Source of the DNA: Tolypothrix sp. PCC 7712
GTDB lineage: Bacteria > Cyanobacteriota > Cyanobacteriia > Cyanobacteriales > Nostocaceae
Direction: 5' to 3'
NCBI RefSeq assembly: GCF_025860405.1
Contig: NZ_CP063785.1
Location: 6,821,390 to 6,885,389 of the forward strand
Length of the DNA stretch: 64,000 bases
The first letter of the stretch is position 1, and every line of letters begins with the position of its first letter. A model generated the notes under the pieces. The model was given only the letters and a program-made list of their open reading frames with translations, had not been told where the DNA came from and did no database searches. Of the stretch, positions 1-64,000 are shown one piece after another. Both the position numbers and the translations under genes were made by a program.

Positions 1-157
1 TAACTACGCTTTTAGCATAGCTGATTTGCGTAGAAGTTATAGCAAGGGCTGGCTGTCTTCAAATTAGGGGCTAGGGACTAGAGAAGAGTGATTATCATGT
101 TTGGTTGTGGGATTTGCCCGCGATTAGCTAGTTTTAAATAATTAAGAGGAAGGGAGT

Positions 158-481
158 ATGGATAATAACAATTGGATGCAGCAGTTAGTAATGCTTGGTA
201 TTGGCACAACATCTTTAGTAGCTGACAAACTGCGACAAGTCAGTGATGAATTAGTCAAAGATGGCAAGCTGAATCCTGAGCAAGCAAAAGCTGTGATGGA
301 TGATATTGTACAGCAGTTGCGATCAGAGCAAGGCACTTGGGAAACTCAGATGCAACGGCAAATGCGTAATATGATGCAAGATTTAGGAGTAGCTCGTCAG
401 TCAGAGGTAGACGAGCTACGGGGTAGAATTGACCGTTTAGAACGTCAAGTGCGGGATTTAGAAAATAAGCTTTGGCGTTAG
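158..481 (+). CDS. phasin-like small coiled-coil protein
   Basis: This 107-residue protein starts at an ATG preceded by a strong purine-rich ribosome site (GAGGAAGGGAG). The first half is amphipathic helix with a LVADKLRQVSDELVKDGKL segment. Residues about 75-107 form a heptad-like, charged coiled coil (VDELRGRIDRLERQVRDLENKL). There is no signal peptide or membrane segment, so it should be cytoplasmic. This layout resembles the phasin / PhaF-like regulator family linked to polyhydroxyalkanoate granules, but short proteins of this type occur in cyanobacteria whether or not they make PHA. The general class is likely; the role at a granule is inference. It stands alone, 78 bp ahead of the FKBP gene on the same strand. 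Confidence 0.7.
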   Translation: MDNNNWMQQLVMLGIGTTSLVADKLRQVSDELVKDGKLNPEQAKAVMDDIVQQLRSEQGTWETQMQRQMRNMMQDLGVARQSEVDELRGRIDRLERQVRDLENKLWR

Positions 482-559
482 GATATCACTTTGTGCTTTA
501 AACTAATTTGTGTCCTATTGGTCATTTTTTCCAAACTACCTAAGTAGGGAGGGTTAATT

Positions 560-1084
560 TTGAAAGCAATTATACTCAGCGTTGGATTAATGCTGGCGTG
601 TGTTGTGGTTTTAGTATTAGCGCAAATTGGCGGCAGTAAACAAGACTCTGCCATTGCTGCTAATCTCAGCCAACCAACACCAGCAGCCATAGCTGTCCCT
701 GAAAACAATACCTTGATTGCGAGCAATACTATGTCTGATGCCAATGCTGTCACTACCCCTTCTGGATTGAAGTACATTGAACTAAAAGAGGGGACTGGTG
801 CAACTCCTCAAACCGGACAAAAGGTTGTAGTTCACTACACCGGCACTCTAAAAGATGGTACAAAGTTTGATAGTTCACGCGATCGCAATCGTCCTTTCGA
901 GTTTAATATCGGACGCGGACAAGTGATCAAAGGCTGGGACGAAGGACTCAGTACAATGAAAGTCGGCGGTAGTCGTCAGCTAATTATCCCGCCAGAGTTA
1001 GGTTATGGCGCTCGTGGTGCTGGTGGTGTAATTCCACCCAACGCTACCCTGATTTTTGACGTGGAATTACTAGATGTTAACTAG
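560..1084 (+). CDS. FKBP-type peptidyl-prolyl cis-trans isomerase, N-terminally anchored
   Basis: The 174-residue protein has a hydrophobic N-terminus (about residues 4-24) that acts as a signal peptide or membrane anchor, a low-complexity linker, and one FKBP domain at about 66-173. Family hallmarks are visible: [18 protein letters not shown], the [18 protein letters not shown] stretch and the closing [19 protein letters not shown] segment. It should catalyse proline isomerisation to help proteins fold in the periplasm or thylakoid lumen. The start is a TTG with AGGGAGGG just upstream; no ATG in frame would keep the signal sequence. The gene is followed directly by a short run of the heptamer GGGGACT. 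Confidence 0.9.
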
Positions 1085-1128
1085 GGATTAGGGACTGGGG
1101 ACTGGGGACTAGGGACTGGGGATTGAAT
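1083..1128. repeat. short heptamer tandem repeat (GGGACTG type)
   Basis: About six imperfect copies of a 7-bp unit (GGGACTG, GGGATTA, GGGACTA) begin at the stop codon of the FKBP gene. This is the smallest of the STRR-like loci in the window. Confidence 0.75.
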
Positions 1129-1169
1129 TCTGTTCTAGCCCCAGTAATCAATTATTTAATAATTACTAG

Positions 1170-3053
1170 TTAATAATTATTGGGCCTGGCTAGGTTTTTA
1201 AACTTTGTAAACTGAGGATCGAATAAAAGTTTAACTGTACCTGTTGGGCCGTTACGGTGTTTAGCTACTATCACTTCTGCAATACCGCGATCGGGACTAT
1301 CATTATTGTAGTAATCGTCCCTATATAACATGATTACTAAATCCGCATCCTGTTCAATAGAATTATGAACTATGATGTTGTTTGCAATGAAATTATGTAG
1401 ATTAGGAACTGTTAAATCATAAACTTCTTCTTCCCCATCAGGTTGGATTGCAACGATTTCATCCCAATAAATATCGCTATTAGCTAAAAGATTTATTTCT
1501 GCTGATTTGACAACTGTAGCCAGTCTTGAAGCTCTTTCTCGGCTCACATTTTGCTTATAAAGTGTTGTTCCACAATGAGCAACATCAGCTAAAGATTGCA
1601 TTGGTAAAGCTAGGCGATCTCCTATTTCTAAACTGTCCAGTCTCTTCCAGCCATTAATAGTTAAAAATTTGTGATTACCTGTGGCTCGAATTTTACGCCC
1701 TAAACGAGTTTTTAATAAAAATATAGGCTTGACTCCTGTTGAAAAGGCATTACTAACTATTGCTTTTTCTAACTGCATTGTCGCTTCATTTAATGCCAAA
1801 ACTGAAAAGCCAGATTTGCCTACTAAATTACGAATTGGTACTTGTACTCCAGTATCTGCTAAGGTCACTAAAGTATCGCCAGTTAAACATCCAGATTCTC
1901 TTAAATCTGACAGCATTGGGCGTTTATTAGTACGTGCTTCCACCCCTCGACTTAACTGAGATAAAGCAATAACTGGAACCGATAATTCCCGCGCTAAACC
2001 TTTTAAAGAACGTGTAATTTTAGATAATTCTTGTACACGGTTATCACCTGCTCCTTCCATCAATTGCAAGTAATCTATCACAATTAAACCCAGTTCCATG
2101 CCTTGTTCGGCTTGCAATCGTCTTGCCTGACTACGCATTTGGGTTACTGTAATATTTGGCGTGTCATCAATAAAAATTGGCATCTCTGAAAGCATACCAA
2201 TAGCGCGGCTTAAAGGTTCCCATTGTGCTTGACTAAGTCTGCCACTTCTTAAATAACCACTTTCAATTCCTGCTTCACTTGCTAATAGACGCTGTACCAG
2301 TTGTTCTTTAGACATTTCTAAACTGAAAACAGCAACTGGCATTCTATGAGAAGCAGCAATATTATAAGCAAGGTTCAGGCAAAATGCTGTTTTCCCCATT
2401 GCCGGCCTTGCAGCCACAATAATCAAATCAGAACGCTGAAAGCCACTAGTAAGAGCATCTAAATCGTAAAAACTACAAGTAATTCCAGGTAAAGCAATAC
2501 CTTGATTTCGCTCTTCAATATCCTGAAAATTACTAATTAATGTATCTGAAATATGAACTAATCCTGATTGGGCACGTTCTTGAGTAATGCCAAATACTTT
2601 TTGTTCTGCTTGATCTAAAACAATTGGTAATTCTTTCTCTGTTTCGTAACCAAGATGAACAATTTCATTACCAGCTTTAATTAACTGTCGCCGCTGGTAT
2701 TTATCCATGACTAAGCTTGCTAAAGCGTCAATATTGACGGCTGACACTGTGCGATCTACAAGGGTGGCTAATTTATTTCTCCCGCCAATCCGATTGAGCA
2801 AATCGTGATCCGCTAGCCAACTTGTCACTGCTAGTAAGTCTGTAGGTTTACCCTGCGCGTGTAGTCGCAATGCTGCTTGATAAATATCTTTATGGGCGCT
2901 AATGTAAAAAGCTTCGGCAACTAAGCGATCGCTGACTCTTCCAATCGCTTCTGGATCGAGCAAAATCCCCCCCAAAATCGCTTCTTCTGCCTCAATATTT
3001 TGGGGTGGAAGGCGATCGCTACCATTGCCCTGAAAACTTAGTTCTTCAGCCAT
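1170..3053 (-). CDS. dnaB: replicative DNA helicase DnaB with in-frame mini-intein
   Basis: The 627-residue precursor is DnaB (about 451 residues after splicing) interrupted by a 176-residue intein at residues 389-564. The N-terminal primase-interaction domain spans about 15-120 (PQNIEAEEAILGGILLD). The RecA-like motor has a Walker A at about 214-222 (AARPAMGKT), Walker B LIVIDYLQL at about 322-330, and the DLRESG / SIEQDADLV segment that the intein splits. DnaB is the hexameric helicase that unwinds the replication fork. The start ATG fits the usual N-terminal MAEELSFQGN. The gene lies 289 bp downstream of rplI on the same strand, a common cyanobacterial order. Splicing is required for function because the insertion breaks a conserved ATPase segment. 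Confidence 0.97.
   Translation of the reverse strand: MAEELSFQGNGSDRLPPQNIEAEEAILGGILLDPEAIGRVSDRLVAEAFYISAHKDIYQAALRLHAQGKPTDLLAVTSWLADHDLLNRIGGRNKLATLVDRTVSAVNIDALASLVMDKYQRRQLIKAGNEIVHLGYETEKELPIVLDQAEQKVFGITQERAQSGLVHISDTLISNFQDIEERNQGIALPGITCSFYDLDALTSGFQRSDLIIVAARPAMGKTAFCLNLAYNIAASHRMPVAVFSLEMSKEQLVQRLLASEAGIESGYLRSGRLSQAQWEPLSRAIGMLSEMPIFIDDTPNITVTQMRSQARRLQAEQGMELGLIVIDYLQLMEGAGDNRVQELSKITRSLKGLARELSVPVIALSQLSRGVEARTNKRPMLSDLRESGCLTGDTLVTLADTGVQVPIRNLVGKSGFSVLALNEATMQLEKAIVSNAFSTGVKPIFLLKTRLGRKIRATGNHKFLTINGWKRLDSLEIGDRLALPMQSLADVAHCGTTLYKQNVSRERASRLATVVKSAEINLLANSDIYWDEIVAIQPDGEEEVYDLTVPNLHNFIANNIIVHNSIEQDADLVIMLYRDDYYNNDSPDRGIAEVIVAKHRNGPTGTVKLLFDPQFTKFKNLARPNNY
1362..1889 (-). mobile_element. 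DnaB mini-intein (no homing endonuclease)
   Basis: The intein covers residues 389-564 of DnaB. All splicing elements are present: Cys1 in block A (CLTGDTLV), a TxxH block B (TGNH, intein residues 70-73), block F (EVYDLTVPNLHNF) and block G ending in His175-Asn176, followed by Ser+1 of the C-extein. Between blocks B and F only about 60 residues remain and no LAGLIDADG (DOD) motifs are seen. The endonuclease has therefore been lost and the element is fixed rather than mobile. The insertion point, SG before C and SIEQDAD after N, matches the DnaB intein of Synechocystis. The segment SDIYWDEIVAI also resembles that intein. Confidence 0.95.
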
Positions 3054-3119
3054 AAGCGATGTTCAACTGGCGAGCCAGATTGCTTTGTTACCTTGATGAT
3101 AAAAAATTGCCAATAATTC

Positions 3120-3334
3120 GTAATTGTGAATTCGTAATTCTTGATTAGTCCGTAGATGAATTTAGTAACTAGAAATCAGCAAAAATATTTGTCTTGTGAC
3201 CTCAACAAATCAACTTATTCTGTATCCTAAATAAATTACGAATTACCCTTTGGGTTCGGCAGTTACTTAACTTGGGGAGACCCCAAGACTGTACTGCCTC
3301 ACAAACTACGAATTACGAATTACGAATTAGTAAT
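3120..3334. repeat. ACGAATT repeats and a nested palindrome between rplI and dnaB
   Basis: This interval holds copies of a 7-bp unit (ATTCGTA / TACGAATT) at both ends, about 3120-3143 and 3304-3330. Between them is a nested inverted repeat at 3258-3298: inner arms CTTGGGG and CCCCAAG around AGA (3271-3287), outer arms GGCAGT and ACTGCC. On the minus strand it lies just after rplI and could act as a transcript-end or processing hairpin, but there is no clear U-tract. Confidence 0.7.
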
Positions 3335-3342
3335 TAATTCAG

Positions 3343-3801
3343 TTAGCTAGCAACAACTTCAATAGTTACTTGTGCGGTTACTTCTGAATGTAGCTTAATT
3401 TCAGCTTTGTAAGTGCCCAGGTGGTTAATATCGGGAAGTGTAATACCGCGACGATCAATTTCTTGATTTGTAGCTGCTTGAATTGCATCTGCAACGTCTT
3501 GAGCGGTAACAGTACCGAAAATAGCTTCGTTTTCACCAACCTGCTTGGCAATTTTCAAGCTGCTAATTTTTTCTAAAGCTGCTTGTTGTTCTAAAGCTTG
3601 TTGTCTCAGCTCTAATTGCCGTTGACGTTCTTGTTCACGACGGCGTTCTACTTGCTTGAGAATACCAGGAGTAGCATGAGTTGCTAATTTTTGCGGAATT
3701 AGATAATTACGAGCATAGCCAGGAGCTACATCTACTAAATCTCCTAATTTTCCCAACTTACTCACATCTTGAGTTAAAACTAACTGTACGCGTTTCACCA
3801 T
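3343..3801 (-). CDS. rplI: 50S ribosomal protein L9
   Basis: The 152-residue protein has the L9 N-terminal RNA-binding domain with the signature [20 protein letters not shown] (residues 16-35), a long connecting helix rich in Glu, Arg and Gln, and the C-terminal domain ([18 protein letters not shown]). It binds domain V of 23S rRNA and stabilises the large subunit. Length is normal for the family. The ATG has AGGAAAA about 9 bases upstream. It is the first gene of the rplI-dnaB pair, with 289 bp of repeats between them. Confidence 0.98.
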
Positions 3802-3966
3802 TGTTTTTCGTTTTCCTGTAGAATCTCATTAACTTGGGGTGCAGCCGGATAGCTCACAGATGTGTAGCTGTATCCCAAGCGGCTTGGTCAATACCCTAAA
3901 GCTTACAGATCCTAGCGAATCGCAGGGGGCGATCGCAACTATTAGGGTGCAAAAAAATTGTATTGC

Positions 3967-5046
3967 TTATAGCGCCGCGATCGCGCGATCTACCAAATCT
4001 AGTCCTTGGGAGACTACCGCATTCCGCCAACCCCGATCCGCAGGCACAAAAACTTCCATTAAGCGCTGGCTTGTCGATTCTTTAGATGGGTGATTTGCTG
4101 GCGAAAAGAAATGAGCGCGGTTTTCGGCTCGTAATGCCTCCACTACTTGAATGACTGAATAAGTACCAAATTCTGCGGTAAGATACCTGTAATTACATTG
4201 GGAAACTTTTGCCTGACACCAATTTCCCAAACCCCCACGAAACTTGTAAGCAACTTTTCTGGCTAGATAAGGTTCCACATAATTCGCACCAAACTTCGCA
4301 ATTAGCCATTGGGTAGACTCAGACTCCGGCGAATAATCAATAAAAAGTTTATAGGTTGCCTTCTTACCTAACCCTGTATGTAAGTCAATATGTACGACAT
4401 CTGTGGCATTCCCCATCCACCGAGCAAAATTATTATCCAGAATCTGATAAGTCTTTGAGGGTTGATGTCCGCCAAAAAATAACCCTTGGGGAAAATCATA
4501 TTGTCCTACTGGTAGCGTGCTGGTTAAAGAATTGATGCCATAGCGGAGAATAATTGCGATCGCCTTTAACAGAAATGGCTCAAACTGAGATGGTGGTGAA
4601 GTTGGATTGAAAAAAGCATTTAACTCACCATATTTTGCCGGACTCCCACTATATACTTCGCCAGGTAGCAGAAAATTACGGTTGAGGTCGATATTCTCCT
4701 CATTCCACCGCCTGCGCCAAGCAAAGCCGTAAGGATTCAAGGCGTGTAAAAGTAATAAAGCAATCCCTTGGCTTTGGTTCCAATTTACCAGACGCTTCTC
4801 TAGCAAAGCACATTGCACAGCCGAACCAAAAAATCCCTCCACGCCATGCAATCCACTAGAGACAACTACAATTTTTTGCGAGTTGGGGTTTCCTAAAAAA
4901 GCCACATCAATAGTTAAATCTGCCCCATCTGGCCCTATTTGCTCTATGGGATATGCTTCTAAGCTACATCCCAAAGCTAACGCCGCATCCCGAAACCGCT
5001 TCCGTGCTGCGTTGTAATTAGGAGAAAAACCAGCATCATCAAGCAT
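3967..5046 (-). CDS. DUF2817 / M14-like zinc carboxypeptidase family protein
   Basis: This is a 359-residue protein if it begins at the ATG given here; an upstream TTG would add six residues. It carries the M14-type zinc site SSGLHGVEG (His67 and Glu70) followed by RRRWNEENIDLNRNF, and a later histidine in HIDLHTGLG. These are the hallmarks of the DUF2817 branch of carboxypeptidase-A-like metallopeptidases, whose substrates are mostly unknown. No signal peptide is seen, so it is probably cytoplasmic. It lies 36 bp downstream of gloB on the same strand, so the two are likely co-transcribed. Family placement is good; the substrate is not predictable. Confidence 0.85.
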   Translation of the reverse strand: MLDDAGFSPNYNAARKRFRDAALALGCSLEAYPIEQIGPDGADLTIDVAFLGNPNSQKIVVVSSGLHGVEGFFGSAVQCALLEKRLVNWNQSQGIALLLLHALNPYGFAWRRRWNEENIDLNRNFLLPGEVYSGSPAKYGELNAFFNPTSPPSQFEPFLLKAIAIILRYGINSLTSTLPVGQYDFPQGLFFGGHQPSKTYQILDNNFARWMGNATDVVHIDLHTGLGKKATYKLFIDYSPESESTQWLIAKFGANYVEPYLARKVAYKFRGGLGNWCQAKVSQCNYRYLTAEFGTYSVIQVVEALRAENRAHFFSPANHPSKESTSQRLMEVFVPADRGWRNAVVSQGLDLVDRAIAAL

Positions 5047-5082
5047 ACAAACACCAAAAACCAAACCCCAAAACCCAAATAG

Positions 5083-5856
5083 CTAAAATTTATCTTTCAT
5101 CCCCCTGATCCGCGCAAAAGTCTGCACCGGATCGTTACTTTTAGCCGCTGATTGTAGTGTTGGCTGTTCCCAGCGTAAAAAAGGATTGGTACTTTTCTCC
5201 ACCCCTATCGTTGAAGGAATGGTAGCTTTTCCCTGGCTACGGTAGGCTTTCACTTCATCAAAGCGTTTTTGTAAGTCAGCGTTTTCACCATCAACAGTTA
5301 AGGCAAATTGTAAATTTTTTAACGTATATTCATGGGCGCACCAGACTTTTGTATTATCAGGTAGAGAGCGCAGTTTATTTAACGAGTTCACCATTTGTGC
5401 AGGAGTCCCTTCAAATATACGACCACAACCCCCTGCAAATAGAGTATCGCCACAGAATAAGTCCCCTGGTTCCCCAGCTACTTCTGGGGGAAAATAGTAA
5501 GCAATGTGCGCGCGGGTATGTCCAGGAACGAAGATGACTCCAGCGACGCGATCGCCAAACTGTACATGAGAGCCATCTTCAAGAAAAACTGTTTGTCCTG
5601 GGATTCTTCCCCGATCCTCGACTCCAGCATAGACTGTTAGCTCAGGAAATTTTTGCATCAACTGCTGATTACCACCCACATGATCGTGATGGTGGTGGGT
5701 GTTAAAAATCGCTACTAACTTAGCGTTAAGTTCGGTTAGTTTCCTGAATACAGGTTCAGCCTCTGCGGGATCGACAGCAGCGGCGATATTTTGCGTGCGA
5801 TCGTACAGCAAGAATATATAGTTATCCGAGAGTGCTTCCAGACGAATGACCTGCAT
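5083..5856 (-). CDS. gloB: hydroxyacylglutathione hydrolase (glyoxalase II)
   Basis: This 257-residue metallo-beta-lactamase-fold enzyme hydrolyses S-lactoylglutathione to lactate and glutathione in methylglyoxal detoxification. The metal site THHHHDH is at residues 53-59. Further ligands lie in [16 protein letters not shown] and WCAHEYT, and the C-terminal glyoxalase-II extension ([11 protein letters not shown]) is present. The start at 5856 is preferred over an ATG nine codons upstream because GAGG sits about 10 bases before it and the family begins at [13 protein letters not shown]. It leads a probable two-gene unit with the DUF2817 peptidase. Confidence 0.96.
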
Positions 5857-6229
5857 AAACTCAATTTCCTCAGAGCAGAACATCAGAGCTATTTGTACTA
5901 GCTATACGAATTATTTATATTTTGTTCATTTTAGCGGGAAAAATCATGAGACATCAGCGTGAAAAACCGTATTTTCCCGGTGGTGAGGGTGAAGGTACTT
6001 ATTAAGTAATGAGATTAATCAGTACAATCTCTCTGGAAAGAAGCATAAATGCGACGCTAGATTAATGTTGTTCTTCTTGTCTTACGACAAAAAGAATTTC
6101 GGTCATCAGGCATCAACAATATTTGTTTAATTCAAGAAAATTTAATATTTCAAAAATTTTCCTGCCAACCTTTTGCAATACAGAGGTCTAGCAAATATTG
6201 TCATGCTCACTTGCATCTATAGGAGATTT
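5857..6229. other. intergenic region between divergent gloB and a small plus-strand gene
   Basis: These 373 bp separate divergently oriented genes, so they must hold two promoters. I see no repeats, RNA genes or credible additional ORF. The only clear site is the AGGAG at 6221 that serves the next gene. Confidence 0.5.
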
Positions 6230-6457
6230 ATGAATTCCCCAGCCTTGCTTTATCCAAGCATCAGTACCCCAGCAGAAACTGCTGTGAAGAAAATTGTCGA
6301 TAAAATTATTTCATCAGGCACAATGAGCCGTCAAGACCATACTTTACTGACATCTACTATTTTGGCTAATGGTGATATTTCTGAGGGAGAACGCCGCCTG
6401 ATTAATCGTGTCTTCGATCATATCCAAACAGGACAACTGAAATTATTGGATTGGTAA
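6230..6457 (+). CDS. small conserved hypothetical protein
   Basis: This 75-residue protein starts at an ATG with AGGAG eight bases upstream; an upstream in-frame ATG has no such site. The sequence is helical (TAVKKIVDKIISSGTMSRQD, then ILANGDISEGERRLINRVFD). Its pattern, a short helical pair with ISEGERRLINRVFDHIQTGQLK, is familiar from small cyanobacterial proteins of unknown function. No membrane segment, cysteines or signal peptide are visible. A 15-bp inverted repeat follows it (6523-6558). I do not assign a function. Confidence 0.75.
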   Translation: MNSPALLYPSISTPAETAVKKIVDKIISSGTMSRQDHTLLTSTILANGDISEGERRLINRVFDHIQTGQLKLLDW

Positions 6458-6522
6458 TAAACGATAAGTAATTCATTATTTTTTCTGAAAGTAATGAAAC
6501 TAAACCATAAAGTTTAAGATTT

Positions 6523-6558
6523 AGCGAATGCTTGTTGTTTAAGCAGCAAGCATTCGCT
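6523..6558. terminator. 15-bp stem inverted repeat
   Basis: Arms AGCGAATGCTTGTTG and CAGCAAGCATTCGCT pair with one G-T wobble around a 6-base loop. It lies after the small gene ending at 6457 and before the glycan island. It may end transcription, although the following sequence is only A/T-rich rather than a T-run. Confidence 0.5.
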
Positions 6559-6584
6559 GTTAAATAATAAATATTATATTAATT

Positions 6585-7424
6585 ATGAATTTTGAAAGAG
6601 GATTTATTACTATTTTAACAGGAATGTATTCTTTTCAAGACTGCATTCATTTTTTGGCATCTGTGAGAAAATTTCATCAAGAGCCAATCATTATTTTAAT
6701 TGACCGAGTTCCGCCAATCTTCTACCTTTTCTTAAAAGCTTTCAAAAATGTCATTTTAAAACCTGCACCAGCAAATGAAAATACTGTTTTAGCATCACGA
6801 GAAGCAAAATTAGCTTTATATGTAGCTTCGGAATTCCAAAAAACCATCTACTTAGATTCAGATATTTGCTTACTATCACCAATTAATGATGTATTTGAAG
6901 CTTTAGAAATGGAAGATTTATTATTAACCGAGGATGTACAGCCTAGTATTATTAAAGCCACAAATTTATTGAGAGGTAAACAGCAAGATATATTAGCAGA
7001 TGTTCTGCCAACTTTACAAGCTATAGGTTTACCACTTCAGGAAGATAGTATTCAATACAATGGTGGCTTTATTGCTTTTCGCAAAACAGAAATAACTGCC
7101 AAATTTTTTGATGAATTCAAGCATTATTTTGAAATTATCAAGAATAATCAAGATAAATTGCTATTAAAAGACCAAGGTGCTTTTGCAGCTGCGATCGCCA
7201 CTGTTAAACCAAAGATAAAAGTCTTACCTCCTACCTATAACTATCTCAGCAAATGGAAGGAATGTTACAACATTCATGAGGGAATTAAAGTATTGCACTG
7301 TACTTACCCTTACCGACCTCAATATGCTAAAGATGTGACTCGCTCTGTTTACACGAGAATATTCGATAAATTAGCTCCACTATTTATGCCAAATCAAATT
7401 ACTAACCCTTGGCGTACTAAATAA
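6585..7424 (+). CDS. putative glycosyltransferase (GT-A fold, DXD)
   Basis: The 279-residue protein opens with a GT-A-like strand (GFITILTGMYSFQDCIHFLASVRKF) and has a metal/nucleotide-sugar DXD motif in KTIYLDSDICLLSP. The later segment YNGGFIAFRKTE and the closing ...VLHCTYPYRPQYAKD resemble GT8-like and nucleotide-diphospho-sugar transferase families. It has no signal peptide or membrane helix, so it likely acts at the cytoplasmic face. It is the first gene of an eight-gene plus-strand run and lies 25 bp before a GT4 gene. The sugar donor and acceptor cannot be read from sequence. No Shine-Dalgarno is obvious before its ATG. Confidence 0.75.
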   Translation: MNFERGFITILTGMYSFQDCIHFLASVRKFHQEPIIILIDRVPPIFYLFLKAFKNVILKPAPANENTVLASREAKLALYVASEFQKTIYLDSDICLLSPINDVFEALEMEDLLLTEDVQPSIIKATNLLRGKQQDILADVLPTLQAIGLPLQEDSIQYNGGFIAFRKTEITAKFFDEFKHYFEIIKNNQDKLLLKDQGAFAAAIATVKPKIKVLPPTYNYLSKWKECYNIHEGIKVLHCTYPYRPQYAKDVTRSVYTRIFDKLAPLFMPNQITNPWRTK

Positions 7425-7449
7425 TTTTAATTAATTAATTAATAAATAA

Positions 7450-8613
7450 GTGAAAAACATTTCCCTAGTATCAATAATAGTCTCTGATTTATCAAGTGCT
7501 GCTATTATGCGTGCCTACTTGTTAGGTAAAGCTATTAAAACTTTAGATATTGAGGTAGAAATTATTGGTTTTTTATTTGGCAATAAATTATATAGCGATT
7601 TACCAGCAGAATTTAAAATCTACCATTTACCTGGAAGCAATTTTCCAGGCTTTGCTCAAGAAATCCGCAAAATTATACCCAAAATTAAAGGAGATATAGT
7701 TTATGCAATTAAGCCGAATTTAGCCAGTTTTGGAGTCGCTTTACTAAAAAAAATATCTAGCAAAAAGCCAATAGTTTTAGATATAGACGACTGGGAACTC
7801 AGTTGGCATGGTGGTGATGAGTGGAAATATCAACCCACAGTTAAACAATTAGCTAGGGACTTATTTAAACCAGATGGAGCGCTGAAAAATCCTCATCATC
7901 CTTTATATATCAAATGGATGGAGAATTGGAGAAATTATGCCGATGCTATGACAGTACATACTCAATTTCTCCAGCAGCGTTTTGGCGGTACTTTAATTCC
8001 CAATGGCAAAGATACATCTTTATTCGATCCAACTAAATATCAACCTGAAGACAGCAGAATTCGCTACGGTTTATCTGCATATAAAATTTTAATGTTTCCC
8101 GGTGCTCCTCGACCTTATAAAGGCTTAGAAGATGTTCTCATAGCGCTAGATAAAATTAATCAACCTGACTTTAAGTTAGTAATTGTTGGTGGTAGTCCTT
8201 ATGATGATTACGATCAGCAACTTCAACAAAATTGGGGAAATTGGATTATCAAATTGCCTAATTATCCTGCTGAAATAATGCCTGATGTAGTGGCTGCTGC
8301 TCACATTATTGTTGTTCCCCAAAGAGATACACCCGAAACTCGCGCACAATTTCCACTGAAACTTACAGATGGAATGTCAATGGCTAAACCTGTATTATCC
8401 ACAAAAGTCGGTGATATTCCCGAAATTTTGGGTGAAACTGGTTATTTAGTTGAACCTGCTAACCCAGAGCAAATTGCAACAACAATTCAATTAATATTTG
8501 ACGATTTAGATTCAGCAAATGTCCGTGGTAGAAAATCACGTGAGCGATGTATAGAAAAATATAGTGTGGAATCTATGGCTTTTCATTTAAAATCAGTAAT
8601 TTTTCGGTTGTGA
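7450..8613 (+). CDS. glycosyltransferase family 4 (group 1)
   Basis: The 387-residue protein has the GT-B layout. The N-terminal acceptor domain includes the VVYAIKPN-like segment GDIVYAIKPNLASFGVALL. The C-terminal donor domain has FPGAPRPYKGLEDVLIAL, KLVIVGGSPY and the nucleotide-sugar loop VPQRDTPETRAQFPLKLTDGMSMAKPV ... TKVGDIPEIL, with GETGYLVEP near the end. This is the classical GT4 retaining-transferase pattern. The start is GTG (KNISLVSIIVS), 25 bp after the previous gene. It probably adds one sugar of the surface glycan built by this cluster. Confidence 0.88.
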   Translation: MKNISLVSIIVSDLSSAAIMRAYLLGKAIKTLDIEVEIIGFLFGNKLYSDLPAEFKIYHLPGSNFPGFAQEIRKIIPKIKGDIVYAIKPNLASFGVALLKKISSKKPIVLDIDDWELSWHGGDEWKYQPTVKQLARDLFKPDGALKNPHHPLYIKWMENWRNYADAMTVHTQFLQQRFGGTLIPNGKDTSLFDPTKYQPEDSRIRYGLSAYKILMFPGAPRPYKGLEDVLIALDKINQPDFKLVIVGGSPYDDYDQQLQQNWGNWIIKLPNYPAEIMPDVVAAAHIIVVPQRDTPETRAQFPLKLTDGMSMAKPVLSTKVGDIPEILGETGYLVEPANPEQIATTIQLIFDDLDSANVRGRKSRERCIEKYSVESMAFHLKSVIFRL

Positions 8614-8790
8614 ATATATCTTTATAGAAAAATTAAATCTTTTTCACAAACTAATATTTTTTTAAATTTCTCTTTTTAAGAAAATACGTATTTACCCTGA
8701 AAAAATTGATCATAAATATGAAAATTAGCCAATGTAGTGACATCGGTAATATTCGTGTTAATAATAAATAAATTATGATACGCAGAACTG

Positions 8791-11121
8791 ATGTCTACCA
8801 AAAAATTGCTACTCAGATTTGCCAAGCCTTATCCTGGTTTGATTATTTTGACAATAATTTTAGGCTTTTCCGGAGCATTATTTAATGGTATAAGTACAAC
8901 TTTAATTGTGCCAGTAATTTTAAGAATTGTCGGGCAAGAAGTAGATTTAACCAATGCGCCAAAGCTTTTAACAGCTATTATGTCTCCTTTTGATAAAGTT
9001 CCAGAAAATTACCGTGTTGGGGTGATGGCTGGAGCGATTATTTTCACAATATTTTTAAAAAACTTAGCAAATTATACTGGAAGTTTAGCATCTAGCTCTT
9101 TAAGCAGAATGCTGACATCAGATATGCGAGAAGCTGGATTAAAGTTATTATTGGACGTTGATATAGATTATTATGCCAAAACAAAAGTTGGCGATTTAAT
9201 TAATAAACTAGGTGGGGAAATTGGACGTACAGCGAGTACTTTAGGCAGTACTATTAGATTAATAATACTCTCAATTACCATCTTTGTTTTTATTGGGTTA
9301 TTACTGTCAATATCTTGGGAATTGACAATTATTTCTACACTGTTGCTGTCTTTAGTAACTTTAATCAACCAGTCTGCTATTACTCGTTCTCGAAAGTTTG
9401 GCAAGCAGCTGAGTGAAATGTCTAGTGCATATTCAATTTCTTTATTAGAAGTCCTCAATGGTATTCGCTTAGTTAAGTCAACAGGCAACGAATCCAGAGA
9501 ATTTCAACATATTAAAAAGCTAATTCGTGCGCGTGAAAAGGCAGATTTTCAATCTCAAGTTAACTCAGAAGCGATCGGGCCTTTGAGTGAAGTCATGGGA
9601 GTTTCAGCTTTAATGCTGATTGTCTTATTAAGTAAAATTTTCTTTGCCGATCAGATAGTATCTCTTTCTGCTGTACTTTTAACCTATTTATTGGTTTTAT
9701 TGCGGGTACTGCCATTAATTTCGCAACTCAATTCCATTCGCAGTAGTTTTGCCAGCACATCTACTAGTGTGGACATGGTAAGTGAATTTTTAAGCTTCAC
9801 TAACAAGCCATTCATGGGCAACGGTGAGCTGACATATACAAAATTAGAAAAGGGAGTCAGTTTTAATTCATTGTCCTTTAACTACCCTGGTCATGAAAAG
9901 TTGGTGCTTCAAGATGTGACATTAGATTTACCCCGTGGTAAAACTCTGGCATTAGTAGGCGGTTCTGGAGCAGGGAAATCAACTTTAGCAGACTTGTTAC
10001 CCAGATTTTATGACCCAGTAGCTGGCTCCATTACTATTGACGGTAAAGACTTGCGGGAATTTGATGTTATATCCCTAAGAAAACGGATGGGGATTGTTAG
10101 TCAAGATACCTTTCTGTTTAATGACTCAGTACGAAATAACATTTCCTATGGCAGACCGGAAGCTAGCGAAGAGGAAATTATCGCGGCTGCCAAACAGGCG
10201 AACGCATACGAGTTTATTATTAAATTGCCACAAGAATTTGATACCTTAATTGGCGATCGCGGTGTCATGTTATCTGGAGGACAAAGGCAAAGATTAGCGA
10301 TCGCTCGCGCCTTAGTGCAAAATCCAGAAATTCTAATTCTCGACGAAGCCACCAGCGCCTTAGATACTGTTTCCGAACGCCTAGTTCAAAGTGCGCTAGA
10401 TGATCTCAGCCGCGATCGCACAACTTTGGTAATTGCTCACCGTCTATCTACAGTCCAAAAAGCCGATCAAATAGCAGTCTTAGATCATGGAAAAGTAGTA
10501 GAGACAGGTACCCACGAAGAATTGTTAGAAAAAGGTGGTTTTTACTCGCGCCTCTATTCAATGCAATTTAGCGATCGTCCTGATAAGAACTCGCCAAGGT
10601 TAAAAATCCTCAGTGCTATGCGGAAATACTCAGCGCAGGTTACCTATCCTGAGGTCGTTACTCAATACAATCCAAGCTTAGTCCGCATTTCGCACGAAAT
10701 TCGGACACAACTGAACTCAATGATTGGATTCCTCAACTTATTACTTGAGGAGCTGATAGATGATGTTGAAGAGCGCCACGAAATCATTGAAGAAACCTAC
10801 AAATCAGCCTGGAGAATTCTGAATATTATTGATATTTTTGACGATATTGTTAACTTGAAAACGAACAAAAGTTTACTTCCAGTTGTTGAGCAAAATCCGA
10901 ACAGCTTAATTATCCAACCACCAAGTTTGATTCAAATGTCTTATGATTTTCGGACTTCGCTCAATCTTATCCGCAGTTCTATCCGTTCTCTTGCAGATAA
11001 AACATCAGCCACCCCAGAAGAGCAAAATCAATTACTATCAGAATCTTATCAATCTTCTATATATTTATTAGATAAATTGGAAAACCTCGAAGATATTATT
11101 ACTAACTATAGTTATGAATAA
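8791..11121 (+). CDS. ABC exporter (ABCB/MsbA-like) with tandem DHp-like C-terminal domains
   Basis: The 776-residue protein is a half-size ABC exporter with an unusual tail. Residues about 1-325 form the six-helix membrane domain. Residues about 355-590 form the nucleotide-binding domain: Walker A GGSGAGKST (390-398), signature LSGGQ (494-498), Walker B ILILDEA with Asp518/Glu519, and switch His550. Residues about 620-690 carry a histidine-kinase dimerisation-like segment with an H-box, RISHEIRTQLN (His635). Residues about 710-774 repeat the same pattern, but with Tyr718 in the histidine position (QMSYDFRTSLN). No kinase ATPase domain follows. It probably flips a lipid-linked glycan or glycolipid; heterocyst HepA-type exporters are one possible relative. 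The next gene overlaps it by 8 bp. Confidence 0.9.
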   Translation: MSTKKLLLRFAKPYPGLIILTIILGFSGALFNGISTTLIVPVILRIVGQEVDLTNAPKLLTAIMSPFDKVPENYRVGVMAGAIIFTIFLKNLANYTGSLASSSLSRMLTSDMREAGLKLLLDVDIDYYAKTKVGDLINKLGGEIGRTASTLGSTIRLIILSITIFVFIGLLLSISWELTIISTLLLSLVTLINQSAITRSRKFGKQLSEMSSAYSISLLEVLNGIRLVKSTGNESREFQHIKKLIRAREKADFQSQVNSEAIGPLSEVMGVSALMLIVLLSKIFFADQIVSLSAVLLTYLLVLLRVLPLISQLNSIRSSFASTSTSVDMVSEFLSFTNKPFMGNGELTYTKLEKGVSFNSLSFNYPGHEKLVLQDVTLDLPRGKTLALVGGSGAGKSTLADLLPRFYDPVAGSITIDGKDLREFDVISLRKRMGIVSQDTFLFNDSVRNNISYGRPEASEEEIIAAAKQANAYEFIIKLPQEFDTLIGDRGVMLSGGQRQRLAIARALVQNPEILILDEATSALDTVSERLVQSALDDLSRDRTTLVIAHRLSTVQKADQIAVLDHGKVVETGTHEELLEKGGFYSRLYSMQFSDRPDKNSPRLKILSAMRKYSAQVTYPEVVTQYNPSLVRISHEIRTQLNSMIGFLNLLLEELIDDVEERHEIIEETYKSAWRILNIIDIFDDIVNLKTNKSLLPVVEQNPNSLIIQPPSLIQMSYDFRTSLNLIRSSIRSLADKTSATPEEQNQLLSESYQSSIYLLDKLENLEDIITNYSYE

Positions 11122-12322
11122 AACAGCTTTAAAGAAGCACTATATATTTTTTGTTGGCGAAACCCTACCAAAACCTGAAGCTCATTTAGTGCAATCTACA
11201 AATGCAGCTAACGGAGCAGCAAATCTCGGGTACTCAACTGTTTTAGTTTATCCAGAAACACAAATCAAGACTTTAAATCCAGTTAATTTACTGCTGCCTT
11301 TTCAACCTCGACCAACACCCATAGAACTGATTAAATATTACAACCTGCATGACAAGTTAAAGGTTGCTCCTTTAGCTATGCCTTGGCCCATTGATAAACT
11401 ACACTATAAATTTACTAATTCCAACACCATTGCCTGTAAATATTATTTTCCGTTTCATATCCTGCCAACTACCAAACTTGTTCATAGTCGCAACTGGAAT
11501 TTTGTCAAAGCTGCCATTAAAAATGGTGTGCCAGCAATTTACGAACATCACCATCATGAAGATAAGCAATTTGAGCCGGAAATTATCAATCATCCACTGT
11601 TTCAAATTGCAGTTACCGTTGCCGATACCATTCGTGAATCAATGATTAAATATGGTATGCCACCAGAAAAAGTGATTAAGTTACACAATGGCTTTAATCG
11701 CTTATTTATGCAGAGACAACCAGAAAAGGCAGCAGAATGGCGTAATAAATTATTACAACAACATTCACATTTAGTAGTCTATGCCGGAGGTTTACGGCAA
11801 TTTAAAGGTATTGATGTCTTAATTGAGGTAGCTAGCGAAATGCCAAATGTACAATTTGTTTGTGCAGGTGGTAATACAACTGAAGTCGAACATTATGAAA
11901 AATTAGCTCAAGAAAAACAAGTTCACAACATTAAATTTTTGGGCTATATCTTGCACCATGAATTAGCATCTTTACTCCAAGCCGCAGATATTTTAGCTCA
12001 TCCCCATTGTTTAGGAGCAGCTGCAACTTTCACATCTCCATTAAAATTATTTGATTATTTTGCTTCTGGAACTCCCATTATCGCTACAGAAATTCCTTCA
12101 TTAATGGAATTTAAAAATACCTCAGCTATTGCTGCTTGGTGTGAGCCTGATAATCCGAGAAAATTTGCTGAATCTCTGCAGCATCTTTTAAAAACTCATC
12201 CCAGGAAAGTAGAAGGTTATGCCAATAGTATAAATTTCGTTCAGCAGTTTTCTTGGGAAAATCGAGCCGCTAAAATTTTAAGTTACGTTGATAAATCTTT
12301 GCTTCCGCCCTTAATTGCTTAA
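11114..12322 (+). CDS. glycosyltransferase family 4 (group 1)
   Basis: The 402-residue GT-B transferase begins inside the end of the exporter gene (8-bp overlap, ATGAATAA), a sign of translational coupling. The donor domain shows VVYAGGLRQFKGIDVLIEVA, VQFVCAGGN, KFLGYILHHELASLLQAADILAHPH and FTSPLKLFDYFASGTPIIATEIPSL, the typical GT4 nucleotide-sugar loop. The N-terminal part has KLVHSRNWNFVKAA and a run of acidic and histidine residues (YEHHHHEDKQF). It lacks a membrane segment. The close coupling to the exporter suggests that it acts late in assembly of the exported glycan. The specific sugar is unknown. Confidence 0.88.
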   Translation: MNKTALKKHYIFFVGETLPKPEAHLVQSTNAANGAANLGYSTVLVYPETQIKTLNPVNLLLPFQPRPTPIELIKYYNLHDKLKVAPLAMPWPIDKLHYKFTNSNTIACKYYFPFHILPTTKLVHSRNWNFVKAAIKNGVPAIYEHHHHEDKQFEPEIINHPLFQIAVTVADTIRESMIKYGMPPEKVIKLHNGFNRLFMQRQPEKAAEWRNKLLQQHSHLVVYAGGLRQFKGIDVLIEVASEMPNVQFVCAGGNTTEVEHYEKLAQEKQVHNIKFLGYILHHELASLLQAADILAHPHCLGAAATFTSPLKLFDYFASGTPIIATEIPSLMEFKNTSAIAAWCEPDNPRKFAESLQHLLKTHPRKVEGYANSINFVQQFSWENRAAKILSYVDKSLLPPLIA

Positions 12323-12338
12323 GTACTTTTAATTAATT

Positions 12339-13301
12339 ATGAATATTAAAACTATCGGGATGATTAGCAGCTATCGAGGTCTAGAAAATAGAGCCGATTG
12401 GCTGTGGCAGCAAAGTCCCAAGCCATTTGGAATGTGGGGAAATATCCAAATGCGTGCGCCAGAAGTTAAACCAGATTTTCTACTCATGTATCAGTTTGAT
12501 TTTATCCAACCATCTCCCCAACAATCTTGGTTAGATAAGTTCCGTAAACGTCAAGCAGAGTCAACAACAGTAGATATTAATTCTTTACTTCGTGGTGTGA
12601 GTAAAGAAAGAATTATGTATTTATTGAGGGAACCACCGTTAGAGGAAATTATCGAGATTACTAATCGTAATTATCAGCAAGCTCAAAATTATTGTGGCTA
12701 TGTTTCTGGCCCCGATGACTTTGCTCCAACTCCCGATTATATGCCTGCGATTTGGTACCATTCTAATTCCTTTCAGGATTTAGATGAAATGCCATGCCCT
12801 CCGAAAGTTTCTACTTGTAGTTGGATTACTTCTGGAATTAGTCGCACAGCCAATCATCGCCAACGTTTAGAATTTTTACGTTCTTTACAATCAAATGGAT
12901 TGAAGTTTGATTTGTACGGTCGAAATTTACCTGCATGGGCAAATATTACCGGAGAACTAAGTAATAAATGGTATGGAATGGCACCATATTTTTACAACTT
13001 AGCGATTGAAAATTATACTGGTAATAATTGGTATGTCAGTGAGAAACTTTGGGATAGTTTATTGGCTTGGTGCTTACCAATTTACTATGGAGGCCCTGCT
13101 GCTGATAAATTATTACCTCCTGGTAGTTTTTTAAGATTACCTAGCTTAGATAAAAAAGGTCTTGCTTACATTCAAGAAGTAACTGCTACTCCCGATGCGT
13201 GGTATGCAGCTAAAGATGCGATCGCAGAAGCACGTCAAATCATTTTACATAAACTCAATCTGCTGAATTGGTTATCAAATTTTGTAGCTCAACACTCATA
13301 A
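12339..13301 (+). CDS. GT10-like (fucosyltransferase-fold) glycosyltransferase
   Basis: The 320-residue protein ends with the alpha-1,3-fucosyltransferase (GT10) core: STCSWITSG, the RLEFLRSLQ...FDLYGRN strand, and NLAIENYTGNNWYVSEKLWDSLLAWCLPIYYGGP, which matches the donor-binding ENS...YVTEKL...PVYWG pattern of the family. The N-terminal half is divergent. GT10 enzymes move fucose or related deoxy sugars from GDP donors, but the exact donor here is inference. It lies 16 bp after the GT4 gene and 3 bp before the next transferase, inside one likely operon. Confidence 0.8.
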   Translation: MNIKTIGMISSYRGLENRADWLWQQSPKPFGMWGNIQMRAPEVKPDFLLMYQFDFIQPSPQQSWLDKFRKRQAESTTVDINSLLRGVSKERIMYLLREPPLEEIIEITNRNYQQAQNYCGYVSGPDDFAPTPDYMPAIWYHSNSFQDLDEMPCPPKVSTCSWITSGISRTANHRQRLEFLRSLQSNGLKFDLYGRNLPAWANITGELSNKWYGMAPYFYNLAIENYTGNNWYVSEKLWDSLLAWCLPIYYGGPAADKLLPPGSFLRLPSLDKKGLAYIQEVTATPDAWYAAKDAIAEARQIILHKLNLLNWLSNFVAQHS

Positions 13302-13304
13302 AAT

Positions 13305-14282
13305 ATGAATGGTATTTGCACTCTGGCGAATGATTATGTTTTTGATCAATTGGTAGCTTTACTCAACAGTATTGATGCAATATTAGGTTCTGAAACTCCT
13401 GTCTGTATTTATCCTTTTGATGACCAGACACAACGAATTGCTGATGAAATTACTAAGCGACCTAATGTATTTATTTACAATAACCAAGAATCTATAAATT
13501 ACTGGGATCAATTTATGGTGTCAGCTGCACCAGAAAGATTGAATCGTAGTCAATCCCGACTTTATGGCGCTCATCGTCGGTTTTGTGCCTTTGATGGCCC
13601 CTTTGAGAAATTTATATATTTAGATGCTGATACTTTAGTGATGAACTCACTAGCAACAGTATTTCAAAAATTAGATAGTTATGACTTTGTTGTCTATGAC
13701 TTTCAATTTAAAGATGTTAGTAAAGTATATAATGTTGATTCTCCGCAATTACTAGAAGTTTTTGCCAAAGAACGGATAAATTCAGAGATATTTTGTTCTG
13801 GATTTTATGCTTCTAAAAAAGGTGTATTTTCAAAAGAGCAGATAAAATCTCTAATACTGTCTCTGCAAAATGATGAAAGAGACATATTATATCAAGGTGC
13901 TGGCGAACAGCCTTTAATTAACTACATGGTGATGAAATCTCACCTTTCTATTTATAATTTTGCTCAACAATTACCATCTCATGAAGTAACAGGATGTTCT
14001 GTCGGCTCTAAGCACTTTGAAGAAAAAGAGCATATTCTTTATGACAAAGGTAATCGACTAACTTATCTTCATTATATTGGTGTACCTCCTAATATCCATC
14101 AAGCTGTATGTACTGGTGAGAATATTGATTTTCCTTATAGAGATTTATTTCTCTACTATCGCTACTTACATGAGCCAGAAAAACGTCCACTATTTCATGA
14201 TCACCCTAGACCTTATGACGCTCCACCACCAAATTTATTCACTAGAGCTTTGAGAAAATTAAAATTAATTAACCAAGGATAA
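13305..14282 (+). CDS. GT-A-like transferase, tandem paralogue 1
   Basis: The 325-residue protein begins NGICTLANDYVFDQLVALLNSI, carries the DXD motif FIYLDADTLVMN, a middle FCSGFYASKKGVFS segment, and a conserved end RLTYLHYIGVPPN ... PYRDLFLYYRYLHEPEKRP. Two neighbours share this whole plan, so the three form a tandem family (recalled, unverified, as the cyanobacterial Npun_R2821/Npun_R2823 type). The family is probably nucleotide-sugar transferases of GT-A fold. It is separated by 3 bp from genes on both sides, so it is part of a tightly packed operon. The reaction is unknown. Confidence 0.75.
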   Translation: MNGICTLANDYVFDQLVALLNSIDAILGSETPVCIYPFDDQTQRIADEITKRPNVFIYNNQESINYWDQFMVSAAPERLNRSQSRLYGAHRRFCAFDGPFEKFIYLDADTLVMNSLATVFQKLDSYDFVVYDFQFKDVSKVYNVDSPQLLEVFAKERINSEIFCSGFYASKKGVFSKEQIKSLILSLQNDERDILYQGAGEQPLINYMVMKSHLSIYNFAQQLPSHEVTGCSVGSKHFEEKEHILYDKGNRLTYLHYIGVPPNIHQAVCTGENIDFPYRDLFLYYRYLHEPEKRPLFHDHPRPYDAPPPNLFTRALRKLKLINQG

Positions 14283-14285
14283 TTT

Positions 14286-15176
14286 ATGAGTAGGGGAATT
14301 TATATCGTTGCTAACGACCGAGTAATGGATAATGCGATCGCTTTACTCAATAGTATTCGATTTTACGATCCGGAAGTTCCAGTTTATCTCATACCTTTTA
14401 ATGAAAACTATCACAAAGTTGCAGAGAAACTTAGCACTTTACATAATGTCCAATTGTTCCCAAACTTAGAATTGATTGAGCAATTCACCAACCGCATAGG
14501 TGAAATATTTGATCGAGATTTTCTGGCTTTACCCAACAAAATGCGTAAGCTGGTAGCATGGTTTGGCCCTTTAGATGAATTTATTTATATTGATACAGAT
14601 ATTGTCGTTTTTGAAAAAATTGCTGACAATTTAGACAAACTTGCAGAAGTCGATTTTTTCTGCTGCGATTATCATCATGCTAATGACAAGTTACGCAACA
14701 TTTTTTCGCCATTAGTAATAGAACAGCAAATTTTTTCTGATACGCAATTAGAAGATGTTTTTAACAGTGGCTTTTGGGCTTCATGCAAGGGAGCTATTAC
14801 TGAGCAACAGATGGATGAAACTTTGCGTGAATGTGCTGCTCATCGTGAATATTTCGATTTTACCGAAGGAGTTACAGACCAACCAATTTTAAATTATTTG
14901 GTTCTCAAACTTATTGCCAAACGCGGTAATCTTGTGAAAATTCCTGGCGGGGGGCCTGGTAGTTGGGCTGGTTCTCGCAATTTTCAACAGCAAGGATATA
15001 CCCTCCATGACAGAGGACAACGACTGAAATATCTACATTGGGCGGGAACTAAGATAAAAGCTGGTAGCCCTTATTGGGAATTGTGGGAACATTATCGCTA
15101 CCTTCATGAGGGGAAATTTGCTTTTATCCCCAAACTCACTCGCCGTTTCTTTCCCTTTGTTGCTACTCGCAATTAA
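14286..15176 (+). CDS. GT-A-like transferase, tandem paralogue 2
   Basis: The 296-residue protein is the most divergent of the three tandem copies. It opens RGIYIVANDRVMDNAIALLNSI, has the DXD variant FIYIDTDIVVFE, the FNSGFWASCKGAIT segment, and ends RLKYLHWAGTKI ... YWELWEHYRYLHEGK. It is about 30 residues shorter than copy 1 through the loss of an insert after the first Rossmann-like half and a shorter tail. AAGGA lies 9-10 bases before its ATG. It is likely a cytoplasmic sugar transferase of the same pathway, with a different donor or acceptor from its neighbours. Confidence 0.75.
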   Translation: MSRGIYIVANDRVMDNAIALLNSIRFYDPEVPVYLIPFNENYHKVAEKLSTLHNVQLFPNLELIEQFTNRIGEIFDRDFLALPNKMRKLVAWFGPLDEFIYIDTDIVVFEKIADNLDKLAEVDFFCCDYHHANDKLRNIFSPLVIEQQIFSDTQLEDVFNSGFWASCKGAITEQQMDETLRECAAHREYFDFTEGVTDQPILNYLVLKLIAKRGNLVKIPGGGPGSWAGSRNFQQQGYTLHDRGQRLKYLHWAGTKIKAGSPYWELWEHYRYLHEGKFAFIPKLTRRFFPFVATRN

Positions 15177-15192
15177 TATCAGGAGTACTTTC

Positions 15193-16224
15193 ATGGTAGA
15201 TGGTATTTATACCCTCGCTAATGATGTGGTTTATGACCAATTAGTTGCTTTACTCAATAGCATTGAAGCTAACGCCGGCAGAAAAATTCCGGTTTGTGTC
15301 ATTCCATATAATGAGCAGTTAGATAAAGTTAAGGCAGAGGTTGCAACTAGAGATAATGTAACTTTATTTGAGGATTATACTTCTATAGATTACTGGGATA
15401 ATTTTGCCACACAGGTATGGGAGAACTATCCCAGAGCACAAAAAACTTGGCGAGAATGGGGATTTCCAGAACTCTATCGTCTACCTATGCATCGCAAATT
15501 ATGTGCCTTAGATGGTGGATTTGATAGATTTATTTATTTTGACGCTGATACTCTATTAATGGGGCCTATTGACTATATATATTTAAAGTTAGATCAATAT
15601 GATTGGGTAACAAACGATTTTCAGTATAAATCTGATTTGAAATATGTGTTTGATGGCCCATCAGAGTTAATCCAACAGATTTTTCCAACAGAAAAATTAC
15701 CATCTCATATATTTTGTGCAGGATGGTTTGGTGCAAAAAAACAAATTTTTACCCAAGCCACTTTAGAAAGTTTATTAAATAAACTAAAGTCTGGTGAAGC
15801 GGATGTCATGGCTTTAGGAGGCCCTGACCAATCTTTATTTAACTACTTAGTATTGAGAAGTGGAATTTCTTATTATAATTTTGCTTGTCATGAATATGAG
15901 AAGGCAACTGGTAATCACTGGAGTTCTAAATTTGATGTTCTAGAAAATGTTCTTTACGACCAAGGAAGAAGGCTAACATACTTACACTATATGAGTATCG
16001 GTGCATCAGCTTTTAGTAAACTTTGTGCAGGTGAATATATCAATATTCCGTATCGAGAAGTGTTTTTACATTATCGTTATTTAAAATCACCAGAAACTAG
16101 ACCACAAAGCTTTAAGCGTCCCAGCTTGATTTTAAAGTTGCAACAAAATACTACAGATTTCTTCAAGCAAAAAATCGCCAATATTAAGCTCAATTATCGC
16201 AATTTTAGAGATAGTATCACTTGA
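15193..16224 (+). CDS. GT-A-like transferase, tandem paralogue 3
   Basis: This 343-residue protein starts at an ATG with AGGAG nine bases upstream. A longer reading that begins inside the previous gene would prepend residues not found in the paralogues, so the later start is chosen. It opens VDGIYTLANDVVYDQLVALLNSI, has FIYFDADTLLMG, FCAGWFGAKKQIFT, and RLTYLHYMSIGASAF ... PYREVFLHYRYLKSPETRP. It is closest to copy 1, which points to a recent duplication. It is the last plus-strand gene of the island and is followed by a perfect 14-bp inverted repeat. Confidence 0.78.
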   Translation: MVDGIYTLANDVVYDQLVALLNSIEANAGRKIPVCVIPYNEQLDKVKAEVATRDNVTLFEDYTSIDYWDNFATQVWENYPRAQKTWREWGFPELYRLPMHRKLCALDGGFDRFIYFDADTLLMGPIDYIYLKLDQYDWVTNDFQYKSDLKYVFDGPSELIQQIFPTEKLPSHIFCAGWFGAKKQIFTQATLESLLNKLKSGEADVMALGGPDQSLFNYLVLRSGISYYNFACHEYEKATGNHWSSKFDVLENVLYDQGRRLTYLHYMSIGASAFSKLCAGEYINIPYREVFLHYRYLKSPETRPQSFKRPSLILKLQQNTTDFFKQKIANIKLNYRNFRDSIT

Positions 16225-16261
16225 TAGATAGGATGTCATAGATTGTAAAATGAATGCTCAG

Positions 16262-16293
16262 TCAGGTGCGTTAGCGTTGGCTAACGCACCTGA
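16262..16293. repeat. perfect 14-bp inverted repeat between convergent genes
   Basis: Arms TCAGGTGCGTTAGC and GCTAACGCACCTGA flank GTTG. It lies between two convergent genes and may stop transcription from both sides. The core GTGCGTTAGC resembles the palindrome at 26851-26885, so it probably belongs to a dispersed repeat family. Confidence 0.75.
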
Positions 16294-16320
16294 AAGATTA
16301 TAGACTATTATTAGTGGTAA

Positions 16321-17229
16321 TTAGCGGTAATAAAAATTAAAATTATTCAAACTTACTATTCTTAAATAGAGATAACGATAATAATAACCAATAAATTTTT
16401 TAAGTCTGCGCTTTATTTTTTGCAATATAGAGCTTTGGCGATATTCAATCGTTTCATGTTGCTGAAAATAAATTAAAGTATCATCTGCATTTGCTTGACC
16501 TTTTTTGATTTTCTGCCTTTGCACCCAATCTTTAAAATAAACAATCCCCTGCATAGCATCCCATTGAACTTGTAACCCCGCCTTAGCAGCAGCCATTCCT
16601 ATTGCATAGCCTTCTGCACCATAAAATCCATTTAACTCACAGTAAAGTGCGATATTGTTCCAGTGTTTGAGAAATTCTATTTCTTTTCCATCTTGCCTCG
16701 TAATGACAAATAGCATTTCCATCACAAACTGGATGTTAGTATCTTCTAAATCTAAATCTAGCTTTTTCGCTAACTTTCGCAGAATTTCTATATCTCTACT
16801 TCGCTTTGGTTTATATTTATCATTTACTGAATCAATATAAACTTGATTATGCTTGGCAATACTAGTGCAACTTACAGCAGTTATACCAGGCAGCCATGTC
16901 ATTTCTGATAGAAACTTATCTAATATTCTGATATCTGCATCTACAAATATACAAGTATTAAATAGTGATATAGCTTTGGCAATTACAAATCTTTTATCAT
17001 GGTAACAACCAATACTCTGCTGCTGATGTTTAAAAGCTAGAACATTAGGATATTTACTAAATTCTTGGGGCTTATCTGTTAAAATAAGTAAATATATGCC
17101 TGGTAAATTTTTCTCAATATCTTGAGCCAATAGGAGAGCATGAGAGCGGTATCTTTCACCTAAGGCTAAAGTACAAAAACAAACTTCTTGTTGCTCTTGC
17201 TGCATTGGTTTTAAGTTGCTATATAACAT
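16321..17229 (-). CDS. putative glycosyltransferase (GT-A-like)
   Basis: The 302-residue protein (or 294 if it begins at the second ATG at 17205) has a GT-A-like start, VCFCTLALGERYRSHALLLAQDI, and a DXD-type motif in TCIFVDADIRILDKF. A later GFYGAEGYAIGMAAAKAG segment would sit near the acceptor site. The basic C-terminus (KIKRRLKKFIGYYYRYLYLRI) may touch the membrane. It is convergent with the glycan operon and separated from it by about 97 bp, so it is probably a separate transcription unit serving the same surface glycan. Its sugar is unknown. Confidence 0.7.
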   Translation of the reverse strand: MLYSNLKPMQQEQQEVCFCTLALGERYRSHALLLAQDIEKNLPGIYLLILTDKPQEFSKYPNVLAFKHQQQSIGCYHDKRFVIAKAISLFNTCIFVDADIRILDKFLSEMTWLPGITAVSCTSIAKHNQVYIDSVNDKYKPKRSRDIEILRKLAKKLDLDLEDTNIQFVMEMLFVITRQDGKEIEFLKHWNNIALYCELNGFYGAEGYAIGMAAAKAGLQVQWDAMQGIVYFKDWVQRQKIKKGQANADDTLIYFQQHETIEYRQSSILQKIKRRLKKFIGYYYRYLYLRIVSLNNFNFYYR

Positions 17230-17565
17230 ACTAAAAGTATGAATTTTTATTGTCTGAGCATCTAACTAAGTATTATTTTTACATAAACAATACATTCATG
17301 CTATGGTGATATTACGTATTGTGCAACTATTTTGAAACTTGAATTTTCATTAGTCAGCAATAATAAATATCAAAATAGTAAATATTTAAAAAATTAAATT
17401 ACTACCCAGTAATTTATCATTTCAGTTAATAAGTAATAATTATCAAAGCCTTTTTTCAAAATGGTATTAGATGATGGGAATTCATTTATAACAAACAAAA
17501 ATAGCTGCTAGATACTGATGTCTAGCAGCTATTTTTATTAATAGTAGGAGTAAATTTTGCGGTCT
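17230..17565. other. intergenic region with a minus-strand terminator
   Basis: This A/T-rich stretch holds the promoter side of the minus-strand transferase at its left and the terminator described at 17497-17536 at its right. No other ORF, repeat or RNA gene is apparent. Confidence 0.5.
17497..17536 (-). terminator. strong intrinsic terminator
   Basis: A perfect 16-bp stem (AAAAATAGCTGCTAGA / TCTAGCAGCTATTTTT) with an 8-base loop lies 30 bp after the stop of the minus-strand membrane protein. Read on the minus strand it ends in a T-tract, so it should end the aarF-like gene plus membrane-protein transcript. Confidence 0.85.
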
Positions 17566-17940
17566 CTAAGATAAAGAATCTAAATCCAGAGATTGCATAC
17601 CTTGGCGTTCTACAAACTCCAGCATACTTCCCAATTGCCACCAAACTAACAAACAAGTGAACAAACTCATTGGCAAGCCAATACCTAAAGCTAGGATTGG
17701 GGGAAAGCCAAATATCTCGAAACCGGAACAAAGAAACAGGCAAACACCACCTGTGATGCCCAAAAATGGGACAATCAGTTGCTTCCAGGCGGAAGGCGGT
17801 TTGATATTTTCTGCGCTCTTGTTTGGCCATTTCTGAACAATTACTTTTAAAGTACCAGATAAGGCGATTCCAGAAGTTATAGCGATTAATAAACCAACAA
17901 CTAGTAGGACATACGGTGGATGCAGAGGGTAATAGTACAT
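17566..17940 (-). CDS. small membrane protein, unknown function
   Basis: The 124-residue protein has three hydrophobic segments (about residues 9-30, 52-72 and 77-99). A cytosolic-looking loop, IVQKWPNKSAENIKPPSAWK, lies between the first and second. Its ATG has AAGGAG eight bases upstream. It begins 50 bp after the AarF/UbiB-like gene on the same strand and a strong terminator follows it, so the two are probably one operon. I do not recognise the family. A link to quinone metabolism or to UbiB function is suggested only by position. Confidence 0.75.
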   Translation of the reverse strand: MYYYPLHPPYVLLVVGLLIAITSGIALSGTLKVIVQKWPNKSAENIKPPSAWKQLIVPFLGITGGVCLFLCSGFEIFGFPPILALGIGLPMSLFTCLLVWWQLGSMLEFVERQGMQSLDLDSLS

Positions 17941-17990
17941 GAAAACTCCTTATTGGCAGAGAAATTTAAAAGTAATTGTGGTTTGAGTTG

Positions 17991-19715
17991 TTAGTTTTGG
18001 TTTAGTGCTGAATTACCACCAAAAGTCATAAATGATGTTGCTCTTGGTAGAATTGCGGCTGCACCTTCTCTCGATAACTCTGTTAAAAAGCCGATCGCAA
18101 CATTCAATAAACGATTTGGCTGTAAGTCATCTTTGACTAGGTTCCACAGACGTTGAACTTCTTCTGTATGCAGACGGTCATCTTCCGTGATTGCTAGCAC
18201 CAATTGCTGACGCAGAAATTTACCTTCTTCAGACAGCAGAAACTGCAGTCCCATTTGGGCTGTAGGTAGCACATCAAAACTGCCGTCGGTACGTGCGATC
18301 GCAATTAGATTTTCTAAGCGCTGCCACTGGAATTTACCATCTTTAAACAGCACATTCAGTAACCGTCGGCGTAGTTCGGGAGATTCGCCTGTTAGTAAGC
18401 GGCGGGCAATATAGGGATAGCCTACCTCCACAATTTTGAAATTGGGATTGAGACTGAGAGCAATACCTTCTTGGGTAACTAGAGAACGAATAATTAAAGC
18501 AAACTTCGCTGGTACCCGGAATGGATATTCATACATCAATTCCGAAAATTCATCGGTAATAGTTTTGAAGTTAAAATCTCCAACATTTTTACCGATGGCG
18601 TTGCCTAAGACTGATTCTAATGCTGGGACAATCGGGCAAATATTTGTGTTTGGTGTGAGAAAACCTAACTTTACGAAATCTGCTGCTAAGTCAGAGTAGT
18701 CTTTGTTCACCAAATGCACTAATGCATCTACTAGAGTTTCTTTAGTGGTTTCCTCTAGCTGATCCATCATCCCGAAATCTATGTAAGCCATCCGACCATC
18801 AGGCATCGCAAACAAATTGCCTGGATGCGGGTCTGCATGGAAAAATCCATGTTCTAATAGCTGTTGCAAACCGGAGGTCACACCAATTTTGATGATGTCC
18901 TCTGGGTCTAAACCTGCGGCGCGAATGCTTTGAGTATCTGTTAGCTTGAAGCCGTTAATCCATTCCAGGGTTAAAACACGGCTATTAGTATAACGCCAAT
19001 AAATACTGGGGACTTTGACGCTGGGGTCGTCGCGGAAATTGTGAGCAAATTTTTCCGCGTTGCGACCTTCATTGATGTAATCGATTTCCTCAAATAACTT
19101 GGTGCCAAACTCGTCCACAATTAAGGTGAGGTCGTGACCGAGATTTAGGGGTAACCAAGGCGCTAGCCAAGCAGCCGCCCAGCGCATCAGATACAAGTCT
19201 TTGGTCAAAATTGGCCGTAAGTTAGGGCGTTGCACCTTTACTGCGACTTCTTCGCCACTTAGCAAACGTCCACGATACACTTGACCCAAGCTAGCTGCTG
19301 CTACAGGTTGAGGTGACAGTTCACTAAATGCTTCTTGAACTGGGCGATTTAGCTCCGCCTCGATAATTCGGTAGGCTAAATCATTATCGAAGGGCGGTAA
19401 CTGGTCTTGCAGCTTGACTAATTCTTCTAAGAAATCCTTACGTATTAGGTCAGGCCTAGTCGATAGGGCTTGACCAACTTTAATGAAAGTGGGGCCAAGG
19501 CGAGTGAGCAGTTCTCGTAATTGAGTGGCGCGTTTACTCTTGTTCTGCTCTTCTAGATTTTGCCATTCATCCCACTTCAAACTAATAATAAATCCAGCAA
19601 AAGACCAGATAATTGTCAGTATTCGCCCCCAGGCTAGCCAGGGACGGTAACGATAATAACTAGCGATCGCGTCTGGATTGTAGCGCCTTAGCTGAGCAGA
19701 TTGATACTGACCCAC
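17991..19715 (-). CDS. ABC1/AarF/UbiB family atypical kinase
   Basis: The 574-residue protein has the family signatures in order: the KxGQ motif in LGPTFIKVGQALSTRPDLI, the alanine-rich loop AAASLGQVYRG that replaces the usual P-loop, the lysine of VAVKVQRPN, the catalytic HGFFHADPHPGNLF and the metal-binding YIDFGMM. UbiB-like ATPases support quinone synthesis or lipid handling; in cyanobacteria they are linked to plastoquinone and tocopherol biology. A hydrophobic stretch near residues 28-45 may associate with the membrane. It starts at GTG with GAGG upstream. Family assignment is firm; the exact role is open, because cyanobacteria carry several paralogues. Confidence 0.93.
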   Translation of the reverse strand: MGQYQSAQLRRYNPDAIASYYRYRPWLAWGRILTIIWSFAGFIISLKWDEWQNLEEQNKSKRATQLRELLTRLGPTFIKVGQALSTRPDLIRKDFLEELVKLQDQLPPFDNDLAYRIIEAELNRPVQEAFSELSPQPVAAASLGQVYRGRLLSGEEVAVKVQRPNLRPILTKDLYLMRWAAAWLAPWLPLNLGHDLTLIVDEFGTKLFEEIDYINEGRNAEKFAHNFRDDPSVKVPSIYWRYTNSRVLTLEWINGFKLTDTQSIRAAGLDPEDIIKIGVTSGLQQLLEHGFFHADPHPGNLFAMPDGRMAYIDFGMMDQLEETTKETLVDALVHLVNKDYSDLAADFVKLGFLTPNTNICPIVPALESVLGNAIGKNVGDFNFKTITDEFSELMYEYPFRVPAKFALIIRSLVTQEGIALSLNPNFKIVEVGYPYIARRLLTGESPELRRRLLNVLFKDGKFQWQRLENLIAIARTDGSFDVLPTAQMGLQFLLSEEGKFLRQQLVLAITEDDRLHTEEVQRLWNLVKDDLQPNRLLNVAIGFLTELSREGAAAILPRATSFMTFGGNSALNQN

Positions 19716-20220
19716 GCTTTTATTTGCCTCTTCAACTGGGAAATTGACACTTTTTCTTGGTTTCCAAGACTACATAATAAATGCAGGTATAGGATACCGA
19801 TATTTTTTATAATGCACAATAAAGGCTTACCCATTTCTGAGTAGTTTTTCCGGCTATATTTTGCCTACTTTACTGTTGCGGTTTTGTTATCTTTTTCTTA
19901 ATTATACTTTAGAAAACTACAAATATTCCTGCTGTGTAAGGATTTTGGGTACTTGTGTAATTTAAAATACAATTTTGTCTGTGGGAGTACTTGGGCATTG
20001 GGTATTGGGCATGGGGCATTGGGCATTGGGCATTGGGCATTGGTAATTTATTCTCCCCCTGCCTCTTCATCTCCCTCATCTCCCTCATCTCCCAGTCACC
20101 AGTCACCAGTCACCAGTCACCAGTCACCAGTCACCAGTCACCAGTCACCAGTCACCAGTCACCAGTCACCAGTCACCAGTCACCAGTCCCCAGTCCCCAG
20201 TCCCCAGTCCCCAGTCACAT
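19716..20220. repeat. repeat-filled intergenic region (GGGCATT and CCAGTCA heptamers)
   Basis: After about 260 bp of ordinary A/T-rich sequence, GGGCATT/GGGCATG units run from about 19993 to 20043. A CTCCCTCAT block follows, then about 17 near-perfect copies of CCAGTCA (changing to CCAGTCC) from about 20092 to 20215. These match the heptamer STRR class of heterocystous cyanobacteria. ORFs reading through them encode only repeated peptides and are not genes. Confidence 0.9.
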
Positions 20221-20676
20221 CTACAGCCACTCTCCGCCGCGGAAACGCCAACGAGGGAAAATGATCCGCATGAGGCTTTGGGAGGAAAAGAACACTGCTA
20301 GCCATACGATACTGTAATGCAAAAGAAAAATATGTGGTGGAAGTTCTTCTTTGGGTATGGGGATTGGTAAAAAGCCAAACAGTTTTACACCACAATAAAC
20401 AAAGATAAATTCCCAAATTCCAGCAAAGAGTTGATAAGCTGCGGGCCAGTCTCTATCCCAACGGAATTTTTGCAGATAGTTATAAAGTACATCCCAACCT
20501 AAACCGAAAATGGCAACATAGGTAAGTATCAAGAAATAAACTGAGTTAGGCCCAGGGCCAATTAAACCCATTGCAAAGGGTAATGATACTAATACGCCTA
20601 CTGTTGCTAATAGTAATAATCGAGTTTGCCAACGACCAAATAATGTGGGAGTCACGTCGCTTCGCTCCGAAGTCAA
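20221..20676 (-). CDS. membrane protein, unknown function
   Basis: The 151-residue protein has about four hydrophobic segments: RLLLLATVGVLVSLPFAMGL, YFLILTYVAIFGLGWDVLY, LFAGIWEFIFVYCGVKLFGF and FLLHYSIVWLAVFFSSQSLM. It is likely an integral inner or thylakoid membrane protein. Its first seven residues (MTSERSD) are encoded by a piece of a dispersed repeat, so the real start may be the GTG of VTPTLFGRWQ at codon 8. Its 3' end runs straight into the CCAGTCC/ACATCTACAGCC repeat. The family is not recognised. Confidence 0.7.
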   Translation of the reverse strand: MTSERSDVTPTLFGRWQTRLLLLATVGVLVSLPFAMGLIGPGPNSVYFLILTYVAIFGLGWDVLYNYLQKFRWDRDWPAAYQLFAGIWEFIFVYCGVKLFGFLPIPIPKEELPPHIFLLHYSIVWLAVFFSSQSLMRIIFPRWRFRGGEWL

Positions 20677-20702
20677 AAGTCAAAAGTCAAAAGTCAAAAT
20701 TA
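20656..20702. repeat. GTCAAAA tandem repeat with adjoining CGCTTCGCTCCG element
   Basis: Four copies of the heptamer GTCAAAA (about 20673-20700) follow a CGTCGCTTCGCTCCGAAG segment that overlaps the 5' end of the membrane-protein gene. It is another dispersed heptamer locus. Confidence 0.75.
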
Positions 20703-20747
20703 ACAATACATACAAAGTACTGTCAGCACTTGAATCATACCCATATT

Positions 20748-20776
20748 AAAAAACTCCACAGGATTGTGGAGCTTTT
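20748..20776 (-). terminator. intrinsic terminator of the SGNH hydrolase gene
   Basis: On the minus strand GCTCCACA, ATCC, TGTGGAG is followed by TTTTTT. The 7-bp perfect stem and U-tract lie about 26 bp after the stop codon at 20802. Confidence 0.85.
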
Positions 20777-20801
20777 CGTAAAAATAAATGGAAAATATTG
20801 T

Positions 20802-21512
20802 TTAAACTGCTACAGGGGAATGATAGGTGCTGAGTGCGTCCCAAGTGATGACATCGTCTAGCAAAGCTTGATAACCCAAGGTATTGGGATGGAGTCCGTC
20901 GTCACTGATGCGCTTGCGCCACCAGGTTTCACCACGTTCTATCCATTGGTCGAAAATATCGAGATAAGGAATCCGGCGTTGATCGCAAGCTATTTTCGTA
21001 GCTTCTTTATAGCGATACTGATCGGCGTGATTGTAGTAGAAACAATCGAGAAAGGGCATTTTGGCTTCATCAACTGGAACCATACCCACAAATACTACAG
21101 AACAAAGTTGTTGTGCTTGTTCTAGTAATTCAGCGATTTGAGATTCAAATAAAGCAAAATCTGTATAATTACGTCCATTAGGGCGAGATAACCGCGCTGA
21201 ATCATTTACCCCTACAGACAAAATAATTAAATCAGGGACACGATTTCGCAGTTCACCCCGATGGCGAAATTCAACTTCTAGCCTTTGGGCGACTTGTTGA
21301 GTGCGATCGCCTCTGACTCCCAAGTTATAAAGAATATGGCCGGAACTATTGGGTAACATCCAGTATCGCCTTAGTTGTTCTACCCAGCCTCCTCTTTCCG
21401 GATCGCCAAAGCCATAAACTATGCTATCTCCTAGTGCGATAATCTTCAAAGGCTGACAATGGGTTGGTGCTATGGACAGCTGCATTGAGGAAGGTCGCTC
21501 GAATGTTTGCAT
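20802..21512 (-). CDS. SGNH/GDSL-family hydrolase (lipase/esterase-like)
   Basis: The 236-residue protein shows all SGNH blocks: block I IIALGDSIVYGFGDPERGG with the nucleophile Ser30, block II with the oxyanion Gly in YNLGVRGD, block III VGVNDSARL with its Asn, and block V DGLHPNTLGY with Asp205 and His208. It should hydrolyse an ester or deacylate a lipid or carbohydrate; the substrate is not predictable. There is no obvious signal peptide, so it is probably cytoplasmic. A clear intrinsic terminator follows it, which makes it a one-gene unit. Confidence 0.92.
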   Translation of the reverse strand: MQTFERPSSMQLSIAPTHCQPLKIIALGDSIVYGFGDPERGGWVEQLRRYWMLPNSSGHILYNLGVRGDRTQQVAQRLEVEFRHRGELRNRVPDLIILSVGVNDSARLSRPNGRNYTDFALFESQIAELLEQAQQLCSVVFVGMVPVDEAKMPFLDCFYYNHADQYRYKEATKIACDQRRIPYLDIFDQWIERGETWWRKRISDDGLHPNTLGYQALLDDVITWDALSTYHSPVAV

Positions 21513-21614
21513 CTTAAAAAGACTTTATTTTATATCTTTACAAGATTCTATACATTTCTACACCATTACAAAGTATATTTCTACTCTCTACTTTGGAAAG
21601 AGTTGATGAAGTTG

Positions 21615-21725
21615 GGGACTTCCAAGTAAAAAATATGCCATCCCTGCGGGACGCTACGCGAACACTATTTAGGCAGGGAAGGGGAATAACTCTTGACTCT
21701 TGTACAGACGCGATTCATCGCGTCT
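21615..21725. repeat. dispersed repeat cluster upstream of the SGNH gene
   Basis: GGGACTTCCAAGTAAAAAAT at 21615 recurs nearly unchanged at 44161. CCCTGCGGGACGCTACGCGAAC follows at about 21643, related to sequence near 41946. A perfect palindrome AGACGCGAT-TC-ATCGCGTCT ends the block at 21706-21725; its longer twin is at 26732-26757. Confidence 0.8.
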
Positions 21726-21738
21726 CTTCAACTCAGCA

Positions 21739-23703
21739 CTAAATTGGCGACTGATTAAACACCCATTTCAACCACTGGCTAAAAGAATTGAAGGCGTTTA
21801 GATGCTTGACTCCTGGCGCACGGGAATTAGCGAGTGCTTCCACAGCGACTAAGGCGGCGTACTGCAAACCCAAGAAACTATCAACTGCTGCATAGGGGCC
21901 ACCAAGGGTAATTGCGCCAGCCGCATACATTTGACCTTTGGTGTTACGCATTTGGGCTAACTCAAAATTGTTGGCAACAACTAATCTCCCTAGGTGATTA
22001 AGTGGTAAGTTGTAATGCTTTACTAGGTCATCTAATAGGGGATTGGTTTGGACTTTGGCATCTAAACCTGTAGCATCAACAATAAAATCAGCCTCCAGCT
22101 TCATTTCTCCCAAGCCTTTTTCACGGATGTGGCTAATAGTGCGGTTTTGGCTTCCCCGTTCTACATCCAGCACATCCCCAAAGGTAATTTGATACCAACC
22201 TTCCCTTAAACCTTGTTCGGTAATCTGCTGCCAATCATGGCGATCAGCAGTAGTAGTACCACCCCAGTCTGCGAGTAGACTTTTGCGTTCATCAGGAGTG
22301 GCTTTTTCTAGCATTACCCGTAGTTCCCCACTCCAACAGGCTTTAGGCCAGTTAAAGGGTTGAAATTCGTAATGATTTTTGACTAAACGTTGGGCTTTTT
22401 GGAATTTGTTACCTTGGGGTTTAGGCGATCGCATTAAATGCAAAACTGTAATATTGCGATTTTTCTTGCGTGCCTCATAAATTCGCTGCACAATCCGCGA
22501 AGCCACAATTCCCCGCCCGCGCAACAATACAATTCCACCCTGTTGTTCTAGCTGTTGATAAACATGATCATGTTCCTCATAAGCATTCACAACAGCTTTG
22601 AAGTCTTGATATTTTTCTCGATAAGCTTGTAAATCTGGTAAAAACTGAATTGCGGGATAACCTGTTGCTAAGTGTAAATAACGCGATACAAAAAAAGCAT
22701 AATCTCTCGTCCCGCGAGAATAGGCTACGCAATATCTACCATCTGCAGTTTTGCGAATAGCTCTAACTCGCCCATAACGATAAATTTGTTGCCAACCAAT
22801 GCGTCGGCATTCCCTATCTATAGAATCAAAAACATTACCAGCTCTTGGGGTATAAGTTTCTATAAATGTAGGTTCTGCAAATACTTGCCATAAATACCTG
22901 AATGCGGAATTGGGTTTGCCTTGAGTAATATCATGCCAAGCTTCCCGTAAAGCATAACTAGGCCAGCCCCAAATGTTATCAGGGCAAGAATCAGAATTAG
23001 ACCTTAATCTTTCATATAAAGGAATTTGCGAATTCAAGCAGAGGCGCTTGTATCGTGCATAAGGCTCTGCTTCTAATCCCAAAGCAACAATTTTGTCAGC
23101 ACGCACACCGCTAATTCGCAGTAAATCAGTCCAAATAAAACTGCCAAGTCCCGCACCAACTGCCAGATAATCACATTCATCCACAGGTAAGCCTGTAGCA
23201 TGAAGTGCTTGCACGTCAACTTGTTGCGCCTGAAATGCTGGAGGTGGAAAATTACTACCTAGCGGTGTTACAGGCCGTACAGACGGCAAACTAGGATCTG
23301 GAATATTGGTATTGGGATTAAAGTGAATAGTTGAAGGTGGGCTAGTAACTGGTGCGGGTGCTAGTGCATTAATACTAAAGTTCACGGTGATCATGTATGG
23401 CCCAATTTGTAGGGTATCACCGTTATTCAAAACAGAGCGTGTTTGTCGTTGACCGTTGACAGATAAACCATTGACACTACCTTGATCAATCACCACCAGT
23501 TGATTTTGTTCCCAATCAATCAAGGCATGATAGCGCGAAACTTCATTACTATTCAGCAGCATTCGCGAGACACGCTCTCCCCTGAGTTGATCTGGTAACC
23601 TAGCGAATTCTCGCCCAAAAGCGATTGGTACACTCAACCTGGGTTCTCGCCGTTCCCCCGTAGCTGGATCATCCCAACTTAATAGAATTTGTAAATTTGG
23701 CAT
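21739..23703 (-). CDS. FHA domain fused to an FAD/NAD(P)-binding oxidoreductase-like domain
   Basis: The 654-residue protein has an FHA domain at about residues 20-110: the RGERVSRMLLNSNEVSRYHALI segment carries the core Ser-Arg-x-His-Ala phosphothreonine-binding pattern, with QGSVNGLSVNG behind it. A Pro/Thr-rich linker follows to about 160. The remainder is a large Rossmann-type region (DYLAVGAGLGSF at about 178-190, then GGIVLLRGRGIVASRIVQRI) ending in a flavoprotein-like ...VVANNFELAQMRNTKGQMYAAGAITLGGPY. It resembles flavin-dependent monooxygenase or lysine/ornithine-hydroxylase-like folds. An FHA module could dock it to a Ser/Thr-phosphorylated partner. The enzyme reaction is not identifiable. 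Confidence 0.8.
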   Translation of the reverse strand: MPNLQILLSWDDPATGERREPRLSVPIAFGREFARLPDQLRGERVSRMLLNSNEVSRYHALIDWEQNQLVVIDQGSVNGLSVNGQRQTRSVLNNGDTLQIGPYMITVNFSINALAPAPVTSPPSTIHFNPNTNIPDPSLPSVRPVTPLGSNFPPPAFQAQQVDVQALHATGLPVDECDYLAVGAGLGSFIWTDLLRISGVRADKIVALGLEAEPYARYKRLCLNSQIPLYERLRSNSDSCPDNIWGWPSYALREAWHDITQGKPNSAFRYLWQVFAEPTFIETYTPRAGNVFDSIDRECRRIGWQQIYRYGRVRAIRKTADGRYCVAYSRGTRDYAFFVSRYLHLATGYPAIQFLPDLQAYREKYQDFKAVVNAYEEHDHVYQQLEQQGGIVLLRGRGIVASRIVQRIYEARKKNRNITVLHLMRSPKPQGNKFQKAQRLVKNHYEFQPFNWPKACWSGELRVMLEKATPDERKSLLADWGGTTTADRHDWQQITEQGLREGWYQITFGDVLDVERGSQNRTISHIREKGLGEMKLEADFIVDATGLDAKVQTNPLLDDLVKHYNLPLNHLGRLVVANNFELAQMRNTKGQMYAAGAITLGGPYAAVDSFLGLQYAALVAVEALANSRAPGVKHLNAFNSFSQWLKWVFNQSPI

Positions 23704-23719
23704 TTGGTCTTTGGCATTT

Positions 23720-23842
23720 AGTGTTTGTCATTGGGCATGGGGCATTGGGCATGGGGCATGGGGCATGGAGTATTAGTCTTCTTGTACGCTCCCCTGCTCC
23801 GTCTGCTCCCTCTGCTTCCTCTGCTTCCTCATCTCCCTCATC
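23720..23842. repeat. GGGCATG/GGGCATT heptamers and CTCCCTCTGCTTC block
   Basis: This interval between two minus-strand FHA genes carries about six GGGCAT[TG]-type heptamers (23728-23768), followed by pyrimidine-rich TCCCTCTGCT units. No gene is present. Confidence 0.8.
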
Positions 23843-24433
23843 CTAATGATTCGGTGCAACTAGCACACTAACTGCTGCTGCTAAGGATGTTCCACACCAG
23901 GGACAGCCAACTTGCAGATTTTCCGGGGGAGAGACTTTGTGGCATTTGGGACATTCTAAGCCATAAATTCCTGGTGGGGGTGCGGGTGGGTGCTGGTGAT
24001 ATCTCGGTTGCACCTGTGGCTGCTGGTTGATTGGTGGCCATGTAGGCTGGTTACTGACTACTGGCGGGGTTGGTGGTGTCAAAATTGTGGGCGGAATACT
24101 GTTAATTAAAATATTAGTGACTCTAAGTTCCATTTGCCCCAATTGGATCATGCTACCTTCTCTTAAAGGCAGTTCACCTTGGGTTAGTTGTTGTCTATCT
24201 ACTAGGGGCGGATTTTGCGATCGCAAGTTTCTAATGTAAAACTTTTGCTGTTGGCTATTAAAAAATATTTCTACGTGTAAACCTGATACGGTAGGGTTAC
24301 TGACAACAATGTCGCACCGGAGTGGATCTCGACCGATGCGGACAGTGCCAGGGTTCTTGCTAGGCTGTTGTTCGTAAATATTCTGGGTTTTATCTTGACC
24401 TGCATCATGCCACTGTAAAGTTAGTGCATTCAT
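23843..24433 (-). CDS. FHA domain protein with C-terminal zinc ribbon
   Basis: The 196-residue protein places an FHA domain first (about 15-110: VRIGRDPLRCDIVVSNPTVSGLHVEIFF with Arg, Ser and His of the phosphothreonine pocket, then NPPLVDRQQL). A Pro/Gln-rich linker follows, and then a C-terminal CxxC-type zinc ribbon (CPKCHKVSPPENLQVGCPWCGT). FHA domains read phosphothreonine, so this is likely an adaptor in Ser/Thr kinase signalling. It is adjacent to, and co-oriented with, the FHA-oxidoreductase, separated by 139 bp of repeats. A second protein at 40974 has the same parts in the opposite order. Confidence 0.85.
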   Translation of the reverse strand: MNALTLQWHDAGQDKTQNIYEQQPSKNPGTVRIGRDPLRCDIVVSNPTVSGLHVEIFFNSQQQKFYIRNLRSQNPPLVDRQQLTQGELPLREGSMIQLGQMELRVTNILINSIPPTILTPPTPPVVSNQPTWPPINQQPQVQPRYHQHPPAPPPGIYGLECPKCHKVSPPENLQVGCPWCGTSLAAAVSVLVAPNH

Positions 24434-24565
24434 CGTTATAACTAGTAACTTTTATTTAGTTACTTCAACTCCTTTCTGTGCGATTCCTAACACGATTGGG
24501 CACAAGCAAGCAAGTGTTTAGAAAAAACTTTAAATCAGATTTGTGTTTAGTTCTAACGCTGATCG

Positions 24566-24955
24566 TCAAAATTTCTGCATATTTCTACTGATGGGGTCAA
24601 AATCTTTAGAGAATCGGGTGGTTTCGTCATAATAAGCACCTGTTAAATCTGCTCCATACAACTTGGTGAAGTTGAGTTTAGCGCCTCGCAGATTTGCTTC
24701 ATTTAGCTTTACACCGCACAAATTAGCTCTAGTCAAATTAGCGTTGGCTAAGTTGGCTCTACTCAAATCTGCTCCCCAAAGTTTAGCTCTAGCTAGGTTA
24801 GCACTACTCAAGTCTGCTCCCCATAAATTTATCCCAGGTAAAGAAGCTCCAATCAGTTTAGCTTTAATTAGGTTGGCAGCAGGAAAATATCTCTCACCAG
24901 CAGCATAAAGCTGTTTAATCTTCTCAGCATCCATGAATTGTATTGACCTTTTCAC
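24566..24955 (-). CDS. pentapeptide-repeat protein
   Basis: The 129-residue protein has about 14 tandem A(D/N)LxX-type pentapeptides (SANLARAKLWGADLSRANLA, then TRANLCGVKLNEANLRGAKL) covering residues about 25-110. They should form a right-handed quadrilateral beta-helix. A short N-terminal helix precedes them; the start at MDAEKIKQLY, codon 8, is also possible. It is soluble with no signal peptide. It begins 17 bp after the endonuclease V stop on the same strand, so the two are likely co-transcribed. Function of such proteins in cyanobacteria is usually unknown. Confidence 0.88.
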   Translation of the reverse strand: MKRSIQFMDAEKIKQLYAAGERYFPAANLIKAKLIGASLPGINLWGADLSSANLARAKLWGADLSRANLANANLTRANLCGVKLNEANLRGAKLNFTKLYGADLTGAYYDETTRFSKDFDPISRNMQKF

Positions 24956-24972
24956 AAGTGGTTGTCATCGCT

Positions 24973-25659
24973 TTATCTTGAAGATGCTAACTTGTCAGCA
25001 ATGCGTGTAGTTTCTGGCAGTCGATATTTAGTGGTGCAGCGTAGTACATAGTCGATTGCTGTAGGCAAGCTAATTCGATGACCACTAGAAATATATAAAG
25101 GTTTTACGCCTGTGCGCGTGCGTAAAACTGCGCCAATTGTTTCACCTTGGTGTATTAAAGGTTGCCAGCTGCCTTTGGTTTCTGGAACTTCGTCATACTT
25201 GCCAATCAATAAGGATTTTGCTACGCCGATTGTTGGCATATCTATTAACAATCCTAAATGGCTAGCTATACCCAGTCTGCGGGGATGAGCTATTCCCTGA
25301 CCGTCGCAAAGAATTATATCTGGTAGAATTTTTACCTTTTCTAAAGCATCCAGTACAGCTGGGATTTCGCGAAATGAGAGAAAACCGGGAATATAAGGAA
25401 AGGAGGTAGGACGGCGCGCTACTGCTGTCTCCACTATTTGCAAATCGGGGAAACTCAGCACTGCTACAGCAGCATGGCTAATTGTACCGTCCGCTTCAAA
25501 GCCCATGTCTACCCCTGCAACATATTTAATGGTTTCTGGCAGTTTATCTTCTATTATTGTTTGGTTTCGCAATTTTTCTTGGATTGCGATCGCTTCTTCT
25601 AGAGTCTGGGGCCAATCATGTTGTTGATAAATCTTCATAATAAATATTTTACTTAACAA
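24973..25659 (-). CDS. nfi: deoxyribonuclease V (deoxyinosine 3'-endonuclease)
   Basis: The 228-residue protein has the full Endo V pattern: VAGVDMGF (catalytic Asp51), SFPYIPGFLSFREIP (including Glu98), and ILCDGQGIAHPRRLGIASHLG with Asp119. The RRLG segment and the later VKPLYISSGHRIS complete the active site. It nicks DNA one base past deoxyinosine, initiating repair of deaminated adenine. The start is uncertain by seven codons (MLSKIFIMKIYQ); the later ATG gives a family-typical start. It leads a probable operon with the pentapeptide protein and is divergent from the prohibitin gene across 216 bp. Confidence 0.95.
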   Translation of the reverse strand: MLSKIFIMKIYQQHDWPQTLEEAIAIQEKLRNQTIIEDKLPETIKYVAGVDMGFEADGTISHAAVAVLSFPDLQIVETAVARRPTSFPYIPGFLSFREIPAVLDALEKVKILPDIILCDGQGIAHPRRLGIASHLGLLIDMPTIGVAKSLLIGKYDEVPETKGSWQPLIHQGETIGAVLRTRTGVKPLYISSGHRISLPTAIDYVLRCTTKYRLPETTRIADKLASSR

Positions 25660-25875
25660 AAATTAAAGGCTATTTTACCGAAATCTCCCTTAGCAACAGT
25701 GTAGCTACTGTTGTCATCAACTTAAAATTCTTTGTACCCTTTGGCTAAAGTTAAACTATCAAAATTATTTATTTGTCTCACTGTGAGAATCGGCAAACTA
25801 TTAACTAGTTTAGGTTTGATAATGTTAACTTACTGAGGTTAGTAATTAGTCAAAAATTACTATTAAAAAATAGCC

Positions 25876-26715
25876 ATGCGTAACCACATCCCAAATCCGG
25901 CAAATGCTTTCCAGTTCAGTTCCTATATTGTTGGTGGCATATTTCTATTGATAGTGGCATTTATTTTTCGTCCTTTCACGATTGTAAATGCTGGGGAACG
26001 AGGCGTTGTCATGAAGTTTGGTAAAGTCCAGGATCAGGTTTTAGATGAGGGACTGCATCCTATGATACCAATGGTGACCTCAATCAAAAAACTAAGCGTG
26101 CGGGTACAGCAAAATACTTTTGAATCAGACGCAGCTTCTAAAGACCTGCAAAAAATTACTACCGAACTAGCTGTTAACTGGCACGTTGATCCAATACGAG
26201 TCAATAAAGTTTTTCAACAAGTCGGAGACCAACAACAAATTATTACTGGGATTATTACGCCTGCTGTATCTGAAGTTTTGAAAGCAGCCACAGCCAAAAA
26301 AACAGCAGAAGAAATCATTACTAAAAGAACAGAACTGAAAGAAGAGATTGATAGCAATCTCAAAAATAGACTATCAGCTTATGGTTTAATGGTTGATGAT
26401 GTTTCTCTAGTCAATTTTTCCTTTTCGCCAGAGTTTAGTAAAGCTATTGAATCAAAACAAATAGCTGAACAAGAGGCTAAACAAGCAGAATTTATTGCTA
26501 AAAAAGCGACTCAAGAAGCACAAGCAGAAATTAACCGCGCTAAAGGTCAAGCAGAAGCACAAAGATTACAGCGACAAACCTTAACCGCAGAATTATTGCA
26601 GAAACAAGCAATTGAAAAGTGGGATGGACGTTTTCCTACAGTGATGGGTGGTAATGGTTCAGTGCCATTAATCAATATTAATCCTAGTAATCTCTCTAGC
26701 ACGCCAAATCGATAG
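25876..26715 (+). CDS. prohibitin / SPFH (band 7) family membrane protein
   Basis: The 279-residue protein has a single N-terminal membrane anchor (about residues 17-35), then an SPFH domain (IVNAGERGVVMKFGKVQDQV, LHPMIPMVTSIKKLSVRVQQ). A coiled-coil region rich in Glu, Ala and Gln (ESKQIAEQEAKQAEFIAKKA, about 190-240) follows, with a short tail. The layout is that of bacterial prohibitins, which form ring-like membrane scaffolds around proteases and membrane microdomains. No NfeD partner is adjacent. A perfect 26-bp palindrome lies 17 bp past its stop. Confidence 0.93.
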   Translation: MRNHIPNPANAFQFSSYIVGGIFLLIVAFIFRPFTIVNAGERGVVMKFGKVQDQVLDEGLHPMIPMVTSIKKLSVRVQQNTFESDAASKDLQKITTELAVNWHVDPIRVNKVFQQVGDQQQIITGIITPAVSEVLKAATAKKTAEEIITKRTELKEEIDSNLKNRLSAYGLMVDDVSLVNFSFSPEFSKAIESKQIAEQEAKQAEFIAKKATQEAQAEINRAKGQAEAQRLQRQTLTAELLQKQAIEKWDGRFPTVMGGNGSVPLININPSNLSSTPNR

Positions 26716-27070
26716 TTTTGTTTACGATTTGTAGAGACGCGATTAATCGCGTCTCTAACGTCAAAATACAAGGGTGAACGCTACTTTTCATCAATGTCCA
26801 AGTGAAATATCGGATAGTGCTCACCCTACAAACATTGTTTCTTTTAGATGGTAGGATGCGTTAGCGATAGCGTAACGCATCCTACGTTTATTTCTAGCGA
26901 TAAATATTTAACCGAACAAAATATTAGTTCTTCTTTTCTGTTTCCTGTTTTATTTCTCAGCAAACAGTTTCAGAAATCAAATCAAATTTAGCAGATTTTG
27001 TAGAGGATGTAACAAACAATAGTGATTCATATTATTCATTACATCCATTACACCATCCATTAACATATTT
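26716..27070. repeat. intergenic region with two dispersed palindromes
   Basis: Two convergent genes flank this region. Positions 26732-26757 are the perfect palindrome TAGAGACGCGATT/AATCGCGTCTCTA. Positions 26851-26885 hold GTAGGATGCGTTA and its complement around GCGATAGCG. Both are dispersed cyanobacterial repeats and may act as transcript ends; the rest is plain A/T-rich DNA. Confidence 0.8.
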
Positions 27071-28138
27071 TCATTGTATTGCCACATAATTGGGCAACAA
27101 AGAATCTAGCACATTCTCAATACTACAATCCGATAAATCGGGAATCGATAAAAATCTGTAAGCTTTACTAAAATAACTCTTTGTTGAGTGGTTATAAATG
27201 GGGTCGTAATAGCAATCCAATATATCTTGCACTAAAGATTCCCAATTACCAGCATCAATTAATTGATACCACTGACTTAATTTCTCCCAACCACAGCGAT
27301 TTTTGAGTTTCTCTAGCTTGCGTTTTAAGACATCAGGATGGGTAATTAAGTGGGGATATTCTTGTAACAAGAACTGGACTCTAGCAGCTATTGGTAGTTG
27401 AATTTCTACACAATTAGCCTGTCTCATTTTCTGCCACAAGGATTGAGGTAAATATATTTGCCCAATTTTGATACTTTCTGATTCAATCCAAACTACTTGC
27501 TGCGGATTAAACTGTTGCAGATGTTGTACTAGGAGAGATTCAAAGTATTTTTGTGAAGGTTGGGATATCGGCTTACCTGGCCATTGTCCGCCCAAAAGAG
27601 AACCGCGATGATTAGCTAAACTTTCTAAATCTAAAACTTGTGCGCCACGTTGACGGATTTTTTCTAAAATATGGGTTTTACCAGTACCAGTTAAACCACA
27701 TAACATCTGATAGTTAAATTGTGCTGGTAAATGTTCTATTTGCTGGCGGACGTAGTTACGATAAGTCTTGTATCCGCCATCAATTACAGTCACTTGCCAA
27801 CCAATTTGTGTCAGTACCGCAGCCATGCTAATGGAACGCTGCCCACCTCGTCCACAGTACACTAAAGGATGATAGTCTGGGTCTTTAGCAGCAAAGTGCT
27901 GGCTGAGATGTTGGTAAATATTTCTCGTTACTAAAGCCGCACCAATTTTTCGCGCTGTAAAAGTGCAAACTTGTTTATAAATTGTTCCGACTTCAGCGCG
28001 TTCAGCATCATTCAAGACTGGTAAATTAATCGCGCCAGGAATGTGGTCTTCTATAAATTCACTAGGCGAACGAACATCAATAATTTCACTGTAAGTTTCA
28101 GCCCAAGGCAGACGCGTATATGTAACTGAAGATGACAT
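27071..28138 (-). CDS. mnmH: tRNA 2-selenouridine synthase
   Basis: The 355-residue protein joins an N-terminal rhodanese domain, with the active-site Cys95 in VYCGRGGQRS, to a P-loop domain (GLTGTGKT, residues 148-155) and a helical C-terminus. That is the MnmH/SelU/YbbB plan. The family exchanges the sulphur of 2-thiouridine at the wobble position (U34) of certain tRNAs for selenium, using geranyl-transfer chemistry and selenophosphate. No selenophosphate synthase lies in this window. The gene is alone, in a convergent position to the prohibitin gene. Confidence 0.93.
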   Translation of the reverse strand: MSSSVTYTRLPWAETYSEIIDVRSPSEFIEDHIPGAINLPVLNDAERAEVGTIYKQVCTFTARKIGAALVTRNIYQHLSQHFAAKDPDYHPLVYCGRGGQRSISMAAVLTQIGWQVTVIDGGYKTYRNYVRQQIEHLPAQFNYQMLCGLTGTGKTHILEKIRQRGAQVLDLESLANHRGSLLGGQWPGKPISQPSQKYFESLLVQHLQQFNPQQVVWIESESIKIGQIYLPQSLWQKMRQANCVEIQLPIAARVQFLLQEYPHLITHPDVLKRKLEKLKNRCGWEKLSQWYQLIDAGNWESLVQDILDCYYDPIYNHSTKSYFSKAYRFLSIPDLSDCSIENVLDSLLPNYVAIQ

Positions 28139-28716
28139 AGTCTTTAAATTCTCGCTTCTTCAATTGTGGCACTCCCATAAGTTTAATGGGGGTATTCTGT
28201 ACTTAGGTAAATTTAAATGAATCTATGTAAAGTCTCAAAACAAAACTTGGAAGACTTAAAAATCTTGTTTGCAAATACCAAGGGAAAATTTTTAACAGAG
28301 AAAATAATTTTTGCGGTTTTGACTTTTTCGGGGAAAGCACAATTGCATCTTTTAAAACTCACTATATAGCCTCTGTTATCAACTATTTATGGTCAGCAAA
28401 AGATACTACTGCTAAATTTATTAACATCATAAATAGTTAATGAGGCGATCGCACTTCTGGCTCGGTGATAATAATTGGTAAGAATAGGGCTAACACCAGA
28501 AGCTTCGATAGATTATGGAAATTTTAGTGGTGAAATCTAACTAGCGATCGCCAATGGAAATTTAGCAGCTTCAATGAACTAGTTTTAGGATAAAAAACAA
28601 CTAAAGTCATTGTATCCGTAGTCAGCGATCGCGGTATTAGGGGTCAGACCAATTCTCTCAAAAAAGAAAAAGCTACGCTTCAACAATCAGATTGTATAAA
28701 ATTTGTCCTAGAAATT
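28139..28716. other. 578-bp intergenic region, no gene seen
   Basis: No ORF, tRNA or tandem repeat was found. It holds three GCGATCGC-containing sites (near 28446, 28544 and 28625) and, at 28637-28652, the 16-mer TTAGGGGTCAGACCAA. This 16-mer recurs exactly at 45835-45850, so it may mark the end of a small dispersed element. It also contains the mnmH promoter. Confidence 0.55.
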
Positions 28717-29583
28717 TTATACAACTCTACGATTAGCTTCCCAAGCTAACAGAATAGTCTTTCGCTCCAAACCCCAACGATAGCCACCAAGTTCTCCAGA
28801 CTCGCGAATCACACGATGGCAAGGGATGAGGTAGGAGATGGGATTTTTGCCTACAGCATTGCCAACGGCTCGCGCAGCAGTTGGGAGGCCAATTATTTCC
28901 GCAATACTTTGGTAAGTTGTCAGACCCCCAAAGGGGATTCTCAAAAGTGCGCGCCAAACTTGAATCTGAAAATTAGTGCCTTTAACCAAAAGCGTTAAGG
29001 GTTTTTGTTCTGTGAAGCTCACTGAGTCAAAAATCAAGTCATGCAATGGTTGAGTTACTTGTTGATTTTGGATAATCTCAGCTTTTGGCCATTCTTGCTG
29101 AAGTGTTTGTTGGACATTTGGCTCATCTGTGCCATTTAAAAAATACAGATTGCAAATACCGCGATCGCTCGTAGCGATCAGAGCTTTGCCAAACAGCGTT
29201 TCATGAATACCATAGCGAATTTGCAAGCCTGCTCCGGCTGCTTTAAATTCACCAGGGGACATTGCTTCTAAGTTGACAAATAAGTCATGTAATCTTCCCG
29301 GACTCGACAAGCCTACATCTAAGCTTAAATCTAGTAAGCTTTTGGTTCGGGTAATTTGTGATTTAGCATATTCAACTGTGAGATATTGCAAAAACCGCTT
29401 AGGGCTTATGCCAACCCACTGAGTAAACATCCGTTGGAAATGATACTCACTTAAACCTATGTGCTGGGCAACTGTAGCCAGATCCGGCTGGTGGAGATGG
29501 GATTGGCGCATAAATGCGATCGCCTGAGCAATCCGCTGATAATCTCCGCTGTCATGGGCAGTTACAGTCTTCATCGCAATCAT
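28717..29583 (-). CDS. AraC-type regulator fused to O6-methylguanine-DNA methyltransferase
   Basis: The 288-residue protein starts with an AraC helix-turn-helix domain (about 15-110: LATVAQHIGLSEYHFQRMF, ISPKRFLQYLTVEYAK) and ends with an alkyltransferase domain carrying the active-site PCHR (Cys255), IPCHRVIRESGELGGYRWG. This is Ada without its N-terminal zinc/methylphosphotriester domain. It should repair O6-methylguanine by suicide methyl transfer and may regulate genes in response to alkylation. The start may be the fourth codon (MKTVTAHDSG). It stands alone with 95 bp before the next gene. Confidence 0.93.
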   Translation of the reverse strand: MIAMKTVTAHDSGDYQRIAQAIAFMRQSHLHQPDLATVAQHIGLSEYHFQRMFTQWVGISPKRFLQYLTVEYAKSQITRTKSLLDLSLDVGLSSPGRLHDLFVNLEAMSPGEFKAAGAGLQIRYGIHETLFGKALIATSDRGICNLYFLNGTDEPNVQQTLQQEWPKAEIIQNQQVTQPLHDLIFDSVSFTEQKPLTLLVKGTNFQIQVWRALLRIPFGGLTTYQSIAEIIGLPTAARAVGNAVGKNPISYLIPCHRVIRESGELGGYRWGLERKTILLAWEANRRVV

Positions 29584-29678
29584 CTAGGTTGAATTCAAGA
29601 AGTCTTGGCATTCTTCAATTTACCGATGTTGTCAATAGAAAGCCACCCGTTTCTTGCGGTTGATATGCGTAATAATTC

Positions 29679-30845
29679 TTAAGGATATGTGTAGCCGTTA
29701 ATCTGCACTCCACCATAAGGCCCAGGTGTGGGGCGAGGAAGAGATATCTGAGACTGCTGTACACCATAATTGCCATATACTGACGAGGTTGAGTTATTGA
29801 CAACGTTAGGAATTTGAGATGGCGTAGAGTATGGTGAAATGTTGGTGGTTGTAGTCGAACTAACGGATGGTGTCACTGATGTTGTTTGTATTCCATTAGT
29901 TAATGTCTGACTGTTATTAAAGTTAGCGTAAGAATTTTGGGGCAAGTTTGTGGCTGTTGGTTGAGAGTAAACTGTACCTGTATTTAAGTTATTGTTAACA
30001 GGTAAAGGCTGACTATATATATTGCTAGTGACTGGTGTTGCATTGTTGTTAGAGCTAGTTCCCATCATACTTGTAGGATTGGCAGCACCAGAGAGATTTT
30101 GATTGGTTGATGTGAAATTGCTGTAGGCAGAAGTTCCCATGATATTTGTGGAACTAGAAGCTGTGTTGTTGTAACCAGAGAGATTTTGAGTTGGGGCTTG
30201 ATTAATAGCAGTTTGTAAAGGGCTGATAGTAGCAGGATTTTGATTTTTTTCGCTTTGATTAACTAATGTCATCCCTTGATTCAAAGGGGTGGTGACGCTT
30301 GCTGTTTCTTCTAAGGGTGCAGTTACAGATTTAGCACCTAACAAATGACTACCACCATAACCAGACTTCATCTGCAATAAATTTTCGGTTTGTACAACAA
30401 AGGGATTGTTATTCTTTGGTGCAGATGTGTCATTTACTGTTGGTAAAACTGGATTTGATTTAGCTTCATTGGTGGTAGAAGATTGTTTACTGATAACATC
30501 CTCAAACAGACTGGGGCTATTTTGGGCTGCTGGTTTTTCCGGTGGGAGACTTAAAGTGGCTGCCAAAATAGCTTGTTCATAGTCTTTAATTAACACGGGA
30601 AAATTATCAATGTCTGCAACCATAGCTCTGTCTTCATCTGACAGTGCTGAGTCAGAAACTTTTGGCGAGGCTACTTCTGATTGTGACTTACCAGCCAAAA
30701 CATTTGGATTGGACAAGTATTGCCACATTCCTATCCCAAGCACAACTAAAAAAACTCCTGTACCCCAAAAGCTAGGTCTGCTGAGATTCCGTAACCTGGC
30801 TTTAAGATAACGTAAGTATGCCGGGGGATAATTTCGGTTTTGCAT
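29679..30845 (-). CDS. membrane-anchored Asn/Ser/Thr-rich low-complexity protein
   Basis: The 388-residue protein has one transmembrane segment near residues 22-46 (FWGTGVFLVVLGIGMWQYL), a short acidic region, and then a long tail rich in Asn, Ser, Thr and Gln. The tail has imperfect internal repeats, such as QNLSGYNNTASSSTNIMGTS and NQNLSGAANPTSMMGTSSNN. No domain is recognised. With its basic N-terminus inside, the tail would be exposed in the periplasm or at the surface. It ends with PTPGPYGGVQINGYTYP. It may be a wall or envelope linker; this is speculative. Confidence 0.72.
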   Translation of the reverse strand: MQNRNYPPAYLRYLKARLRNLSRPSFWGTGVFLVVLGIGMWQYLSNPNVLAGKSQSEVASPKVSDSALSDEDRAMVADIDNFPVLIKDYEQAILAATLSLPPEKPAAQNSPSLFEDVISKQSSTTNEAKSNPVLPTVNDTSAPKNNNPFVVQTENLLQMKSGYGGSHLLGAKSVTAPLEETASVTTPLNQGMTLVNQSEKNQNPATISPLQTAINQAPTQNLSGYNNTASSSTNIMGTSAYSNFTSTNQNLSGAANPTSMMGTSSNNNATPVTSNIYSQPLPVNNNLNTGTVYSQPTATNLPQNSYANFNNSQTLTNGIQTTSVTPSVSSTTTTNISPYSTPSQIPNVVNNSTSSVYGNYGVQQSQISLPRPTPGPYGGVQINGYTYP

Positions 30846-31497
30846 ATGTTTGGATATAGTAAATTTACTGAATTAGCGATCGCGCTTTGCGTATTTTGTC
30901 AGTAGTGCTGTTGTGGGGAAGTTCTGCTTTAAAAGAAAATTCAAACAAAGTTTAAGGATGATTTCATCCTAACTGTTCAATCTTTATGAGTCATTAGTGC
31001 TGGACAATTATTCGTAAAAAATTTATCTTCTGCTCATCTGAGTTATGAGGGAGTGACAAATAAACACAGAGGTTGAAAATATTTGGTTACGGTAAAAAAG
31101 AAGAACGGGTGAAAGAATTCTTTCTTTTTTTTTCATAAATAAATTGAGAGGCTTAAAACCTTATTGGCAAAGGAAAAAATTATTTTCTTCAACCTTCTTC
31201 ACCCTACAATCAGGCTTATGCCTTTCTTCGGTCACTTTCGATATCATCAGGAGTTGAAAGCTAGTCTAAGGTTATTGTTGTAGCTGCCTAAAAGACTGCT
31301 GAGTTCAAAGTTCAACTGTAAGAATTACTCACCATTCAGCAACGCCACTTGCTTGAAGCCGGGAAACCCGTAAAGGCGCAGTGGTTCTACCCTGCGGGAA
31401 GTCGCAGAAGCGTCTACCGCACTCATTACTTAGCAATATTGTGTGCGCTGTCGCCTGGCGCTTGCATCGCATTACTATTTACCAGGAGACTACAGCA
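30846..31497. other. 652-bp region upstream of the CBS-CP12 gene
   Basis: This divergent promoter region serves the anchored-protein gene and the CBS-CP12 gene. It is A/T-rich with a long pyrimidine run at about 31118-31133. Near the right end are GC-rich dispersed-repeat pieces (GCCGGGAAACCCG at about 31359, CCCTGCGGGAAGTCGC at about 31391). No RNA gene or other ORF is convincing; an upstream in-frame start of the next gene would read through the repeat piece. Confidence 0.5.
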
Positions 31498-32121
31498 ATG
31501 ATGAAAGCTGAAGATATCATGACCAGGAACGTAGTTACCATTCGCGGTTCGGCGACTGTTGCTGAAGCGGTGGGGCTAATGAAGGATAAAGGATTGCGCG
31601 CTTTGGTTGTGGATCGTCGTCATGAGCATGATGCCTATGGCATAGTCACAGAAACGGATATTGTTTACAAAGTTACAGCTTACGGTAAAGATCCAAAACA
31701 GGTCAGGATTTACGAAATCATGACTAAGCCCTGCATTATCGTTAATCCTGAGTTGAGCGTGGAATATGTGGCGCGGTTGTTTGCTAATACTGGGATTCGT
31801 AGAGCACCTGTGATTCAAGGTAAGTTATTAGGGATTATCTCGATTACCGATATTCTGACAAAAAGTGACTTTGTAGAATCTCCCAAAGCCATAGTCTTAG
31901 AAGAGAGAATTCAACAAGCGATCGCACAAGCTCGTGGTATTTGTACTGAACAAGGAGCCTATTCTAAAGCCTGCGCCGCCGCTTGGGATGAAGTTGAAGA
32001 ACTCCAAGCCGAAGCAGCTCACCAAAAAGCTGAAGGTATGGAGTCAGCTAAAGTTTCTTTTGAAGAATACTGTAAAGACAACCCCGAAGCGCCGGAATGT
32101 CGGCGACAGTATAAGGCTTGA
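31498..32121 (+). CDS. CBS-CP12 fusion regulatory protein
   Basis: The 207-residue protein begins with a pair of CBS domains (about residues 4-60 and 72-128; [20 protein letters not shown] and [16 protein letters not shown]). It ends with a complete CP12 domain at about 140-207. The CP12 part has the core [16 protein letters not shown] and both redox cysteine pairs, Cys149/Cys159 and Cys192/Cys201 ([11 protein letters not shown]). CP12 ties GAPDH and phosphoribulokinase together in the dark; CBS pairs bind adenylates. A CBS-CP12 hybrid could couple carbon fixation to AMP/ATP state. The ATG at 31498 has AGGAGA upstream; a longer frame starting at 31381 is not supported. Confidence 0.94.
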
Positions 32122-32236
32122 GGGGACTGGGGATTGGGGACTGGGGATTGGGGATTGGGGATTGGGGATTGGGGATTGGGGATTGGGGATTGGGGATTGG
32201 GGATTGGGGATTGGGGATTGGGGACTGGGGATTGGG
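32122..32236. repeat. GGGGATT heptamer array
   Basis: About 16 near-perfect copies of the heptamer GGGGATT (or GGGGACT) follow the CBS-CP12 stop codon directly. The complementary CCCCAAT/CCCCAGT matches the STRR1 type described from heterocystous cyanobacteria. The ORFs of about 64-73 residues across it are artefacts of the repeat. Confidence 0.9.
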
Positions 32237-32302
32237 AGACAAGGAGAGATTACCAATTATTCATGCCCTATGCCCCATGCCCTATGCCCCATGCCCCATT
32301 TC

Positions 32303-33478
32303 CTACCTTTGAGCAACTCGCATTAATAAAAATAACCCTGTTCCCAAGCCGATAAAGTTGGGTAGCCAAGCTCCCATAAAGGGAGATAGGACATTTGCTT
32401 GTCCTAAAGCACCAGTAATAAAGCTGAGAAAGTAATAGGAGAAAATTACAATCACGCTAATACCAAAACTGGTACCGCGTCCTGTGCGCTGGGGTATGCT
32501 GCCCATTGCTGCGCCTACTAAGCCAAAAACTACACAAACAAAGGGTAAGGCAATTTTTTGCTGAATCCGTACTTCCAATTTCCGAATTTTTTGGCGATCG
32601 CCACCGAGACGTTCTACGGCTAGCTGTTCTACAGCTTCGGAAATATTCATCTCACCGTAGTCACGGCTTTTTTCTGCCAAACTTAATGGTGTGCGGGGAA
32701 GTCGCAGTTGTTGGTGTTCAAACCGTAAAATGTTGCGATAAGAGCGATCGGGAGATACTAAATAAATAGTGCCGTTATAAAAATCCCAAACGTTTTGCGA
32801 ACCGTTCCATCGCCCTGATTCTGCTACAACAATTTGGTTTAAACCTTCTTCGGAACGGTCAATAATTGTTAAACCTTTCATCTGTTGACCATCAAATTGG
32901 TCAGCATAAAATAAGCGTGTCAGTATCCTGGTATTACTACCATCTCGCTCTTTTACATCCCGATATTCGGGGTAAAAAATATTTTGCTGCTTCAAAATTG
33001 GCTTATCTGACTTTAAAGCATTCTGTAAAGTCATATTTGCTTGATAACTAGCAGCTGGTGCGATTTGCTCATTAAACAAAAATGTCAAGCCTGTCACTAC
33101 CAAACTTAACATTACAGCAGTCAAAACCATGCGATAAACACTTACCCCACAGCCACGTAAAGCAATTAATTCACTCTCGCTAGAAAGACGACTATAAGTC
33201 ATCAAAGTAGCTAGAAGCGTGGACATAGGAAAGGCTAAAACAATGAAAGTTGGTAGTTTTAATAAAAAAACCTGAAGAGCAATATCTATTGGTAGACCGG
33301 ATTCTACAATCTTTCTAACTAAGTCAAATACGGCATCAATTGTCACACCAATTGACGAAAAAGCCCCTACACCAAATAAAAATGGCGGTAGCAATTCGCT
33401 GGTCAGATAGCGATCCATGAGCGTAAAAGGCATCAGCGAATTGAGGCTATAAAAAGATGTGAGCTTTTTTGATACCAT
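32303..33478 (-). CDS. LptF/LptG-family permease (YjgP/YjgQ)
   Basis: The 391-residue protein has two bundles of membrane helices separated by a large periplasmic beta-rich domain (about residues 125-275), the layout of LptF and LptG. The first bundle includes [20 protein letters not shown] and [20 protein letters not shown]; the second is [20 protein letters not shown]. With the LptB-like ATPase it forms an inner-membrane extractor that pushes lipopolysaccharide outward. A start at codon 21 ([10 protein letters not shown]) is also possible. It is the third gene of the lptA-lptB-lptF/G run, 149 bp after lptB. Confidence 0.92.
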
Positions 33479-33627
33479 AAGCTAACTTGAGAATGAAATA
33501 TTTATGTCATTGGGCATTTAATATTGATGATTTAGAATTGATATTTAAATTAATTAAAAACTCTAAATTGGCACTAAATCATTAAGACGAAAAATTTTTG
33601 AGCAGCTATTATTGAATATCTATCATT

Positions 33628-34356
33628 TTAAACTTGGAAGTTATCCCCCAAATAATATTGACGCACGAGGGGGTTGGTATAAAGCTCATTCGCATTACCA
33701 AAAGCCAGAATTTGTCCTTCGCGCATGATATAAGCACGATCAGTAATTGCTAGGGTTTCGCGGACATTGTGATCTGTGATTAAGATACCCATGCCGCGAT
33801 CGCGTAGTCGGGCTACAATTTGCTGAATTTCCGAAACAGCAATGGGATCGACTCCCGCAAAGGGTTCATCTAAAAATAAAAACTTTGGCCCTTCTCTACC
33901 AGATGCTAAAGCTCTAGCTAATTCAGTCCGCCGTCGTTCCCCACCAGAAAGTTGAATTCCTTTACTGTTTGCCACTTTTTCTAAGCGAAATTCTCGCAGT
34001 AAATTTTGTACTCGTCCCGACCATTCCCAGTTTGGCACATTAGTTTGTTCCAAAACTAGAAGTAGATTGTCTCGTACTGTCAGCTGGCGAAACACGCTCG
34101 CTTCCTGGGCTAGATAGCCAATGCCCAATCTTGCCCTTTTGTGCATTGGTAGCGCTGTAATATCCAAATTATCCAGCCAGACTTTTCCTTGATTTGGTTT
34201 TTCTAAACCTGTAGCAATATAAAAGGTTGTGGTTTTACCAGCGCCATTTGGGCCTAGTAACCCAACAATTTCTCCTTGGGTAACAGAAAGACTAACACGA
34301 TTGACAATCTGGCGCTTGCCGTAAGATTTGTGGATGTTCTCTAAGACAATTTTCAC
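33628..34356 (-). CDS. lptB: LPS export ABC transporter ATP-binding protein
   Basis: The 242-residue ATPase has Walker A GLLGPNGAGKTTTFYIATG, the signature QLSGGERRRTELARALASG, Walker B KFLFLDEPFAGVD and the H-loop histidine in ILITDHNVRETL. The C-terminus YTNPLVRQYYLGDNF is typical of LptB rather than other ABC ATPases. It powers lipopolysaccharide extraction from the inner membrane. The start is GTG (KIVLENIHKSYGKR). It lies 30 bp after the OstA/LptA gene and before the permease gene, consistent with one operon. Confidence 0.96.
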   Translation of the reverse strand: MKIVLENIHKSYGKRQIVNRVSLSVTQGEIVGLLGPNGAGKTTTFYIATGLEKPNQGKVWLDNLDITALPMHKRARLGIGYLAQEASVFRQLTVRDNLLLVLEQTNVPNWEWSGRVQNLLREFRLEKVANSKGIQLSGGERRRTELARALASGREGPKFLFLDEPFAGVDPIAVSEIQQIVARLRDRGMGILITDHNVRETLAITDRAYIMREGQILAFGNANELYTNPLVRQYYLGDNFQV

Positions 34357-34386
34357 GCTAGAGATGCCCCTTGAGAGTAACTACTA

Positions 34387-34884
34387 CTAATTAGAACCTT
34401 TGAGTGGTGGGGTTTTTGGGGCAGATCTGGCAGATTGTCCGCCAATTTCACCGTCCTGTACCATATAAATCGACTCTACCTGACGGTTAGATTGCGGTAA
34501 AGCCACAAATCTGCCCTCATCAATCAAATATGTCACCTTCTCTGCGCGAATACTATTGCCACCTTGTTGCAAAATATAGACATTGCCACTGAAATCTATG
34601 CGGCGTTCCTTGCTAAAGTATTGTGCTTGGGCGGCTGTGGCTTGAATCTGACGCGAAGGATACAACATTTGCACATTGCCACGAGCAGTTACTACTTGAC
34701 TTTTGGCATCATACTCTTGAACATCCGAGCGAATTGTTAACGGGCGGTTTCCTGTGGATGTTTGAGCAGTAACGGTTTGCACTTGGTAGGGAAAAGCTAC
34801 TGCGCCAAAGATTGTAGCAGGTAACACCAAGGCTAAGAGTAAGCGCCGGATTTGCGATCGCGGAAATTTATAGGACAGTATCAT
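34387..34884 (-). CDS. lptA: OstA/LptA-family periplasmic LPS transport protein
   Basis: The 165-residue protein has a signal peptide ending near residue 42 (LLLALVLPATIFGAVAF, then VQTVTAQ). It then has one OstA-like beta-jellyroll domain: LTIRSDVQEYDAKSQVVTA, GNVQMLYPSRQIQATAAQAQ, RIDFSGNVYILQQGGNSIRA. LptA bridges the periplasm, carrying LPS from the LptBFG extractor to LptD. It is the first gene of the operon and no LptD or LptC is present in the window. The short low-complexity C-terminus ends PKTPPLKGSN. Confidence 0.92.
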   Translation of the reverse strand: MILSYKFPRSQIRRLLLALVLPATIFGAVAFPYQVQTVTAQTSTGNRPLTIRSDVQEYDAKSQVVTARGNVQMLYPSRQIQATAAQAQYFSKERRIDFSGNVYILQQGGNSIRAEKVTYLIDEGRFVALPQSNRQVESIYMVQDGEIGGQSARSAPKTPPLKGSN

Positions 34885-35460
34885 AGCAATTTACAATTTA
34901 GAGTTTTAGCTTGTATTTTAATTATCTCAACTACTTTATCCAACAGTAAAAAATAGCATCTGGACTAATTTCGCATAAATGCTGACGCTATTGACGCTTA
35001 CCTTACCATTAAGGTTTCGTCCAAATATCTGTTTGTAAAGTCTAATTCCAGAACTTTCCAGATAAATGGCTAACTGGGAAAGGATGAGGGGGATGAGGGG
35101 GATGAGGGGGATGAGGGAGATGAGGGAGATGAGGGAGATGAGGGGGATGAGGGGGATGAGGGGGATGAGGGGGATGAGGGGGATGAGGGGGATGAGGGGG
35201 ATGAGGGAGATGAGGGAGATGAGGGGGATGAGGGAGACAAATAATTCAAAATTATGACCTGTTCCATGTTTACTTTTGGCTCAGAAAACTGGAAAAAGCG
35301 CAGATTTTTGTTAGGGGCTAATTTTTTTTGGGAAATCTAAATTCAGTAGGAAATCAATGTAATCACTAGCTATTTTGTGTTAAATCAAAAAAGCTAAAGT
35401 AAATTTTTTGTCAGATTGCGATCGCTAGCAACCTCTAACAGCTTTGAGGATAGAGTCGGT
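34885..35460. repeat. intergenic region with a 9-bp GATGAGGG tandem array
   Basis: The core at about 35075-35235 holds about 18 copies of a 9-bp unit (GATGAGGGG or GATGAGGGA). Unlike the heptamers elsewhere, its period is a multiple of three, so it gives long open frames on both strands (Met-Arg-Gly/Glu and Ser-Pro-Ser repeats) that are not genes. The rest is the divergent promoter region of lptA and the regulator. Confidence 0.88.
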
Positions 35461-37329
35461 GTGAAATTGTTATTGATAGAGGATGATGAAAGTCTTGCCC
35501 AATTGCTCAGAGCCACTCTCATTGCTCAGAACTACCAGGTAGAATTAGCACCAGATGGGCAACAAGGTTGGGATCTGGCGCAAAGTTCCGTTTATGACCT
35601 GATTGTACTGGATTTAATTTTACCCAAGCTTGACGGGATCAATTTCTGTAAACGCATCCGGCTACAAAATGGCAATGTTGCGCGATCGCCAAATCAAAAT
35701 ACGCCAATCTTGTTGTTAACTGCACTCGACAGCGTGATGAATAAAGTCATTGGGCTAGATGCTGGTGCTGATGACTATATGGTGAAACCAGTGGATCTCG
35801 ATGAATTTATGGCTAGGGTGCGATCGCTGCTGCGGCGTAGTTACATTACGCGATCGCCTCTGTTGGAATGGGGTGAATTATGCCTCAATCCTAATAATTG
35901 CCAAGTCACTTATCAAGGGCAGCCTATTCTTCTCACAGCCAAAGAGTATGCCATCTTAGAACTGTTTTTAAGAAATCCAGACCATATCTTCAGTGCTAGT
36001 TTATTAATTGATCGGCTATGGACGAGTGATGAAGCTCCCAGCGACTGGGCTGTGCGAACACATGTCAAAGGCTTGCGGAATAAATTAAAAAAAGCTGGCG
36101 TAGGAGAAATTTTTGAAACGATTTATAAGTTAGGATATCGCCTCAAACGCAGAGAACAGGAAAGCCCCAAAGAACAAGTTGCAACTTCGCCAATTTTGAC
36201 CCCATCATCACTCACCACATTTATTTCAGATGTGTGGGAAGAGATGCGCGAAACTTATTGCGATCGCCTCATGATTATTCAACAAGCTGTGACAGCATTG
36301 AAAAATGGTCAAATTTCCCCAGAATTGCAGCAGGCGGCAGAATATGAAGCGCACACTCTGATTGGTTCATTGGGTAGTTTTGGTTTAGGCGAAGCTTCCC
36401 GAATATCACGACAAATTCAGCAGATCCTCACGCAAGCAGAATCCATTTCTTCTTTACAAATCCAGCAACTAGTCCACTTGGTAAGTGCATTACAGCAGGA
36501 AATGCAATCAGCCGCAGCTCGAACCCATCCAGCACAGACAAGTGGCTCAAAGGTTGTTCATGGAACTAGCTTGCTGATTGTGGATGACGATGCAGTGCTG
36601 GCAAGGCATCTAGCCACGAAAGCCGCAATGCAAGGAATTGTTGTAGAAGTCGCCACAGATTTGCAGCAAGCCGAAAGTTTCTTGGTTGACCAGCTTCCAG
36701 ATGTGATATTACTGGATCTCAACTTTCCTGGTGCCCCAGGTAGCGGTTTAAATTTTCTCGCCACGCTATATAATCAGCACCCTAACCTACCAGTTCTGGT
36801 TTTAACGGCAAAGGAAGATTTTGCCCATCGCTTAGAAGCAGCTAGATTAGGCAGTAAGTTATTTTTGCAGAAACCAATTGCTGCGAATCAAGTTTTAAGA
36901 GCTGTTACTCAAGTACTGCAACAGTCAAGCCCAATTCCGCAAAAACTGCTGATTATGGAAGACGATCCGCAAATGTCGCATCTTTTGCGTCATATTTTGC
37001 AGCCTTGGGGTTATCATCTGACGCTAGTTGATTCACCACAAAATTTTTGGACAACTTTGGAGCAAACAGATCCCGATTTGTTGATTTTAGATATCGAACT
37101 ATCTGACTCAACTGATTCTCTATCTTCAACAATTAACGGACTTGATTTATGCCAAGTAATTCGTAATGATTTTCGCTGGCAGAAATTGCCTATTTTATTT
37201 TTATCAGCGCATACAGAGGCCGAGATTGTACAGCAATGCTTTGCTGCTGGTGGAGATGACTTTCTTTATAAATCCGCGATCGCAGCAGAACTCTTAACCC
37301 GTGTACGCAATCGACTAGAGCAGCGCTAA
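35461..37329 (+). CDS. multidomain response regulator (REC-wHTH-Hpt-REC-REC)
   Basis: The 622-residue protein is read from a GTG preceded by GAGGA about 10 bases upstream; a TTG 15 codons earlier is possible. It has an OmpR-type N-terminus: REC1 (acceptor Asp51 in LIVLDLILPKLDG), then a winged-helix DNA-binding domain to about residue 235 (ILLTAKEYAILELFL, RTHVKGLRNKLKK). An Hpt-like domain (about 265-345) carries the phosphorylatable His in EAHTLIGSLGSFGLGEA. Two further receivers follow: REC2 (about 375-490, VILLDLNFPG) and REC3 (about 500-620, LLILDIELSD). It could run an internal phosphorelay and bind DNA. No kinase is adjacent. Confidence 0.92.
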   Translation: MKLLLIEDDESLAQLLRATLIAQNYQVELAPDGQQGWDLAQSSVYDLIVLDLILPKLDGINFCKRIRLQNGNVARSPNQNTPILLLTALDSVMNKVIGLDAGADDYMVKPVDLDEFMARVRSLLRRSYITRSPLLEWGELCLNPNNCQVTYQGQPILLTAKEYAILELFLRNPDHIFSASLLIDRLWTSDEAPSDWAVRTHVKGLRNKLKKAGVGEIFETIYKLGYRLKRREQESPKEQVATSPILTPSSLTTFISDVWEEMRETYCDRLMIIQQAVTALKNGQISPELQQAAEYEAHTLIGSLGSFGLGEASRISRQIQQILTQAESISSLQIQQLVHLVSALQQEMQSAAARTHPAQTSGSKVVHGTSLLIVDDDAVLARHLATKAAMQGIVVEVATDLQQAESFLVDQLPDVILLDLNFPGAPGSGLNFLATLYNQHPNLPVLVLTAKEDFAHRLEAARLGSKLFLQKPIAANQVLRAVTQVLQQSSPIPQKLLIMEDDPQMSHLLRHILQPWGYHLTLVDSPQNFWTTLEQTDPDLLILDIELSDSTDSLSSTINGLDLCQVIRNDFRWQKLPILFLSAHTEAEIVQQCFAAGGDDFLYKSAIAAELLTRVRNRLEQR

Positions 37330-37849
37330 GGGACTTCTAATTAAGCTCATCCCACCCCTCAAAGGATGAGGCTGAGGCATGGGAAAAGCATCCAATGCCC
37401 CAAGTCGGCTTTCTGTCATCAAGGTAAATTATGAAACATTAATTATTTATTAACTTGTGTAAAAGCTATGAAGCCTATAGCTATTAAGTAATGTAAATCT
37501 CTTCTGCAAAAAGCTATAGGCTTGAAAATTATGCTTACTCACAGATTCCTCAAAAATTTTTTATATACTCTCGCTTAAATAGGCTCAAAGTGGAACACTT
37601 AGATAAATGTCGCATTTTTAAAAATATTTATATCAAACTAAAAAATAGGAGATGATATTAATAATTTAAAGCTATGTTCCAGTAATATTTATCTGAATAA
37701 TTCATGAAAAAATATATTTATGTTATGTTTTACCACTACTTTTTAAAAGTAAATATATTTTTTCCATAAAATAATCAGCAATATTTAATATTCAATTTTA
37801 CTTGTATGTATAGTGTATATATTTAGAGTTTATATATGACTAAACATAT
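37330..37849. other. 520-bp A/T-rich region with inverted repeats
   Basis: A 7-bp stem (CTCATCC/GGATGAG, 37346-37370) follows the regulator gene, then a perfect 12-bp inverted repeat AAGCCTATAGCT/AGCTATAGGCTT (37471-37482 and 37512-37523). Both may be transcript ends. The remaining 300 bp upstream of the kinase are extremely A/T-rich and hold no ORF or RNA that I can support. Confidence 0.6.
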
Positions 37850-40800
37850 ATGTCATACGACAAAAATTTTTGTCTAACTAGTCATGTGATTATTAACACA
37901 TTATTAGAAGATGAGCAACATCAAGATAATATGCAAGAAATGAGTTTATATCCAGAGTTTCTACTTCAGATACTTCATGGTATATCCGATCCAGTATTTG
38001 TTAAAGACAGCCAACATCACTGGGTATTCCTTAATAATGCCTATTGTCGTTTGATTGGATTTCATGAATCAGAATTAATTGGTAAGTCAGAATATGACAT
38101 CTTTCCTAAAAAACAAGCAGATAGGCTGTATGAGAAAGATGAATTTATATTTAATACTGGCATAGTTCAGGAAACAGAGGAATGTTTGACCAATTCTGAT
38201 GGCTTAACTCGTTTTTTCTTAATTAAAAAATCTCGAGTTGAAGATGAATATGGTAATCATTTTTTAGTAGGTATTATTCGTGATATTAGCAAAGAAAAAT
38301 TGCAATCAGCAAAAGTTTGCTCATCAAAACAAGTATTAGAACAAGTAATAAATAATATCCCTCTCGCAACTTATTGGAAAGATTTTAATTCTGTTTATTT
38401 AGGTTGCAATCAACAATTTGCGGAAATTATGGGTAAAGATTGCCCAAATCAGATTATTGGCAAAACTGATTATGAACTAATGCAACAGCAAGACAATGTC
38501 AACTTATTTTGGGAGTCAGATTTCCAAGTTATAGAATCCCAAAAACCAGAGTATGGTATTGTCCAATGCTATATAAAAGCAGATGGTAAACAACTATGGT
38601 TAGAAACTAATAAAATTACCTTAAAAGATGAACAAAACAATTTCATTGGCATTTTAGTTACTTGTCAAGATATTACTGCGCGTAAAGAAGCAGAATTAGC
38701 ACTTGCAGAAAAAGTATCCTTAGCTGCATTTCATGTAGCAGTTAATACTGCTATTACTCAAAGCTCTACACTTAAGGAATGTTTGAAAGGTTGTACTGAT
38801 GCTATAGTCAAACATTTGAATGCTGCTTTTGCTCGCGTCTGGACGTTGAATGCTCAAGAAAACGTACTGGAACTACAAGCTAGTTCGGGAATGTATACCC
38901 ATATAGATGGGCCCCACAGGCGTGTTCCTGTAGGGATGTTTAAAATTGGATTAATTGCTGAAGAACGTCAACCTCACTTAACTAATGCAGTGTTAGAAGA
39001 TCCGCGTGTGGGGGATAAAGAGTGGGCAAAGCGTGAAGGTATGGTGGCTTTTGCGGGATATCCTTTAATCTTGGACGGGAATTTAGTCGGTGTAATTGCC
39101 ATGTTTGCCCGTCATCCCCTAACAGAATTAACCTTGGATGCTTTGAAATTAAGCGCTAATGAGATTGCTTTAGGTATCAAGCGCCTGCAAGCTGAGGAAG
39201 CTTTACAAACAAGTGAGGGTAAGTATCGTCATTTAGTGGAAACTTCCCAAGACATGATTTGGTCAGTGGATGACAAAGGATACTTTATCTTTGTCAACCA
39301 GGCCGTGCAAACTATCTATGGTTATGAACCAGAAGAAATGATTGGTCGTCACTATAGCGAGTTTGAGCCACCAGAACAAATTCATCAAGGCCTCAATATT
39401 GTGCCTCAAACACTAAGCGAAGAGTCAGTTTTCCACTATGAAGCTGTTGTTCTGGCTAAAGATGGTAGGCGGTTAAATTTGTTGTGTAATGCTTGCTTAT
39501 TGCGAGATGAAATTGGGAATATTATCGGTACCACTGGCACAGCTACTAACATTACGCAACATAAGCAAGCAGAACAAGCCTTACTCCGCAGTCATGCTAT
39601 ATTGCAAGCACAACAAGAAGCTTCCATTGATGGCATTTTGATTATTGATGAGAATCGCTTAGTAGCATCATATAATCAAAATTTTGCTGACTTATGGCAA
39701 ATTCCGCCAGAAGTACTAGAAACAGGTGACGATCGCCAACTTCTACAATGGGTACTAGAGCAACTAAAGAATCCCACAGAATTTTTAACCAAAGTTGAGT
39801 ATCTCTATCAGCATCTCGAAGAATACAGCCGTGATGAAATTTTACTCAAATCGGGACGGATTTTTGATCGCTATTCCGCACCAGTGCGATCGCTTGCTGG
39901 TAACTGTTACGGTAGAATTTGGTATTTCCGCGACATTACCGAACGCAAGCAAGCTGAAGCAGCACTGCTAAATTCAGAAGCACGACTACGACAACAAGCA
40001 CAACAACTCCAAGCTGCATTGCGGGAACTACAACAAACCCAAACCCAGTTAGTTCAAAGTGAAAAAATGTCTAGCTTAGGACAATTAGTTGCAGGTGTCG
40101 CCCACGAAATTAACAATCCGGTAAATTTTATCTATGGAAATCTCAACCATGCCAATACATATAGTAAAGATTTACTAACGCTATTGGAACTCTATCAAAA
40201 ATACTATCCCCAACCTGTGCCAGAAATTGCAGATTTTGTGGAACTGATCGAACTGGATTTTCTCAGGTCAGATTTTCCCCAAATACTTAAATCTATGGAA
40301 ATTGGCGCTAACCGCATTCGGGAAATTGTACTTTCGCTGCGAACTTTCTCGCGTTTGGATGAAGCTGAGATGAAAGCAGTTAATATCCATCAGGGAATAG
40401 ATAGTACGCTGATGATTCTGCAAAGCCGCCTCAAGGGTAACAATCAAGTACCAAAAATCACTGTGATCAAAGAATACGGCAACCTGCCCTTAGTTGAATG
40501 TTACTCTGGGCAGCTAAACCAAGTATTAATGAATATTTTAGTGAATGCGATCGATGTATTAGAAGATGCCGTTATCAATAATCAGTTGTCAACGGCAGAA
40601 TTATTATCTATCAAAAATCCCCAAATTTATATCCAAACCGAATTTCTAGACAATCATCAAGTAAAAATTATTATTGCCGATAATGGTGCAGGAATTCCAG
40701 ATAATATTAAACAGCGAATATTTGACCCTTTCTTCACCACTAAACCTGTTGGTAAAGGTACAGGTATGGGACTTGCTATTAGCTATCAAATTATTACCAA

Positions 40801-40900
40801 AAAACATGGTGGTTCTTTGGAATGTACTTCACAGCCTGGACAAGGCACTAAATTTGTAATTACAATTCCTTTAACTCAAAAGTCTAAAGTTGTAATTTAA
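37850..40900 (+). CDS. PAS/GAF sensor histidine kinase
   Basis: The 1016-residue kinase has no membrane segment. Its modules are PAS1 (about 35-155, [20 protein letters not shown]), PAS2 (about 160-285), a GAF domain (about 290-450, with [19 protein letters not shown]), PAS3 (about 460-580, [17 protein letters not shown]) and PAS4-like (about 580-700). A HisKA domain with H-box [14 protein letters not shown] follows, then HATPase_c (N-box [17 protein letters not shown]-boxes DNGAGIP and GKGTGMGLA). It autophosphorylates on the H-box histidine for an unidentified regulator. The ATG at 37850 is provisional; a later one at 37931 also fits. Confidence 0.93.
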
Positions 40901-40973
40901 GGGTCAAGGGTCAAGTGTGATTGATAATTTTTCTCTACCTTTTTCTGATTTTTCACATCTTTACCCTTTATTT

Positions 40974-41609
40974 TTAAAACATAATATAAACTGTAAATCG
41001 CACGAGATTATCCTGTCCAAACTGCAATAAATTTTCATTGCGTAGACTATATTGCATACCCGGATTTAAGAGCTTGTTATTTAAATAAATACCATTTGTA
41101 CTCATATCAACAATCATGTAGGTATTTTGCTGCCAGTCCCAATAAATGCGTGCATGACGACGAGAAATTATACCTTCATGAGGCAAACCAGTTAAGTCAA
41201 TTTCTGGTGGAAGGGTCATGCTTTGACTGCGGCGACCAATAAAACCGACTTCTCCAGACCATTGAAACTCTCTACCTGTAGTATGAATCAGTTTGATAAT
41301 AGGTAATCCGGGTGGCGGTGGGGTATAGACAGGTTGTACTGCTGAGACAGGGGGATTAACCCGTTGTTGATCATCCTTGGGATAATTAACAACGGGTTGA
41401 TAGTTAGGTGGATTAACTACAGGTTGTACGGGTAGCGGTGGCGGTGGTGGGGGTGGCGGCGGCGGCGGTGGCGGTGCAGTAGGTCTACTTGGTGTAGGGG
41501 TAATTAAATTAGCCAAAGGAGTAGAACACCAAGGACAAACTTTCGCATTGTTGGGCAAGGCGCGGTTAAAATATTCGCAATTTGGGTTAGGGCACCGATT
41601 TGCAGGCAT
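40974..41609 (-). CDS. N-terminal zinc ribbon, poly-proline linker and FHA domain protein
   Basis: The 211-residue protein starts with a zinc ribbon (CPNPNCEYFNRALPNNAKVC, then PWCSTPL), continues with a long Pro-rich linker (eleven or more prolines in a row near residues 45-60), and ends with an FHA domain (about 110-205: EFQWSGEVGFIGRRSQSMTL, GIISRRHARIYWDW, VDMSTNGIYLNNK). The Arg, Ser-Arg-Arg-His and Asn-Gly of the phosphothreonine pocket are present. It probably reads Ser/Thr phosphorylation. It has the same parts as the protein at 23843 in reversed order. Confidence 0.88.
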   Translation of the reverse strand: MPANRCPNPNCEYFNRALPNNAKVCPWCSTPLANLITPTPSRPTAPPPPPPPPPPPPPLPVQPVVNPPNYQPVVNYPKDDQQRVNPPVSAVQPVYTPPPPGLPIIKLIHTTGREFQWSGEVGFIGRRSQSMTLPPEIDLTGLPHEGIISRRHARIYWDWQQNTYMIVDMSTNGIYLNNKLLNPGMQYSLRNENLLQFGQDNLVRFTVYIMF

Positions 41610-42003
41610 AAGACCTTACTTAATCAGGTATAGGTTGTAAAGGGACAGTGCAGGAGGGTTACTTTACTAAGTCAACACTGGCCATGACGATTAATTAGTA
41701 TCTCAGCAAATGTAGACCCAGTTAGTTAGTGATTTTTGTCTTGAGACTACATACACCACAAATATAAAGTATCTTAAACTGAATTTTCACCACAGAAAAA
41801 TTAGCTAACTATTGCCCTGAGAGGCTTTTACTAGTTTTTAAATCATTAAAATTAAAATTTTTGAGCTAGTATCTCTGCGCGGAATTCAAAAATCAAAGAG
41901 TGACACAACAGGGATAAGGTGCATTACACTACCCTTCTCCTGCAGAGACGCTACGCGAACGGGAAGCCACTACCCTGCGGGAACGACTTTGTCGACAATA
42001 TAA
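41610..42003. repeat. 394-bp intergenic region with a GC-rich repeat near ligA
   Basis: Both flanking genes are on the minus strand. The right end (about 41935-41995) holds GCAGAGACGCTACGCGAAC and CCCTGCGGGAACGAC, pieces related to the cluster at 21643. The rest is A/T-rich with no ORF. It must include the promoter for the FHA/zinc-ribbon gene. Confidence 0.6.
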
Positions 42004-44527
<2,524 letters not shown>

Positions 44528-45181
44528 TTATAAGCCAGGTGAACAAACAGAATTGGCATAAATCGCGAGTTGGGCGCGATTTTTAATGTTTAGACGGTTA
44601 AAAATGCTATTGATATGGGTTTTAACTGTACTTTCTGAAATAAATAGCTGTTGAGCAATTTCTTGATTCGTTGCACCAACTGCAACTAACTTTGCTACAT
44701 CTAATTCTCTGGGTGTTAATGAAGATAATGCTGGGTGAATAGGTTGAGGTGGCGTTGGTTGGGCTTGTTTTTGCATAATTACTCGTTCTAACAGCCCAGG
44801 TGCGAGTTGTGCATATCCGCGATGAACGCTGCGAATCGCGTTAACAAGTTCTTCTGAAGGCATATCTTTTAAAAGATAACCTTTTGCACCAGAGCGAATG
44901 GCTTCATTCACATCATGGTCATCATCGTAAGTGCTTAAAACTAAAACTTTAACTTGAGGAAATTTTTCGCAGATGATGCGGGTAGCAGTAGCACCATTCA
45001 TCACTGGCATTCGCACATCCATTAATACGATATCTGGCTGTAATTTTTCAACTTGTGCAATTGCCTCTTCTCCATTTTCTGCCATACCCACAATTTCTAA
45101 GTCTGATTCTAAACTCAGCATTGCTTTCAGACCTTGGCGAACTAAACTTTGGTCATCTACAAGTAATAAGCGAATCATCAT
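44528..45181 (-). CDS. NarL/LuxR-family response regulator
   Basis: The 217-residue regulator has a receiver domain (about 3-120) with acceptor Asp55 in QPDIVLMDVRMPVMNG and the Lys of LLKDMPSEEL. It has a C-terminal LuxR helix-turn-helix (about 150-215: LTPRELDVAKLVAVGATNQE, STVKTHINSIFNRLNIKNRA). It is the output of the three-gene two-component run: the kinase gene (46894-45956), the kinase-like membrane gene (45696-45241) and this one are all on the minus strand in that order. The kinase-like gene lies 59 bp upstream. Confidence 0.95.
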   Translation of the reverse strand: MMIRLLLVDDQSLVRQGLKAMLSLESDLEIVGMAENGEEAIAQVEKLQPDIVLMDVRMPVMNGATATRIICEKFPQVKVLVLSTYDDDHDVNEAIRSGAKGYLLKDMPSEELVNAIRSVHRGYAQLAPGLLERVIMQKQAQPTPPQPIHPALSSLTPRELDVAKLVAVGATNQEIAQQLFISESTVKTHINSIFNRLNIKNRAQLAIYANSVCSPGL

Positions 45182-45240
45182 AATTTTGGATTTTGGGTTT
45201 TAAGATTGTAGAGACCAATTACAAAAGTTAAATATTTTTG

Positions 45241-45696
45241 TTATTGGTCATGGGTAATTTGCCTTTTTTCTGAAACTAAAAGTCTGATATTGGGCAGTAT
45301 ATCAGATTTTTCATAGGTGGGTTGAATAAAGTAACTCCAACAACTTGGGAGATTTTGGCTTGGGTTTGACTCTAAGCAAACTACAGTATTTACTGTATCC
45401 ATGCTTCTGACAATTTGTCGGACTTCTCGCATCAATTCTCCACTTAATTGGTAAGCTTCAGTCAGCGATTCTTGTGCTTCTATTGGCTTGACTGTCCACA
45501 GTTTTTGCGCTGCTTGCAGTTGGATATTTAAAGCCATCATCGACTGACCTAAGCCTTTATACAAATTAATTAATTCATAATTCTTATCTTTAATTAAAAC
45601 TAATTGTTGAGATTTCTCTCGATAGATTGATAGTGCGTTTACTAATTGGCAAACTAGTATCAAGCACCCTAGGGTCAACAACAGAACAGGAATCAT
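45241..45696 (-). CDS. membrane-anchored histidine-less DHp-like protein
   Basis: The 151-residue protein has one N-terminal membrane helix (about 3-21, PVLLLTLGCLILVCQLVNAL), then a segment that aligns with the HisKA_3 dimerisation domain of the adjacent kinase: YKGLGQSMMALNIQLQAAQK versus HDSLGHALTALNIQLQTASK. The phosphoacceptor His42 of the kinase is replaced by Tyr46 here, and no ATPase domain follows. The tail (about 105-151) is not recognised. It cannot autophosphorylate in the classical way. It may be a modulator or membrane tether of the kinase. No equivalent protein name is known to me. Confidence 0.75.
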   Translation of the reverse strand: MIPVLLLTLGCLILVCQLVNALSIYREKSQQLVLIKDKNYELINLYKGLGQSMMALNIQLQAAQKLWTVKPIEAQESLTEAYQLSGELMREVRQIVRSMDTVNTVVCLESNPSQNLPSCWSYFIQPTYEKSDILPNIRLLVSEKRQITHDQ

Positions 45697-45834
45697 ATAT
45701 TTGGGGCTTTGGTTGACAAAAGGTTATATGCATTATTAAAACCTGATTTTAATTATTTGACTATCTGTTGTTGAGTTTTTCCTACTTTAGTTGAGCGTCA
45801 ATCGCTGGTATAGATAAAAAGTATGAGGTTATCT

Positions 45835-45955
45835 TTAGGGGTCAGACCAAAGTTGTAGGTTGGTCATTTGTCATTTGTCATTTGTCATTTGTCATTTGTC
45901 ATTGGTAATAGAGATTTCTCCCAATCCCCAATCCCCAGTCCCCAATCCCCACTCG
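45835..45955. repeat. TTGTCAT heptamers and shared 16-mer
   Basis: Between the kinase and DHp-like genes, the 16-mer TTAGGGGTCAGACCAA (45835-45850) precedes about six copies of TTGTCAT (45862-45905), a STRR2-like heptamer. A CCCCAATCCCCAGTCCCC block follows. Confidence 0.8.
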
Positions 45956-46894
45956 CTACCCTCTATCTTCTAACCATTCATGTAAATTGAGCGGTTGCCA
46001 TTCACCAATTGTTACTTGCTGGTATTGAAGTATGGGCTTTGATTCTAGGGAAATGGATATTTCAGGTATTAGTGATATGTTTGATAGTTCTTGTATTTGA
46101 GGTATTTGAGGTATTTCGGGTATTTCATCTAATTGATGAGGCATTTGGGGGAGTTGGGGTAGTTCCCGAATTGCACCTAAGTTATTAGTTATTTCGTGAA
46201 TATTATATATTTGCATAGGGATTTCAACAGTTATGCAACAACCTGCTCCAGGCTGCGATACTAATTGAAAATGTCCTTGTAAAACGGCGATGCGTTCTTG
46301 CATTCCCCGCAGTCCATAACCATTGGCTACTTTTTGGGCATCAAATCCCCGGCCGTTATCTTGAATAGTTAAATAAACTCCATTTGCTGTTGTGGAAAGA
46401 TGAATTTGTACTGCCGTTGCTTGAGCGTATTTACGAATATTATTGAGTGCTTCTTGGATAATGCGATAAAGGGGAGCAGTAAACTGAGGTAATAAAGCGA
46501 TCGCTAAATTCATCTCAACTTCCGGTACAATCCCCGTGGTTAGATGAAAATCCCGTACTAACGATTCAATCAGGGTTTCGAGAGATTTACCAGCCAAGGG
46601 ATCGCTGCGTAAAGCTTTCACAGATTGTCGGACTTCTTGAGTGGCGATCGCAACTAATTTATGTGCTTCATCTAGAAACTCTTGCGCTTGATTGGGATCG
46701 GGTTTGCAAAGTTTACTTGCTGTTTGTAGTTGAATGTTCAGCGCTGTGAGGGCGTGTCCGAGAGAATCATGTAATTCTCGCGCAATACGGTTACGTTCTT
46801 GCGCGGCTGAAAGATTAGCAAATTCTAAGACGCACTGCCACAACTGCTGATGCATCTGACTGAGTTGTTCCGGTGTATACAGATCTTCTAGCAA
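45956..46894 (-). CDS. cytosolic NarX-type histidine kinase with Pro-rich tail
   Basis: The 312-residue kinase has no sensor or membrane segment. The HisKA_3 domain starts near residue 30 with the phosphoacceptor His42 in RIARELHDSLGHALTALN. An HATPase domain follows (IIQEALNNIRKYAQA, DNGRGFD, ANGYGLRGMQERI) and ends near residue 220. The last 90 residues are a Pro/Ile/Gln-rich tail with repeats such as PEIPQIPQIQE. It should phosphorylate the NarL-type regulator downstream. Signal input is probably through a partner; the adjacent membrane DHp-like protein is an obvious candidate. Confidence 0.92.
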   Translation of the reverse strand: MLEDLYTPEQLSQMHQQLWQCVLEFANLSAAQERNRIARELHDSLGHALTALNIQLQTASKLCKPDPNQAQEFLDEAHKLVAIATQEVRQSVKALRSDPLAGKSLETLIESLVRDFHLTTGIVPEVEMNLAIALLPQFTAPLYRIIQEALNNIRKYAQATAVQIHLSTTANGVYLTIQDNGRGFDAQKVANGYGLRGMQERIAVLQGHFQLVSQPGAGCCITVEIPMQIYNIHEITNNLGAIRELPQLPQMPHQLDEIPEIPQIPQIQELSNISLIPEISISLESKPILQYQQVTIGEWQPLNLHEWLEDRG

Positions 46895-47568
46895 GGTAAT
46901 CCCTCCGTAACTTTCAGCTAATTTCTTATAGTTCTGGGTGGGGGAGACTTATGCAATATTGGGGATGGGGGATAGGGTAATGAGTAATGAGTAATGGGTA
47001 ATGAGTAATGAGTAATGAGTAATGGGTAATGAGTAATGGGTAATGGGTAATGGGTAATGGGTAATGGGTAATTGGTAATTGGTAATTGGTAATTGGTAAT
47101 TTATTCTCCCTCTGCTCCCTGCTCCCTGCGCCCCTGTTTCCCCTACTTCCTCTGCCCCCTGCGTCCTTATTCGGGAATATTAGCCTGTAATGTTAATGTA
47201 TCGACTTACATAGCGATTGTATCGCGTAACATCGTTAATGTATCGATTTACATTGCGATTGTATAGGTTCACATTGTTAATGTATCGATTTACATTGCGA
47301 TTGTATGGGGTCACATTGTTAATGTATCGACATACATTGCGATTGTATGGGGTCACATTGTTAATGTACGCGATGCAAAGCTTTACTAAGAGGTTGTTGG
47401 AAAAGTTGCCCACCCCACAAAATGGATAATGAAGTCTATAAGTCCAATCCTCAATCCCCATTACCCCTTATCCCCAGAGGGGGCCCCGAGTTCCCCAATC
47501 CCCAGTCCCCAGTCCCCAGTCCCCAGTCCCCAGTCCCCAGTCCCCAGTCCCCAGTCCCCAGTCCCTAA
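46895..47568. repeat. 674-bp repeat-rich region upstream of the kinase and after the CHAT gene
   Basis: From left to right: TAATGAG/TAATGGG/TAATTGG heptamers (about 46977-47100); TCCCTCTGCTCCCTG blocks (47105-47165); a 42-bp tandem array (47192-47376, listed separately); and about 11 CCCCAGT heptamers (47488-47565). No gene is supported; ORFs of 70-93 residues here are products of the 42-bp repeat. Confidence 0.88.
47192..47376. repeat. 42-bp tandem repeat array (iteron-like)
   Basis: Four full units begin at 47192, 47234, 47276 and 47318, with a partial fifth at 47360. Each starts GTTAATGTATCGA and contains GCGATTGTAT. Within each is a short palindrome, AATGTA-6 bases-TACATT. Units differ at a few bases. 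The 42-bp period is a multiple of three (14 residues in frame), but the frame has no known product. Regularly spaced palindromes could bind a regulator. Confidence 0.85.
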
Positions 47569-50205
47569 CTAAGTCCAATTTCCTAGCAATACGAAGGCTC
47601 CCCAGTAGTAAGGTGATTGATAGTCTGGGTTCTTTAAAATTGAAAGTTGGGCAAGTCGGAGGGCTTCGGCTTTGGAGATACCTGTTTCCTTGGCTTTGAC
47701 TAGTTGATCGTAAAAGTTGCTCATGAGTTTGGCTGTGGCTTCATCGTCAACGCGCCAGAGTGTTGCTACTGTACTGCGTGCGCCGGAACGTACGGCTACG
47801 CCTGCTAATCCTAGGGCGGAACGATCATCACCGGCTGCAGTTTCGCAAGCGCTGAGTACTAAGAGTTCCAGGGAGTTGCTGCGGGATACTTCGACTGTTT
47901 TTAATACACCACTGAGTTCGTTAACTTTGATTCTGCCATCCCAGGTGAGAATAAAGGTTTCATCGGCTTGAGAACTAAATTGCCCGTGGGTTGCTAAGTG
48001 GACAATGGGGAAGGAAACAGCAGCAATTTGAGATTGAAAGGCGGAACTAGTAAATTTTTGGTTAATCAGAACTTCAGAAGGTAGTTCTGATTTGATTTTT
48101 TCGACTTCTTGCTCAACATTGGGTAGGGCTTCAAATCCCGAACGCGCTTCACTCAGTCCACCTACTAATGCTCCCAAGCGTTCTTGTTTTAGCGATCGCG
48201 GTGCTAATAATTGTAATCCTGGTGTGAGGGCTATGCTGTATTTCTCTACGAGATACTGTTTACCATCATGCAGTGCTGCTATGGGAATGTTCCGCAAAAC
48301 TCCATCTAGGACAAATACCAATGTCTCTACCTGACTTGCGGCTAAGTCCTCTGCTTCTGGGCGAACTACTAAATCATACATTTTTTGCAGTTGCGGCAGT
48401 GTCAGGTCAAGTACTGTATCTTGGTTTAGACTTCTGCGGAGACGAGATGCGCGTTTCTCAATCTCGTCGCGGCTGATAGGAGTTTTATAGTAGCGAAAAT
48501 CGCGGCTATCTTTGGTTTCGGCTTTGTTTTGGGAGTTGGGTAAGCTGGCAATAATCGCGAGTTGATTTTCTAGAATAATCGGGTAAATGACTGCGGCTTT
48601 TCTATCAACTTGATCTATTTGTGCAGGGTTTCCATTCAGACAAGCTTCGCGGAAGAAGTTATCGAGTTCGACTAATTGCAATCCTTCAATGACATCGCGC
48701 GCCGTCTTTAAATTATCTTTTTGATTGGATTCTATAAGTAAGGCGACGAGTTGACGGTGAATAGGTTCAACGGCTTCGCGGAAGGAAAATTGCACATCAG
48801 GGTTAGCGGCGGCTAAGTCTGCACGCAGAGATTTAATTGTACCGACGGCTTCTTTATAAGCGGCGATCGCACTTTCTGTTTTTCCTTGAGCTTTCAACAC
48901 TCTACCTAATTGCCATTGCCAACGGTAGGCGATATCGCCAGCGTTGATTTGTTGTCCTAATTGCACTGCTTGTTGAGTTAATTTTTCTGCATCTGCCCAC
49001 AGTTGTGTTTGTTCGTAAACGTGACCTAAACTACCTATGGCATCAGCTTGTATCCGTACATCGCCTAAATCTTTAGCTTGTTGCACCGCTATCGCCAGCA
49101 GTTTAGCGACTTCTTGCCAGTCAATCTGCTCAACCGCTTGCTTTTGCATTTGGATCATTGTTTGCGCCAAATTTACCCGTGATGCGATCGCACTCCGGCT
49201 AGCAGGTAATACTGCAATTTGTTGTTGTACCTGTGGTAACAAGGCTGTGGCTGCATCTGGCTGCTTTGTCTCTACTAACAAGCTGAGTTGGTTAACTTGC
49301 GCTTGCACCCTTAAATCTGGTATTCCAGACGCGGCGGCTTGTTGGTAGTAATTGAGTGCAGTCTGAGGATCAATCTCAGTCTTGTTCGCTTTATTCAAGC
49401 TGATTTGCGCGCGGGTGAGATTACCGAGGCTGATTTGGTTGAGAGTGACGATTTCAGGTAACTTTAACTGCTGTGCGATCGCTAAACTGCGTGACAAAAT
49501 TAAATTAGCTGGAGCAAAATTCCCCACCACCCGCAACGACTCACCCAAAGTTCTTAACGCCGTTGCTGTTTCTGGTGTTGCAGCTACTTTTTCTATCGCT
49601 GGTTTGAGTTGTTCAGTTTTACTACTAGAAATCTGCGGTAACTTTAAAGCTGTTTCCAGTAGAGAAATTGCTTTTTTATAAAGACCTAAATTTTGAAAAG
49701 CCTGTGCTTGATTAACTTGACTTGTCAGCACCTTACTTGGTTTCTGCAACTGAGTATATAAAGATGTTGCACCTTCCCAAGATTTCAAAGCTGCTTCCGC
49801 TTGACCGCGTGCTAATTGTAACCCACCTTGAATATCTAAAGCTTGAGCCAAAGCCAATGATTTCTCAGCTTTTATCTCTTTAATAGTATTTAAAATAGCA
49901 ACACTTTCAGTAATTGCCCGGTTCGCATCATCCCACTGTCCCAACTGTTGATAACACAGCGATAGATTACTCAAACTCAAAGCTTGACGGATTGGATCTT
50001 TAGCCGCTTGATAACCCTGTGCTGCTTGTTGAAACAACTGTACCGCCTCTGCAAATTGCCCTTTAGCGTATGAATTTCGCGCCTGCTGTTCCACCGATAA
50101 ACTCGGAACTTGAGCAATATTTGCCACTTGCGCTAACCCTGGCGATGACATGGATAATAAAGCTGCGATCGCCATCAACACCACAAACCTTTTAATCCTT
50201 TTCAT
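47569..50205 (-). CDS. secreted TPR-CHAT protein (caspase-fold peptidase-like)
   Basis: The 878-residue protein has a signal peptide (about 1-26, FVVLMAIAALLSMSSPGLAQ). A helical repeat region with many TPR units (about 35-470: NSYAKGQFAEAVQLFQQAAQ) follows, then a C-terminal CHAT domain (about 610-878). The CHAT dyad is present: His740 in IVHLATHGQF and Cys787 in LVLSACETAAGD. CHAT domains are caspase-like proteases. Its export sequence would place it in the periplasm or outside. It lies 72 bp after the first TpsA-type exoprotein gene on the same strand. The substrate is unknown. Confidence 0.92.
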   Translation of the reverse strand: MKRIKRFVVLMAIAALLSMSSPGLAQVANIAQVPSLSVEQQARNSYAKGQFAEAVQLFQQAAQGYQAAKDPIRQALSLSNLSLCYQQLGQWDDANRAITESVAILNTIKEIKAEKSLALAQALDIQGGLQLARGQAEAALKSWEGATSLYTQLQKPSKVLTSQVNQAQAFQNLGLYKKAISLLETALKLPQISSSKTEQLKPAIEKVAATPETATALRTLGESLRVVGNFAPANLILSRSLAIAQQLKLPEIVTLNQISLGNLTRAQISLNKANKTEIDPQTALNYYQQAAASGIPDLRVQAQVNQLSLLVETKQPDAATALLPQVQQQIAVLPASRSAIASRVNLAQTMIQMQKQAVEQIDWQEVAKLLAIAVQQAKDLGDVRIQADAIGSLGHVYEQTQLWADAEKLTQQAVQLGQQINAGDIAYRWQWQLGRVLKAQGKTESAIAAYKEAVGTIKSLRADLAAANPDVQFSFREAVEPIHRQLVALLIESNQKDNLKTARDVIEGLQLVELDNFFREACLNGNPAQIDQVDRKAAVIYPIILENQLAIIASLPNSQNKAETKDSRDFRYYKTPISRDEIEKRASRLRRSLNQDTVLDLTLPQLQKMYDLVVRPEAEDLAASQVETLVFVLDGVLRNIPIAALHDGKQYLVEKYSIALTPGLQLLAPRSLKQERLGALVGGLSEARSGFEALPNVEQEVEKIKSELPSEVLINQKFTSSAFQSQIAAVSFPIVHLATHGQFSSQADETFILTWDGRIKVNELSGVLKTVEVSRSNSLELLVLSACETAAGDDRSALGLAGVAVRSGARSTVATLWRVDDEATAKLMSNFYDQLVKAKETGISKAEALRLAQLSILKNPDYQSPYYWGAFVLLGNWT

Positions 50206-50277
50206 ACTCCTCTTTGCACCTTTGCGCTTTTGCGTGAAATAAAATCTATTTACCTCGAAGTCTGCAGATTTTGTTGA

Positions 50278-53200
50278 TTAAGATTTGGGACACATAGCAG
50301 AACTACTCGTAGCAGCAGGTGTTGCTGTTGGCGCTTCGGCAACTAACATAATATTACCGTCAGACGTTTTCACTAACCCTTGCGCCTCAACAATTTGTGA
50401 AGAATTCCCCCCATCTTCCTTGACTCGCTTCTCTGCGTCAGTCTCTACAATTCTCTGTAATTTAATATCAGCATTTTCTCCATCCAAACTAGCTAAAGGA
50501 CTGAGGCTAGTTGTCAAAGCCAGTGGTTGCAAAACATTAGGTGGTAAACTACCGCGTCCAGTGACGACAAAGCTACCCAAAGGTTTTGCGTTGTAGTCTC
50601 TAGGGCAAATTTGAGCAAATTGAGTAGTAGCGTCAATTAATCCTGTAGGCAGTTCCAGCAGTTTTTGTGGCGGTTGAATATCTGGCTGAGAAATAGTGAT
50701 TTGTCCCTGTACGCCTAATTCAGAACTTGCAGTGATATCGCTTTGATTTGTCTGCTGGGGACGTGCTTCAGTTCCAAAAATATTTTGCACATTGATGTTA
50801 ACATTACCACCTTTACCACTAAAGGCATTGGCGGAGATATCGCTGTTTTCATTAGGTAAAGCGACAATGAAGGGTGAATTGATAGTGATGTTACCGCCAT
50901 CGCCACCAGCTTGTTGAACGCCTGCTGTAGTTGTTACAAAACCACCGCTGCGTAAAAGTAAGAAATCACGGATATCAAGAGTTATATTGCCACCGTTACC
51001 AGCCAAAGTAGCAGCTGTGATCCCTGCTTTATTGGAAATGCGGACATTACCAGCTTTGATATCAATATTTCCAGCATTACCAGTAGCACCAATACCGACT
51101 GCACTAAAGATACCGCTTAAACTACTGCGACGCTCGATATTCTCAAGGTTAAGAATATTACCACGACCCGCGCCATCGAGAATTATCGTATCACGGGCTT
51201 TAATGGTAATATTACCTGCATCGCCTTTGGCTGAGGTAGTACTACTAATTGCTCCACCAAATACAGACAACGAACCAGTTGTGAGGTTAATCTCACCTCC
51301 CTTACCCTCACCTTGATTTTCGAGAGTGGTATAAACTCCACTGGGCAATCCATTGCTGCCAACACCCTCAAAGGTAATACTGTCAACAGCATTAATTGTA
51401 ATGTTGCCTGCATTGCCATTACCCACACTGCTGGCAATCATTATCCCACCGTTACGTGCTGTCAAGGAGTTAGTTGTTACTTCTATGTCTCCAGCCTTAC
51501 CAATACCTCCATCAAATAGAATACTCAAAAGACTACTGGAAAATCCATCTCTATCTACACCATCAACAATAACAGCATCATGAGCATTGATAGTGATATT
51601 ACCTGCATTTCTAAGCGCAGCAGTTAAAAAAGTACCACCATTTGTTAATGAAAATGTTCCAGTATTTACTTGAATTTTGCCGCCATTACCACTTTCTGTT
51701 GCATAAGAATTTAAACTACTGCCATTGTCAATCACAACTCTATCAAGAGTATTAATAAAGATGCTGCCAGCATTACCTTGTCCAGCACTAAATGTATCTA
51801 TTTGTCCACCATTGTTTAACAATAACGCCTTTGCATTGACCTGAATATTACCACCATTACCAATGGCATCAGACAGTACTACACTACCAGCGTTACTCAT
51901 AAAACCATTGCGGCTTACACCATCAAACGTTACTGTATCACGAGCGTTAATCGTAATATCACCTGCATCTCCTTTCCCACCTGTATTGCTAGAAATTTGT
52001 CCACCATTAGTGACTGCAAGTGAACCAGTTGTAATTTGAATCTCTCCGCCCTTGCCTTCACCACTAAATAAGTTACTTTGCAAGCCACTACCAATATCAA
52101 CAACAGTACCACTAGGTAGAGTAACGTTAGAAATGAAACCATTAACTTCAACAGTATCACTGGCTTCTATGGTAATATTACCTGCCTGTCCTTTTCCTAA
52201 TATACTGGTGGACATTCGACCACCATTGGTTAAAAACAGCGCTCCAGTTTTTACCTGAATACCACCAGCATCGCCATTATATGCATAAGTAACAGCAGCG
52301 CTGTTTAAACCGTTACCATCAAAACCGTCAAAAGTTATGCTATTTTTAGCCTCAAGAAATATATTGCCTCCATTACCTTCACCACCGTTAAAAGCTTGTA
52401 GAGTACCGCCGTTTTGGAACAACTGCGTATTTGCACTAATGCGAATGTCACCGCCATTACCAATACCCCTCAAATCAACATTGCTTGAGGCTTGACTATA
52501 GATCGAAGTTTCACCAGCAAAACCTGCAAAAGTAACCGTATCGCGGGCGTTGATGGTAATGTTACCTGCATTCCCCTGGCCGCTTGTACTGCTAGATATA
52601 TCCGCACCATTAGTAACAAAAAGTGAGCCAGTTGTGACGCTAATATCTCCAGCTTTACCAACTCCTCCAGTAAGTAGACTACTACTTAGTCCACTTGTGC
52701 TATCAAAGACATTACCATTGACTTCACGAGTTGTTACACCATCAAGTTTGACAGTATCACGGGCTTCGACTGTAATATTACCTGCGTTGCCTTGGCCTAA
52801 TACATTAGTAGATATGTTACTGCCATTCGTGAACAAAAGTGACCCGGTTTTTACTCGAACATCTGCGCCGTTACCTACTGCATCAGTAAAAACATTACTC
52901 ATAACACGAGCATTTGTATCAAAGCTGATGGTGTCAAAAGCATCGATGATAATGTTGCCCGCATTCCCTCTTCCTGAAGTACTAGCGCTGATCAAAGCAC
53001 CGCTTGTCATTGAAAGACTACCAGTTGTTAGCTGAATGTCTCTAGCATTTCCTACACCTGAAGGATTAACAGCACTAATAATGCGGCTAAATATATTGCT
53101 ATCATTCCCAAACCCATCTAAAGAAATCGTATCACGGGCATTGATGGTGATTTTTCCGCCATTACCTTCTCCCAGAGTTCTGGTGTTGATTTCTGAACCC

Positions 53201-54846
53201 TCAATTATCGACAGCGAACCAGCTTGAATATCTATGCTACCGCCGTTACCCACCGCACCTGTTTCTACAGAACTATAAATACCAGTAGCATTTTTAAGTA
53301 AAACACTATCTTTTGCTTGGATTAAAATATTACCAGCATTACCTTGTCCATAAGTGCTTGCACTAAGTTCACCGTTATTTAGGAAAAGTGAGGCAACATT
53401 GATATTGATATTGCCTCCATTTCCTCGCCCAACGGGAAATTCCTGAGAAACTCCACTGACATCTGTTGATAATGTCGCACCATCACTGAGAGTTAGGGAA
53501 TTGGCTTTGATATGAACACTACCAGCATTACCTACACCTCCACTCGCCACGCTGCTATAAATAGCTGTATCGCTACCTAGAGTTACAGCATCAGATGCTT
53601 GTATAAATATATTGCCTGCATCACCTTGCCCAATAGTGCTGACATTAATTATTGCTTCTTTATCTAAGGTCAACAAACCTGTGGTGATATTAACATCACC
53701 AGACTTACCAAATGCTCGTTCGCGCACAGAGTTGCTGATAATGCTTTTCTCAGTTACATTTGTTGTCCCTGTGGCATTAATTACCACATCTCCACTTTGA
53801 CTATTTGCTGTACCTAAACCGATTTCTATGCCGGCACGCAGTTTACTGTCCCCAGTTAAGTTTACATTTCGCCCATTAATTTTGATGTTCCCGCCATCGG
53901 CACCCCGGACGTTGACTTCTGCGCCATTGCTGAGAGAAACATCTGCACGTTCTACGCTATCGGGTATCGCTAAACTGGGTAAATTATTAGCAGCAATATT
54001 CAATCCTACTGTTGCGGGTGCATTCATAGCCGCTAATTCAATATTGCCACCGTAAGCCCGCAGTCCCCCACCATCAATGTTGATATTTCCACCAATTAGC
54101 AATAGATTCTGATTATCTGCGACTCTTAATCCTGTAACATTTTCACCCGCAGGACTGATACCCGCTGCGGCTTGGGATTGATTGGTAATTGGTTTGGGAT
54201 TTATCTGATTAAACAGCAACGCGGAAGGATTAACAGTTAATAAAGGTGGTGCTTCGGGATTTGTGGCGCTGAAAATTCCTTGATTGCCAAATTGCACAGC
54301 ATTGGCGGTAGTTCCCACAAACGAACCGCGCACATCTAAGCGCGCATTTTGACCAAATAAAATGCCGTTGGGATTAATTAAAAATAAATTGGCAATCCCA
54401 TCTACTCCCAATGTGCCGAGAATATTTGAAGCTTGTCCACCCGTCACCCGCGTGAGAATATTTTGCACGCCTGCAGGGTTGCCAAAATATACTCGTTGCC
54501 CATCATTAATATTAAACTCGCTAAAACTGTGAAACAGATTGCTACCACGTACAGCACCGCCATCAATTTTGTCTGCATTTGCACCATTAATTAAAACATT
54601 GGGTGTGATGCGAGAACTTTCTGCGCCTAAAGTATTATCGGGGTTGATTTGACTGTAGGCTGGGGCGCTGCTGAAGAAGATGAAGCTGCATAATATGAGC
54701 TTTGGTTGCCCAATTATCATTGCGAGTATTCGCCAAAAACCATTTTGAAAAGAAGTGCGATCGCATTTAGCTCCCTTTATTCTACGTCGTTTCACTAGCA
54801 ACTTAGGATCACAATTACCTTGGAGCCAGTTTTGTATCTGATTCAT
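50278..54846 (-). CDS. two-partner-secretion exoprotein (TpsA-like), copy 1
   Basis: The 1522-residue protein has a long N-terminal extension with signal sequence ending near AYSQ (residue 66). The TPS/haemagglutination-activity domain follows (about 67-215: INPDNTLGAESSRITPNVLI, FHSFSEFNINDGQRVYF, LFLINPNGILFG). A very long right-handed beta-helix built on GNAGNI-type repeats comes next, then a C-terminal block (ELPTGLIDATTQFAQICP, KPLGSFVVTGRGSLPPN, ending AMCPKS). TpsA proteins cross the outer membrane through a TpsB pore; none is encoded in this window. It is likely a surface adhesin or biofilm protein. The basic extension is nearly identical to that of copy 2. Confidence 0.93.
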   Translation of the reverse strand: MNQIQNWLQGNCDPKLLVKRRRIKGAKCDRTSFQNGFWRILAMIIGQPKLILCSFIFFSSAPAYSQINPDNTLGAESSRITPNVLINGANADKIDGGAVRGSNLFHSFSEFNINDGQRVYFGNPAGVQNILTRVTGGQASNILGTLGVDGIANLFLINPNGILFGQNARLDVRGSFVGTTANAVQFGNQGIFSATNPEAPPLLTVNPSALLFNQINPKPITNQSQAAAGISPAGENVTGLRVADNQNLLLIGGNINIDGGGLRAYGGNIELAAMNAPATVGLNIAANNLPSLAIPDSVERADVSLSNGAEVNVRGADGGNIKINGRNVNLTGDSKLRAGIEIGLGTANSQSGDVVINATGTTNVTEKSIISNSVRERAFGKSGDVNITTGLLTLDKEAIINVSTIGQGDAGNIFIQASDAVTLGSDTAIYSSVASGGVGNAGSVHIKANSLTLSDGATLSTDVSGVSQEFPVGRGNGGNININVASLFLNNGELSASTYGQGNAGNILIQAKDSVLLKNATGIYSSVETGAVGNGGSIDIQAGSLSIIEGSEINTRTLGEGNGGKITINARDTISLDGFGNDSNIFSRIISAVNPSGVGNARDIQLTTGSLSMTSGALISASTSGRGNAGNIIIDAFDTISFDTNARVMSNVFTDAVGNGADVRVKTGSLLFTNGSNISTNVLGQGNAGNITVEARDTVKLDGVTTREVNGNVFDSTSGLSSSLLTGGVGKAGDISVTTGSLFVTNGADISSSTSGQGNAGNITINARDTVTFAGFAGETSIYSQASSNVDLRGIGNGGDIRISANTQLFQNGGTLQAFNGGEGNGGNIFLEAKNSITFDGFDGNGLNSAAVTYAYNGDAGGIQVKTGALFLTNGGRMSTSILGKGQAGNITIEASDTVEVNGFISNVTLPSGTVVDIGSGLQSNLFSGEGKGGEIQITTGSLAVTNGGQISSNTGGKGDAGDITINARDTVTFDGVSRNGFMSNAGSVVLSDAIGNGGNIQVNAKALLLNNGGQIDTFSAGQGNAGSIFINTLDRVVIDNGSSLNSYATESGNGGKIQVNTGTFSLTNGGTFLTAALRNAGNITINAHDAVIVDGVDRDGFSSSLLSILFDGGIGKAGDIEVTTNSLTARNGGIMIASSVGNGNAGNITINAVDSITFEGVGSNGLPSGVYTTLENQGEGKGGEINLTTGSLSVFGGAISSTTSAKGDAGNITIKARDTIILDGAGRGNILNLENIERRSSLSGIFSAVGIGATGNAGNIDIKAGNVRISNKAGITAATLAGNGGNITLDIRDFLLLRSGGFVTTTAGVQQAGGDGGNITINSPFIVALPNENSDISANAFSGKGGNVNINVQNIFGTEARPQQTNQSDITASSELGVQGQITISQPDIQPPQKLLELPTGLIDATTQFAQICPRDYNAKPLGSFVVTGRGSLPPNVLQPLALTTSLSPLASLDGENADIKLQRIVETDAEKRVKEDGGNSSQIVEAQGLVKTSDGNIMLVAEAPTATPAATSSSAMCPKS

Positions 54847-54978
54847 TGCTGATTGCTGGGATTATAGGCTACATAGAACTCACACTATCAGTATTTCTGA
54901 GGAGGTGTAACTTATGCAGTAGTCACAATAATTTGCAGAATATTCTTAGTTTCTGCGATCGCACAACAAACGCTGCGA

Positions 54979-57900
54979 TTAAGATCCGGGACATACAGCA
55001 GAACTACTAGTAGCCGCAGGTGTTGCTGTTGGCGCTTGGGCAACCAACATAATCTTACCGTCAGCCGTTTTCACAAAACCTTGTGCCTCAATAATTCGCG
55101 AAGTATCTGGCAGATTTGCTGTTGGGGATGCATTCGATATATTGCTGAAACTTTCCCCATCCAAACTAGCTAAGGGACTGAGGCTAGTTGTACCTGTTAA
55201 TGGTTCAAAGGAATTGGGCGGTAAACTACCGCGTCCAGTAATAACAAAGCTACCCAAAGGTTTTGCATTGCGTCCGTTGGGGCAAATTTGGGCAAATTTA
55301 GTACTAGCGTCAACTAATCCTGTTGGTAGTTCGATGAGTTTTTGTGGCGGTTGGACTTGTGGTTGAGTGAAGATGATTTGTCCCTGTAAGCCTAATTCCG
55401 AACTTGCTGTGATATCACTTTGATTTGTCAGTTGCGGACGGGGTTCGATCCCAAAGATAGCCTGAGTGCTGAGGCTAACATTACCACCTTTACCAGTGAA
55501 GGCATTAGCGCTAATGTCGCTGTTCTCGTTGGGTATTGCCACAATAAAAGGTGAATTGATGTTGATGTTACCGCCATTGCCACCAGCCTGTGCCCTACCT
55601 GCGGTGGTAGAAATTAAACCGCCACGGCGCAACAGTAATAAATCACCAATTTCGAGAATGATGTCTCCACCGTTACCTGCATTTGTCAAAGATGCGATCG
55701 CACTTCCTTGACCATTAATTTCTACAAGATTAGCCTTAATTCTCATATTTCCGGCATCACCATTACCTGTACTGCCGGAAAAAATTTCAGCATCATCACG
55801 GACAACAAGGCGATTGGTAGTAATATCTATCTCACCACCTTTACCATTAGCTCTTTCGTCAACGGATGTGATTAAGCCAGTTATCAACTCGCTGTCTGAA
55901 CCTGTCAGGATAATATTATCAGCTTGTACTGTTAAATTACCCGCGTTGCCATTTCCTTGAGTTCCTGATGATATCTGCGATTGTTCTTGTACATTTAATA
56001 GTTGAGTTTTGATGCTGATATTGCCAGCATCGCCTGTAGCAACATTATCTACTTGAGTGATAATGTTGCTACTTCCACCCATATTAATTTGCTTGGCATT
56101 AATCGTAATTTTTCCTGCATTACCTTGATTAAAGGTGGTGGCAGAAATTTGTCCTTGATTGCTGAGGTTTAAGCGTCCTGTTGTTACATCAATGTTTCCC
56201 CCAGAACCAATGCCTCCAATTTGCAAGTCGGCAAATAAACCTGATGGCGCAAAAGAATTATCAATTCTTTGGGGGCCAAACCCAGAAATATCAATAGCAT
56301 CAGTGGCACGAACCAGCAAATTACCCCCTTGTCCTCTTCCCAGAAGTACTGAAGTCGATATGTTTGCACCATTACTCAACCGCAACCTTTCTGTATCAAT
56401 AGTTATCGTGCCACCATTTACATCTACATTACTGCCGTTAACCTCAGAGGAGATTCTACTGATAAAGCTGAAACCACCAAAGCGAGATAAAGTTTCTTGT
56501 GCTAACGGCTTAGACAAAACTGCTTGCACAGTAGGGTAATCTAGGCTTATCAACTGTTCCTGAGGTACGAAAACAAACCCATCTAGTTCTAAATCCTTGG
56601 CGCGGATAGTAATATCTCCAGGATTACTACTGCTTGTAGAATCAGTGCTGATATTTCCCCCTTGAGTTAGGCTGAGTCTGGGTGTTTGTATCGTGACATT
56701 ACCTCCATTCCCCTTTGCCTCAAAACCTGTTTGACTTGATACACCACTCAAGTTTAGAAATGTTGCAGAAACACCACCAATCTCTACAGACTCATCAGCT
56801 TGGATAAAAATGTTACCTGCATTCGCACTGCTAAAAGTGCTTGTACTAATATAGCCCCCATCTTTGAGACTAACTCGTTGGGTTTCAATGGTAATATCCC
56901 CCACGCTTGCTTGAGATGTACTTCCGGGTTGAACACCTGTAAGGATGCTGCCATTAGTCACCTCAACTGCATTCCTAGCTTGAATAGAAATAGAACCCAC
57001 CGTTCCAGCACTAGTATTTGCTGTGATTCCTCCTTCTGGGGAGGTATTTTGAACTCGCAAAGTGCCAGTTTCAATTCGCAGGTTACCTGTTGAACCTGAA
57101 CTCAAGCTAGAAAGTCCTAAAATAGCTTTGTCGGTTATATTTACAGCATCTTTTGACCGTACAGTGAAGTTTCCCGCTTTACCTACACCCGCAGATATAA
57201 CAGAGACAGCACCGCCATTGACATTAACAGACTCAGTAGCATTAAGGTTCAGGTTTCCTCCATTACCTGCACCAGTGGTATTTACTGAGATAAAACTGGT
57301 AAGACCGGTATTTTGTAAGATTCCATCTCCGGTAATTGTGATTTTTCCAGCATTGATAGTAACATCGCCACCCGTACCCGTAGCTGAAGGATTGTTAGTG
57401 GATAAAATCGAGCTACCGTTAGCAAGAGTAACTGCATCGCTGGCTTGAATTTGAATATCACCCCCGTTCGCTGCACCAGTAATAGCGCTCTGAATTGAAG
57501 ACTTTTGATCTAAACTCAGTTGTGTTGCATCAATCACAATTGAGCCGCCATTGCTCCCAAACATAAACGAATTGTTGAGCTTAATGTCACCTCCAAATAG
57601 TTCACTTTCACTATTGCCAATTGCCAGGATGAAGCTACGATTATTTAAGTTGATGGATTCCCGTTGTAAATTTTCTGGGTAGTTGAAATTTAAGGATGAG
57701 TCATTAACATCCAAGCCAACTGTTGTATTTCCCGCCACAGATCCTAGTTTCACTTGTCCATCGAAGGCAAATAATATACCTCCATCCAAGATAATTTCAC
57801 CGCCTACTAGTGCTAGGGTACTTCCAATAACACCTAAACCGTTAACAGCTTGATTAGTAATACTTGCAGGTTGAGAACCAAACTGCAAACCAATTGGAAC

Positions 57901-58518
57901 ATTGATAGCTAATAAAGGTGGTGCTTGGGGATTGGTGGCGCTAAATTCAACTCCATTGGGAAAGACTAAGCTATTGGCTGTAGTTGCTGTAAATGCTCCC
58001 CGAATATTTAACTGAGCATTTTGCCCAAATACAATGCCATTGGGATTAATTAAAAATAAATTGGCATTACCATTAACTCCCAATGTGCCCAAAATATTCG
58101 AGCCTTGTCCACCTGTCACCCTTGTGAGAATATTTTGTACGCCTGCAGGGTTGCCAAAATACACTCTTTGCCCATCATTAATATTAAACTGAGTAAAACT
58201 ATGAAACAGATTACTACCACGTACAGCGCCACCATCAATTCTGTCGGCGTTTGCACCATTAATCGGAACATTTGGTGTAATAAGAGAACTTTCTGCCCCT
58301 AAAGTATTATCGGGGTTAATTTGACTGTAGGCTGGGGTGCTACTCAGTAGAATGAGGCTGCATAATATGAGCTGTGGTTGCACAGTAATCATTGAGAATA
58401 TTCGCCAAAAGCCATCTTGAAAGGAAGTGCGATCGCATTTAGCTCGCTTTATTCTACGTCGTTTCACTAGCAACTTATGATCACAATTACGTTGGAGCCA
58501 GTTCTGTATCTGATTCAT
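54979..58518 (-). CDS. two-partner-secretion exoprotein (TpsA-like), copy 2
   Basis: The 1179-residue protein repeats the plan of copy 1. It has the same N-terminal extension with only a few differences in the first 50 residues, the TPS domain (FHSFTQFNINDGQRVYFGNP, LFLINPNGIVFG), and a shorter beta-helix. The same C-terminal block is present (ELPTGLVDASTKFAQICP, LGSFVITGRGSLPPN, ending AVCPGS). The divergent middle and conserved ends suggest duplication followed by repeat turnover. It starts 132 bp upstream of copy 1 in the transcription direction. A shared upstream sequence (AGGTGTAACTTATGCA on the plus strand) precedes both copies, so the regulatory region was copied too. Confidence 0.93.
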   Translation of the reverse strand: MNQIQNWLQRNCDHKLLVKRRRIKRAKCDRTSFQDGFWRIFSMITVQPQLILCSLILLSSTPAYSQINPDNTLGAESSLITPNVPINGANADRIDGGAVRGSNLFHSFTQFNINDGQRVYFGNPAGVQNILTRVTGGQGSNILGTLGVNGNANLFLINPNGIVFGQNAQLNIRGAFTATTANSLVFPNGVEFSATNPQAPPLLAINVPIGLQFGSQPASITNQAVNGLGVIGSTLALVGGEIILDGGILFAFDGQVKLGSVAGNTTVGLDVNDSSLNFNYPENLQRESINLNNRSFILAIGNSESELFGGDIKLNNSFMFGSNGGSIVIDATQLSLDQKSSIQSAITGAANGGDIQIQASDAVTLANGSSILSTNNPSATGTGGDVTINAGKITITGDGILQNTGLTSFISVNTTGAGNGGNLNLNATESVNVNGGAVSVISAGVGKAGNFTVRSKDAVNITDKAILGLSSLSSGSTGNLRIETGTLRVQNTSPEGGITANTSAGTVGSISIQARNAVEVTNGSILTGVQPGSTSQASVGDITIETQRVSLKDGGYISTSTFSSANAGNIFIQADESVEIGGVSATFLNLSGVSSQTGFEAKGNGGNVTIQTPRLSLTQGGNISTDSTSSSNPGDITIRAKDLELDGFVFVPQEQLISLDYPTVQAVLSKPLAQETLSRFGGFSFISRISSEVNGSNVDVNGGTITIDTERLRLSNGANISTSVLLGRGQGGNLLVRATDAIDISGFGPQRIDNSFAPSGLFADLQIGGIGSGGNIDVTTGRLNLSNQGQISATTFNQGNAGKITINAKQINMGGSSNIITQVDNVATGDAGNISIKTQLLNVQEQSQISSGTQGNGNAGNLTVQADNIILTGSDSELITGLITSVDERANGKGGEIDITTNRLVVRDDAEIFSGSTGNGDAGNMRIKANLVEINGQGSAIASLTNAGNGGDIILEIGDLLLLRRGGLISTTAGRAQAGGNGGNININSPFIVAIPNENSDISANAFTGKGGNVSLSTQAIFGIEPRPQLTNQSDITASSELGLQGQIIFTQPQVQPPQKLIELPTGLVDASTKFAQICPNGRNAKPLGSFVITGRGSLPPNSFEPLTGTTSLSPLASLDGESFSNISNASPTANLPDTSRIIEAQGFVKTADGKIMLVAQAPTATPAATSSSAVCPGS

Positions 58519-58649
58519 CGTTGATTGATAGCGTTATAGGTTGCATTGCACTTACACTTAAGTATTTCTGGGGAGGTGTAACTTATGCAGGAGTCAGAAT
58601 AATTTGTAGAAGATTCTTATACCAATTTGCAAAGAAAATGCGACAGATT

Positions 58650-58880
58650 GTAGGGGCAAGGCACTGCCCATTGGTGTCAACTTAACGTGAAACCCGCTTT
58701 GTAGCAAGGTTTTTGCCCTCACCCCCAGCCCCTCTCCCGCAGGGAGAAGGGAGCAAGAGATTTAGTTCCCCTTCTCCTGCGGGAGAAGGGGTTAGGGGAT
58801 GAGGGCGCGAGGTATTTGTACAACGCCCGCCCTATATCGCTTTAAGCTTAAGTTGACACGTATGGGCACTGCCGTGCCCT
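58650..58880. repeat. GGGCAAGGCA/TGCCGTGCCC palindrome interrupted by the MITE
   Basis: If the 196-bp insert and one copy of its 9-bp duplication are removed, the flanks close into GGGCAAGGCA-C-TGCCGTGCCC, an almost perfect palindrome. A related form, TTAGGGCACAGCA / TGCTATGCCCTAA, stands at about 63506-63530. The MITE therefore entered a member of a dispersed repeat family. Confidence 0.7.
58669..58864. mobile_element. 196-bp MITE-like element
   Basis: Terminal inverted repeats of 17 bp (CATTGGTGTCAACTTAA at the left; the complement of CATACGTGTCAACTTAA at the right) match at 15 of 17 positions. Direct repeats GGCACTGCC (58660-58668 and 58865-58873) flank it as a 9-bp target duplication. 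Inside is a long imperfect hairpin of CCCTCACCCC / AGGGAGAAGGG type. It encodes nothing and would need a transposase from elsewhere. Confidence 0.8.
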
Positions 58881-58931
58881 CTAGAATATTATTGATGTAT
58901 CGCAAAAATTATTTGATTTGGTATTAGTTTT

Positions 58932-58973
58932 TGCGATCGCCATCAACACCACAAACCTTTTAATCTTCCTCAT
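58932..58973 (-). pseudogene. 5' remnant of a second TPR-CHAT gene
   Basis: On the minus strand an ATG at 58973 opens 14 codons (MRKIKRFVVLMAIA) that match the start of the intact CHAT gene (MKRIKRFVVLMAIA). The DNA at 58932-58965 is identical to 50164-50197 over 34 bp. Similarity continues across the 40-bp leader as far as the TpsA stop codon. The frame then diverges abruptly and closes soon after. It is the broken start of a duplicated CHAT gene. Confidence 0.82.
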
Positions 58974-59013
58974 ACTCCTCTCTGTGCCTCTGCGTTAAAT
59001 AAAAAACTTGTGT

Positions 59014-62000
59014 TCACTGAATTACCGGACACATAGCAGAACTACTAACACCAGCAGGTGTTGCTGTTGGCGCTTCGGCAACCAGCATAATATTACCGTC
59101 AGCAGTTTTCACTAAACCTTGCGCCTCAATAATTCGCGAAGTATCTGGCAGATTTGCTGTTGGGGATACATTCGATATATTGCTGAAACTTTCCCCATCC
59201 AAACTAGCTAAAGGACTGAGGCTAGTTGTACCTGAAAGTGGTTCAAAGGAATTGGGCGGTAAACTACCGCGTCCAGTCACGACAAAGCTACCCAAAGGTT
59301 TTGCATTTGGCCCTCTAGGACAAGTTTGAGCAAATTTTGTAGTCGCATCAACCAATCCTGTTGGTAGTTCAATGAGTTTTTGTGGAGTTTGAACTTGTGG
59401 TTGAGTGAAGATGATTTGTCCCTGTACACCTAATTCAGAACTTGCAGTGATATCACTTTGATTTGTCAGTTGCGGACGCGCTGCAATACCAAAGATAGCC
59501 TGAGTGGTGATGTTAACATTACCACCTTTACCAGTAAAAGCATTGGCTGAGATGTCGCTGTTTTCATTAGCTACAGAGACAATGAAGGGTGAATTGATGG
59601 TGATGTTACCGCCATTACCACCAGCTTGGGCTAAACCTGCGGTGGTGGAGATACTACTATTGCGACGCAATAATAAAAAATCTGAGATGTTGAAGTTTAT
59701 ATTGCCGCCATCTTTGGAATTAGTAACAGCAGCAATCTTGCCATTATTATCAAGCTGAACAAAATCAGAATTGATAAAAATGTCTCCGGCGTTGCCTTCA
59801 GCAAAGCTACTAGAACTTACTTGGGCATTATTGGTAATCAATAAATCACGGGCATTTATATCAATATTTCCGCCTTTACCTGTACCAAAAAAGAAGTTTT
59901 CTTCCCCTACAGTACTCTGTATTCCACTTTTCAAACCATTGGCATCCACACCATCAAATAACACTTGACCACCTGCGGTAACTTTGACATTTCCAGCATC
60001 TCCTTGTCCACTAGTAGATGTTACTGCTTGAGCACCATTCTTGAAAGTAATATTATTAGTAGTATTGATTTGAATATTACCTGACTTTCCTTGACCTACT
60101 GTATTAGCGAGTAATTTTGTACCGTCAGCAAATAGGTTAAGAGCTTGAATTTCAATATCACCACCCTGACCAACTCCATTTACTTCTACACCGCTAAATA
60201 GGCTGCTACCTAAACTAATATCTGAGCTATTTACATTACCCAATATGTAAATATTTTCTCCTGCTTGCAGTGCAATTTTACCTGCATCTCCTTGACCGTT
60301 GGTGGTAGTAGCCAAAATTCCTTTATCAATATTTAAGTTTTCTATTGTCTTAATAGAGATATTACCAGCATTACCTTTTCCTGTAGTTCTGGTTTGTAAA
60401 ATCCCTCCATCATTTAAAGAGAAATTCTTAGCTTGGATAGCAATATCACTACCATTCCCAATTCCTAATTTATCTACACTCCCAACAATGCCACTTCCAC
60501 CAGTAATAGAGATATTACCACCTGCTTGCAGAGTAATTTTACCTGCATTGCCTTGCCCTGATGTCAATGTAGCTATAGATGATTCTCCAGCAAAATCAAT
60601 ATTATTTTCTGTGCTAATTGAGATATCACCTGCCAAGCCTTGACCGCCTAAATTGGCAGCAACGATTGTAGAAACAGTATCTAAAGAAAATGCTCCAGTG
60701 AGTATATTTATATCTCCACCATTACCGACTGCTGTAGATAAGATGCTGCTGAAAATAGAACTTTTATTTATTAAATTAAGAGAATCTATTGCTTGTACTG
60801 AAATTTTGCCTGCATTACCAACTCCCCCTGTAGGAGAAAATAATAGAGAGTTATCTAGCAGAATCGTCTTAACTTTAATATCAATATTTCCACCATTACC
60901 TATAGCAGAATCTTCAACATTACTGAAGATTCTGCTGTTAATTAGAGATGCAGTATCTTGAACATCAACAACAATATTGCCTGAGTTTCCTTGACCTAAA
61001 GTGGTAGTGAGTAACGCTGAATTATTGAGTAGGAATTTTCCTGTTTGAATATTGATATTACCGCCCTTACCTGTAGAACCGAAAATGTCTCCCAAGAAAC
61101 CGCTGCTAATTTGTGACGAGAAAGCACTAAATTCTGGGCTAGAAAGAGAAACTGTATCTAATGCTTGGACAAATATGTTCCCTCCATCATTCCCGCTAAT
61201 AGCATCAGCGTTGATTCTGCCAGCATCTTTTAAGAAGAGATTTTTCGTATTGATCCGAATATTACCACCATTAGCTGTTTCACTTAAAGTAGAACTACTA
61301 ATGTTACTAGGTAGCCAAGCCTCTTGGATAATTTCTCCATTTTCAGTCACTCTTGTTTGACAAATTACGGAACCAGAGCAGTCAAAAACTAGTCTTTTTC
61401 CAAACCCATCAACTGTGACTTTATCCTGTGCGTTAACGATAATATCACCTGCATTTCCTTGCCCACCAGTCGTTGTATTTAAGGTTGCTCCATTAGTTAA
61501 AGATAGTGAATCAGTTGTGACTTGAATGTTGCCACCTTTACCTGCATTAGCTGACCTTGATTGGCTGGTAATACCAGTAATTAGCGTACCGACTATACCA
61601 TCTAATTGAACTGATTCACGGGCATTAATTGTAATATCACCAGTATCACCCAGCCCGAAAATATCATTGCTTATTTGAGAGCCATCACTCAAGGAAAGTA
61701 TTCTAGTTGTGATGTGAATTTCTCCTCCGTTACCTACTGCTTCTGGAGATGTTGAACTACTGGTAAAACTAGCATTTTCAAAAGTAATGCGATCACGAGC
61801 ATCAATTGTAATATTTCCTGCATTTCCTTTACCTAAAGTGATACTAGAAATAAAAGTGCCATTCTTCAACTCGAGAGAACCTGTGGTGATTTGAATATCT
61901 CCAGCTTTGCCTACACCATCATAATCAACACTACTAATAATTCGTGCTGGTTCATCATTACCAACTCCAACATTTAAATTAATTACTTCTCCCACATTAA

Positions 62001-63429
62001 TACTAATATTTCCTGCATCTCCCTGACCAAAAGCTTTAGTTCTGATTTCAGACGATGCCAGTGATAAAGAACCTGCTTCTATTTTAATGTCGCCACTATT
62101 ACCAATGGCAGTATTTTCTATACCACCATAAATGACACTAATATTGCTGAGATTTATGTCATTTTTTACTTTCAAAAAAATATTTCCACTGCTTCCTTGT
62201 CCGTCGCTGGCCACATTTAATTGACCATTATCAAAAATCAATGAACCTGTATTAATATTGATATCACCCGTTTTACCAAAAGCTTCTTCTAGCAGAATAT
62301 TGGCGATAAAACTGCCTTCTTTAAGAGTTGTTACTCCCGTTGCATCAATCACAACATCTCCGCCTTGACTGTCTGGCGTACCCAAACCGATATCTATCCC
62401 CGCCCGCAATTTACTTTCTCCTGCTAACTCTACATTGCGAGCATGAATCTTGATATTGCCACCATTATCACTGCGGACATTCGCTACTGCGCCATTAGTG
62501 AAAGATACATCTGCTCTTTGTACACCAGCCGGCATTGTTAAGCTGAGGTTATCGTCTACAAAATTCAGCCCCACGTCACCTGGTGCAGACAATCCTGCTA
62601 ACTCAATATTTCCACCAAAAGCCTTAAGTTCTCCGCCATTAATGTTGATATCTCCACCAACCAGCAGCAAACTTTCACCATTTGGGACTCTTAAACCTGT
62701 GGCAATTCCACCAGTCGGACTAATACCTGCATTCGCCTTTGATTGAACAGTAATTTTCCCTTGGTTGAGTTGATTAAAAAATAACGCCGAAGGATTAACA
62801 TTCAACAGTGGCGGTGCTTCTGGGTTAGTGGCGCTAAATATTCCTTGTTCGCCAAATCTTACTCCGTTAGCAGTAGTGGCCACAAATGAACCACGCACAT
62901 CTAATCTGGCATTTTGCCCAAATACAATACCATTGGGGTTGATGAGAAACAGATTTGCATTACCCAAAACTCCCAAAGTACCGAAAATATTAGAAGCGCT
63001 TCCACCAGTCACCCGCGTCAGGATATTTCCTACTCCAGATGGATTTATAAAATATACTCGTTGCCCATCATTAATATTAAACTGGCTAAAACTGTGAAAT
63101 AAATTAGCACCTCGTTGCGCTCCCCCATCGATAAAATCATAGTTAATACCATTAATGGGAATATTGGGTGTCAAGCGAGAACTTTCTGCGCCTAAAGTGT
63201 TGTCGGGTGTGATTTGGGCTGTGGCTGCTGAAAAAAGATGGAAACAAGATTGAAAAAGACAGAAAAAAAGAATGCGTTTGATAAATGCATATTTTTTTTG
63301 ATGTCTGGCGTTCATAAAAACTTGGTTCAAAGAAATTTTATTAACGTCTTGTAAAAAATTTAATTTTTGTAGGAATGCAGCAAGAAATATCCTATAATGC
63401 TGACATTTATTGATGTCAGGTTCAGACAA
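59014..63429 (-). CDS. two-partner-secretion exoprotein (TpsA-like), copy 3
   Basis: The 1471-residue protein (about 1433 if it starts at codon 39, MNARHQKKYAF, which gives a cleaner signal peptide ending AATAQ) has the TPS domain (ITPDNTLGAESSRLTPNIPI, FHSFSQFNINDGQRVYFINP, LFLINPNGIVFG), a long GNAGNI/GNGGNI beta-helix and the shared C-terminal block (ELPTGLVDATTKFAQTCP, GRGSLPPNSFEPLSG, ending AMCPVIQ). Its N-terminus differs from copies 1 and 2, so it is the most distant in that part. Its C-terminal block and leader are close to the others. It is followed by the CHAT remnant. Confidence 0.93.
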   Translation of the reverse strand: MSEPDINKCQHYRIFLAAFLQKLNFLQDVNKISLNQVFMNARHQKKYAFIKRILFFCLFQSCFHLFSAATAQITPDNTLGAESSRLTPNIPINGINYDFIDGGAQRGANLFHSFSQFNINDGQRVYFINPSGVGNILTRVTGGSASNIFGTLGVLGNANLFLINPNGIVFGQNARLDVRGSFVATTANGVRFGEQGIFSATNPEAPPLLNVNPSALFFNQLNQGKITVQSKANAGISPTGGIATGLRVPNGESLLLVGGDININGGELKAFGGNIELAGLSAPGDVGLNFVDDNLSLTMPAGVQRADVSFTNGAVANVRSDNGGNIKIHARNVELAGESKLRAGIDIGLGTPDSQGGDVVIDATGVTTLKEGSFIANILLEEAFGKTGDININTGSLIFDNGQLNVASDGQGSSGNIFLKVKNDINLSNISVIYGGIENTAIGNSGDIKIEAGSLSLASSEIRTKAFGQGDAGNISINVGEVINLNVGVGNDEPARIISSVDYDGVGKAGDIQITTGSLELKNGTFISSITLGKGNAGNITIDARDRITFENASFTSSSTSPEAVGNGGEIHITTRILSLSDGSQISNDIFGLGDTGDITINARESVQLDGIVGTLITGITSQSRSANAGKGGNIQVTTDSLSLTNGATLNTTTGGQGNAGDIIVNAQDKVTVDGFGKRLVFDCSGSVICQTRVTENGEIIQEAWLPSNISSSTLSETANGGNIRINTKNLFLKDAGRINADAISGNDGGNIFVQALDTVSLSSPEFSAFSSQISSGFLGDIFGSTGKGGNINIQTGKFLLNNSALLTTTLGQGNSGNIVVDVQDTASLINSRIFSNVEDSAIGNGGNIDIKVKTILLDNSLLFSPTGGVGNAGKISVQAIDSLNLINKSSIFSSILSTAVGNGGDINILTGAFSLDTVSTIVAANLGGQGLAGDISISTENNIDFAGESSIATLTSGQGNAGKITLQAGGNISITGGSGIVGSVDKLGIGNGSDIAIQAKNFSLNDGGILQTRTTGKGNAGNISIKTIENLNIDKGILATTTNGQGDAGKIALQAGENIYILGNVNSSDISLGSSLFSGVEVNGVGQGGDIEIQALNLFADGTKLLANTVGQGKSGNIQINTTNNITFKNGAQAVTSTSGQGDAGNVKVTAGGQVLFDGVDANGLKSGIQSTVGEENFFFGTGKGGNIDINARDLLITNNAQVSSSSFAEGNAGDIFINSDFVQLDNNGKIAAVTNSKDGGNINFNISDFLLLRRNSSISTTAGLAQAGGNGGNITINSPFIVSVANENSDISANAFTGKGGNVNITTQAIFGIAARPQLTNQSDITASSELGVQGQIIFTQPQVQTPQKLIELPTGLVDATTKFAQTCPRGPNAKPLGSFVVTGRGSLPPNSFEPLSGTTSLSPLASLDGESFSNISNVSPTANLPDTSRIIEAQGLVKTADGNIMLVAEAPTATPAGVSSSAMCPVIQ

Positions 63430-63661
63430 TCAAAAGTCTGTCATAGGAGCAATGATTCCTAATTACTCAGTTTTATGGAATTTGTAAAACATTCATGGTC
63501 ATATTAGGGCACAGCAATGCTATGCCCTAACAACGGGTTTGATTCAAGAGAAAATATTTGTAATTACTATAATTAGTAATTAAATATGGTTTAACTATAT
63601 CACCAAAATTAATTACAAATTACGAATTACAAATTACAAATTACGAATTACGAATTACGCA
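63430..63661. repeat. palindrome and ATTACAA/ATTACGA heptamers
   Basis: TTAGGGCACAGCA and TGCTATGCCCTAA form an interrupted palindrome near 63506-63530, related to that at 58650. At 63612-63660 about seven heptamers (ATTACAA, ATTACGA) abut the next gene's stop codon. It also contains the upstream region of TpsA copy 3. No gene is present. Confidence 0.75.
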
Positions 63662-64000
63662 TTATTTAGCTTGATTTCGCGCTGCTGATGCTGGTTTACA
63701 GACATTAGCAACAAATTCAGTACGTTGTTTTACAAAAGATGCAGAGGGTTTTTCTACTTGGTAAAGAATTTGGAAAGCATCAGACCAAGGGTGAAATGTT
63801 CCTGTTTCTGTTGTGTGTTGAATTTCATAGTTGATAAAGAAATCAGCTTTTTTCAAAGCGATTTCTTCTGGTGAAGCTTTATCCGATTTCAGTTGTTGTT
63901 CTAATGCTTGCAATCCGCTTTGAATTTTTTGGCGATCGCTTGCTTCCATTACTTGGAATGTTGTCCAATTATTACTACCGGATAGTTGCCATTGGTAGAA
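63662..64000 (-). CDS. conserved hypothetical protein, 5' end beyond window
   Basis: The frame runs from the right window edge without a stop. Seventeen codons upstream of the first ATG (63949) are open and read FYQWQLSGSNNWTTFQVMEA into it, so the gene very likely starts outside the window and the ATG at 63949 is internal. At least 112 residues are visible. The fragment is mostly helical (LQALEQQLKSDKASPEEIAL), with HPWSDAFQILYQVEKPSASF and a single Cys near the end. No domain is recognised. Confidence 0.7.
   Translation of the reverse strand, partial: FYQWQLSGSNNWTTFQVMEASDRQKIQSGLQALEQQLKSDKASPEEIALKKADFFINYEIQHTTETGTFHPWSDAFQILYQVEKPSASFVKQRTEFVANVCKPASAARNQAK

Follow-up and report, generated by a model that had tools for sequence, protein, structure and literature searches.

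In the genome of the cyanobacterium Tolypothrix sp. PCC 7712, a gene for a small membrane-anchored protein lies between the genes of a histidine kinase and a NarL-type response regulator, and the protein that it encodes carries a DHp module of the histidine kinase type in which tyrosine occupies the site of the phosphoacceptor histidine. The locus therefore raises the question of what a DHp that stands alone and cannot be phosphorylated at the usual site might contribute to a two-component system whose kinase is complete. We analysed it within a stretch of 64,000 nucleotides (contig NZ_CP063785.1, positions 6,821,390 to 6,885,389, referred to here as the window), the relevant features of which are collected in Table 1, and by comparison with the genomes of other Nostocaceae and more distant cyanobacteria. 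An earlier note on this DNA, made from the letters alone, had placed a 151-residue protein between a NarX-type kinase and its NarL-type regulator, and the position and length that it gave were confirmed.

Table 1. Features of the locus and of the window around it (positions are those of the window)
Feature	Positions	Strand	Length	Details
Small Tyr-DHp protein, stand-alone, membrane-anchored	45241..45696	(-)	151 aa	ATG start
Tyr46 codon, phosphoacceptor site	45559..45561	(-)		Numbering from the ATG at 45696
NarL-type response regulator	44528..45181	(-)	217 aa	Response_reg + GerE (Pfam)
Soluble kinase	45956..46894	(-)	312 aa	HisKA_3 + HATPase_c (Pfam), TTG start
Short ORF upstream of the kinase	47180-47461	(-)		Repeated units; likely repeat DNA
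TPR-CHAT protein	47569..50205	(-)	878 aa	CHAT, E 2e-59 (Pfam)
Large TPS-domain protein	50278-54846	(-)		Upstream of the TPR-CHAT gene; TPS domain, E 4e-50 (Pfam)
Large TPS-domain protein	54979-58518	(-)		Upstream of the TPR-CHAT gene; TPS domain, E 2e-54 (Pfam)
Large TPS-domain protein	59014-63429	(-)		Upstream of the TPR-CHAT gene; TPS domain, E 2e-53 (Pfam)
ABC exporter	8791-11121	(+)		ABC_membrane + ABC_tran, C-terminal HisKA unit, then a second unit
DnaB helicase gene, intein-bearing	1170-3053	(-)		DnaB domains + Intein_splicing
Multi-domain regulator	35416-37329	(+)		Three receiver stretches + Trans_reg_C + Hpt in one protein

Architecture and distribution of the three-gene unit

The small protein consists of a hydrophobic helix at about residues 1-20, a helical linker, a HisKA_3 DHp that Pfam places at residues 48-100, and a variable C-terminal tail. 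HisKA_3 (PF07730) is its sole Pfam match at E values up to 1; the match spans positions 12-64 of the 68 in the profile and scores 35.7 bits (E 1.3e-8), above the cut-off of 24, and at the same threshold no HATPase_c domain was detected in the 151 residues. When its DHp stretch (INLYKGLGQSMMALNIQLQ) is aligned with that of the neighbouring kinase (RELHDSLGHALTALNIQLQ), Tyr46 falls opposite kinase His42, as had been proposed, and Lys47 falls opposite an Asp; the tyrosine recurs in all 24 of the small proteins described below. The added membrane helix and the missing ATPase domain of the earlier description are likewise borne out, the Kyte-Doolittle maximum (19-residue window) being 1.99 or higher in each of the 24 small proteins. 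AlphaFold2 predicts helices at residues 2-34, 40-69 and 71-110, with low confidence, at a pLDDT of 52 from an input of four near-identical sequences. The kinase of the window has no sensor domain by Pfam, and the corresponding maximum stays at or below 1.44 in all 23 kinases encoded next to a small gene, a fragment included, which agrees with the view that the kinase has neither a sensor nor a membrane domain of its own. About 30 residues at its N-terminus are conserved, and at its C-terminus, after a long variable linker, stands a conserved motif, (G/S)EWQ(P)L, which is a candidate binding motif for a partner. As a site specific for the small protein EWQ was rejected, since it is kept in G513 and G353, two genomes without the small gene, and reads KWQ in a third, G518.

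A profile built from nine small proteins was searched against 217 Nostocaceae genomes, the scores in this and the other genome searches being those of the best candidates of each genome only. The small gene was found in 24 of the 217, as short-frame matches of at least 94.7 bits among the matches listed, with open frames of 125-167 aa; the next match, at 70.7 bits, lies in a frame of 411 aa. In every one of the 24 genomes the gene sits between a kinase gene (or a kinase remnant) and a regulator gene, with the regulator homologue directly downstream, and it was never seen outside this locus; two drafts (L047 = G509 and L059 = G514) have a broken kinase or regulator gene. The trio is conserved, a recurrence beyond chance, and the small protein is best read as a third component of this two-component system. 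Co-occurrence of the three genes, which the earlier note had suggested as a check, thus holds wherever the small gene is found, and a strain-specific truncation of a longer kinase, which it had named as the outcome that would count against its reading, is rejected, the gene being present in 24 genomes in forms that all have Tyr and are too short to hold an ATPase domain. Outside the Nostocaceae, no other stand-alone Tyr form turned up among the matches listed from a search of 388 genomes of the order with a single sequence, or among those from a profile search of 386 genomes of the phylum, two sets that overlap. Three odd short frames (G350, G187 and G110) were ruled out because they have His or a missing start. 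In G430, whose genome gave no small-gene match, a frame of 143 aa (L142) is the remnant of a broken trio-type kinase with His, consisting of a kinase-like start and then a stop.

A kinase profile recovered 26 orthologues at 397 bits or more among the matches listed, with the next match at 308 bits. Small genes adjoin 23 of the 26, and the 24th small gene (G509) has the lower-scoring kinase remnant. Two genomes of one genus, G513 and G518, have the CHAT-TPR, kinase and regulator genes with the small gene absent at the locus and, at E 1e-5, without a short match in the rest of the genome, so that the pair of kinase and regulator can exist without the small protein, which is dispensable to it. 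In G353 the kinase is kept with neither the small gene nor the regulator beside it.

The order TPS exoprotein, TPR-CHAT, kinase, small gene, regulator is widely common across the loci. Among 27 of them (the 24 with the small gene plus G353, G513 and G518), a TPR-CHAT relative occurs in 23, directly adjoining the kinase in 18, and an ORF related to the TPS proteins in 14, some loci ending at contig ends; the Pfam domains of these neighbours are those of the window. The gap between the small gene and the regulator gene ranges from -26 to 249 nt in the 21 of 24 loci that were measured, with the overlap of 26 nt in G381 and G399, and the distance to the kinase gene is 142-456 nt in 20 of these loci; G514, where the kinase frame is broken, has 644 nt. 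Scans for promoters (10 found against 8.9 expected) and for terminators (1 against 2.7) gave results at the level of chance. From the position of the genes, the trio probably regulates the adjacent TPS/TPR-CHAT genes. The short ORF upstream of the kinase in the window is made of repeated YINNVTPYNRNV-like units and is likely to be repeat DNA rather than a gene.

Origin of the tyrosine form

The DHp had been read as copied from the neighbouring kinase, in which the string ALNIQLQ is identical. This view is not supported. In a midpoint-drawn tree of 91 distinct DHp sequences (21 small, 21 of trio-type kinases, taken from loci that have the small gene and from loci that lack it, and 49 others), the small sequences form one clade of their own with an SH-aLRT of 99.8, and a longer tree, also midpoint-drawn, agrees, with 20 small sequences in a clade of 100/100 support. 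ALNIQLQ or close variants of it are common in cyanobacterial HisKA_3 kinases, and a recent copying from the neighbour is rejected. As the trees are drawn, G431 branches first within the small clade; its site reads 'FYDAIGHS' (LAALQEQNRIALNFYDAIGHSIAALNIQLQVAHKLW). This protein keeps Asp at +1 and His at +5, having lost the phosphoacceptor His alone, and its alignment with L062 (LAALQERNRIARDIHDSLGNALTTLNIQLQTALKLW), a kinase that has a CA, needs no gaps and shows 48% identity over the compared stretch. We infer from G431 that the change from His to Tyr preceded the loss of the Asp. The best reading traces the small protein to a HisKA_3 histidine kinase whose ATPase domain was lost and whose phosphoacceptor His was replaced by Tyr. 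Descent from a membrane kinase was also entertained and withdrawn; the nearest relatives of G431 (L062, L013, L017 and L002, at 41-48% identity) have the DHp near the N-terminus. Profile matches to membrane kinases of ~410 aa extend through the TM and linker, and the membrane-kinase group of the longer tree, which was set by length alone, includes soluble kinases, e.g., L081, L013 and L062.

A second Tyr-DHp form is polytopic, with 303-382 aa, five or six hydrophobic segments and a DHp that reads 'SYDALGH'; the member in G405 has 185 aa and one hydrophobic segment. In five of these proteins scanned with Pfam, HisKA_3 alone was above cut-off and no ATPase domain was found. The form occurs in seven of the 217 genomes (G400, G405, G406, G439, G440, G441 and G520), at 364 bits or more among the matches listed, the next match having 200 bits, and in 376 genomes of the order no match above 187 bits was among those listed. 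Asp at +1 is present in seven of seven and His at +5 is kept, the phosphoacceptor alone being lost. An ORF of 1094-1113 aa precedes the polytopic gene in all six loci with enough flank, and the one that was scanned, in L148, is LanM-like (DUF4135 + LANC_like by Pfam); the polytopic proteins (loci L147-L154 and L191) possibly regulate a lanthipeptide-like locus. Another HisKA_3 kinase, in frames of ~560-740 aa, lies within ~20 kb on the same contig in six of the seven genomes and on another contig in G441; a regulator stands beside that kinase in the five loci looked at, and no hydrophobic segment was found in these kinases where tested (G520 lay outside the test). The single-TM and polytopic forms are joined in a quick tree from the DHp alone, at an SH-aLRT of 75.9 and under a long-branch warning, and lie apart in the longer tree; an AU test did not reject joining them (p 0.397). 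The quick tree, too, keeps the small proteins in a clade apart from the neighbouring kinases. Tyr-DHp proteins may have arisen in the Nostocaceae once, or twice in parallel.

The association between Tyr and the lack of an ATPase domain was examined in 139 distinct DHp sequences, a similarity-based sample around the small protein and its relatives that is no census and in which the Tyr sequences represent one or two origins. The site holds His in 110, Tyr in 28 and a gap in one, Tyr being the sole non-His residue seen. With a CA profile made from the trio kinases, matches were obtained in 107 of the 110 His proteins, in the gap protein and in none of the 28 Tyr proteins, where the sequence beyond the DHp match is never longer than 48 residues. 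The three His proteins without a match are L193, L145, cut off by a stop after 220 aa, and L181, which runs to the edge of its stretch, so that loss of the CA need not bring Tyr. L193 (1375-2415, in G437) is a polytopic HisKA_3 protein with His kept and no ATPase match after the DHp, and is a possible intermediate.

Within the window, the earlier note had also drawn attention to a Tyr in the second DHp-like unit of an ABC exporter that adjoins glycosyltransferase genes. The Tyr is indeed there ('MSYDFRTSLN'), but the DHp match of this protein is to HisKA (PF00512), another family, and covers the first, His-bearing unit only ('ISHEIRTQLN'); the exporter is a parallel His-to-Tyr case.

Docking surface and possible roles

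The contacts that DesK makes to its regulator DesR involve Q193, S196, L200, D203, R206 and R235, in the part of the DesK study that is drawn upon here (PMC5231405). These map to Q51, M54, I58, Q61, Q64 and R93 of the small protein by an alignment that is gap-free over residues 22-103 but weak (phmmer E 0.018). I58, Q61 and R93 are invariant among the small proteins, and the Q51 site is Q in 20 and H in four. After removal of near-copies (leaving 17 small and 11 kinase sequences), the mean entropy of the small proteins is 0.40 at the six docking sites against 0.98 at the other sites from +1 to +54, a modest contrast in which related sequences are counted as independent (permutation 0.040; polar sites only, 0.035). 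The H-box half (-12 to -1) has a mean entropy of 1.56 bits in the small proteins against 0.26 in the kinases, N39 and L42 being conserved within an otherwise variable stretch, and positions +3, +7, +10 and +14, presumed from helical spacing to form the dimer core, stay hydrophobic. It appears that the lower half of the DHp, which would serve dimerisation and regulator docking, has been kept and the autokinase H-box half left to drift.

The transmitter phosphatase motif of HisKA_3 proteins is DxxxQ/H, with H as the variant, and from work of Huynh in 2010 the +1 Asp is said to matter for the phosphatase of NarX. Gln or His is found at +5 in all small proteins (Q 20, H 4 of 24), and Asp at +1 in one of 24, the residues after Tyr being N10 K8 Y2 H1 S1 D1 Q1 as against Asp in 22 of 22 aligned kinases. 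In the phosphatase state of DesK, His188 is buried, Gln193 positions a water and Asp189 bridges to the regulator, and the same portion of that source describes the +5 Gln as the water-positioning residue of HisKA_3 phosphatases and the phosphatase of NarX as not needing the phosphoacceptor His (PMC5231405). Since 23 of the 24 no longer have this Asp, it is doubtful that the small proteins are true phosphatases, and the safer interpretation is docking or sequestration; we are unsure whether the small protein dephosphorylates the regulator.

Caulobacter DivL, with Tyr at the His site, has no kinase or phosphatase activity and binds DivK~P through its docking module, according to the sections of PMC4211667 used here. 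Since the docking positions are kept and the H-box has drifted, and given the parallels with DesK and DivL, our preferred model is regulator docking by a kinase-dead DHp: the small protein may be a DivL-like membrane protein that binds the regulator and adjusts its level of phosphorylation, a reading to which we give a probability of roughly 0.47. Also in its favour are the trio and the Tyr common to all 24 genomes, the forms that have lost the phosphoacceptor alone (G431 and the polytopic proteins), and the spacing of the genes, the small gene overlapping that of the regulator in G381 and G399 and standing at least 142 nt from that of the kinase where measured. The small protein would homodimerise at the membrane, and its DHp would bind the NarL-type regulator at the surface where regulators usually dock. 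It would then compete with the soluble kinase and hold or dephosphorylate the phosphorylated regulator, the sign of the effect being presumed, and output, probably from the adjacent TPS/TPR-CHAT genes as putative targets, would depend on the state of the membrane. Tyr perhaps locks the DHp core in a regulator-docking (phosphatase-like) state.

Because docking and dimer positions overlap, the conservation pattern also fits the heterodimer that the earlier note had favoured, in which the small DHp would pair with the DHp of the soluble kinase as Tyr and His protomers, tether the kinase to the membrane and supply or block its input. The hydrophobic dimer core, the segment present in 24 of 24 small proteins and in none of 23 kinases, the lack of a sensor domain in the window kinase and the HisKA_3 kinase near the polytopic gene in six of seven genomes are all consistent with such a pairing, and full-length ChrS and HrrS heterodimerise in a two-hybrid assay, although CA-truncated ChrS gave no significant heterodimer signal, a result that its authors treat with caution in the portion of the study cited (PMC9491836). 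Evolutionary distances separate the two models poorly. The two loci with a broken kinase or regulator (L047 and L059) were left out of the mirror-tree work and the kinase alignment, for which 22 of 24 were used, and the partial correlation of whole-protein distances is 0.67 between small protein and regulator against 0.23 between small protein and kinase. At the level of domains, the coupling of the small protein to the receiver given the kinase is 0.32 (that to the DNA-binding part of the regulator being as high, 0.42) and the coupling to the kinase DHp given the regulator is -0.008, the difference between regulator- and kinase-coupling being non-significant (bootstrap -0.09 to 0.63). Most residues just before the Tyr drift, and G513 and G518 have both kinase and regulator in the absence of the small protein. 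These pairs and the kept docking positions make an action on the regulator at least as likely as the heterodimer, and we regard the latter as possible but with the odds against it.

A sensor of the phosphorylated regulator, likewise modelled on DivL, would bind that regulator and feed back to the soluble kinase, leaving the regulator's phosphate untouched. The Tyr substitution and the docking module are as in DivL, with docking positions and presumed dimer core both conserved, but the PAS and CA domains that are the proposed conformational carriers in DivL are absent from the small protein, and we consider this role unlikely. Much less probable still is a vestigial gene, i.e., a decaying kinase remnant without function. 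The small gene does outpace its neighbours (mean distance 0.85, as against 0.43 for the kinase and 0.23 for the regulator, over 22 taxa), and two of six pairs with dS below 0.1 give it a dN/dS of 0.75 and 1.23; yet its frame is open in 24 of 24 genomes, 16 columns, Tyr included, are invariant, and dN/dS is 0.14-0.48 in seven pairs with dS above 0.1. In the same seven pairs the kinase gives 0.03-0.23 and the regulator 0.03-0.16, from which it follows that the small gene is under selection, less tightly than its two neighbours.

A broader and more tentative proposal, for which we would put the chances noticeably short of even, is a three-component class made up of a soluble kinase, a regulator and a CA-less membrane Tyr-DHp, the last being the core of a histidine kinase turned into a dedicated, phosphate-blind regulator-binding or phosphatase subunit, in which Tyr would be specifically selected, with the single-TM form at TPS/CHAT loci and the polytopic form at LanM-like loci, and with an origin in the Nostocaceae that was single or twice parallel.

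Relation to known systems

The closest parallel is DivL, which the small protein resembles in having Tyr for His and a conserved docking-surface patch, and DivL itself signals without kinase activity, its CA domain being dispensable (PMC4211667, in the part cited). Unlike DivL, a large PAS-DHp-CA protein in which other HK motifs are kept, the small protein is a HisKA_3 DHp of 151 aa with one hydrophobic helix, shows HisKA_3 alone by Pfam, with neither PAS nor CA, and is encoded inside its kinase-regulator locus. ChrS_CA-fs of Corynebacterium glutamicum, a laboratory-evolved membrane kinase whose CA is destroyed, enhances the signalling of a paralogous kinase, for which its own DHp is required; as far as the cited portion of that study goes (PMC9491836), it is a laboratory mutant in which His is present though dispensable, whereas the small protein is natural, widely shared and fixed for Tyr. 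To the HisKA_3 kinases DesK and NarX the small DHp is similar in its gap-free alignment and conserved docking positions, and it differs from them in lacking the His and the CA and in having one hydrophobic helix. The Synechocystis split kinase Hik36/Hik43 likewise divides a function over two proteins and a regulator (PMC7656254); in the part of that paper referred to, one partner carries the HPt and the other has the CA, whereas the kinase here is complete, with both CA and phosphoacceptor, and its partner has neither.

Searches of the open-licence full-text literature found DivL, ChrS and Hik36/43 and, among the papers listed, no stand-alone DHp fixed for Tyr. The parts (a HisKA_3 DHp, a pseudokinase, an accessory membrane component) are known and the combination is new, and the evidence points to the small protein as an unusual third component. 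DivL is one large multidomain protein, and the small protein reduces the Tyr-DHp idea to a membrane helix and a DHp. The three genes form an easily studied unit, for which the relatives that keep Asp at +1 and the genomes without the small gene allow direct tests of what a phosphate-blind DHp does, of whether the change from His to Tyr locks a docking or phosphatase state, and of how a soluble kinase that is without a sensor receives its input. For the filamentous cyanobacteria that carry it, the small protein is a candidate regulator of TPS/CHAT loci.
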